A stretch of 27,948 bases of DNA, from positions 1 through 27,948 of IMG/VR virus record IMGVR_UViG_3300024511_000002; one strand, 5' to 3'. The notes under the pieces are model-generated. The model saw nothing but the letters and a program-made list of their open reading frames with translations. It was not told where the DNA came from and did no database searches. This stretch comes from a virus. Shown here in pieces: positions 1 to 27,948 of the stretch. The position numbers and the translations under genes were made by a program. Each line of letters starts with the position of its first letter. Within the stretch, counting starts at the first letter, position 1.

Positions 1-7
1 GGGCGAC

Positions 8-712
8 ATGATCGGGATCACACTCGAGCAGGTGATAGACGAAGCCATCACCAGCCGACTCCAGAACGTGTGGACAGCTCTGCCCGGCGTCGTCGTGTCG
101 TGGTCGACCAGCGGCACGGCGTCGGTGCAACCCTTCCCCGGCGTGCTGATCAACGGCGAGCTCCAGTCGCTGCCGGTCCTGACCGACGTTCCGGTGGCCT
201 ATCCTGCGGGCGCCGGCGGCAGCATGACGTATCCTCTCGAGGCCGGCGACAAGGTCATCCTGATCTTCTCGAGCTCGCCGCTGGCCCTCTGGCGCGACAC
301 CGGCGACGAGGCCGACCCGTTCGACGTCCGTCGGCATGACCTGTCGGACGCATGGTGCATCCCTGTCGCCGGCGGCAGTGCGCCCGCCGCGCAGGCCGAC
401 CGCGTCATCATCTCGCAGCCCTCGGGCCAAAACGACAAGCTCCAGCTCGGCGTGGCTCCGCTCCTACCCGCCACGCCACCGGCACAAGTGCCAGCCCTGC
501 CCGACGGCATCGTCCCGCCGCTCCTGCCCGGTCTGCGACAGACCAGCGGCCGCGCAGCTCGCACTGGCGACGCGATCAAGATCATCGTGGATCAGACGGT
601 GGTCCAGAACTTTATCGCCGGCATGGCAGCGGTGGCGGCAGGCGCGCCGGTGACCCCGTTTGACATGACCGGCTGCATCGCGAGCGGTTCCGACATCGTC
701 GAGGTGGAGTGA
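8..712 (+). CDS. Baseplate spike protein, Gp138-N type (234 aa)
   Basis: Probable central spike/puncturing component under the baseplate of a contractile tail. Residues about 30-115 show the hallmark pattern of the Gp138 N-terminal OB-fold family: VQPFPGV, then VPVAYPAG, SMTYPLEAGDKVILIF and a downstream LALWR. The C-terminal half is proline-rich (PPAQVPALPDGIVPPLLPG) and ends in a short beta-like region, as expected for a needle extension. The ATG lies eight bases from the window edge, so a slightly earlier start cannot be excluded. The stop overlaps the next start (TGATG). Followed by wedge and J-type genes, the usual order in Mu-like and related baseplate clusters. The family call is firm; the exact role is inferred from the family. 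Confidence 0.85.
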   Translation: MIGITLEQVIDEAITSRLQNVWTALPGVVVSWSTSGTASVQPFPGVLINGELQSLPVLTDVPVAYPAGAGGSMTYPLEAGDKVILIFSSSPLALWRDTGDEADPFDVRRHDLSDAWCIPVAGGSAPAAQADRVIISQPSGQNDKLQLGVAPLLPATPPAQVPALPDGIVPPLLPGLRQTSGRAARTGDAIKIIVDQTVVQNFIAGMAAVAAGAPVTPFDMTGCIASGSDIVEVE

Positions 713-2466
713 TGGCAAACAAGGCCGGAATCATCAACGCAGACACTGGGGTCATCGTCGGCGTCCCCGACGCGCTCGTGCAGGTCGGCGGCGTGTGGAC
801 TATCGCGGCCACTGCACCAGGCACGGTACCCGCCAGTCGACAGATCAACACGACAGCGCCTCTCACCGGCGGCGGCGACCTCTCAGCCGATCGCACGATT
901 GCCATTGCGGCGGCGACAGCGGGCAATGACGGGTACATGACGACGACGCAAGTCGCGACGCTTGCCACGGCTGCGAGCACTGCTGGTGCAGCACTGCCCA
1001 AGGCCGGCGGCACGATGACTGGCGCGATTGACATGGGCAGCCAGAAGATCACGTCGCTCGGCACTCCGACAGCGACCACCGACGCCGCAACGAAGGGATA
1101 CGTCGACACGGCAGTCGTCGGTCTGCTTGACCTCAAGGGCTCGATCGACTGCTCGGGAAATCCCAACTACCCAGCGGCGCTCAAGGGCGACGTGTGGGTG
1201 ATCTCTGTGGCTGGCCTCATCGGTGGCGCCTCGGGCATCTCAGTGCAGGCCGGCGACGCGATCCTTGCGCTCGCCGACAATGCCGGCGGCACACAGGCGG
1301 CGGTCGGCTCGAGCTGGAGCATCCTGCAAGCCAACCTTGTGGGCGCTCTGCTCGCCGCAAACAACCTCAGCGACGTGGGCAACACGGCCACGGCCCGCAC
1401 AAATCTCGGTCTCGGAACGGCAGCGACAGCGAACAGTACCGATTTTGTGGCACGGATTGGCGATACGATGAGCGGCTCGCTGGTCTTGGGCTCCGGTGCA
1501 TCATTGACCATGAGCGGCGGCACACTGTCGGGCCAAGGCAACATTCGGATGGGCGCTGCGGCCAATCCTGCGTATGACTCAAACCTGCTCTACGCTGATG
1601 CCAATACGCGAACAATGGGCATGGTCTGCTCTGCGACGCCTGCATTCGGCGCAGCCAACGGCCCCTACGTGGGTATGCGCGGCAACACTTACAGCGCGAT
1701 CAGTAGCCAGCGTGGCAATGTGTTTTTTGCTGCTGGCAACCCAAGCACACCGGCGGCGGCTGAGGGTGCGATCATCTTCCTCACAGGCGCAGACCAACTG
1801 CGAATGCGAATCGACAACAGCGGATTTGTTGGGATCAACTATAGGGCCGCAATTGCTTCTAGTGCCACGAGCTATCTGCTGAACTTCGGCGCAACCACCA
1901 AGGGTTTGCACGAATACAATAGCGGAGGCACGGGCAACGATTCGATCAAGGTCATTGGCAGCAATCCCGGCGCAACATTTGGCGTGCAAAATGCGAACGC
2001 TTCTGGTTTTTCCGGCGTCGAGTACCTCGACAACGGCGGCACTGTCCGTGTGTTTACCGGCTACCAGAACAGCACTGGCGAATTCCGTTTCAACCAGCTA
2101 GCTGCTGGTGGAACAATCGTGTTCAAGATTTCCAGCAACAACGCGCTCGAAATCGCAAACAGTCGAGCGGTCACCGTTCCTGTTTCGCTCAAGATTGGCA
2201 CGTCGGGAACGGCCATCACGCAACAGACCGTCTACACCCCGACGCTCACGCCTGCCGCGGTCAGTGCCGGCGCCCCAGCCGAGCAGACCTTCGCCGTGAC
2301 CGGTCTCGCGACCACCGACACCGTGACCGTGAACGCGCCAGGAGCGGCGGTGTTCAACGCCCGCGTGTCGGCCGCCAATACGCTGGCGATTACCTTCATG
2401 CCACCGGCTGCCGGCAGCTACACCCCGCCGGCGGGCACCTACCGCATCGTCGCGATCCGATCCTAG
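712..2466 (+). CDS. Tail fibre protein (584 aa)
   Basis: Probable receptor-binding or fibre-shaft protein. The N-terminal 100 residues carry the fibre signature INTTAPLTGGGDLSADRTI, followed by KAGGTMTGAIDMGSQKI and the collar-type pattern TDAATKGYVDTAV (about 100-140). NNLSDVGNTATARTNLGLG and IGDTMSGSL repeat the fibre-shaft style near 220-260. The last 75 residues resemble a C-terminal beta domain common in phage fibres (FAVTGLATTDTVTV ... YRIVAIRS). ATG at 712 overlaps the spike stop, with GAGG seven bases upstream; a GTG at 709 is the alternative. The middle, about 1580-2200, is visibly less G+C-rich and richer in Asn/Ser than its flanks, as expected of exchanged receptor-binding modules. 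Host receptor unknown. Confidence 0.85.
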   Translation: MANKAGIINADTGVIVGVPDALVQVGGVWTIAATAPGTVPASRQINTTAPLTGGGDLSADRTIAIAAATAGNDGYMTTTQVATLATAASTAGAALPKAGGTMTGAIDMGSQKITSLGTPTATTDAATKGYVDTAVVGLLDLKGSIDCSGNPNYPAALKGDVWVISVAGLIGGASGISVQAGDAILALADNAGGTQAAVGSSWSILQANLVGALLAANNLSDVGNTATARTNLGLGTAATANSTDFVARIGDTMSGSLVLGSGASLTMSGGTLSGQGNIRMGAAANPAYDSNLLYADANTRTMGMVCSATPAFGAANGPYVGMRGNTYSAISSQRGNVFFAAGNPSTPAAAEGAIIFLTGADQLRMRIDNSGFVGINYRAAIASSATSYLLNFGATTKGLHEYNSGGTGNDSIKVIGSNPGATFGVQNANASGFSGVEYLDNGGTVRVFTGYQNSTGEFRFNQLAAGGTIVFKISSNNALEIANSRAVTVPVSLKIGTSGTAITQQTVYTPTLTPAAVSAGAPAEQTFAVTGLATTDTVTVNAPGAAVFNARVSAANTLAITFMPPAAGSYTPPAGTYRIVAIRS

Positions 2467-2507
2467 CGTTGCGAGCCTGCACGGCGTAGCATGGCCGAGC
2501 GAGGTGG

Positions 2508-2888
2508 ATGGTGGCGACAGCGTGGCGCGATCTGGCTCTGGACTCGGCTGGCGATCTGCTGATCGAGGGCGGCGACTTTCGCCTCTTGCAGGGCAACGAC
2601 GCGATCGTGCAGGAGTGCCAGACGGCGCTCGGCCTGTGGCTCGGCGAGTATCCCTTCGACACGACGATCGGCACCAATTGGCCCGGCCTGCTCAACCAGA
2701 AGGGCGTGCGCGATTCGCAGGTTACTGCCGAGGTGCGGCGCGTCCTGTCGACCGTGCAAGGCGTGGCCAGCGTCGATCGCGTGGACATCGAGACCAACAC
2801 GACCGCGCGCACGTCGTCGCTAACCATCTATCTCACCACCGACGAGGCCGCCGTGCTGGCTGTGCCCGTCGCGGTCGGAGGTCTTTGA
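2508..2888 (+). CDS. Baseplate wedge protein, gp25/gp46-like (126 aa)
   Basis: Probable wedge subunit of the T4 gp25 / Mu gp46 class, which links the spike hub to the J-type wedge arms. Visible support: the length, the opening WRDLALDSAGDLLIEGGDFRL, the central GNDAIVQECQTAL and GEYPFDTTIGTNW, and the QVTAEVRRVLSTVQGV segment, which matches the usual alternation of strand and helix. GAGG at 2501-2504 is three bases from the ATG at 2508 and six from a GTG at 2511, so true initiation may be at the GTG, one residue shorter. The stop overlaps the start of the J-type gene (TGATG), indicating translational coupling. The class is well supported; gp25 versus gp46 subfamily is not decided. Confidence 0.8.
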   Translation: MVATAWRDLALDSAGDLLIEGGDFRLLQGNDAIVQECQTALGLWLGEYPFDTTIGTNWPGLLNQKGVRDSQVTAEVRRVLSTVQGVASVDRVDIETNTTARTSSLTIYLTTDEAAVLAVPVAVGGL

Positions 2889-4117
2889 TGCCCGGCCCCA
2901 CGTTCGGCCCATCGGGCCTCCAGATCCAGACAGCGACCGAGATCCAGACCGAGCTGTCCAACTACTTGCAGGCCGCGTTCGGCGCCTCGCTGCAATCTCT
3001 CAACGGCAACACCGTCGTCGGGCAGCTCGTGTCGGCTCTGGCGCAGGTCTTGGCGAGCTATCAAGAGGGCATCGACTACGCCTATCAGGCGTCGACGCTC
3101 GATGGCGCCGAGGGCGTGAACCTCGATCGGCTGGTGCAGAACCTTGGCCTGACGCGCAATATCGCGACCTCAACGACGGTCACGATCAATATGGCCAATT
3201 CGAGCGTGGGCGCGGTCGTCGTGCCGCAGGGCACCATCATCGCGCTCGGGGCGACTGGCGACCTATACGGCGTGGTCACCTCGGTGACGATTGCTCCGCT
3301 CGGCAACGCCAACGTCTCTGTGATCGCGCTCGTGCCCGGCCCGACCGACGTCGCCGCCGGACAGACGACGTGGGCGATCACCACCAGCTTTGTCGGCTCG
3401 AGCTTCTTGACGTTGACCAATCCCACCGCCGGCGTAACCGGCACAGCGCAGGAGACCGACGGCGAGCTCCGCGTGCGAACGCTCGAATCCGCGCACCTGC
3501 CCGGCAACGCCACGGTGGATAGCATCCGCTCGGCCATCGCTGACCTCGATGGCGTCGTCGAGTGCCGAGTGTTCGAGAATACCAGCGACTTCGCTGGCAT
3601 CACGTCGCCGGTGAACATTCCGACGTTGCCAGCGCACAGCTTCACGGCTGTAGTGCGCGGGTCTGCCGCGGCCAGTGCGATCGGCCCGGTGATCTACAAC
3701 CAGAAGGCAGCAGGCATCCAGACCTTCGGCGACACAACCTACGCGGTGACGGATCCTGATGGCTTCACGGTGAATGTGAAGTATGAGGCCGCAGCAGCGT
3801 CGACGATTTTTGTTTCGGCCACCATCGCTGGTGTGTCTGCGAGCTTCAAGGCAGCGATTCAAGCGGCAGTGGCAGCCTATATCGGCACCAGCGCCACGCC
3901 CGGCCTGACGATGGGATCGACCATTATCGGGATCGCTCTTACCGACGTGATCTACGACGCGACCAAGGTCAACGGCGTGTCGACCTGCACAGGCATCAGC
4001 CTGCTCAAGTTCGACACTGCGAACCCGCCGGTCAACACGAGCAACCTTCCGGTGGCATGGAATGAGTATCCCCAGACCGTCGCAAACGATGTCCACATCG
4101 CGCTGACGTTCGTGTGA
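2888..4117 (+). CDS. Baseplate J/gp47-type wedge protein (409 aa)
   Basis: Probable homologue of P2 gpJ / Mu gp47 / T4 gp6, which forms the ring of the baseplate wedges. The N-terminus has the family look: EIQTELSNYLQAAFGASL, then NTVVGQLVSALAQVLASYQEGI and LDRLVQNLGLTR. The central part has TDGELRVRTLESAHLPGNAT followed by DLDGVVECRVFENTSD, the conserved J motif where each wedge domain joins. Length is typical. A strong Shine-Dalgarno, GGAGGT at 2877-2882, lies five bases before the ATG at 2888. The same strand is open upstream in this frame, but the Shine-Dalgarno and the overlap with the wedge stop fix this start. Immediately followed by the next tail gene. Confidence 0.88.
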   Translation: MPGPTFGPSGLQIQTATEIQTELSNYLQAAFGASLQSLNGNTVVGQLVSALAQVLASYQEGIDYAYQASTLDGAEGVNLDRLVQNLGLTRNIATSTTVTINMANSSVGAVVVPQGTIIALGATGDLYGVVTSVTIAPLGNANVSVIALVPGPTDVAAGQTTWAITTSFVGSSFLTLTNPTAGVTGTAQETDGELRVRTLESAHLPGNATVDSIRSAIADLDGVVECRVFENTSDFAGITSPVNIPTLPAHSFTAVVRGSAAASAIGPVIYNQKAAGIQTFGDTTYAVTDPDGFTVNVKYEAAAASTIFVSATIAGVSASFKAAIQAAVAAYIGTSATPGLTMGSTIIGIALTDVIYDATKVNGVSTCTGISLLKFDTANPPVNTSNLPVAWNEYPQTVANDVHIALTFV

Positions 4118-4120
4118 CCC

Positions 4121-4732
4121 ATGGCAGACCTTGTTCAACTTGATGCCGGGCAGTTGATGGTGGACGCTCTACCGAGCGAATTCCGCCGTCCTAAGCTCGA
4201 GGCTGCATGGGCCGCACTCGGCCAGCCGATCAAGGATGCCGACGCCGCGGTCGTGTGGCTCCAATCGGCCTTCACCGTCTCGCTCGGCACCGGCGTGCAG
4301 CTTGATGCGCTTGGGCAGCTCCTCGGCCAGCCGCGGCTCGGTGGCGCGTATCCGCTCGGCGAGACCGATGCCGACTATCGGGGCAAGCTACAGGCGGCCA
4401 TCCTTCGCAATCGCTCGAAGGGCACAGCTCGAGAAATCGCAGCGATGGTTCACGCCCTGTTGTCGGATGCGATCGCGGTACAGGTCTCGGACGTTCCGCC
4501 GGCCGCGTTCAACTTGGCCGTGTATGTCTCATCGGCGTTGTCGAGCTCACAACAGCAGGCGCTGATCGACTTCGCGGTGGCAGCCAAGGCAGCCGGCGTC
4601 AAGATCGTGGGCATCGCATGGTATCAGGCGCCGGTGTTCGGCTTCGTACCGTCGACCAATCCACCCGTGCAGGGCTATGGCGACGGCGTCGGCGGCCCAG
4701 GTGGCGCGTACGCAAATTACATCTACCCCTGA
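4121..4732 (+). CDS. DUF2612-like baseplate/tail protein (203 aa)
   Basis: Probable partner of the J-type protein, in the place usually held by tail protein I (gpI / Mu gp48). Visible pattern: GVQLDALGQLLGQPRLGG, DADYRGKLQAAILRNRSKGT and REIAAMVHALLSDA, matching the DUF2612 layout of an N-terminal helical region followed by a small alpha/beta domain. The C-terminus is glycine- and tyrosine-rich (GYGDGVGGPGGAYANYIYP), as often seen where such proteins contact a fibre. Three bases separate it from the J-type stop; no good Shine-Dalgarno is visible, so translation is probably coupled. The next gene is the large fibre, consistent with this protein anchoring it. Role inferred from family and order. 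Confidence 0.75.
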   Translation: MADLVQLDAGQLMVDALPSEFRRPKLEAAWAALGQPIKDADAAVVWLQSAFTVSLGTGVQLDALGQLLGQPRLGGAYPLGETDADYRGKLQAAILRNRSKGTAREIAAMVHALLSDAIAVQVSDVPPAAFNLAVYVSSALSSSQQQALIDFAVAAKAAGVKIVGIAWYQAPVFGFVPSTNPPVQGYGDGVGGPGGAYANYIYP

Positions 4733-4741
4733 GGTTGAACC

Positions 4742-6649
4742 ATGGCGAACGTGATCAAACAGTACCCCACCACCGGCACCGGAGACCCCGAGATCCTGCC
4801 GTGGGCCACTGGTGGCACGACGCTCGAGCCTACCGCAGGACAAGAGACCACCGGCTGGCAGCCGCAAGCCATTGCTGGCCCGCCCGACTATCGCCTCGAG
4901 AATTACGCACGGCTCAACCAGTCGTTGCTGAATGCGCGCGGCGTGCAGACCGCAGTGTTCCTTGAGTGCTGCCAAGCCCAGATCACGCTGACCGGATACG
5001 CGGCCGGCGTGAATCAGCGTCGAATCACGATCAACGGCGTCAACATCGATATCACCGACGGCGGCGGCTCGGTGACGGCCGTGCGAGATGCCTTCATCGC
5101 AGCGATCAACGGCAACCCCGTCACCGCGTCATTCGTGACCGCCTCGGCTGGTGGCCCAACCATCCTATACCTGACAGACACGACGCCCGGCGAAACCTAC
5201 TCACAGGCTCCGTCGCTGGTCGTGTCCGTGCTGGCTGGCGCTGGCACCATCGCGATCACGAGCCCGGCGACGACGCCGATCGTGCGTGAGGATGCGATCG
5301 CCATGTCTGCCGACATCGTGCTCGGCTCACCGACAGCCGACGACGATGGCCTCGTGAGCCACGACGCGCGCATCGTGTGGCGCAAGTCGAAGGGCAGCTT
5401 TCGCGCCGGCACCTTCACCGGCACGCAGGCCGACAACGCCAACACGGGCACGGGTTCGGTGGCGTTTGGATCCAATCCGGTGGCGAGCGGGCAGAACAGC
5501 GTCGCCATGGGCAGCGCAGCCAGCGCCACGGCCGCAGAGGCCATCTCCATCGGCACGAGCTCGAGCGCGGCAGCTATCGGTTCGGCAGCCATCGGCCAAA
5601 GCGCAACGGTGGGCACGACGGCCGCCAACTCGTTCGCGGCGACCTCTGGCCAAGTCGGCAACACCTGCACCAACGCGGTCGCCATGGCTGGCGGCGTGGC
5701 TAACAATTCCTACGCACTCGCGTCGGGCGGCGGCAACGCGAGCGGCAACTCGTCGATTGCGATCGGCGATGCGGCCACGGCCAACCAATCCGGCGCGGTG
5801 GCGCTTGGCAAGGGCACCATCACGGCCTCGGGCATCGGCGCGCTGTCGACTGGCTTCGCCGGCTCCACGGCCAGCGTGACCGCAACCGCCGATGGCGCGA
5901 TGGCGCAGGGCTATGCCAAGGACACCGGCGCGGTCGTGATTGCCAGCGGCAAAGGCGCACTCGCGCACGGCTACTCCAACAGCGTGTCGGAGATTCGCGC
6001 CAACGGCGATGGCTCTGTGTCTTTGGGCTTTCAGGACGCCGCCAACATCAACGCAGCGGCCGGCGCCAATTCGTTCGCCCACGGCAATGCGTGCAGCTCG
6101 GCGCAGACCTACAGCCGCTCGACGGGCTACGCGGCCAAGACGTCGACCGCCGGCGAAGTGGCACACGCAGCGGCGCCGTTCACCGACTTGGGAGGGACGA
6201 TCCAGCAGGGCAGCAGCCAGCGCGGCTCGGTGCATGTGCTCAAGCGCACGACCGACGCCACCGACCAGATCCTGACGCCAGGCGTCGGCGCGGTGAGCTT
6301 CAATCCTGCTCTCGATACGGTGTATCTGATCGACTGCATGGTGGTCGCGAAGAAAGAAGCGACCGATGACGACTACGCCATGTGGAGCGTCAAGATCAGC
6401 TGCGCCTATGTCGCCGGCGTGTTCAGCGTCAAGAAGGTCGTGGGCATCACCTTTGCGGCACCGGCTGTATTCGCCAACTTTGCGGCTGGTGCAGCGGTGA
6501 CGCAGTTCGACCGCAACGGCGGGTGCGCTGCTTGCACGTTCAATGTTCAAGCCAACGGCGGCAAGCTCGAACTGCACGTGACCGGCTTGGTCGACCCTGT
6601 GCGCTGGTCGGCGCGTATGGATTACATCGCCGTCGGCCAGACGAGCTAG
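4742..6649 (+). CDS. Large tail fibre with YadA-like head repeats (635 aa)
   Basis: Probable trimeric tail fibre or adhesin. Residues 1-210 form a mixed N-terminal region. From about 230 to 460 runs a chain of roughly 14-residue units of the YadA-head type, for example NSVAMGSAASATAAEAISIG, NSSIAIGDAATA and GAVALGKGTITASG, which in trimeric autotransporter adhesins fold as left-handed beta-rolls. The last 145 residues (SVHVLKRTTDATDQILTPG onward) form a beta-rich C-terminal domain with a pair of cysteines in GGCAACTF, a likely receptor-binding tip. GAGG seven bases before the ATG supports the start. The repeat region is protein-level only: the DNA is not a perfect tandem array. Which receptor it binds is unknown. 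Confidence 0.8.
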   Translation: MANVIKQYPTTGTGDPEILPWATGGTTLEPTAGQETTGWQPQAIAGPPDYRLENYARLNQSLLNARGVQTAVFLECCQAQITLTGYAAGVNQRRITINGVNIDITDGGGSVTAVRDAFIAAINGNPVTASFVTASAGGPTILYLTDTTPGETYSQAPSLVVSVLAGAGTIAITSPATTPIVREDAIAMSADIVLGSPTADDDGLVSHDARIVWRKSKGSFRAGTFTGTQADNANTGTGSVAFGSNPVASGQNSVAMGSAASATAAEAISIGTSSSAAAIGSAAIGQSATVGTTAANSFAATSGQVGNTCTNAVAMAGGVANNSYALASGGGNASGNSSIAIGDAATANQSGAVALGKGTITASGIGALSTGFAGSTASVTATADGAMAQGYAKDTGAVVIASGKGALAHGYSNSVSEIRANGDGSVSLGFQDAANINAAAGANSFAHGNACSSAQTYSRSTGYAAKTSTAGEVAHAAAPFTDLGGTIQQGSSQRGSVHVLKRTTDATDQILTPGVGAVSFNPALDTVYLIDCMVVAKKEATDDDYAMWSVKISCAYVAGVFSVKKVVGITFAAPAVFANFAAGAAVTQFDRNGGCAACTFNVQANGGKLELHVTGLVDPVRWSARMDYIAVGQTS

Positions 6650-6703
6650 CCACTAGCAGCCGGCGAGGCTGTTGCCCTACGCTGATCAACGGAGGATCGA
6701 GCC

Positions 6704-7309
6704 ATGCCCACCAACGTCGTGCTACAGCCAGGCGTCAAATACAAGGTCACCAAGACGGGCGCTCCGTCGACTACGCTCACGCGCTCTACCGGCGTCTCGA
6801 GCCTGCCGGCGACTGGATACCTCCGCAAGACCGGCGACGTCGTGACGGTGGCCGATGGGCTGCTCTACTGCGATCAGCCGATCGATGTGTCCGTCGATCT
6901 GGGCACTGTCGTGCCGACCGATGGCGCGAGCACTGTGGTGGCTGGCGCAACGGCAGCCCTGCGACGGATCATCAATACCACCGGGACGACCGCGGCTCCG
7001 ACGCTTGCGACCGATGGCTTTGTCGTCGATGGATACGCCTCGTGTACCTTCACGATCAAGACGACTGGCGTGGTCAAGTTCCACCTCTATTCCTACGACA
7101 TCACCAGCGGAGAGTGGGCCAAGGTGCTCGGCGCAGACGGCTTCGGTGACACGGCCGGCGACGTCGACGTCAACAACACGACGCGCCGCGTCTCCTTCGT
7201 ACTCGACTACAAAGGCATCGATCGTCTCTTTCTGCAAGTGTTCGCCAACGGAACATCGGCGCAAGTAGATGCGTGGGCCAACGTCATGTTGCCGCGGACG
7301 ACCTACTAG
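6704..7309 (+). CDS. Predicted virion structural protein (201 aa)
   Basis: I do not recognise a named family. The protein is rich in Thr, Val, Gly and Asp with alternating hydrophobic strands (YASCTFTIKTTGVVKFHLYS, RRVSFVLDYKGIDRLFLQVF), typical of a beta-sandwich virion protein such as a fibre-associated, decoration or baseplate-accessory protein. No signal peptide and no membrane segment. A strong Shine-Dalgarno, GGAGG, lies eight bases before the ATG. It sits between the large fibre and the lysis genes, and a 54-base gap precedes it, the longest in this stretch of tail genes; I saw no convincing promoter in that gap. Structural assignment is inferred from composition and position only. Confidence 0.6.
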   Translation: MPTNVVLQPGVKYKVTKTGAPSTTLTRSTGVSSLPATGYLRKTGDVVTVADGLLYCDQPIDVSVDLGTVVPTDGASTVVAGATAALRRIINTTGTTAAPTLATDGFVVDGYASCTFTIKTTGVVKFHLYSYDITSGEWAKVLGADGFGDTAGDVDVNNTTRRVSFVLDYKGIDRLFLQVFANGTSAQVDAWANVMLPRTTY

Positions 7310-7317
7310 GGGGCGCC

Positions 7318-7548
7318 ATGGAACACCCTGCGAGCATGATGGCGATACTCGTTCCGATGGCTGGCGGTATCGTCTGGATCGGCACCGGCGTGTGGCGAAT
7401 CGCCAAGTGGACCGAGCGCCAAGATGCGCGCGTCGGTCACCTCGAGGACTGGCAGGCCAAGACTGACACGCGACTCGGCGTCATCGAGGCCGACGTGACG
7501 CAGCTCAAGGTCGATCAAGCGCGGCTCGAAGCGGCGCAGAAGGTGTGA
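7318..7548 (+). CDS. Small membrane protein with coiled coil, i-spanin or holin-accessory like (76 aa)
   Basis: One N-terminal membrane segment is visible at about residues 7-29 (MMAILVPMAGGIVWIGTGVW), followed by a charged helix of 45 residues rich in Glu, Gln, Asp, Lys and Leu (HLEDWQAKTDTRLGVIEADV), which looks like a short coiled coil. This is the architecture of inner-membrane spanins (Rz) and of XhlA-like haemolysins turned around. AGGGGG directly upstream serves as Shine-Dalgarno. The stop overlaps the start of a lipoprotein gene (TGATG), and an i-spanin next to an o-spanin lipoprotein is the usual gene pair. At 76 residues it is short for an Rz, so spanning the periplasm alone is uncertain. 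Confidence 0.6.
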   Translation: MEHPASMMAILVPMAGGIVWIGTGVWRIAKWTERQDARVGHLEDWQAKTDTRLGVIEADVTQLKVDQARLEAAQKV

Positions 7549-7724
7549 TGATGCGAAAGTTTGCTCTGTTGCTCTTGCTGGTCGGCTGCTCGAAGTCTGG
7601 CCCGGCCCCGACAACGGCGATCGTCATCGTCGATGACGTGGTGCAGACGGTCGACGCGGCCGAGGCGGTTACGGCTGCCGACGCTGTCAGCCCGGCCGAT
7701 GCCCCGAGCGCGGTGACCCCGTGA
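7548..7724 (+). CDS. Small lipoprotein, candidate o-spanin (Rz1-like, 58 aa)
   Basis: Translation gives a positively charged start (MMRKF), a leucine-rich signal of eight residues and a lipobox LVGC at 11-14, followed by Ser, so the mature protein should be lipid-anchored and sorted to the outer membrane. The mature part is about 45 residues, rich in Ala, Val, Asp and Pro (SPADAPSAVTP), as in Rz1-type o-spanins, which bind the inner-membrane spanin and fuse the two membranes at the last step of lysis. It overlaps the preceding membrane/coiled-coil gene and the following holin gene (GTGA), so all three are translationally coupled. A second ATG at 7551 would shorten it by one residue. The signal peptide is clear; the spanin role is inferred. 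Confidence 0.65.
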   Translation: MMRKFALLLLLVGCSKSGPAPTTAIVIVDDVVQTVDAAEAVTAADAVSPADAPSAVTP

Positions 7725-7900
7725 AAGGTCGCCGGACCTATCTGGCCCTCGCCGGCGTTGCGGCGTCGATGCTGGTCGGCGTAGCTGCCCGGCATGGTCT
7801 CGACTTGGGACCGGTGCAGCAGGACTTGGCCGATGCGCTCGTGCTGCTCTTTACCGGCGCCGCCGCCTACTTCCGGTCGATCGCGACCACCGAGGCCTGA
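7721..7900 (+). CDS. Putative holin with two membrane segments (59 aa)
   Basis: GTG start inside the lipoprotein stop (GTGA). The product begins VKGRRTY, then TM1 at about residues 6-23 (LALAGVAASMLVGVAA), a short polar loop (RHGLDLGPVQQD) and TM2 at about 36-52 (LADALVLLFTGAAAYF), ending with a short charged tail. Size, the charged KGRRTY start, and two hydrophobic helices around a short loop match the small class II holins encoded beside endolysins; such proteins open the inner membrane at a timed moment. It lies between lipoprotein and endolysin genes, as expected. No amphipathic pore residues can be judged from sequence. A pinholin is an alternative, but the endolysin here shows no SAR domain. 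Confidence 0.72.
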   Translation: MKGRRTYLALAGVAASMLVGVAARHGLDLGPVQQDLADALVLLFTGAAAYFRSIATTEA

Positions 7901-7901
7901 G

Positions 7902-8267
7902 ATGGATGACTGCCTGAATCAGCTCCTGCACTTCGAGACGCAGACTCGCCTCTTGCACTGGCAGACGACGAGCTTCGCCGCGCACACAGCCTACGGCAAG
8001 CTCTACGACGCGCTCTCGGATTTCACCGATAGTTTCGTCGAGACCGTGCAAGGCCGCGACGGGACGACGCGCCTCAAGATCGACGGCCCGATTGCGGTAG
8101 CCAACCTGACCGACGCCGACGCCATGACCTTCATCGGCGAGCTCGTCGAGTGGCTGGTCGGCCTGAGCGACTACCTGACCGAGGCCGAGGATTCGGCGCT
8201 GCTCAACATGCGCGACGAGGCGCTGGGCGCCGCAATCCACACCCGCTACCTGCTCACGCTCCGCTGA
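7902..8267 (+). CDS. Dps/ferritin-like small phage protein (121 aa)
   Basis: The protein is helical and opens with LLHFETQTRLLHWQTTSFAA, closely resembling the first helix of Dps proteins. The Dps di-iron ligands are spaced H-x11-H-x14-D-x3-E; here His19, His28, Asp43 and Glu47 give H-x8-H-x14-D-x3-E, so the last two intervals are identical. The second half (LTDADAMTFIGELVEWLVGL) supplies further helices, but the protein is shorter than the usual 160-170 residue Dps. I believe related short proteins are filed as DUF5856 in phages and large viruses, from memory. One base separates it from the holin stop. Placement inside a lysis cassette is odd. Iron binding or DNA protection is inference only. 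Confidence 0.6.
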   Translation: MDDCLNQLLHFETQTRLLHWQTTSFAAHTAYGKLYDALSDFTDSFVETVQGRDGTTRLKIDGPIAVANLTDADAMTFIGELVEWLVGLSDYLTEAEDSALLNMRDEALGAAIHTRYLLTLR

Positions 8268-8274
8268 GGTTGAT

Positions 8275-8928
8275 ATGAGCGCAGAAGCCTACAACGCGCA
8301 ACAGATGGCGGCCGGCAAGCTCACGCAGGCCATGGTCGATGCCGCAAATGCGGCCGGCGGCATGGTGGCCGTGCAGAAGCGTTACGGCCTGACCGCAGAC
8401 GGCCTCGCCGGGGCAAAGACACAAGCGGTCCTTGCGGCGCTGGTCGCTGGCAAGACGCCGATCCCGCACGGGACGTCGGGCCTCAAGGCGGTGTATGGCG
8501 ACTTCGGCTACACCGAGGGCGAGGGCGGCCGAATCAATATCGACCAGGCGTGGGTAGCGGCCAACATCGTCTCGCAGAAGCTGCACACCGGTCAGAGCGT
8601 GCGCCTTCACAAGCTCGTGGCCGCCGAATTCGCCGAGCTGTTCGCCGAGGCTTGCAAGTGCAGCGGCTACACGCCGTCGAGCGTGCAGACCTTCGTCCCG
8701 CGCCACACACTGTGGAATCCCGCGAAGTCGCTCTCGCTTCACTCGTGGGGCGTCGCCATCGACTTCAGCCCGAGCGAAAACACTATGGGCGGAACAGACG
8801 GCAAGGGCGGCCCCTCAAAGCTGCGGCAGTTCAAGCCCTTCGTCGACGTGTTCAAGGCCGCTGGCTGGACGTGGGGCGGCGATTGGGACATGAAGGATGA
8901 CATGCACTTTCAAAGGGCCTACTCATGA
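8275..8928 (+). CDS. Endolysin, M15-family peptidase with N-terminal PG-binding-like segment (217 aa)
   Basis: Zinc peptidase of the D-Ala-D-Ala carboxypeptidase/VanY class (M15), expected to cut peptide cross-links of the host wall. The zinc ligands are visible as SLHSWGVAIDF (His156 and Asp163) and DDMHFQ (His211), with a GGDWD motif just before the last. Residues 30-55 (VAVQKRYGLTADGLAGAKTQ) resemble a peptidoglycan-binding domain helix pair. No signal peptide or SAR segment, so release depends on the holin. GAGG five bases before the ATG sets the start. The stop overlaps the next gene (ATGA). Length agrees with M15 endolysins. Whether it cuts as an endopeptidase or a carboxypeptidase cannot be read from sequence. 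Confidence 0.88.
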   Translation: MSAEAYNAQQMAAGKLTQAMVDAANAAGGMVAVQKRYGLTADGLAGAKTQAVLAALVAGKTPIPHGTSGLKAVYGDFGYTEGEGGRINIDQAWVAANIVSQKLHTGQSVRLHKLVAAEFAELFAEACKCSGYTPSSVQTFVPRHTLWNPAKSLSLHSWGVAIDFSPSENTMGGTDGKGGPSKLRQFKPFVDVFKAAGWTWGGDWDMKDDMHFQRAYS

Positions 8929-9104
8929 CGCGCGCGCTTCTGCTTTTTGCCGTGCTGGCCACGGCTTGCGGCCCGGTCCAGTGTGGCCAAGTCGCGATCG
9001 ACATCCTGCCGCTCGCCAACAAGCCCAAGCCCGCCGGCAAGGTCGTCATCAAGTGCGACGGCCGCAAGCTCACCGAGATCAACGCGCGCGAGGCCGTGCA
9101 ATGA
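8925..9104 (+). CDS. Second small lipoprotein (59 aa)
   Basis: Starts MTRALLLFAVLATACG: a short signal peptide with a lipobox-like ATAC ending at Cys15 and Gly after it. The -3 residue is Ala rather than Leu, so the lipobox is acceptable but not ideal. The mature region has two more cysteines (VQCGQ and IKCDG) and is only mildly proline-containing, unlike typical Rz1. It overlaps the endolysin stop and the next start (ATGA at 9101), so it belongs to the lysis operon. It could be an o-spanin paired with the coiled-coil protein two genes downstream, or a superinfection-exclusion or other envelope lipoprotein. I do not recognise a family. Confidence 0.6.
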   Translation: MTRALLLFAVLATACGPVQCGQVAIDILPLANKPKPAGKVVIKCDGRKLTEINAREAVQ

Positions 9105-9334
9105 CGCTCGAGCACTTCCAAATGCACTGGATGACGTCGAGCTCGAGGACGGCGCTTCTCGACGCGCTGCACGCCGAAATGACCAAGCGCCTGACTGCGG
9201 CGCTGCACGGTATGCCAGTCGCAGGCCTCGCGGCCGAGCTGGCCACCGCGGCGCTGATGGCCGTCGACGAGCAGCTCGCCAAGCCTATCCAGATCGAGGC
9301 CGGCACGGTCACGATTCGCGACCATCGAGGTTGA
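9101..9334 (+). CDS. Hypothetical protein in lysis operon (77 aa)
   Basis: No family recognised. The product is a small, mainly helical, soluble-looking protein: an N-terminal stretch with two His and Trp (EHFQMHWMTSSS), then an alanine/leucine-rich helix (TALLDALHAEMTKRLTAALH) and a second one (GLAAELATAALMAVDEQLA), ending in a short beta-like tail (IQIEAGTVTIRD). No membrane segment of normal length. The ATG overlaps the stop of the upstream lipoprotein, and a Shine-Dalgarno for the next gene is embedded in its last codons, so it is clearly translated with its neighbours. In this frame the DNA stays open upstream to 8897, but that part is endolysin sequence. Confidence 0.55.
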   Translation: MTLEHFQMHWMTSSSRTALLDALHAEMTKRLTAALHGMPVAGLAAELATAALMAVDEQLAKPIQIEAGTVTIRDHRG

Positions 9335-9336
9335 TC

Positions 9337-9831
9337 ATGCTACCGCTCGCCCAACTCCCCGAGGTCTCGACCGCCGTCGCCGCTGCCAACGACAGCGGCA
9401 TCGACGTCAACGCTTTGGCCAAGGGCGCCAACGGCAATCCGGTCATGTTGCTGGCCATGGCGGCGGTCGCGCTGCTCGGCGGCAAGAAGGTGTGGGAGAT
9501 CCTCGAAAAGCGGCAGAAGGCCGCGCACGAGGAAAAGATGGCGCAGATCGACGCCGGCAAGTCGATGCACGCCGAGTGCCAGGCCAAGCAGTCGCAGTTG
9601 GCCGAGCAGGTGCAGGCGATGGCGCGCGTGGTGCAGGGCCTCGAGGAGCGGGCCGCACAGGCCGAGCGTCGGGCCAGCGAGATCGTGCAGAAGGCCGAGG
9701 CCCGCGTCGGCGAGCTCGAGGGCAAGCTAGGCGGCATCCAGAAGCAGGCCGCCGCCGCCGAGGCCAAGGCCAAGAAGGCCGCGAAGGAAGCGAAGGCCAA
9801 GGCCGCTGGCGATGCCAAGTCTGCCCAGTGA
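9337..9831 (+). CDS. Membrane-anchored long coiled-coil protein, candidate i-spanin (164 aa)
   Basis: Residues 1-33 are polar, then comes a single hydrophobic segment at about 34-50 (NPVMLLAMAAVALLGG), and from residue 53 onward an unbroken charged helix rich in Lys, Glu, Gln and Ala (EILEKRQKAAHEEKMAQIDA to the end), a long coiled coil. This fits an inner-membrane spanin (Rz-like) better than the shorter protein at 7318, except that the membrane segment is not at the extreme N-terminus. GAGG six bases before the ATG supports the start. The stop falls inside the next gene, which starts 20 bases earlier. Function inferred from architecture and the nearby lipoprotein gene. Confidence 0.6.
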   Translation: MLPLAQLPEVSTAVAAANDSGIDVNALAKGANGNPVMLLAMAAVALLGGKKVWEILEKRQKAAHEEKMAQIDAGKSMHAECQAKQSQLAEQVQAMARVVQGLEERAAQAERRASEIVQKAEARVGELEGKLGGIQKQAAAAEAKAKKAAKEAKAKAAGDAKSAQ

Positions 9832-10501
9832 TCCGAGCTGCGTAGTCCGCGCCGGCGAGACGATCGAGGTCGTCGAGGACCACTGGCTGATGCCCGACGG
9901 CACGACGCGCGAGACGATCGCCGGCTGCGACATTTCGCCCGATGCCAATATGCTGATCATCGCCGAGGACGAGGACGACCCCGAGCCGAGGTATTCGCAA
10001 CCGTGCGTCCCGCTGGTGCCGGTGCCGGTCGATGTCTCGCCCGATGTCTCACCGACCGACGATAGCCTGTCGCCGCCGGACGCAATCGCGCCGGATGACC
10101 AGCACACAGCCACGGTCGCGATGCTGCCGACGCCCCCGCGGATACCGCCGGAATCGGCAACGCAGACGACGACCGTCGTGGTGGCTGTCGCCGCTGTCGG
10201 TGCTGCTAGCTGGCTCGGCGTCAAGGCCCTCGGCCAGTTGGCCAACGGCAGCAGCTCGAGCGCCAACCAGAACGGCGAGCAGCAGCGCAAAGAGGACGAG
10301 CGCAAAGAGCGCGAGCAGTGCGCGACCGCAAGCGACGGCATGGTCAACGACTTCCGAGCGCGCCTCGCCGACTTCAAGACGCGCCGCCTGTCGGAGGTCG
10401 GCGATCCGATTGAGCTGTGGCAACGCTGCGACCTCCTCGAGGCCCAGGCCGATCACCTAGCGCGATGGCTGCGGGCTCGCGCCAAGACTCGCCGCGCATA
10501 A
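9812..10501 (+). CDS. Hypothetical single-pass membrane protein (229 aa)
   Basis: Not recognised. N-terminal 100 residues are acidic and proline-rich with strand-like segments (CVVRAGETIEVVEDHWLMPD, NMLIIAEDEDDPEP) and several cysteines. One hydrophobic segment, TTTVVVAVAAVGAASWLGV, lies at about 118-136. The C-terminal 90 residues are strongly charged and helical (NGEQQRKEDERKEREQC, DDxx-poor, many Arg/Glu). The ATG lies 20 bases before the end of the preceding gene. It is the last plus-strand gene of the left arm, and its final 49 bases overlap the convergent lytic transglycosylase gene on the minus strand. A lysis-control or envelope role is possible but unsupported. Confidence 0.55.
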   Translation: MPSLPSDPSCVVRAGETIEVVEDHWLMPDGTTRETIAGCDISPDANMLIIAEDEDDPEPRYSQPCVPLVPVPVDVSPDVSPTDDSLSPPDAIAPDDQHTATVAMLPTPPRIPPESATQTTTVVVAVAAVGAASWLGVKALGQLANGSSSSANQNGEQQRKEDERKEREQCATASDGMVNDFRARLADFKTRRLSEVGDPIELWQRCDLLEAQADHLARWLRARAKTRRA

Positions 10502-10803
10502 CCTGCGCCGCACTTGCCGCGCACGCCAGCGTTGCCGCATCGATAGCCTGCCAATGCTCGCGACCAGTCGCCGCCACTCCTGCGATACCATTGAGCCAAC
10601 ATTCGCGCGCCCTCGGCCCGGTTGATCGATGGCAGGAATAGCGCCCACCGCGGCGCCAAGGCATAGCGCGGCTGCACCTGCATGACGCCGACGCAGCCCG
10701 ACCGCGACACGACGTCCCACCGGCCGCGACTCTCGACGTGCTCGACCGCCTCGAGCAGGCCGGGCGGCATGAATGCCAGAGCGGTGATATAGGCGGCGAT
10801 CAT
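10453..10803 (-). CDS. Small SLT-type lytic transglycosylase (116 aa)
   Basis: Lysozyme-like fold of the Slt70 C-terminal (SLT) family, which cleaves the glycan chain and leaves 1,6-anhydro ends. The family signature is visible: GLLEAVEHVESRGRWDVVSR with the probable catalytic Glu24, then GCVGVMQVQPRYA (SLT motif GxMQxxP) and ALAGYRCGNAG, equivalent to the AYNaG motif. The start ATG at 10803 overlaps the stop of the 42-aa gene (ATGA). N-terminal residues 1-14 are hydrophobic but too short for a clear signal peptide. It is the most distal gene of the minus-strand operon and its end overlaps the plus-strand gene ending at 10501. The fold call is good; expression in an early-type unit is unusual for a lysis enzyme, so an entry or wall-remodelling role is possible. 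Confidence 0.7.
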   Translation of the reverse strand: MIAAYITALAFMPPGLLEAVEHVESRGRWDVVSRSGCVGVMQVQPRYALAPRWALFLPSINRAEGARMLAQWYRRSGGDWSRALAGYRCGNAGVRGKCGAGYARRVLARARSHRAR

Positions 10804-10928
10804 TTCTTGCCGTACATGAGCTGGCCGCAGTGACGGCAGCGCCAGAACACACGGCCGTCGATGGCGACCGCAAGGCCAAAGTCGTGCAGCCCGAGGCGGC
10901 AGCGCAACCGGCGAATCCACGTCACCAT
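10800..10928 (-). CDS. Zinc-ribbon microprotein (42 aa)
   Basis: Short gene with a clear GGAGG seven bases before its ATG (minus strand) and 4-base overlap with the transglycosylase gene downstream. The product carries CRLGLHDF near the N-terminus and WRCRHCGQLMYGKK at the C-terminus: Cys10, His15, Cys31 and Cys34 are suited to bind one zinc. The layout resembles small phage zinc proteins of the DUF1660 type (CxLGxH ... CxxCG). Its start overlaps the methyltransferase stop by seven bases. Function unknown; many phage microproteins of this build bind host proteins, but nothing in the sequence shows this. Confidence 0.55.
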   Translation of the reverse strand: MVTWIRRLRCRLGLHDFGLAVAIDGRVFWRCRHCGQLMYGKK

Positions 10929-11737
10929 GGGAGATCCTCCCCTTCGTAAGCACTGCCGGTCCGCGTGGTTGCCCCCACAAAAGAAGCACCGGCAGGCTCC
11001 GCCACCGTGGCGGAACTGATAAGGTCGAGCTGCACGGCTGGCGCGCGCTCATCGAATAGTGGCCGCACCGGGATGCGGGCGGTCGTCACCCGGTCGATGG
11101 CTTTGGCGTGCGTCGTGGCGTCGAGCTCTGCGCCGATGGCCTGTCGGCCTTCCCACAGTGCGGCCAGCAGCGTCGTGCCACCGCCGGCGCATGGGTCGCA
11201 GACGACATCCCCCGGTCGGCTGTAGTCTCGGACGATGGCGCGCATCAGGTCGAGCGGCTTGGCGCCAGCCACTGCGCCGTGCTTTTCGCAATGCGACCAG
11301 TAGGCGCCAGGCAAGCAGCCCCAAGTGGCGTAGGTGCGATTGCGGGGCCTCGCGACCAGCAACCACACTGTCCAGCTCGACGGGCCGTCGCCGACCAGCC
11401 GGGGCCGCGGCTGGATGATGGGTATTGGCGCAAAGGAATACAGGCCGGCGGCGGCGTAAGCCTCCTGATATGCCGGCGCCAGGTCGTGTGACGTCATCGC
11501 GCAGATCCAGCCGGTGCAGTGCTCGGCGGCCCACGAGACGAAATCGCCGACATCCCATGGCGTCCAATGCGTGTAGTCGATGGCCGTGCGCGTTGCCTGT
11601 CCCGTGACCGTCCGTACCTGCTTCTCGCCGGCGTTCCAGCCCTGGTGCGTGCCAGCACCATACGGCGGATCCGTGATAATGGCGTGGCAGCGGAAGCCGG
11701 GCCGGAAGGCGTCGCGGTAGTGGCCGCGGGTGATCAT
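10922..11737 (-). CDS. Amino-DNA methyltransferase, beta class, DPPY type (271 aa)
   Basis: S-adenosylmethionine-dependent DNA methyltransferase, probably N6-adenine. Motif IV (AIITDPPYGAGTH) lies near residue 20, and motif I (DVVCDPCAGGGTTLLAALWE) near 190, so the order is the beta class. No large target-recognition domain is seen between them, only about 150 residues with several Trp and Tyr. The ATG at 11737 overlaps the stop of the upstream gene (ATGA). No restriction endonuclease gene is adjacent, so this is an orphan enzyme, most simply protecting phage DNA or altering regulation. The target sequence cannot be read. An N4-cytosine enzyme is the less likely alternative, given DPPY rather than SPPY. 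Confidence 0.85.
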   Translation of the reverse strand: MITRGHYRDAFRPGFRCHAIITDPPYGAGTHQGWNAGEKQVRTVTGQATRTAIDYTHWTPWDVGDFVSWAAEHCTGWICAMTSHDLAPAYQEAYAAAGLYSFAPIPIIQPRPRLVGDGPSSWTVWLLVARPRNRTYATWGCLPGAYWSHCEKHGAVAGAKPLDLMRAIVRDYSRPGDVVCDPCAGGGTTLLAALWEGRQAIGAELDATTHAKAIDRVTTARIPVRPLFDERAPAVQLDLISSATVAEPAGASFVGATTRTGSAYEGEDLPW

Positions 11738-12153
11738 CGGGCAGCCTCAAGGGCTTTGATCAAGACCTTCGCTGCTCCTGTGTCGGCGAAGTGATCATCA
11801 GGCAGATATGCGCCATCGATCTCGCAACTCAGCGACCACATGCCACGGTCGAGATATGTCAGACACATACGTCCATGGCCCTCATTTCCCCAAAGTTCCG
11901 TCACCAATTCCGAAAGGCATCCAATAGTCGCAGGATCGCTCAACAAAGGAACGACGCCAATTGGCTCATCCAATAGGACTTCCTCGGCTAAACAATCCCA
12001 CCAAAGGCCATGCCCGACATAACGAGCGGCTCCATCTCGCGTAAGACCAAGCATCCCAGGCATCCACCGCCAGTATTTGCACGCCACAGCTCGTCGACCA
12101 AGATCCAAATCTGCAAACACCTGCGGGATCAAATCAGCAAATTTCGTCATCAT
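11734..12153 (-). CDS. Conserved phage protein, paralogue of 15613-16032 (139 aa)
   Basis: Function unknown. The protein shares with the gene at 15613-16032 the blocks RRAVACKYWRWMPGM (15613 copy: RRAVACKHWRWMPGM), LSDPATIGCLSELVTELW (copy: LSDPATLGCLLALVREAW) and the C-terminal ALEAA; both products are 139 residues. I recall this RAVAC-WRWMPGM family as frequent in phages without known role. The DNA here, about 11760-12150, is visibly less G+C-rich than its neighbours, whereas the second copy matches the surroundings better, so the two copies have different histories. Two in-frame ATG codons (12153, 12150) overlap the stop of the upstream gene. No membrane segment. Confidence 0.7.
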   Translation of the reverse strand: MMTKFADLIPQVFADLDLGRRAVACKYWRWMPGMLGLTRDGAARYVGHGLWWDCLAEEVLLDEPIGVVPLLSDPATIGCLSELVTELWGNEGHGRMCLTYLDRGMWSLSCEIDGAYLPDDHFADTGAAKVLIKALEAAR

Positions 12154-12740
12154 CTCGACCTCTCAGATCGGGCGAGCTTGCGGGTACCCTTGGGGCCTCG
12201 CTCGCGGATTTCATTCCCGGCGACGTAGACGTTGCGGCCGAGCTGGCGCAGGACCGTCGCCTGACACTCGCGGCACCAGTTCGGCGCCAGCGGTCGGCCA
12301 AAGTCGGCCTGCTCGCGGATCCGCTTGCCGCACAGGCTAGTGGCGGCGGTGGCCCAAGCGTGCGCGACCAGGCGTTGCACGGCGGCCCACACGATGCCCT
12401 CGACGGCCGGGACCGGGCACACGTCGAGCGGTCGACTGTCGGGCCTGACCTCGACCACCATGGCCAGCGTCGGCAGGTTGCGCGCTTGTCCCTCGGCGAT
12501 GGCCCACGCAGCGCCCGGCGCTTGTGCGATGAGGCGCTCGCGCTCGGCCTGCTCTCGAATGCGCTGGTCTCGCATGGCGATCAACACGTTGGTCTCCGCG
12601 GTGGGCGGCGGCGGCATCCCGTCGGGAAGCTCGGCGCAAATCGGACATCGACGACTGCGGCAGATTCGGCTTCGGGCGGTGGCATGGAGCCGGGCGATCA
12701 CCAGTTCGGAAAACTCACGATCGCTCACGGCCCCAGCCAT
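12150..12740 (-). CDS. Hypothetical zinc-binding protein (196 aa)
   Basis: Not recognised. Two cysteine groups are visible: RRCPICAELPDG near residue 30 and SLCGKRIREQADFGRPLAPN WCREC near 140-160, with a long charged helix between them (AMRDQRIREQAERERLIAQA). The pattern suggests two zinc knuckles or one zinc site built from distant pairs. GGAGG six bases before the ATG at 12740 sets the start. It lies directly downstream of the RecT gene with a 12-base gap and is followed, with a 4-base overlap, by the paralogue gene. A role in nucleic-acid handling is suggested only by position and zinc residues. Confidence 0.55.
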   Translation of the reverse strand: MAGAVSDREFSELVIARLHATARSRICRSRRCPICAELPDGMPPPPTAETNVLIAMRDQRIREQAERERLIAQAPGAAWAIAEGQARNLPTLAMVVEVRPDSRPLDVCPVPAVEGIVWAAVQRLVAHAWATAATSLCGKRIREQADFGRPLAPNWCRECQATVLRQLGRNVYVAGNEIRERGPKGTRKLARSERSR

Positions 12741-12752
12741 CCACGCCCTCCG

Positions 12753-13553
12753 CTAACCCTCGACGGCGACAGCTTGTCCCGTTGTCGCCTCGACGTCAAC
12801 GAACTGGCGCGCGGCGAGGAACTGCGACCACCGCTCGGCGCCGTTGCCGTCGAGCCACCGCGTGAGCGACTGGCGCGCCTCGTGCGTCATCGCCGACGGC
12901 CGTGGCTTGCCCAAGCTCGAGCAGAAGTCGGCGACCGTCTCGTAGTCCCAGCCCCGGCCGTGGAGGTAGGCGCAGAAGCCAGCCCGGTCGCGCTCCCACG
13001 ACTCGTGATGCTCGGTCGGAATCGGCGCAGCCACCGGCGGGGCCACGACGGCCACCGGAGCTCCTTCCTCGTCGACCGACGCACCGAGCTCCTCGGGCGT
13101 GTAGATCACCCCGTGCAAGGCCTCGGAGCAGGCCATGCGCGCGACCTCGGTGATCGCACGGCTGCGAAGCATGGCGGCGGGATACTGCTTCCACACCGAC
13201 TTGCCGGTGAGGTTGGCAGCCCGCGCCCGGTCCAGCGTCCACACGACGTGGAACCCGTCGAACTCTGGATCGTCGCAGCGGATAATCTGGGCGTGCGCCT
13301 CGCGGTCGTCGCCCCACACGCGCAGCTTGTGGCCAGCTCGACGAACAAGCGCGGCGATGAGGTCGGCCGACGCGGTCGGCTTGCCATCGATAACGTGGAT
13401 GCCGGTTACCGCGGTCATGGTCGGCACGCGGATTGCCTCGGCGTACTCAATGGCCCAGATCAGGTTTGACGGCTGCCGCTGGTACTGCTTGGGCAGCATC
13501 GAGCTATCAGCGAGAGTGCGCGCGAGCGCGAGCTTGTCAGAGGTGCTGGTCAT
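12753..13553 (-). CDS. recT: RecT-family single-strand annealing protein (266 aa)
   Basis: ATP-independent annealase that coats single strands made by the exonuclease and pairs them with complementary DNA. The RecT pattern is clear: LPKQYQRQPSNLIWAIEYAE, then IHVIDGKPTASADLIAALVR, GHKLRVWGD, CDDPEF, and KSVWKQYPAAMLRSRAITEV followed by ARMACSEALHGVIYTPEELG. The C-terminal 90 residues are variable and contain a region resembling a binding tail (ESWERDRAGFCAYLHGRGWD). AGGAG seven bases before the ATG; the leader before it carries the GGCCGCGCAACGG / GGAGACAG block shared with two other sites. Directly follows the RecE-like exonuclease gene, the usual pairing. Confidence 0.88.
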   Translation of the reverse strand: MTSTSDKLALARTLADSSMLPKQYQRQPSNLIWAIEYAEAIRVPTMTAVTGIHVIDGKPTASADLIAALVRRAGHKLRVWGDDREAHAQIIRCDDPEFDGFHVVWTLDRARAANLTGKSVWKQYPAAMLRSRAITEVARMACSEALHGVIYTPEELGASVDEEGAPVAVVAPPVAAPIPTEHHESWERDRAGFCAYLHGRGWDYETVADFCSSLGKPRPSAMTHEARQSLTRWLDGNGAERWSQFLAARQFVDVEATTGQAVAVEG

Positions 13554-13556
13554 GTT

Positions 13557-13585
13557 CTGTCTCCTGCGGCCGTTGCGCGGCCGTT
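13557..13585 (-). repeat. Shared leader block, copy B (before RecT gene)
   Basis: On the minus strand this reads AACGGCCGCGCAACGGCC, then GGAGACAG and the RecT start. CGGCC and GGCCG arms separated by GCGCAAC can form a 5-bp hairpin just before the Shine-Dalgarno. Similar blocks lie at 14769-14800 and 21679-21712. The stop codon of the RecE-like gene lies inside the block. Confidence 0.6.
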
Positions 13586-14336
13586 ATGCCCACCGGGGCG
13601 GTTGAAGCTTGCCGGACGTTGCGAGCCCCGGCCAGTCGTCGAACTCTACGCACGCAGCGTAGGTACGGATCGCACGATCCCACAGAGCGCGACCGCGCGC
13701 AACAAACTCGTCGCCGGCCTCCATCACGACGACGTCATGCGGCGCCGACGAGGTCACGAAAACAAACACCTTCGGCAGCTCGCGGCCGGTGAGGATGCGG
13801 CCGGCCTCGATATAGGCTGCCGCCGACACGTGATAGCCATACTGCCAGGCGGCACGCTGGATGCCGTCCTCGTCGTCGGCGCTGGTCGTCTTGAGGTCGA
13901 CGATGTGGGTGTCGGTGATGCAGTCGATCTTGGCCTTGAGCTGGGCGCCGTCGCGCTCCCACAACACTGGCTCCTCGAAACGCCCGCCGGTCATCAGGTC
14001 GCCGGCGCCGGACAGCTCCACCGCGCGGGCCATGGCGTGGACACGGTCCCAGTCGTCTCCGGTGACGGCGATGCGGCCGGCGTTGTCGGCGGCCCATTGC
14101 TCGGCCGCGGCCTTGCCTTCCTTGGTTCGACGGTCGAAGCCCGGCGATAGCGCGTACCGCTCGGCGAACACCTGCGGCTCGAGCACCAGCGCGTGAAACA
14201 TCGTGCCGAATTCCATCGCGGCGGTCGGCTTCACGGGGTGCTCGCGCTCCCAACGGTACCGGGCCGGCGACTTGAGCAAGGTCTTGGCGCCGCTGGCCGA
14301 GAGGCGCGGGAGGCCGTGGTAGGTGCGGTCGTCCAT
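13584..14336 (-). CDS. RecE-like exonuclease, PD-(D/E)XK family (250 aa)
   Basis: Probable 5'-3' double-strand exonuclease like the RecE C-terminal domain/exonuclease VIII, giving the single strands used by RecT. Visible family pattern: YHGLPRLSASGAKTLLKSPA at the N-terminus, then AMEFGTMFHALVLEPQVF, and the nuclease core AKIDCITDTHIVDLKTT, in which Asp of KIDC and Asp-x-Lys of VDLKTT form the PD-(D/E)XK site; AAWQYGYHVSAAAYIEAGR follows as usual. GGAGG six bases before the ATG at 14336 favours this start over a TTG two codons earlier. Size is typical for the isolated domain. It directly precedes recT in the transcript, 30 bases apart. Confidence 0.85.
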   Translation of the reverse strand: MDDRTYHGLPRLSASGAKTLLKSPARYRWEREHPVKPTAAMEFGTMFHALVLEPQVFAERYALSPGFDRRTKEGKAAAEQWAADNAGRIAVTGDDWDRVHAMARAVELSGAGDLMTGGRFEEPVLWERDGAQLKAKIDCITDTHIVDLKTTSADDEDGIQRAAWQYGYHVSAAAYIEAGRILTGRELPKVFVFVTSSAPHDVVVMEAGDEFVARGRALWDRAIRTYAACVEFDDWPGLATSGKLQPPRWA

Positions 14337-14338
14337 GA

Positions 14339-14485
14339 TCAACCTCCGATCAACAGGCAGAAGCCTACGATGACAGCCAACCCAACGATGACGGCCGCGG
14401 CGTTGATGATTTCGGCGACGAGTGACGCCTTGCGGGCGGCAGCTTCAGCGCGGCAGGTGATGCAGTAGCGCGGGTCGTGGCGCAT
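14339..14485 (-). CDS. Small membrane protein with CxxC (48 aa)
   Basis: Too short for most gene finders but well placed: its stop overlaps the region before the RecE-like start, and it begins two bases after the upstream gene ends. The product starts MRHDPRYCITCRAEAAARKA with a CxxC pair (Cys8, Cys11), followed by one hydrophobic helix, IINAAAVIVGLAVIVGFCLL, ending LIGG. The likely topology is a short cytoplasmic zinc- or redox-active head on a single membrane anchor. GGGGGAA upstream can serve as Shine-Dalgarno. Function unknown. The membrane segment is clear; that it is expressed is inferred from spacing. Confidence 0.5.
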   Translation of the reverse strand: MRHDPRYCITCRAEAAARKASLVAEIINAAAVIVGLAVIVGFCLLIGG

Positions 14486-14487
14486 GG

Positions 14488-14763
14488 TTATTCCCCCTTG
14501 ATCAAGAATTTGGCAAACATCGGGAAGCCGCGGCCGATGAGCACAGCGCAAACCCAGTTCCACACGGCCACCCGCGCGGCGTCTTGCTGGCAGCTGATAA
14601 TGAGGTCGGCGAACACGGGGCCGGGCATGCGCTGGTCGCGGTGGGCCTCGGCGCACCAAGTCAGCGCGTCGGCGATGCGACGGGCCGTCATCTTCTGCAC
14701 TTCGACCGACTTGCGCGCCAGCTCGATTTGGCGGCCTTCTGTTTTGGGGTCGATGGGTAGCAT
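14488..14763 (-). CDS. First gene of the recombination unit, hypothetical (91 aa)
   Basis: Not recognised. The product is helical: RQIELARKSVEVQKMTARRI forms a charged helix, followed by TWCAEAHRDQRMPGPVFADL and a C-terminal hydrophobic region (VAVWNWVCAVLIGRGFPMFA) that could be a membrane segment. The ATG at 14763 is preceded by GGGAG and by shared leader block A; an excellent sigma70-type promoter lies 47 bases upstream, so this is the first gene transcribed from it. The frame is open further upstream to 14850, but that would place the start across the promoter and is rejected. It is followed with a 2-base gap by the small membrane gene, the RecE-like gene and recT. Confidence 0.6.
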   Translation of the reverse strand: MLPIDPKTEGRQIELARKSVEVQKMTARRIADALTWCAEAHRDQRMPGPVFADLIISCQQDAARVAVWNWVCAVLIGRGFPMFAKFLIKGE

Positions 14764-14768
14764 GGTCT

Positions 14769-14800
14769 CTGTCTCCCTTGTGGCGTTGCGGGCCGCTGTT
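14769..14800 (-). repeat. Shared leader block, copy A
   Basis: Minus-strand reading: AACAGCGGCCCGCAACGCC followed by GGAGACAG and the ATG at 14763. It starts three bases after the predicted transcription start of the promoter at 14810-14838, so it would form the 5' end of the mRNA. Copies B and C are at 13557-13585 and 21679-21712. Confidence 0.6.
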
Positions 14801-14805
14801 GATGT

Positions 14806-14820
14806 CCCCACTATATGGGG
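14806..14820. repeat. Inverted repeat around -10 box, candidate operator
   Basis: CCCCA-CTATA-TGGGG: perfect 5-base arms with a 5-base centre. The centre is the -10 box of the minus-strand promoter, so a protein bound here would block initiation. No second copy was seen in the window. Operator function is inferred. Confidence 0.45.
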
Positions 14821-14838
14821 TGGCGGAAACGGTGTCAA
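14810..14838 (-). promoter_or_regulatory. Sigma70-type promoter of recombination unit
   Basis: On the minus strand TTGACA (14838-14833) is separated by exactly 17 bases from TATAGT (14815-14810). The -35 is the consensus and the -10 matches five of six. A/T-rich AAAAGTTTTTTCG lies just upstream of the -35 and could act as an UP element. The predicted start is near 14803. It would drive the genes at 14763 and below (RecE-like, RecT and onward), giving them an entry separate from the upstream operon. The gap 14764-14874 contains only this promoter and leader A. Confidence 0.85.
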
Positions 14839-14874
14839 TACTTCTCGCAAGGGGATAGCGAAAAAACTTTTGCC

Positions 14875-15099
14875 CTACCCGTCCCGGTTCAGCCCGACCA
14901 GCTCGCGCGCCATTCGGCGAGCCTCGTTGGCCTTGCCCCAGCCGCAATTGCAGTCGACGTCGGCGCGGGTTGCACACCACTGCTCGTGGCTCCGCTCTGG
15001 CCACCAGAGGATGACGGCGCGCAGTCGGCGCAGGCGGTCGAGCTCGGGCCACGTTTCGACGGCTTCGCGCAGGGCTTCGCAGGACATGGGTTTCCTCAT
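14875..15099 (-). CDS. Hypothetical small cysteine-containing protein (74 aa)
   Basis: Not recognised. GGAGG seven bases before the ATG at 15099 fixes the start (the frame is open upstream to 15171, without a good ribosome site). The product has a helical N-terminus (CEALREAVETWPELDRLRRL), a tryptophan-rich middle (AVILWWPERSHEQW) and a cysteine group CATRADVDCNCGWG, followed by a basic helix (KANEARRMARELVGLNRD). Three clustered cysteines and a nearby His could bind zinc. It is the last gene before the 14810-14838 promoter and overlaps its upstream neighbour by four bases. Confidence 0.55.
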   Translation of the reverse strand: MRKPMSCEALREAVETWPELDRLRRLRAVILWWPERSHEQWCATRADVDCNCGWGKANEARRMARELVGLNRDG

Positions 15100-15305
15100 C
15101 CACCAACCTCCTGTTCCAGCCGCTGCATGGCGACTGCCATTTGGTCGCGGATTTCCTGCATGGCCAGCCATGCTTGGTTTTCCGCGTCAGTTTCCGTCTC
15201 GCGTGCGCCCCAGTAGAGCGAGGTGCCGCCGTACAGCACCGTCCATTCCCACAGACCGCTCGGCGCGAGCTTGATTCGATACTCAACCAGGTAATCGGGC
15301 GTCAT
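15096..15305 (-). CDS. Hypothetical small protein (69 aa)
   Basis: Not recognised. Starts MTPDYLVEYRIKLAPSGLWE; beta-like N-terminal half with many aromatic residues (WEWTVLYGGTSLYWGARET) and a C-terminal helix (NQAWLAMQEIRDQMAVAMQR) ending in acidic residues. The form, strands then helix with a Glu/Asp turn, is common among phage accessory proteins that fold into a small alpha/beta domain. The ATG overlaps the upstream stop and its own stop overlaps the next start, both by four bases, with only a weak Shine-Dalgarno, so it depends on coupled translation. Confidence 0.55.
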   Translation of the reverse strand: MTPDYLVEYRIKLAPSGLWEWTVLYGGTSLYWGARETETDAENQAWLAMQEIRDQMAVAMQRLEQEVGG

Positions 15306-15616
15306 CGGTCCACCAGCCCCGCTGCTTTGCGCAGCTTGGATCGTTGTTGTGCCCACTCGTAGTGCAGAGTGTCGGGTAGGGCGTCGATTGCCTCGCGCAT
15401 CCGCTTATTCTGCTCGAGCAGGTCATTGGCGACCTGCCTCAACTCCCGCAGCGTCTTGGCTTGGTCAAGGAAAGCGCATTGCTCATGCGCTTGGGCCCAC
15501 GTCTGGACAAAGTGAGACAAGTCCTTGACCGGCAACGGCAGCGCCAGCGGCTCGCGCTGACCGCAAGCCTTGCACCACAGGTTACTGCCCTGCACTACCA
15601 CATGATCAGTGTTCAT
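15302..15616 (-). CDS. Hypothetical protein, zinc knuckle plus coiled coil (104 aa)
   Basis: Not recognised. N-terminus has NLWCKACGQREPLALPLPV with one CxxC pair; then a helical C-terminal part (TLRELRQVANDLLEQNKRMR) that looks like a short coiled coil and ends with a basic QQRSKLRKAAGLVDR. A Cys and His between them (HEQCAFLD) could complete a zinc site. GGAGG seven bases before the ATG at 15616 supports the start, which overlaps the stop of the 139-aa paralogue gene. Frame is open further upstream but without a good ribosome site. Confidence 0.55.
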   Translation of the reverse strand: MNTDHVVVQGSNLWCKACGQREPLALPLPVKDLSHFVQTWAQAHEQCAFLDQAKTLRELRQVANDLLEQNKRMREAIDALPDTLHYEWAQQRSKLRKAAGLVDR

Positions 15617-16032
15617 GGCGCAGCCTCCAGTGCGGCGACCAGCGCCTCGGCTTCGGTCGAGTGGGTTACCTGCGACAAAGTCTGGAAAGTGGAGCCGTGA
15701 TGATGTCCGTCCACGACGCGCCGATAGTATCGACCGTTGCTGTACGACGACGTCACGCACGCAATGCCGGGGTCGTTCCACGCCTCCCGCACCAGCGCGA
15801 GCAAGCATCCCAGCGTGGCAGGGTCGGAAAGTTCCGGAAGGCATGCGCTAGTCAAAGTCACGATGCCGCCATCACACTCGGAGCAGGTGTTATCCCATTC
15901 GTCCCAACCACGTGCACTGTAACCTGTGTCGTAGCAAACTCGCGTGAAATCTTGGGTTTGCATCCCCGGCATCCATCGCCAGTGCTTGCACGCCACGGCC
16001 CGACGTGCGAGAGCTTGCATCTGATCGTTCAC
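15613..16032 (-). CDS. Conserved phage protein, paralogue of 11734-12153 (139 aa)
   Basis: Function unknown. Same length and same block order as the protein at 11734-12153: RRAVACKHWRWMPGM at the N-terminus, LSDPATLGCLLALVREAW in the middle, and ALVAALEAAP at the end. It has in addition a Cys pair (NTCSECDGG) and a His cluster (VDGHHHGS) absent from the other copy, possibly a metal site. GTG at 16032 is chosen because GGAGG lies seven bases upstream and because it overlaps the upstream stop (GTGA); an ATG at 16020 is the alternative. Followed with a 4-base overlap by the zinc-knuckle/coiled-coil gene. Confidence 0.7.
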   Translation of the reverse strand: MNDQMQALARRAVACKHWRWMPGMQTQDFTRVCYDTGYSARGWDEWDNTCSECDGGIVTLTSACLPELSDPATLGCLLALVREAWNDPGIACVTSSYSNGRYYRRVVDGHHHGSTFQTLSQVTHSTEAEALVAALEAAP

Positions 16033-16286
16033 GGCTCCACCTCCCGTTCCTCGCGCCAGTATTTGCCGCACCACACACAGTGGCCATACGCCAGCCCGCC
16101 CACGCTGTAGCCTGTAGTGGTCATGTTGTGCCCTGTCGCCACGCCGCACTTCTCGTGCAGGGCTTCGCGTGCGGGTCGTTGCTGCTCCGCGATCGCCTCC
16201 AGCGCAGAGGTCGACGCGCTGCGGCGCATCACATCGAGTCGCCAGTACTCAGCGATGATCTGCTTCTTGACCTGCTCGTCGCTCAT
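16029..16286 (-). CDS. Hypothetical small protein with CxxC (85 aa)
   Basis: Not recognised. The N-terminal half is a charged helix (MSDEQVKKQIIAEYWRLDVM) continuing through ALEAIAEQQRPAREALHEKC; the C-terminal half is short and strand-like with YGHCVWCGKYWREEREVEP, a CxxC pair followed by an aromatic and acidic tail. With Cys and His of HEKCGVATGH it could bind one zinc. The ATG at 16286 has GGAG eight bases upstream and overlaps the upstream HTH gene's stop by four bases. The frame is open upstream to 16439 but that part overlaps the HTH gene and lacks a ribosome site. Confidence 0.55.
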   Translation of the reverse strand: MSDEQVKKQIIAEYWRLDVMRRSASTSALEAIAEQQRPAREALHEKCGVATGHNMTTTGYSVGGLAYGHCVWCGKYWREEREVEP

Positions 16287-16498
16287 TGATCCATCTCCTT
16301 CCTCGGCAGCGTTCGCGGTCGACCGCCGGGGCCTCGCGACGGTCGCGACGGGTCGAGCTGGCGCAGGCGCTTGCGAAGGCTCTTGAGCGCGGCCAACGTC
16401 ATGCCCAGCCGGCGGGCGGCCTCGGGCAGCGTGGCGCACTGGTCGCAGACGTGGTCAATCCATGCAACGTCGGCGGCAGTTCGGGCTTTGGCGGTCAT
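16283..16498 (-). CDS. Small helix-turn-helix protein, candidate regulator (71 aa)
   Basis: The middle of the protein, TLPEAARRLGMTLAALKSLR, has the helix-turn-helix pattern (alanine at the fifth position of helix one, glycine at the turn, then a second helix), followed by a strongly basic C-terminus (SRPSRGPGGRPRTLPRKEMD). The preceding CDQC pair may add a zinc or disulfide. Such small proteins are often phage transcription regulators or the DNA-binding part of a larger complex; this is the only clear HTH protein of the early operon and so a candidate partner of the inverted repeats at 14806-14820 or in the control region. GGAG five bases before ATG 16498. Regulatory role inferred. Confidence 0.6.
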   Translation of the reverse strand: MTAKARTAADVAWIDHVCDQCATLPEAARRLGMTLAALKSLRKRLRQLDPSRPSRGPGGRPRTLPRKEMDQ

Positions 16499-16728
16499 CG
16501 GGTCTCCACGTCGCGCCGGTGTCGGCGGCAAAAGGTGCATCGCTGGCTGCGGCTGGCCCAACGGTGCGCTGGCAGCTGGCACTCGATGACCTGCGCGCGG
16601 TACCAGGCTTGGTAATGCGCCATGCACAGGTTGCGAGCCAAGCGCTTGCGGCCGCACTCGGTGCAGGCAGCCGTGGGCGGCAGGATGGTGGGGCGGCCTC
16701 GGGAGCCTTGGCTTCGTTTGCTACTCAC
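16495..16728 (-). CDS. Zinc-finger protein related to HNH/AP2-type phage proteins (77 aa)
   Basis: Central motif CTECGRKRLARNLCMAHYQA resembles the CxxCG ... A-x-G-L-C-x-x-HYQ element found at the start of many phage HNH endonucleases, and a second pair, RCTFCRRHRRD, lies near the C-terminus. No catalytic HNH histidine pair is seen, so this may be only the zinc-binding portion or a remnant. GTG start at 16728 is assumed: there is no good Shine-Dalgarno and no better codon in frame. Gap of 10 bases from the methyltransferase stop upstream. Stop overlaps the HTH gene by four bases. Confidence 0.5.
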   Translation of the reverse strand: MSSKRSQGSRGRPTILPPTAACTECGRKRLARNLCMAHYQAWYRAQVIECQLPAHRWASRSQRCTFCRRHRRDVETR

Positions 16729-16738
16729 GGCGGCTAAC

Positions 16739-17875
16739 TTATGCTCCCTCGTTGGACTTTCGGTCGACTGGCTTTGCTAACGCTTTGCTAATACGCTGGC
16801 CAATCCAACGCACCACCGGCACCGCCCAAGAGTTGCCGAGGGCCTTGTAGCGAGGCCCATCGGGACAGTCCGACGCCGGCTTTTTCTTCCACGGGATCAT
16901 CGTGTAGTCATCGGGGAACCCTTGCAGGCGCTCGCATTCACGCGGTGTCAGGCGGCGAACAGCCATAGGCGTCACCGCCATATGCTTGGGCGGGTTGTGA
17001 CGCTCGTCCCCGCCGTTGAGACAGGCGGCGACGTCGGCCTGTTCGTAGCGCGGGGCTTCGTCCGAGCTGTGCGGGCTGGTGGCTTTGACGAAAGCAACCA
17101 CGTTGAAGCTATCGGATCGACTATAGTCGTGCGATGTCGTTTCAAGCGTAGCCGCTACGTCTGATTCGCTGTTGCCCGCAAAGCATAGCGAAGCTGTGTC
17201 GGCAACTCCTTTCCGCGCTTCTCGGCTCGGCGCAATATCCCGTCGCAGGCCATCGGACTCAAATAAAATCGCGGCTGGATTGAGCCCGTTTCGAGTACCT
17301 GCGACAACGAACACACGGCGGCGTCGTTGGGCCAAGCCGAAATATTGGGCGTCGAGGACCCGCCACGCGACTGCTCTCGTGGGTCCAAGCACACAACCAG
17401 CGTCCGTCCATCGGCGCCCTGCCGGCTTGAGTGCGCAATCCTCCCCGGCAAGAGAGCCAAGGAAGCAGCCGAATGCGTTGTCCTCGGTGTTGAGTACGCC
17501 GGGGACGTTCTCCCAAAAGATGATGGCTCGATCTTGGCCTCGTCTGAGGCGAACAGCGTCAATTGCATCAGCGATCTCCACAAAGGTGAGGGTCAGGTTG
17601 CCGCGGGCGTCGTCGAGCGACCGCCGCAGGCCGGCAACGCTGAACGCTTGGCAAGGAGTACCGCCGCAAAGGAGGTCGGGCGCCTCGACATCGCCGGCGC
17701 GAATGCGACCAGGTAGCGCGGTCATATCGCCGTGGTTCGGCGTGGCCGGGTAATGATGCGCGAGCACGGCTGACGGAAACGGTTCGATTTCCGAGAACCA
17801 TGCAGCTCGCCAGCCAAGCGGCTTCCATGCCACCGACGCTGCCTCGATACCGCTGCACACGCTACCAAATCTCAT
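16739..17875 (-). CDS. C5-cytosine DNA methyltransferase (378 aa)
   Basis: Transfers a methyl group from S-adenosylmethionine to C5 of cytosine. All main motifs are in order: I, FGSVCSGIEAASVAW at residue 3; IV, GGTPCQAFSVAG with catalytic Cys75; VI, FWENVPGVL; VIII, GLAQRRRRVFVVAG; target-recognition region about 210-310; IX, RRLTPRECERLQGFPDDY; X, ALGNSWAVPVVRW. Length is normal for a single-chain enzyme. The recognition part and C-terminus are less G+C-rich than the N-terminus. No restriction gene is adjacent. A promoter ends seven bases before the ATG and there is no Shine-Dalgarno, so the mRNA may be leaderless. Sequence specificity cannot be read. Confidence 0.93.
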   Translation of the reverse strand: MRFGSVCSGIEAASVAWKPLGWRAAWFSEIEPFPSAVLAHHYPATPNHGDMTALPGRIRAGDVEAPDLLCGGTPCQAFSVAGLRRSLDDARGNLTLTFVEIADAIDAVRLRRGQDRAIIFWENVPGVLNTEDNAFGCFLGSLAGEDCALKPAGRRWTDAGCVLGPTRAVAWRVLDAQYFGLAQRRRRVFVVAGTRNGLNPAAILFESDGLRRDIAPSREARKGVADTASLCFAGNSESDVAATLETTSHDYSRSDSFNVVAFVKATSPHSSDEAPRYEQADVAACLNGGDERHNPPKHMAVTPMAVRRLTPRECERLQGFPDDYTMIPWKKKPASDCPDGPRYKALGNSWAVPVVRWIGQRISKALAKPVDRKSNEGA

Positions 17876-17882
17876 GCGCCGG

Positions 17883-17912
17883 AAGGTAGCGGAAAGCGGG
17901 GCGCGGCGTCAA
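17883..17912 (-). promoter_or_regulatory. Promoter of cytosine methyltransferase, leaderless type
   Basis: Minus strand: TTGACG (17912-17907), 18-base spacer, TACCTT (17888-17883), then seven bases to the ATG at 17875. The expected start of transcription is at or next to the A of ATG. The -35 overlaps the stop codon of the 57-aa gene upstream. It would give the methyltransferase and genes below it a separate transcript. Confidence 0.55.
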
Positions 17913-18082
17913 TAGTTTACGTCGTCGCTTTCCTCGTGATCGGGTGCCAGTAGCTCGTGCGGACCGAGCGTTTCGGCGCCGGGCACTTGGTCGCGGGCGG
18001 CCAGCTCGCGCAGCCATGCGAGGTCGGCAAAGCGGATCACGGGTGGCGGCAGCGGCTGGTGGCAGTGTGGGCAGGTGGTCAT
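17909..18082 (-). CDS. Zinc-knuckle microprotein (57 aa)
   Basis: Starts MTTCPHCHQPLPPPVIRFAD: a CxxCH knuckle followed by a proline run, then a helix (LAWLRELAARDQ) and an acidic tail (PDHEESDDVNY). Single zinc pair plus histidines, so metal binding is possible but may need a dimer. ATG overlaps the HNH gene stop (ATGA), with GAGGGAAG upstream. A longer open frame in another register covers the same bases but lacks this ribosome site and has the arginine-rich composition of a shadow. Function unknown; it belongs to the group of CxxC microproteins of this operon. Confidence 0.55.
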   Translation of the reverse strand: MTTCPHCHQPLPPPVIRFADLAWLRELAARDQVPGAETLGPHELLAPDHEESDDVNY

Positions 18083-18648
18083 CCGGCTTCCCTCTCGGCC
18101 CTATCGGCCTTGGTGATGGCTGCATGGCAGGCGACGCAGACCGCGTGCAGCAGGAACAGCGGCGTGGCGCCTAGGCGGTTGTGGTAAGCATAGGCGCGCC
18201 GGCCGTCGTGGTGAACCTGCACGGCGGCGCGGGTGCAACCGGGCAGTGCGGCCTGACATCGGCCACCGTCACGGCGCAGAACGAGCTGCCGCGCGGCGTG
18301 CCAGGCGTCGCCCTGCAGGTAGTCGCTGTACGCTTGCCACCAGTCGGCATCCTCGGCTGGCTTGGCCGCTTGCCTGATGGCGTGGCGCTTTTGGGCCTCG
18401 GCCTGTGCGGCCTTGCCTGCGGCGTCGCGCCACTCTTGCCAGCGGGCCGCGGCGGCCATGTCGGCCGACTGGGCGTCGGGATGGTCGGCCAGCTTGTGCG
18501 GCGTCGAGTCGAGGCAGCCGCAATCTAGGCACTGCTCGCGGATTCCGCGGGCGCCGCCAGCGGTCGTGATCGTGACATATCGGCTGTTGCGGTGCTCGCA
18601 GCGTATCAGCCCGTGGCGCCACAGCTTTTTTTGGGCCTTGTCAAACAT
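18079..18648 (-). CDS. HNH-endonuclease-like protein (189 aa)
   Basis: C-terminal 70 residues fit an HNH fold: WHAARQLVLRRDGGRCQAAL with the first Cys, PGC, then VQVHHDGRRAYAYHNRLGAT (HH and YHN) and HAVCVACHAAITKADR (CxxCH) closing the zinc site. N-terminus carries another possible zinc site, IRCEHRNSR ... IREQCLDCGC, and the middle is a charged helix. HNH proteins next to terminase help packaging in some phages, but this one sits in the replication operon, so it may be a homing-type or accessory nuclease. GAGG six bases before the ATG at 18648. Eight bases after the SSB stop. Confidence 0.7.
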   Translation of the reverse strand: MFDKAQKKLWRHGLIRCEHRNSRYVTITTAGGARGIREQCLDCGCLDSTPHKLADHPDAQSADMAAAARWQEWRDAAGKAAQAEAQKRHAIRQAAKPAEDADWWQAYSDYLQGDAWHAARQLVLRRDGGRCQAALPGCTRAAVQVHHDGRRAYAYHNRLGATPLFLLHAVCVACHAAITKADRAEREAG

Positions 18649-18656
18649 CCGTCACC

Positions 18657-19019
18657 TCAAAAGGGCACGTCCTCGCCGCCGTAAGGATTGCCTGCCGGAG
18701 CCTGCTTGGCGCCGAGGGCCTGCACGGTGTCGACGACCAGGACGACGTCGCGCCGCTCGACGCCTTGCTTGTCGGTCCACACGTTGGGCTCGAGACGGCC
18801 GGCGAGAAGGACCGCATCGCCCCTCTTGAGCTTGGCGGCGAACTCGGCGCTTTTGCCGAAAGCGGTGCAGGCCAGCCACAGGGTCTGCTGCTTGTCGCCG
18901 TAGCCTACCGAGCTGGCGACGCGCAGGCGGGTGATGGCGGTGCCGCTGGCAGCGGTCTTGCTCTCGGCGTCGGCGCCGAGGCGGCCGGCGATGGTTAGGT
19001 GGTTGTAATTGGCAGACAT
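18657..19019 (-). CDS. ssb: Single-stranded DNA-binding protein (120 aa)
   Basis: OB-fold SSB protecting single strands in replication and recombination. Visible pattern: NHLTIAGRLGADAESKTAAS, then TAITRLRVASSVGYGDKQQT and LWLACTAFGKSAEFAAKLKR, GDAVLLAGRLEPN, and a short C-terminus ending GGEDVPF, the acidic tip that recruits partner proteins. It lacks the long disordered linker of bacterial SSB, as is common in phages. GGAG six bases before the ATG at 19019; 25 bases overlap with the upstream zinc-ribbon gene. Position between helicase and HNH/RecET genes fits a replication-recombination role. Confidence 0.9.
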   Translation of the reverse strand: MSANYNHLTIAGRLGADAESKTAASGTAITRLRVASSVGYGDKQQTLWLACTAFGKSAEFAAKLKRGDAVLLAGRLEPNVWTDKQGVERRDVVLVVDTVQALGAKQAPAGNPYGGEDVPF

Positions 19020-19237
19020 TGGGTGCTCCGTTGAGTCAAGGTCACGCGGCCAAGGCGCCACTGCACTCGCAGGTGGTTTTTTGAGCCGCAGGTGTCGCAC
19101 ACCACCGACAGGTGGCAGACGTAGGGGTCGCCCCACTGAGGGGCCAGATCGGGCTGGTGGAAGTCGCGCTCGCCGCACACACTGCACACGAGCTGCGGCT
19201 GGTCGGACAGCGGGTCATCAAGAAGCGGGCCATGCAT
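18995..19237 (-). CDS. Zinc-ribbon protein (80 aa)
   Basis: Two CxxC pairs spaced about 30 residues, LVCSVCGERDFHQ and SVVCDTCGSKNHL, make a typical zinc ribbon; RVQWRLGRVTLTQRSTQ follows as a strand-rich end. ATG at 19237 overlaps the helicase stop (ATGA) with GGAG nine bases upstream. The last 25 bases overlap the SSB start. A second ATG one base out of register opens a serine/alanine-rich shadow frame and is rejected. Small zinc ribbons next to primase-helicase genes may help the replisome, but I see no proof here. Confidence 0.65.
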   Translation of the reverse strand: MHGPLLDDPLSDQPQLVCSVCGERDFHQPDLAPQWGDPYVCHLSVVCDTCGSKNHLRVQWRLGRVTLTQRSTQCLPITTT

Positions 19238-20607
19238 CAGTCGGCGCTCCAGTGCGGCCGGATGACCGGCGGCGTATTGGCGACGAGGCGCACGCCGCGC
19301 CAGCTGCGGGTGGCGTTCGACTTGAGCTCGCGCACACCCTCTTTCACGAGCCGGTCGGCGACAGCCTTGGCCGACAAGATCGGGAGGCCATTCTCGATGC
19401 ACCAATTCTCGAACGCGCGCCTGAACTCGGCCTTGGGCGTGCTGTAGGAGGCCGCGGCGTCAACAAGACAGCAGTCCTCGAGGAACTGGCCGACGACGTC
19501 CTCGGCCTCGCGATATTCAAGCGACGCCTGCTCGACTGCCGAGCACATGCCGAGCCGGTCGGTGTGCCACATCATCGCGCCCTCGACGGCCCAGGTCAGA
19601 ATGCCATCCGCCTCGGCCATGAGCTTGTTCGGCAGCTCGCGGTCGATCTGGTGGTCCTCGATCTGCGCGAGGAACGGGATCAACCGCATCCGGCGCCACA
19701 TCCCACGGTCAGTGCCACGGATGCGCGGCTTGCTGTTGCCGCTGAGCCAGAGCGTCCACGTCGGCTCGTGCTCCTCGTTGTCCTGATGCAGGCGCCGAGC
19801 TTTGACCGGGTCGCCGCCGGTGAGCTCCTTGACCTTGCCTTCGTCGAGGGTGGCTGTGGGCGAGACCTCGGAGCCGACGGCGAAGCGGGCGCCAAACAGG
19901 TCGGCAATCTCGGTCGTGTGCGGCTTGTTTTTCTGCATCTCGAAAAAGGAGCCGGGCAGGATCGTCGCGTAGTCGCCGAGGATGCGACGAATGGCGTTCA
20001 AGATCGAGCCCTTGCCGTTGCCTCCACCGCCAAAGCAGAAGGCAAAGATCTGCTCTTGCTGATGGCCGTAGAGGCTGGCGCCGATCGCCCGTTGCAGCCA
20101 GCCGATCAGCTCGGCGTCGTCGCGCATTGCCCAGGCGACAAGGGCGGTCCACGTCGGCGCGCTCGAGCCCGGCGCATATCCGGCGCGGGTAATGCGGCTG
20201 CAATAGTCCTCGGGCCGGTGCTGGTGCAAGACGCCGGTGCGTAGATCGACGAGGCCCGTGGTGGTGTTGAGCGTGTTCGGATCGGCATCGAATCGCTCGA
20301 AGGTGGTCGCGATCTGGCGGTCGGCCTGCGCCAGCGTCACCATCGCCCGTTGGCGCGACAGGCTCTCGGATGATTCGCCCCACTTGCGAACGGCGTTCAT
20401 GCCTTCGACCGTGGCGGCGCTCGCGGCCTCGAGCTGGATGCCGCGCGCCACCAGACGGGCCGCAAGGTAGCGTTGTTCGGTCGTGTCGACGGCCCAGACC
20501 TTGCCATCCCACCGGCGCCACTGGTCACGGCTTGCAACGTATCGATATTCGGCGGCGAACTGGTCGGCGAATCGCTCGGCGTTGCCGAGGTCGGTCAACG
20601 GCCTCAT
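19237..20607 (-). CDS. D5/P4-type SF3 replicative helicase (456 aa)
   Basis: ATP-driven hexameric 3'-5' helicase of superfamily 3. N-terminal D5-like part (residues about 10-180) contains NTLNTTTGLVDLRTGVL; the ATPase core has Walker A GGGGNGKGS at 193-201, Walker B region RFAVGSEV near 241-248, sensor region WLSGNSKPRI near 288, and arginine-rich RGMWRRMRLIPF near 301. The last 60 residues (LPILSAKAVADRLVKEGVRE) look like the C-terminal winged helix of P4-type proteins. It lacks its own primase; that is the next gene upstream, overlapping by four bases. GGAGG six bases before the ATG at 20607 decides the start over longer open frame. Confidence 0.9.
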   Translation of the reverse strand: MRPLTDLGNAERFADQFAAEYRYVASRDQWRRWDGKVWAVDTTEQRYLAARLVARGIQLEAASAATVEGMNAVRKWGESSESLSRQRAMVTLAQADRQIATTFERFDADPNTLNTTTGLVDLRTGVLHQHRPEDYCSRITRAGYAPGSSAPTWTALVAWAMRDDAELIGWLQRAIGASLYGHQQEQIFAFCFGGGGNGKGSILNAIRRILGDYATILPGSFFEMQKNKPHTTEIADLFGARFAVGSEVSPTATLDEGKVKELTGGDPVKARRLHQDNEEHEPTWTLWLSGNSKPRIRGTDRGMWRRMRLIPFLAQIEDHQIDRELPNKLMAEADGILTWAVEGAMMWHTDRLGMCSAVEQASLEYREAEDVVGQFLEDCCLVDAAASYSTPKAEFRRAFENWCIENGLPILSAKAVADRLVKEGVRELKSNATRSWRGVRLVANTPPVIRPHWSAD

Positions 20608-21557
20608 CGCGCACCTCCCTGCTCGGCGAGCGTGCGCTGGTAGAGACCCTCGGCGGCACGCAGCCGGGAGCGAACCACATCCTCCGGCGAAGGTCGATAG
20701 CCAATCGCCGACAGCGCGTCGGCCAACTTGCGGCCCTCGCAGTGAGCGTGCGAACAGTAGAACGTCGCCGGGCTGCCGGCGCTGCGCTCCCAGATGACGG
20801 TCGACGTGGTCTGACCGTGCCAGTCTGGGTGCGAGTGCTCGCCGGTCCACGGGCAGATGATCGCCCACTTCCCGCCGCCCAAGTCACGCGGCGAGAATCC
20901 CGCCGAGCCAAAGATGTCGATCACGTCGAGGCCGGCCCAATCGATGCCCGAGAGCGACGTGCGGAGCTGGCGGCGGGGCGCTGGCGCGGGCAGCGGGGCG
21001 AGCTGGGCGACGACCTCCGACGCACGGTATGTGCAGCCGCTGTCCTCGACGATCTCGACCGCGAACGGCTCGCCCTTGCAGTGCCAGAAACCGGGGACGC
21101 GCATCACGCGGTCGAGGTTGTGGATCTTCGGGTCCGACTGATAGTGCTGGATGAGGCGCTTCTGGTGGCCGCGGAAGTCGGCGAGCGGGATCGTGTCCGA
21201 GAGGCGCCAGTAAGCGTGGACGCCGGCAAACGACCGCACCACCAGCGACGGCGGCAGATGGAACGACCTCGGGACGAAGCCATCGGTGTCGATCCACAGG
21301 GCGCGCACCGAGCGAATGTTTGAGGCCCGCCGGCCGTGCAGATCGGTCTCGTTCACCGTGACAAACACGCCAGCGCCGGCCGCGTTGGCCCGCGCGAGCT
21401 GGTAGGAGACCGCGGCAAGAGGACCGTGCAGGATTGCCGCCATCGTGCGGTCGCGCCGGGTCGGCGAATCGTCGAACGTCTGCCAAGTCATCGCCGAGAG
21501 CGACGAGCCGGTGAGGATGCGGACGAAGGTGGCAGCTTGGGCGAGATCAGGTCGCAT
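20604..21557 (-). CDS. RepB-type archaeo-eukaryotic primase (317 aa)
   Basis: Probable DNA primase/polymerase making primers for phage replication. Residues about 80-165 show the AEP core: RALWIDTDGF (Asp90 and Asp92, metal ligands), VVRSFAGVHAYWRLS (His114) and HNLDRVMRVPGFWHCKGE (basic residues 150-161), as in RepB primases of plasmids and phages. The C-terminal part has a zinc-finger-like group CPWTGEHSHPDW ... FYCSHAHCEGRKL, like the primase CHC2 finger. GGAGG five bases before the ATG at 21557. The stop overlaps the helicase start, so primase and helicase are made together. It heads the replication unit. Confidence 0.85.
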   Translation of the reverse strand: MRPDLAQAATFVRILTGSSLSAMTWQTFDDSPTRRDRTMAAILHGPLAAVSYQLARANAAGAGVFVTVNETDLHGRRASNIRSVRALWIDTDGFVPRSFHLPPSLVVRSFAGVHAYWRLSDTIPLADFRGHQKRLIQHYQSDPKIHNLDRVMRVPGFWHCKGEPFAVEIVEDSGCTYRASEVVAQLAPLPAPAPRRQLRTSLSGIDWAGLDVIDIFGSAGFSPRDLGGGKWAIICPWTGEHSHPDWHGQTTSTVIWERSAGSPATFYCSHAHCEGRKLADALSAIGYRPSPEDVVRSRLRAAEGLYQRTLAEQGGAR

Positions 21558-21672
21558 GCGAGCCTCCAGCCATCGCCCACGACACCAGCAGGCGCAACCC
21601 CGGAAGTCGCGGAGACAGACACGCGACGTCGGGCCGTACTGATGCCGTGGGCGATAGCAAGGAGGTGAACAT
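21547..21672 (-). CDS. Possible leader peptide or small upstream gene (41 aa)
   Basis: The minus-strand ATG at 21672 follows shared leader block C (GGAGACAG ending seven bases before it) and the predicted promoter at 21720-21748, exactly as the first genes after blocks A and B. It encodes MFTSLLSPTASVRPDVACLS and on, with a hydrophobic LRLLVSWAMAGG near the end, stopping at 21547, 11 bases inside the primase gene. No family recognised. It may be a leader peptide coupling translation of the primase. A competing plus-strand open frame (21671-21832) covers part of the same bases, so only one, or neither, may be real. Confidence 0.35.
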   Translation of the reverse strand: MFTSLLSPTASVRPDVACLSPRLPGLRLLVSWAMAGGSHAT

Positions 21673-21678
21673 GGGGCG

Positions 21679-21712
21679 CTGTCTCCGGAACCCAACGGCG
21701 TTGCGGGCCGTT
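21679..21712 (-). repeat. Shared leader block, copy C
   Basis: Minus strand: AACGGCCCGCAACGCC, then ten bases and GGAGACAG before ATG 21672. It starts exactly where transcription from the 21720-21748 promoter is expected to begin. Copies A and B: 14769-14800 and 13557-13585. Confidence 0.6.
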
Positions 21713-21719
21713 GCTGGCA

Positions 21720-21748
21720 ACCCTACCCCGACGGGCAGCAGCCGTCAA
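21720..21748 (-). promoter_or_regulatory. Promoter of replication operon
   Basis: Minus strand: TTGACG (21748-21743), 17-base spacer, TAGGGT (21725-21720). The start is expected near 21712-21713, at leader block C. It would drive primase, helicase, SSB and the genes below. A CGAGGGACA element lies 20 bases upstream of the -35. Confidence 0.65.
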
Positions 21749-21762
21749 GACGGCCACCAAAA

Positions 21763-21777
21763 GGGACACGAGGGACA
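21763..21777 (+). repeat. GGGACACGAGGGACA element 1
   Basis: Direct copy, core CGAGGGACA at 21769-21777, followed by AG rather than CG. Within the plus strand it contains two GGGACA half-sites nine bases apart. Confidence 0.6.
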
Positions 21778-21793
21778 AGCGCGGGCCTCGATT

Positions 21794-21810
21794 CGGGACG
21801 CTTTGTCCCG
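21794..21810. repeat. Palindrome CGGGAC-N5-GTCCCG
   Basis: Perfect 6-base arms around GCTTT; shares the GGGAC half-site with the neighbouring elements. No T-run follows, so it is not read as a terminator. Confidence 0.5.
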
Positions 21811-21837
21811 TGGTAAGGGGCTGAGACCATAAGGGAA

Positions 21838-21854
21838 GGGACACGAGGGACACG
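21838..21854 (+). repeat. GGGACACGAGGGACACG element 2
   Basis: Exact CGAGGGACACG core at 21844-21854, same orientation as the copy at 21763, directly before a TTTTTT run that opens the A/T-rich stretch. Confidence 0.65.
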
Positions 21855-21869
21855 TTTTTTCTAGAATGG

Positions 21870-21883
21870 GGATCACATGATCC
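21870..21883. repeat. Palindrome GGATCA-CA-TGATCC
   Basis: Perfect 6-base arms with a 2-base centre inside the A/T-rich stretch; contains two GATC sites, possible targets of Dam-type methylation. Regulator or initiator binding is inferred. Confidence 0.45.
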
Positions 21884-21939
21884 AATTACAGGTTGGGAAA
21901 AAGGCCCAATTTCTCTAATTAGGAAAGTTCCAGCCAAAT

Positions 21940-21956
21940 CGTGTCCCTCGCGTCCC
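21940..21956 (-). repeat. GGGACGCGAGGGACACG element 3
   Basis: Minus-strand copy with the exact CGAGGGACACG core (plus strand CGTGTCCCTCG at 21940-21950), facing the two plus-strand copies across the A/T-rich stretch. Confidence 0.65.
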
Positions 21957-21993
21957 AATGGCTGAAAGGTCGCGCAATGGTTGAGCAAAGTGC

Positions 21994-22013
21994 GGGACAC
22001 GTCGTGTCCCTCG
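21994..22013 (-). repeat. Element 4 with GGGACAC-N3-GTGTCCC palindrome
   Basis: Perfect 7-base arms at 21994-22010, and the right arm extends to the exact CGAGGGACACG core on the minus strand (22013-22003). Lies 20 bases upstream of the rightward -35 box. Confidence 0.65.
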
Positions 22014-22033
22014 CGGGCGCCCGCGGTTTACGG

Positions 22034-22063
22034 TTGACCCTGCGGCGTGCGGCGCGGTAGGCT
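22034..22063 (+). promoter_or_regulatory. Promoter of packaging/portal unit
   Basis: TTGACC (22034-22039), 18-base spacer, TAGGCT (22058-22063); start expected near 22070, 40 bases before the ATG at 22110. The -10 matches only T, A and final T, similar to the -10 boxes TAGGGT and TACCTT of the minus-strand promoters. Weak alone, supported by likeness and position. Confidence 0.45.
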
Positions 22064-22109
22064 GCAAGGGTCGCCGCCACCTAACGACCAGGCGGCCCAA
22101 GGAGCTCCT

Positions 22110-22706
22110 ATGCCGATCGCCACGTTCACCGCCAAGGAGCTCTCGAGGCTCTCCGGTTTCAGTTACTCCAACCCGGCCTCGCAGGCTGTAGCCACCAAGC
22201 TCAACGCTGTAACGGCGGAAGTCGTGCAGAACAACCCGTTTGCTCCGGTGAGCGATTCGGTCGCGAGTGCGGCTGGCCCCGTCACGACGGCGTTCGCTAC
22301 CAAGGTGACGATTCCGGCAAACACGCTGGCTGTGGGCTCGCGGTTGCGGATTACCGCGGCGGGCACCGTGGTTGCCTCGGCTGGCGCGGTCAACCTGACG
22401 CTCTCGATCAAGCTGGGCGCGACGACCGTCGTCACGACTGCGGCCTACGACCCGGCGGCCACCAATCCCTTCCTGATCAGCTCGGACGTCATCGTCCAGT
22501 CGGTGGGCGCGGGAGGCAAGTTCAACAGCGGTTCGCTCATGGTCTACAAGACCTCGACGCCGTCGACGGTGACCGACGTGGCGAGCGCCTATCAGGCCAA
22601 CGTCAACACCACCATCGCCAACGACGTGACCGTCGTCGCCTCGTGGGCGGCTGGCGCAGGCGAGACGGTGGTGCTCAACGTGCTGTCGGTCGATCTGACC
22701 TACTAA
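22110..22706 (+). CDS. Predicted beta-sandwich virion protein (198 aa)
   Basis: No named family recalled with certainty. The pattern FATKVTIPANTLAVGSRLRI followed by TAAGTVVASAGAVNLTLSIK and FLISSDVIVQSVGAGGKFNS resembles jelly-roll domains that occur in fibre, decoration and base proteins of phages: alternating strands, many Thr, Val, Ala and Gly, no Cys. N-terminal 35 residues look helical (AKELSRLSGFSYSNPASQAV). AAGGAG five bases before the ATG at 22110. It is the first gene of the rightward unit and lies apart from the other fibre genes, so it may be a late-made decoration or fibre protein. Structural role inferred. Confidence 0.6.
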   Translation: MPIATFTAKELSRLSGFSYSNPASQAVATKLNAVTAEVVQNNPFAPVSDSVASAAGPVTTAFATKVTIPANTLAVGSRLRITAAGTVVASAGAVNLTLSIKLGATTVVTTAAYDPAATNPFLISSDVIVQSVGAGGKFNSGSLMVYKTSTPSTVTDVASAYQANVNTTIANDVTVVASWAAGAGETVVLNVLSVDLTY

Positions 22707-22723
22707 CCTGCGCTGGAGGGCGC

Positions 22724-24013
22724 GTGAGCAAAGACCTTCGCAACGTGCCCGACAATCAGGCGGCGGCAGTCTGGGAGCCGCTCACGGTATTGCAGCCGTG
22801 GGCGGCCAACCCTCGCGACAACAAGGCGGCGATCGACGAGGTGGCCAAGTCCATCCGGCGCTTCGGCTGGGGCGCGCCCATCGTCGCCAACGCGCGCAAC
22901 GGCGAGATCATCGCAGGGCATACGCGGTATGCGGCGGCGCAGAAGCTCAAGCTCGACCAGGTGCCAGTGCGATGGCTCGACCTTGATCCGGCCGATGCTC
23001 ACGCGCTCGCGCTCGCGGACAACAAGGTGGGCGAAGTGGCGACGTGGGACGATGCGACGTTGCGCCAAGTGCTCGCCGAGCTGAAGGAGGCAGACGAATC
23101 GCTGCTGGCGGATACAGGCTTCAGCGACGAGGAATTGGCGCGGCTGCTTGGCGATGTCGAGCCGACGGTGCTGGAGCCAGAAGGCGAGCCGCCAGAGGTC
23201 GACGAGGCGGGGCCGGTGCATAGCGTGCCGGGAGAGATCTATCAGCTAGGGCCGCATCGGTTGATGTGCGGCGACTCGACGAGCGTGGATGCGGTCGAGC
23301 GGTTGATGCAGGGCGAGAAGGCGGATCTTTGCTTTACGTCCCCGCCCTACAATGCTGGCGATAGCGAGCGACTATCAGGCAACACGCACACAACAGACAA
23401 CAAGTATGGACTGTATCAAGACAACAAGTCCCATGGCGAATACAAAGACCTATTGTGTGAGTTTAGCTCTACATGGCTGATGGTTAGCAAGTGCCTGTGT
23501 GTCAACATGCAACAGCTTGCCGGTAACAAGATTGCGTTTGTTGAGTATCTGCACGAAATGAGATCGCATCTTGTTGACGTTGCAATCTGGGATAAAGGTC
23601 ACGGCGCCCCTCAGATGGCGGCCAACGTTATGGCTAATCGCTTTGAATACCTTATCTTTCTATCGCCACAACCCAATCCGAGCAGGGCGATACCATGCGC
23701 CTCTTTTCAAGGCACAGTGCAGAACGTTTATTCTGCGCCACCTCAACGGAACAATGAGTTTGCGAACATTCATGCCGCAACTTTTCCGATTCATCTGCCA
23801 ACGTGGGCAATCGAAACATTTACATCAGTTGACGCAATCATAAGCGATGCTTTTGGTGGAACGGGGACGACGCTTATCGCCTCGGCGCAAAGCGGACGCA
23901 AGGCGCGGCTGATGGAGCTTGATCCGCGATACTGTGACGTCATCCGGCGGCGGTGGACGCGATGGGCCAAGGCCAACAACGTCGAGGCCGGTAGCGGGGC
24001 GCTCGATGGGTAG
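22724..24013 (+). CDS. ParB-like domain fused to DNA methyltransferase (429 aa)
   Basis: N-terminal ParB/sulfiredoxin-type domain: LQPWAANPRDNKAAIDEVAK, FGWGAPIVANARNGEIIAGH and TRYAAAQKLKLDQVPVRWLD, followed by LALADNKVGEVATWDDATLR. C-terminal methyltransferase: LGPHRLMCGDSTSVDAVERL, motif IV TSPPYNAG near 205-212, and motif I DAFGGTGTTLIASAQ near 375, i.e. beta class with SPPY, suggesting N4-cytosine or N6-adenine. The fusion is common in phages next to terminase. GTG 22724 with GGAGGG five bases upstream. Nucleotides about 23350-23870 (recognition part) are clearly richer in A+T than both flanks, a sign of module exchange. Stop overlaps the small terminase gene by eight bases. Confidence 0.88.
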   Translation: MSKDLRNVPDNQAAAVWEPLTVLQPWAANPRDNKAAIDEVAKSIRRFGWGAPIVANARNGEIIAGHTRYAAAQKLKLDQVPVRWLDLDPADAHALALADNKVGEVATWDDATLRQVLAELKEADESLLADTGFSDEELARLLGDVEPTVLEPEGEPPEVDEAGPVHSVPGEIYQLGPHRLMCGDSTSVDAVERLMQGEKADLCFTSPPYNAGDSERLSGNTHTTDNKYGLYQDNKSHGEYKDLLCEFSSTWLMVSKCLCVNMQQLAGNKIAFVEYLHEMRSHLVDVAIWDKGHGAPQMAANVMANRFEYLIFLSPQPNPSRAIPCASFQGTVQNVYSAPPQRNNEFANIHAATFPIHLPTWAIETFTSVDAIISDAFGGTGTTLIASAQSGRKARLMELDPRYCDVIRRRWTRWAKANNVEAGSGALDG

Positions 24014-24440
24014 TCCAGGTCGGCCAACCAAGCGCACGCCTGAGACGGTCAAGAAGCTGTGCGATGCGATTCGGCTCGGCGCAAGCTACGGCGATGCGTG
24101 CGGCTATGCTGGGATCGACCATGACACATTTACGCGGTGGCGGCAGGATTTCCCGGAATTTGCGGCAGAAGTAAAGGAAGCAGAAGGCAGCGGCCGCGTG
24201 CAGCTCATCGCCAAGATCCAGAAGGCGGCGAATGACGGCAACTGGCAAGCGGCAGCGTGGATGCTCGAGCGGCGAGACCCGCAGAATTACGGGCGCACCA
24301 TGCGGACGCAGGTGACCGGCGCCGACGGCGGCCCGGTGCAGATGGCGGCTCAGGTCGTGGTGGTTCCGGCGCTGGCAAGCTCGTCCGACGAGTGGGCATC
24401 GACGCTGGCCATCGAGGCGCCGAGCGATGGCGCCGACTAA
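24006..24440 (+). CDS. terS: Terminase small subunit (144 aa)
   Basis: DNA-recognition subunit of the packaging motor. Visible pattern: GRPTKRTPETVKKLCDAIRL, GASYGDACGYAGIDHDTFTRW (helix-turn-helix), then EFAAEVKEAEGSGRVQLIAK and DGNWQAAAWMLERRDPQNYG, as in the terminase-small-subunit-like family. The C-terminus is short and acidic, likely the contact with the large subunit. ATG at 24006 overlaps the methyltransferase stop by eight bases; Shine-Dalgarno is weak, so translation is coupled. The large subunit gene starts 14 bases before this one ends. Confidence 0.85.
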   Translation: MGSPGRPTKRTPETVKKLCDAIRLGASYGDACGYAGIDHDTFTRWRQDFPEFAAEVKEAEGSGRVQLIAKIQKAANDGNWQAAAWMLERRDPQNYGRTMRTQVTGADGGPVQMAAQVVVVPALASSSDEWASTLAIEAPSDGAD

Positions 24441-25728
24441 GCCCAAAGTCGCGTGGCGGCCGAATCCCGGCCCGCAGACGTGGCTGGTGACCTGCCCGGT
24501 CGCCGACATCCTCTGCGGTGGCGCGCGAGGCGGCGGTAAGACCTTCGGGATGCTCGGCTGCTGGCTCCAGCATCAGGCGACCTACGGCAAGGACGCCAAG
24601 GGCGTCTGGTTTCGGCGGTCGATTCCTGAGATCGAAGGCGCTCAGGCCGAGATGCTCAAGATTTTTCCGTTGGTCGGGGCGCAGTACCAAGCGCAGGGCC
24701 GGACGTGGGTGTTCCCTAGCGGCGCCACGCTCAAGCTGCGGTATCTCGAGAGCGACCAAGACGCCAACCGCTACCAGGGCCACGAGTACACGCTGCTCCT
24801 GTACGACGACGTCGGCACGTGGCCCTCGCCGGTCCCGATCGACTTCTTGCGCGGCACCTTGCGCTCGGCCGCCGGCGTGCCGTGCCGGATGATCAGCTCG
24901 GCCAATCCGGCAGGCCCCGGTCACGAATGGCTCAAGGCGCGGTATCTCACGCCATCGCGACCGCTGTCGCCGTTCTGGTCGGACGAGGGCGGCAAGCCAC
25001 CGATTCAGCGCGTCTACATCCCGTCGACCATCAAGGACAACCCCTACCTCGCACCGGACACCGAGGCGGGAAAGCAGTACCTGACGCAGCTCCACCATGC
25101 AGGCCCGGCGCATATCGTCGCGGCATGGATCGACGGCGACTGGGACCTCGAGCCCGGTGGCGCCATGCTCGAGCCGGCGTGGCTCGATAACACCTTCGAT
25201 GTGCTGCCCGAGCGTGGCAAAGGTCGGCTGGTCATCAGCATCGACCCGGCGGAGGACGTTGGCGCAACCAACGACGAGACCGGCATCGTCGTCGGCCTGC
25301 ATCACGGCCATTTCGTCTACCTGCTGCACGCCGAGGCGGTCAAGCTGCTGTTGGCGCCGCTCGAGGAACGGATCGAGCAGCTCTGTCGCGAGCATCAGCC
25401 CGATCTGATCCTCGTCGAAAAGAAGTCGGTGGGCGGCCCGCTTGTGCAGAACCTGCGACGTCGACCAGGTTGGCGGTGGGCGACGCAGGCCCTCGACCCC
25501 GGCCGCAGCTCGAAGGCCGAGCGCATGTGGGCACAGGCGCCGTGGTTCCAAGGCGGTCGCGTACTGGTGCCCAAGTCGGCGCCGTGGCTCTACGACTACC
25601 GCCGCGAGCTGCTGCGCTTCACTGGCAATCGCAAGCTCAACGAGCGCGACAACCGCGTCGACGCGACCTCGCAGCTCTTGCGCTACTTCGGCAGCGGTCA
25701 CGCGGCGCTTGCGCTCCTTTCGGCATAG
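24427..25728 (+). CDS. terL: Terminase large subunit (433 aa)
   Basis: ATPase-nuclease that cuts and pumps phage DNA into the head. ATPase: Walker A GGARGGGKT at 31-39; Walker B region YTLLLYDDV with Asp127-Asp128 where most families have Asp-Glu; coupling motif MISSANPAG near 155-163. RNase H-like nuclease: Asp273 in LVISIDPAED, Glu331 in LILVEKKSVG, and Asp408/Asp412 in NERDNRVDATS. Length is typical. ATG 24427 lies inside the small subunit gene, with GAGG nine bases upstream. The Asp in place of the catalytic Glu deserves a check by alignment but need not mean loss of activity. Confidence 0.93.
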   Translation: MAPTKPKVAWRPNPGPQTWLVTCPVADILCGGARGGGKTFGMLGCWLQHQATYGKDAKGVWFRRSIPEIEGAQAEMLKIFPLVGAQYQAQGRTWVFPSGATLKLRYLESDQDANRYQGHEYTLLLYDDVGTWPSPVPIDFLRGTLRSAAGVPCRMISSANPAGPGHEWLKARYLTPSRPLSPFWSDEGGKPPIQRVYIPSTIKDNPYLAPDTEAGKQYLTQLHHAGPAHIVAAWIDGDWDLEPGGAMLEPAWLDNTFDVLPERGKGRLVISIDPAEDVGATNDETGIVVGLHHGHFVYLLHAEAVKLLLAPLEERIEQLCREHQPDLILVEKKSVGGPLVQNLRRRPGWRWATQALDPGRSSKAERMWAQAPWFQGGRVLVPKSAPWLYDYRRELLRFTGNRKLNERDNRVDATSQLLRYFGSGHAALALLSA

Positions 25729-25745
25729 CGGCAGGATTGGCCACC

Positions 25746-27281
25746 ATGGCACGCAAGAAGATCGCCGATCAGACCTCCCGCCGCATGTCCGACGACGCCG
25801 CCCGACAGGACGCCGCCGCCGAGCGTCGCCGAGCGCGCATGGAGGACGCCCGCCGACAGGCCGAGCGCACGATGGCCCGCGCCGACGGCTGGTCGTCGCT
25901 CTACACCGGCGCCGGCCTTCCCGGTCGCGACAAGACCGAATCGTTTGAGTTCAAGGCGCGCGCTCGAATCGAGTGGAACCAGCTCCAGAACCTCTACCGA
26001 CAGAACTGGATCGCAAAGCGGCTGGTCGACGACGTCGTCGGCGATGCCACCCGCAGCGGTTTCGAGATCGACTTCGAGGCCACCGACGGCGGCGCTCCGA
26101 CGGACGACCTCAAGTCGATGGTCAAGCAGGAGTGGCAGCGGCTGCACGCGATCCAGCAGTGCGCCGACGGCCTCCGGTGGGCGATGGTCTTTCGCGGCGC
26201 GGTCGGCCTGCTGCTCACCGACGACGTTCCGGCCGGCCTGTCGCAGCCGATGCAGTCGGGCATGGAAGCCTACACGACGCTCGCGACGCCGCTGCCCGAG
26301 GGCGACTTCGGCGCGGTCAAGCAGATCGTGATCGTCGATGCACGCTACGCGCTGCCAGACATCTCGCTGTACGACGACGACGTCGACAGCATCAACTTTG
26401 GCCTCCCGGTGTACTACCAGGTCACGCCCTACGGCCAGTCGACCAACACGGTGAGCTATCGCGTCCACTGGTCGCGCCTGCTCCGCTTCAACGGCGTCCC
26501 CACCGACATGCTGACTCGCGTGGCCAACCTGACGTGGGGCGATTCGGTCTACGAGGCGTGCTTTGACGCGCTGCGTCGTTACGGGATGGCCTTCGACGGC
26601 GTGGCCGTCACGGTCTCCGAGTTCGCGCAAGGCGTGCTCAAGATGAAGGATCTTTCGCTCAACCTCGCGAGCGATCAGGTCTCGTCGGTCATCACACGGA
26701 CGCAGGCCTTCAAGATGGGCCTCGGCGCGTTCGGCTTGGCGCTCATCGATGCCGACGCCGAGGAATACCAGCGGCTCGGCCAGCCCGTCGGCGGCCTCGA
26801 TAGCCTGCTCGAGAAGTTCAAGATCGAGATCGCCGGCGCATCGCGGATCCCGCAGTCGCGCTTGTGGGGTAATCAATCAGGCCGCCTCGCTGGAGCTCAA
26901 GAGGACCACCGCCTGTGGGCCGAGTACGTCCACGGCTGGCAGGTGCAGTCGGTCATCCCGCAGCTGACACGGTTGACCACTCTCATCTTCGCGTCGAAGG
27001 ACGGCCCGACCAAGGGCGAGCTGCCGCCCCGGTGGGTGATTCGCGCCAACCCGATCGATCCGCCCGACCTCGACAAGGAGATCGAGCGGCGCGAACGGCA
27101 AGCCAAGGTCGACCAGGCCTACTATCAGATGGACGCGCTCGAGCCGGTGGAGATTCGCCAGTCGCGCTTCGGCGGTGTCTCCTACAGCTACGAAACGACT
27201 CTTGATCAAGCGATCAGCGAGCAGAAGGCCGAGGCCCAGACGGCCGCCGCAGCGCCAGAGCCCGGCCTGCCCGAGGAGTGA
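25746..27281 (+). CDS. Portal protein, DUF1073 type (511 aa)
   Basis: Dodecameric ring through which DNA enters the head. The DUF1073 pattern is visible: YRQNWIAKRLVDDVVGDATR near 95, ADGLRWAMVFRGAVGLLL, the YRVHWSRLLRF element near 240, GDSVYEACFDALRRYGMAFD, then LEKFKIEIAGASRIPQSRLW and GNQSGRLAGAQEDHRLWAEY, followed by PQLTRLTTLIF. N-terminal 45 residues are very charged, and the last 20 are Ala/Glu/Pro-rich. Databases may label this family Acb1-like, but I see no pair of HxT/S motifs of the anti-CBASS phosphoesterase. Directly after terL, the normal order. Confidence 0.85.
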   Translation: MARKKIADQTSRRMSDDAARQDAAAERRRARMEDARRQAERTMARADGWSSLYTGAGLPGRDKTESFEFKARARIEWNQLQNLYRQNWIAKRLVDDVVGDATRSGFEIDFEATDGGAPTDDLKSMVKQEWQRLHAIQQCADGLRWAMVFRGAVGLLLTDDVPAGLSQPMQSGMEAYTTLATPLPEGDFGAVKQIVIVDARYALPDISLYDDDVDSINFGLPVYYQVTPYGQSTNTVSYRVHWSRLLRFNGVPTDMLTRVANLTWGDSVYEACFDALRRYGMAFDGVAVTVSEFAQGVLKMKDLSLNLASDQVSSVITRTQAFKMGLGAFGLALIDADAEEYQRLGQPVGGLDSLLEKFKIEIAGASRIPQSRLWGNQSGRLAGAQEDHRLWAEYVHGWQVQSVIPQLTRLTTLIFASKDGPTKGELPPRWVIRANPIDPPDLDKEIERRERQAKVDQAYYQMDALEPVEIRQSRFGGVSYSYETTLDQAISEQKAEAQTAAAAPEPGLPEE

Positions 27282-27283
27282 CC

Positions 27284-27607
27284 ATGGCCACCAAAAAGAG
27301 CACCAAGCCAAAGGCCGCCGCCGTCGAGACTCCCGTCGAGGAGCTCGAGGCGCCGGTCGTCGTCGTCACCGTCGACCCGGTCGAGGAAGCGGCGCCGGTT
27401 GTCGAGCTGGCCCCAGCCGAGCCGGAGATCTTCGTGCTGCTCGAGCTGCACGAGCGCGAGGACGGCTGGTGGGGCGCTCGCGTCACCTATCCCGGCGGCG
27501 ATGAACTGTCGTTCCATGCTCCGCGCCGGCCCGGCGTCGAGGGTGCAGCGTACCGCGCGATCCAGCAGCGTGCGCCCGAGCTGCCGCTGGTGATCAAGGT
27601 CGTGTGA
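27284..27607 (+). CDS. Hypothetical small acidic protein (107 aa)
   Basis: Not recognised. The first 60 residues are low-complexity, Lys/Ala then Val/Glu/Pro-rich (STKPKAAAVETPVEELEAPV, AAPVVELAPAEPEI), probably unfolded; the last 50 form a small domain with strands (FVLLELHEREDGWWGARVTY) and a helix (GAAYRAIQQRAPELPLVIKV). GGAG five bases before ATG 27284 is preferred to a GTG two codons earlier. It lies between portal and probable head-morphogenesis genes; a scaffolding-like or portal-accessory role is possible but nothing proves it. Stop overlaps the next start (GTGTGA). Confidence 0.6.
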   Translation: MATKKSTKPKAAAVETPVEELEAPVVVVTVDPVEEAAPVVELAPAEPEIFVLLELHEREDGWWGARVTYPGGDELSFHAPRRPGVEGAAYRAIQQRAPELPLVIKVV

Positions 27608-27948
27608 GACCGCTTCGCCCGCTCGCTAAAGGCAAAGACCTGCGACCAGTTCGCGGCGGTGTTCGCGACGATCCGCTCGCACAGAATCGCGCGCGCCTCG
27701 CCGAGCTCGCCAAGCAGCCGCCGATCAAGACGCCGCCGCTGCCGTTCCCGCACGCTGTCGAGGCCAGCTATCGGCGCAAGCTCCAGCGCATCGCGGCCGA
27801 TGCCTTTTGGCTGGTGCGACCGCTCATCGACGAGCTCTGGCTATGGCAAGCACTGGCCGACGCCGAGCAGGCCCGCGCCGACGCCGACGAGCCACCCGAG
27901 GAGGAACTGCGACCACCGGAGCCCGAGGCCGCCGTGCGGATTGCCCAA
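27604..27948 (+). CDS. Probable head-morphogenesis protein, N-terminal part (115+ aa, runs off window)
   Basis: Frame opens at a GTG overlapping the previous stop (GTGTGA) and continues without stop to the window end. The visible part has a basic start (VRPLRPLAKGKDLRPVRGGV), then PPIKTPPLPFPHAVEASYRR and KLQRIAADAFWLVRPLIDEL, resembling the N-terminus of SPP1 gp7 / Mu gpF-type minor head proteins, in which a proline-rich segment and a P-x-A-VE-x-xYRR-x-L helix precede the catalytically unknown core. Portal upstream fits this role. The end is acidic (DADEPPEEELRPPEPEAA). The call relies on short similarity and gene order. Confidence 0.55.
   Translation, partial: MRPLRPLAKGKDLRPVRGGVRDDPLAQNRARLAELAKQPPIKTPPLPFPHAVEASYRRKLQRIAADAFWLVRPLIDELWLWQALADAEQARADADEPPEEELRPPEPEAAVRIAQ

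Follow-up and report, generated by a model that had tools for sequence, protein, structure and literature searches.

A probable sigma-70-type promoter with a recurring hairpin leader before the RecE/RecT genes of a phage, and an inverted repeat on its −10 box that is not conserved in relatives

How is the recombination unit of this phage transcribed, and does the inverted repeat on the −10 box of its presumed promoter act as an operator? The window (the whole stretch of DNA that was analysed, 27,948 nt) carries genes for RecE-like and RecT-like proteins on the minus strand. A preliminary description had proposed that this RecE/RecT unit has a strong promoter of its own, separate from the replication promoter, which could be shut by a repressor acting through the repeat.

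The promoter elements were confirmed by direct reading of the sequence. On the minus strand, a −35 hexamer TTGACA (14838–14833) is followed at 17 nt spacing by a −10 hexamer TATAGT (14815–14810), and an A/T-rich tract lies upstream. Promoter and leader occupy a non-coding gap of 111 nt (14764–14874, minus strand). According to a gene list that we chose from the ORFs, genes elsewhere in the leftward block (followed down to 10.8 kb) overlap or are at most 33 nt apart, except at one gap of 217 nt (19020–19236), which is filled by an 80-codon ORF. No other site in the whole window matches 11 or more of the 12 consensus bases, and 0.015 such sites would be expected (mean of 200 windows simulated with its dinucleotide steps; at least five of six bases matched in the −35 hexamer, spacing 16–18 nt). 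Sigma-70-type hexamers at this spacing are thus present above chance level (11 of 12 bases, 17 nt). A looser scan (9 of 12) of positions 10000–20000 gave one promoter-like site versus 1.2 in shuffled sequences.

The first gene of the unit (14488–14763, minus strand) encodes a 91-residue protein with no assigned function, for which no Pfam, PHROGs or PADLOC model was found at the limits used. Its structural model is helical (mean pLDDT 89.9; best PDB match at E 3.4), and in structure searches with this protein and with a small helix–turn–helix (HTH)-like protein encoded further upstream, no match fell below E 0.6. It is followed on the same strand by the gene for a 48-residue protein with a CxxC pattern and a hydrophobic stretch, both seen by eye (14339–14485; no Pfam family), which has a counterpart at 4071–4220 of the related locus L007. 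Next come a RecE-like exonuclease (13584–14336; DUF3799, E 1.9e-28; exonuclease VIII family, E 2.7e-74) and a RecT-like annealing protein (12753–13553; PHROGs, E 2e-43; Pfam RecT, 0.001, below its cut-off).

DNA comparison of positions 13500–16800 with annotated phages returned no relatives, and the 91-residue protein had no match among annotated phages at E 0.01; for RecE and RecT, this collection contains many distant matches. To find relatives, the 91-residue protein, RecT and RecE were used as queries against viral contigs, and an alignment of RecT against bacterial genomes. Five records were used: 3300006802_001917 (L003/L004/L017), 3300024490_000007 (L002/L005/L018), 3300025872_003038 (L006/L033), 3300025848_001819 (L007/L034), which has no mismatch to L006 across the length of L006, and VGRO01000307.1 (L042), titled as a Deltaproteobacteria MAG, in which RecT is 59% and RecE 40% identical and the first gene is different. 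Positions 1–5028 of the latter carry the RecE/RecT unit together with primase-like, HNH-like and sliding-clamp-like ORFs (labelled by eye) and look viral. Among 13 RecT loci in viral contigs, only L004–L007, representing three contig types, entered the promoter comparison; promoter-like sites in L012–L016, unmatched to the RecE/RecT unit, were left out. The bacterial genomes contributed 15 RecT loci, and L042 was the single one in which the coding strand has a promoter-like site. A search with the pattern TTGACA-N3-TTTCCGCCACC matched 11 stretches, with L018 as the sole relative. L031 and L032, which by eye contain the leader core with neither promoter nor gene start, were set aside; L046 and L011 have a similar core in other contexts.

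In the relatives, the position of the promoter is kept. TTGACA, identical throughout, heads the RecE/RecT unit at 17 nt from the −10 hexamers TAAGCT (L002), TAAAGT (L006/L007) and CAGAAT (L042). The L003 contig starts inside the spacer, so that its −35 box is cut off; its −10 hexamer is TATAGT as in the window. The hexamers of L042 and L002 are poor as −10 boxes, and this counts against the promoter reading. The near-consensus match and the corresponding promoters at the head of the unit in relatives bear out the proposal that the unit has its own promoter. As far as sequence comparison goes, it is well supported as real and conserved, with activity expected from a start near 14803.

Downstream of the promoter the sequence runs GCGGCCCGCAACGCCACAAGGGAGACAG, five bases, ATG. 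This is one copy of a leader found at three gene starts in the window, namely those of the first ORF before the replication genes, of the first gene of the RecE/RecT unit and of recT. In each, a 5-bp hairpin with the loop NCGCAAC is followed by the Shine–Dalgarno-like segment GGAGACAG and then by ATG. All three are on the minus strand. The copy at the RecE/RecT promoter (14780–14796, loop CCGCAAC, one stem pair broken) precedes GGAGACAG at 14769–14776, that before recT (CGGCC-GCGCAAC-GGCCG, 13566–13584) precedes it at 13557–13564, and that before the replication genes (21694–21712) precedes it at 21679–21686, with the ATG at 21672. Related copies stand before two genes in L018, three in L017 and one in L034. 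The hairpin at the equivalent place in L042 (GCCCCG-CTG-CGGGGC) is unrelated in sequence.

The stem covaries. Over nine aligned copies (eight distinct), 38 of 40 cells are paired and three of the five pairs have changed on both sides, in a small set that was aligned by the loop and in which three of the four cells with double-sided changes come from the recT copy. None of 500 shuffles attained the covariation score of 0.343. When the partners were slid against each other, the score was 0.250 at +3, where three pairs are left, and otherwise below 0.1. Energy folding is weak evidence for the hairpin: z-scores for seven stretches ranged from −2.17 (L002) to +1.14, and two cuts of the copy at the RecE/RecT promoter gave −0.81 and +1.14. 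Compared with 60 permutations of the loop sequence, the real CGCAAC yields the most hairpins in the window (four versus a mean of 0.5), only two of the four being leader copies. The segment GGAGACAG occurs four times where 0.97 are expected, and three of 100 shuffles have as many; three occurrences lie 3, 5 and 6 nt before an ATG, and the fourth (21611, plus strand) is not at a start. An Rfam search over 10000–22500 gave one sub-threshold miRNA model at 16518–16583, which we take as chance. The leader is the most informative, recurring part of the locus.

Directly behind the promoter, two of the relatives have a small gene enclosed by two leader copies, encoding 61 residues in L002 (977–1162) and 74 residues in L003 (72–296). 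The two proteins are not similar to each other and have weak or no family matches. At that place the window has one leader copy and no small gene. Promoter and leader might form an exchange point, at which homologous leader copies let small genes swap in behind a strong promoter. The dissimilar inserts between paired copies and the single copy in the window speak for this idea. However, it is drawn from three contigs, the weak or missing family matches of the inserted proteins count against it, and L006/L007 also have a single leader copy there. We regard it as a tentative possibility.

The inverted repeat itself was confirmed. On the plus strand it reads CCCCACTATATGGGG (14806–14820) with its centre at 14813, inside the −10 box; the minus strand reads CCCCA-TATAG-TGGGG, with 5 bp of pairing and none further outward. 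When TATAGT was fixed and the flanks followed the local base composition, 5.1% of 200,000 trials produced a perfect 5-bp-arm repeat with its centre in the −10 box, and the window contains 265 perfect 5-bp-arm repeats with loops of 3–8 nt in total. Distinct promoter-like sites (at least 10 of 12 consensus bases) numbered 75 in the loci collected for this comparison, and 10 of them had arms of 5 bp or more; the window is included in this set, as are two loci that were retrieved with a pattern requiring such a repeat. A second CCCCA-N5-TGGGG, sought across the window, does not occur; the single copy is that at the promoter. The motif seems unlike familiar LexA boxes, and a LexA-type operator was set aside.

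Loss of the repeat from relatives that retain the promoter had been named beforehand as a result that would refute the proposal that a repressor shuts the promoter through it. Such a loss is what we found. Of the five arm positions, all are paired in the window and in L003, one is paired in L002, two in L006 and none in L042 (one at the window's own replication promoter). Hence three of the four distinct relative sequences (L002, L006/L007 and L042) have the promoter without the repeat, and the dyad is kept in one of the four (one of five records), L003, whose −35 box is out of view. Because relatives with the promoter are without the repeat, and with no repressor tied to the site, the operator claim is unsupported. 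The repeat is real in its letters, unconserved and near chance level, and as a feature it is weakly supported.

L006 retains GTGGGG after the −10 box but has no left arm; L002 retains the spacer CCGCCACCC with its C-rich end but has no repeat. Wherever the −35 box is visible (four promoters), the −10 box is followed by four bases that are all G or C (GGGGACAT, GGCCACAT, GGGGTCAT and CGCCACAT). G+C-rich discriminators are known from growth-rate-controlled promoters, and the right arm of the repeat can be read as one. Most likely, the repeat around the −10 box is the meeting of a C-rich spacer end and a G+C-rich discriminator in one sub-lineage, and no conserved operator.

A true operator could still have escaped conservation if a dimeric repressor on CCCCA-N5-TGGGG blocked RNA polymerase and its specificity had changed in the relatives, as in the immunity groups of temperate phages. 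The dyad lies exactly on the −10 box, and L003 preserves it exactly. Between the window and L002, seven of eight differences over 60 columns, from the −35 box into the leader, are confined to a 12-nt part of the repeat (p 0.0004 by permutation); the −35 box, the remaining spacer and all leader bases but one are unchanged. Such clustering would look like operator replacement, and equally like a relaxed −10 region. Repeats of the same form occur elsewhere. A scan with TTGACA-N11-13-CCCCATATANTGGGG, which was uncontrolled, returned two viral contigs that show no relationship to the window, L029 and L030, whose repeats extend to CCCCCATATAATGGGGG and CCCCCATATACTGGGGG and are in sequence unlike the site at 14806–14820. 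These C5AT...G5 repeats surround TATAAT and TATACT, at 5081–5113 of L029 and 8841–8873 of L030. In L029, TTGACA stands 4 nt before a possible ATG on the opposite strand, which leaves the orientation of the promoter unsure. We also surveyed 56 RecE loci; the 52 distant ones had 22 promoter-like sites within 1500 nt upstream, which served as background only. In one distant locus, L065, a repeat with 7-bp arms (GTTGGCA-CAA-TGCCAAC) lies on a promoter-like −10 box about 149 nt before the aligned RecE start (3001). Four others (L082, L086, L087 and L088) share at −229 a repeat with 5-bp arms, CCATTTACATAATGG. The L065 repeat and this one are likewise unlike the site in the window. Against the operator stand the best repeats centred in the −10 boxes of L002, L006 and L042, with arms of just 3, 2 and 3, the single site in the window and the chance level given above. 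Moreover, apart from weak matches of the HTH protein, no integrase or CI-like repressor was found among the scanned proteins, which are a subset of the ORFs of a possibly incomplete record. On balance, we consider a true operator unlikely. Less probable still is a combined arrangement, in which the leader is a post-transcriptional tag on replication and recombination genes and a joint for small-gene swaps, and the −10 region of the promoter is an independently diversifying, fast-changing operator.

The small HTH-like protein with a basic tail, encoded upstream of the promoter (16283–16498, minus strand), had been suggested as a candidate for binding. Its family matches are all weak (transposase, E 0.0027; CII-like, E 0.045 and 0.022; HTH_29, E 0.013). 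The structural model has three helices over residues 8–48, with a mean pLDDT of 71 and a best PDB match at E 0.63. Orthologues in L002 (90% identical) and L007 (49%) are likewise encoded upstream of the promoter, and in L007 the gene ends directly at it. Since the HTH gene lies upstream of promoters without the repeat, the repeat is not its conserved target. That the protein regulates the RecE/RecT promoter, as activator or repressor, via another site is improbable: its location in the relatives, the three-helix model and the CII-like matches speak for it, but five genes intervene in the window, the matches and the model are weak, and no common site was identified.

The claim of a promoter separate from that of the replication genes stood in part. 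A distinct promoter-like TTGACG-N17-TAGGGT does lie before the replication genes (21748–21720, minus strand), but taken alone this site is within chance: the window has two matches to the pattern, a number also reached in 18 of 100 shuffles. Immediately upstream of these genes, at 21760–22013, (C)GAGGGACACG is clustered in both orientations, with eight matches at up to two mismatches in about 250 nt; over the whole window, such matches are not above chance (21 versus 18.4). The cluster is a possible origin or operator array. Ahead of the primase gene, a 41-residue ORF lies in a stretch (21547–21712, minus strand) in which the GGAGACAG preceding the ATG of the ORF is complementary to CTGTCTCC within the ORF. 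This stretch folds at −54.3 kcal/mol, and two of 200 shuffles fold as well. L034 keeps the start of the ORF and the complement; the contig ends there, and the fold is not significant. Further along (22643–24013, plus strand), a ParB-like N-terminal domain is fused to an N6/N4 DNA methyltransferase.

Taken together, we favour as the probable explanation a sigma-70-type promoter of a phage recombination operon with a recurring hairpin leader, the repeat being no conserved operator. A housekeeping promoter would drive the recombination operon of a tailed phage, comprising the 91-residue and 48-residue proteins, RecE, RecT and probably genes beyond. Its recurring parts would be TTGACA, the 17-nt spacing, an A/T-rich −10 box and a G+C-rich discriminator. 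To these the leader, about 40 nt long, would add its small hairpin, joined in the closer relatives by a ribosome-binding segment of GGAGACA type. Discriminator and hairpin may have roles of their own (in translation or mRNA stability). There is nothing unusual in a strong phage promoter ahead of RecE/RecT genes. The comparison demonstrates that an inverted repeat on a −10 box, seen in a single genome, is easily mistaken for an operator. The leader hairpin with its covarying stem would be of greater consequence: if it controls translation, it would be a tag for recognizing genes of an uncultivated phage group, including small genes inserted behind the promoter.

Operators overlapping a −10 box are familiar from lambda-type control in phages. 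The dyad at 14806–14820 resembles them in its position over the −10 box and differs from them in being a single site with no cognate repressor found and no conservation in relatives. Operons of the acr–aca type (PMC8434428) offer another comparison. An inverted repeat in the promoter is known from such operons. The downstream proteins of the window, scanned with family models other than Aca models, had no HTH family match. The locus is similar to such operons in combining a phage promoter with an inverted repeat, small variable genes and a nearby HTH gene; it is dissimilar in that the HTH gene found here precedes the promoter and the repeat is not conserved.

The leader compares with the Start Associated Sequences (SAS) of Cluster K mycobacteriophages, described in PMC3203893 as a repeated segment with a Shine–Dalgarno core a few nucleotides before the ATG of non-structural genes. 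About half of the SAS have an inverted repeat just upstream (extended SAS or ESAS, 17-bp imperfect repeats). As with SAS, the Shine–Dalgarno-like GGAGACAG is repeated within a few nucleotides of three starts, and as with ESAS an inverted repeat lies upstream of the segment, here with a 5-bp stem. Unlike SAS, the leader does not contain the 13-bp consensus GGGATAGGAGCCC; its one match with two mismatches in the window is at 22102–22114 (0.54 expected). Cluster K genomes have 11–19 copies, and ESAS hairpins had little support in the view of the authors (PMC3203893), whereas the window has three copies, and their stem covaries as RNA.

Follow-up and report, generated by a model that had tools for sequence, protein, structure and literature searches.

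Facing GGGACA iterons around an A/T-rich core: a probable replication origin beside the D5-type helicase operon of an uncharacterised bacterial virus

The 27,948-bp virus record analysed here, the whole of which is referred to as the window, contains two divergent sets of genes, and the region between them is filled with short GGGACA repeats. What these repeats do is the question raised by this locus, for which the original prediction had offered two answers: an origin of replication, or a master operator for both divergent promoters. A megablast of the 15-27.9 kb segment against isolated phages matched three records that covered at most 5% of the query.

To the left of the array, a primase gene, whose start was placed at the conserved MRPDLAQ, overlaps a helicase gene via ATGA, and the gene for a single-strand binding protein belongs to the same leftward operon (Table 1). 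Two reading frames are open in the interval of the candidate leader ORF, which is therefore regarded as putatively coding. A perfect Shine-Dalgarno sequence (AAGGAGGTGA) on the plus strand near 21660 was also considered, but it is read as antisense to the start of this ORF. To the right of the array lie a gene for a 198-amino-acid protein without a family match, a gene for a ParB-like domain fused to a methyltransferase, and the genes for the small and large terminase subunits and the portal. A second methyltransferase, of the cytosine type, is encoded at 16739-17875 on the minus strand.

Table 1. Coordinates of the repeat array and of the genes around it in the window.
Feature	Position	Strand	Remarks
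Single-strand binding protein, leftward operon	18657..19187	-	Pfam SSB
D5_N/DUF5906 initiator-type helicase, 456 aa	19237..20607	-	Pfam, structure model and comparison
RepB_primase-like primase, 317 aa	20604..21557	-	First recognised gene of the leftward operon; PF16793 barely above cut-off; PHROG DNA primase
Candidate leader ORF, 41 aa	21547..21672	-	Stop overlaps primase start; similar ORF in L130
Outer iteron pair GGGACACGAGGGACA	21763..21777	+	9-bp spacing; exact second copy at 21838
Inverted GGGAC/GTCCC pair	21795..21809	.	Within palindrome CGGGAC-N5-GTCCCG; not kept in relatives
Inner left iteron pair GGGACACGAGGGACA	21838..21852	+	Faces right
A/T-rich core, 91 bp	21852..21942	.	60% A+T vs 33% in flanks; proposed melting site
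Inner right iteron pair TGTCCCTCGCGTCCC	21942..21956	-	Faces left
Inverted iteron pair GGGACAC-GTC-GTGTCCC	21994..22010	.	
ParB-like domain fused to DNA methyltransferase	22643-24013	+	
Terminase small subunit (TerS)	23919-24440		

All of the repeat copies named in the original prediction are present, at 21769-21777 (CGAGGGACA), 21844-21854 (CGAGGGACACG, plus strand), 21940-21950 (minus strand) and 22003-22013 (minus strand), as are its three palindromes, GGATCACATGATCC (21870-21883), CGGGAC-N5-GTCCCG (21794-21810) and GGGACAC-N3-GTGTCCC (21994-22010). However, the 11-mer CGAGGGACACG is half of the real repeat unit, which is GGGACA(C), arranged mainly as pairs with a spacing of 9 bp (GGGACACGAGGGACA). 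Ten GGGAC cores, six on the plus strand and four on the minus strand, lie within the 248 bp of 21763-22010; ten per 290 bp compares with a maximum of five in 30 first-order Markov simulations, and no 7-mer of the window clusters more strongly than AGGGACA, with six copies in 300 bp. Over the whole window, the 11-mer with two mismatches was found 21 times against 18.4 expected, which is not above chance, and the signal is therefore one of local clustering. Scattering of the element through the genome would have told against the prediction; in the window, its copies are concentrated at the array.

Between the innermost facing iteron pairs lies the 90-bp stretch with the lowest stability in the window. 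The description of this segment as the only A/T-rich core of the window is thus correct insofar as it is the most A/T-rich and the least stable, but it overstates the case in that the region at 23.4-23.8 kb is nearly equal in A+T. A second expectation, that the cumulative GC skew should have its minimum at the array, was contradicted: the minimum lies at 16304, 5.5 kb away. This is a weak test, as the completeness of the record is uncertain, yet its outcome counts against the reading as an origin, and so does the position of the array 5′ of the operon.

Protein searches identified L005/L129, L130, L484 and L487 as members of the same clade; the sequence of L004 stops short of the array region. 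In the window, L484, L130, L129 and L487, the innermost facing GGGAC sites are 87-91 bp apart, and the core between them has an A+T content of 60-62%, compared with 33-38% in the flanks. The symmetrical layout on which the prediction depended is therefore kept among relatives, in the facing iterons as well as in the length of the core. An alignment of the window with L484, L130 and L129 places the inner iterons among the invariant blocks and shows no conservation of the core sequence. The palindromes are likewise not conserved in L484, L130 or L129, in contrast to the facing iterons and the length of the core. Furthermore, three loci with helicases that are approximately 35% identical to that of the window over the aligned part (L040, L118 and L198) possess, 0.3-1 kb beyond the 3′ end of the helicase gene, near-mirror-image GGGAC arrays that face each other across cores of approximately 93-124 bp.

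These observations bear on the possibility of an operator, in which a repressor or activator bound to the GGGACA sites would control the divergent promoters, possibly in addition to a role of the array as an origin. The array does fill the divergent intergenic region, and one sigma-70-like match (21838-21867, where 0.1 are expected) overlaps an iteron pair. Yet ten sites over 248 bp, surrounding a core that is constant in length but free in sequence, go beyond the need of a simple operator; no repressor gene adjoins the array, and the arrays of relatives come after the helicase stop codon rather than at a promoter region. Control of the promoters is thus an unlikely function for the array. The HTH protein near 16283-16657, which had been proposed to bind the elements, gave only a sub-threshold HTH match.

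The structure model of the helicase, based on a 26-row alignment and with a mean pLDDT of 88.7, ends in a winged helix at approximately residues 389-441. Comparison with VIA-align 2 matched the model to ASFV C962R (Z 32.1), the SaPI5 primase-helicase (Z 29.8, residues 1-445), poxvirus D5/E5 (Z approximately 27) and papillomavirus E1 (Z 13.7), and a sequence search agrees with the fold match (7ola, E 2.6e-5). The SaPI Rep protein reads its own origin through its C-terminal domain (PMC7581432). In the window, the likeliest binder of the iterons is similarly the C-terminal winged helix of the helicase itself, and the GGGACA sites are probably docking sites for this protein.

The origins of SaPI and PICI elements (PMC6092414, PMC7581432; PDB 7OLA, 7OM0) resemble the present locus in having two sets of short iterons around an A/T-rich region, as well as a D5-type helicase with a C-terminal DNA-binding domain, predicted as such in the window, and an adjoining primase gene. 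There are nevertheless three differences. The iteron word of the window, GGGACA, is unlike that of SaPI/PICI; the SaPI/PICI origin lies immediately 3′ of rep, while the array of the window lies 5′ of the operon, in the divergent region; and SaPI/PICI elements are satellites without virion genes of their own, while the record encodes small and large terminase subunits and a portal. As the array is not in the 3′ position and the record is that of a phage rather than a satellite, the locus is not classed as a PICI origin.

Other initiators show comparable combinations of features. The alpha protein of phage P4, which has its own ori and crr, is a helicase whose C-terminal winged helix reads iterons, as is predicted for that of the window. 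P4 alpha has been named as a related satellite system (PMC6092414), but it is a single fused Toprim primase-helicase (PMC4234260), whereas the window has separate, overlapping genes and a primase that matches RepB_primase. The initiator helicase Cch2 of SCCmec is also alike, in that its isolated C-terminal domain binds its own origin repeats, which are short direct repeats adjoining the gene (PMC7581432); conversely, it represents another helicase family with another polymerase-primase, and its repeats are located downstream of the helicase gene. Similarly, ORF904 of pRN1 combines a primase with an SF3 helicase bearing a C-terminal winged helix, and its origin adjoins the gene, although, unlike in the window, that origin is devoid of iterons and consists of a stem-loop of 100 nt on the downstream side (PMC4234260).

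The association between such arrays and this helicase family extends well beyond the window clade. Among 80 IMG/VR D5_N loci collected with a five-protein alignment as the query, which include many closely related prophages and are not independent cases, the strongest 7-mer cluster lay near the helicase 3′ end in most of the loci that had a cluster; the exceptions include the window clade, where it is 5′, and several distant clusters. In cellular genomes from many phyla, 69 loci yielded 42 strong two-strand clusters. Of these, 37 lay at the 3′ end of the helicase gene, where random placement would give 3.4, and none at the 5′ end. In most sampled D5_N loci, therefore, an iteron array adjoins the helicase gene, with a word that varies and copies that usually face each other across an A/T-rich core. 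The D5_N and VapE loci provided 31 distinct words, and for 27 of them the most A/T-rich gap was bounded by opposite-facing iterons, although the A+T excess of these gaps is biased because they were picked for high A+T. Part of the VapE sample had no such array, and a scan with the single Prim-Pol helicase of L022 returned two loci, a number too small to be informative. Taken together, the surveys point to a common arrangement in phages and prophages, namely a D5_N or VapE helicase gene with facing iterons next to it that enclose an A/T-rich core, and origin prediction from sequence could thus become feasible for many uncultured phages. In the window, no GGGAC occurs at the helicase 3′ end (18900-19300), and the evidence supports regarding the 5′ position of its array, relative to the primase-helicase operon, as a variant feature of an otherwise SaPI/PICI-like origin.

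The stretch is therefore very probably the replication origin of an uncharacterised bacterial virus. This agrees with the origin half of the original prediction, given the A/T-rich core between iterons, the persistence of the layout in divergent relatives, and the arrays that adjoin the D5_N helicase gene in most of the phages and prophages sampled. We place at roughly 0.8 the probability that the origin is SaPI/PICI-like, with two helicase hexamers arranged face to face. The D5_N helicase from the leftward operon would bind the GGGACA iterons via its C-terminal winged helix, and two hexamers could then assemble face to face on the innermost pairs, which face each other across the core, and melt it. 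The primase of the operon would subsequently prime synthesis in both directions, while the single-strand binding protein would cover the single strands.

The genes to the right of the array suggest two other roles. The array could serve as a centromere to which the protein encoded at 22643-24013 binds through its ParB-like domain; the gene for this protein lies next door in a position that is kept in L005, and a ParB-like gene is found near the GGGACA array of L011 too. However, the fusion of this domain with a DNA methyltransferase points to DNA modification, no ParA could be recognised, and arrays of like layout in relatives accompany the helicase gene, all of which makes a partition site very improbable. 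Alternatively, the array could be a packaging site (cos or pac) read by the terminase, given that packaging genes lie to its right and that some GGGACA arrays directly precede a TerS gene (L021, L010, L011). Yet the TerS gene of the window is 1.9 kb away, with two other genes between, and facing iterons with an A/T-rich core fit the published organisation of PICI origins; the chance that the array directs packaging is accordingly judged to be very small.

If the array is read as an origin by the winged helix, the relationship between the iteron word and the wing becomes of interest. This was compared in pairs of helicases from outside the window clade with bodies at least 80% identical, the pairs being phylogenetically dependent. 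When both the HTH and the wing were the same, the word was the same in 104 of 104 pairs; when the HTH was the same but the wing differed, the word differed in 55 of 55. A shared word was also seen in four pairs whose wings were the same but whose HTHs differed, and where both differed, the word differed in 341 pairs and was shared in 12. In L136 and L138, the aligned helicase body is identical while wings and words differ, and natural pairs such as this one make origin recognition by initiator helicases directly testable. In those prophages the wing codons abut the array, so that the co-variation of word and wing could reflect linkage (co-inheritance); in the window clade, approximately 2.4 kb separate the array from the wing codons. 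A wing motif common to the window and L040 clades was also considered. A regular expression for it matched only GGGAC-bearing clades, but it had been written after seeing them, and as an unbiased BLOSUM comparison placed the L040 clade at ranks 40-48 of 117, the motif was dropped. Outside the clade, the wings with the highest scores, those of L408 and L135, are not accompanied by a GGGAC array.

For the GGGACA word itself, an IMG/VR search with the pattern GGGACACNNGGGACAC returned at least 120 loci. Same-strand clusters were rejected as evidence, since they were also numerous in the control with the reversed word CACAGGGNNCACAGGG, where they are probably repeats within coding sequence; to discriminate, a cluster must have two or more copies on both strands. 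Such two-strand clusters occurred in 30 of 119 loci for GGGACA but in none of 119 when the word was reversed, among the matches listed and with this one reversed word as the control. Recognised neighbours of the arrays, among the matches listed, include D5_N, VapE, Prim-Pol/AAA_25, Toprim/AAA_25 and DUF927 proteins, while at some of the loci no helicase was recognised. A literature search for such repeats in phages found nothing on target among the titles listed. GGGACA might be an origin word common to unrelated phage initiators, by convergence or exchange, with the wing setting the word within one family; we consider this doubtful, but if it were true, origin specificity would be a swappable module.

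Several of these loci have features of their own. In 39 related low-GC IMG/VR loci (for example L011:4328-4423 and L010:5406-5698), five to eight GGGACA copies directly precede a TerS-like gene, and a ParB-like gene is close by. In five of these records no D5_N helicase was found, nor AAA_25 or DnaB_C in three of the five. Two extreme arrays, with 26 copies (L117:768-1060) and 18 copies (L096:996-1172) per 300 bp, have no recognised helicase adjoining them. Finally, the array at L079:4465-4604 belongs to the coding sequence of a helicase, in whose 3′ part it immediately precedes the codons for a winged-helix-like segment at the C terminus, and its iterons are consequently translated, partly as VPTVP.
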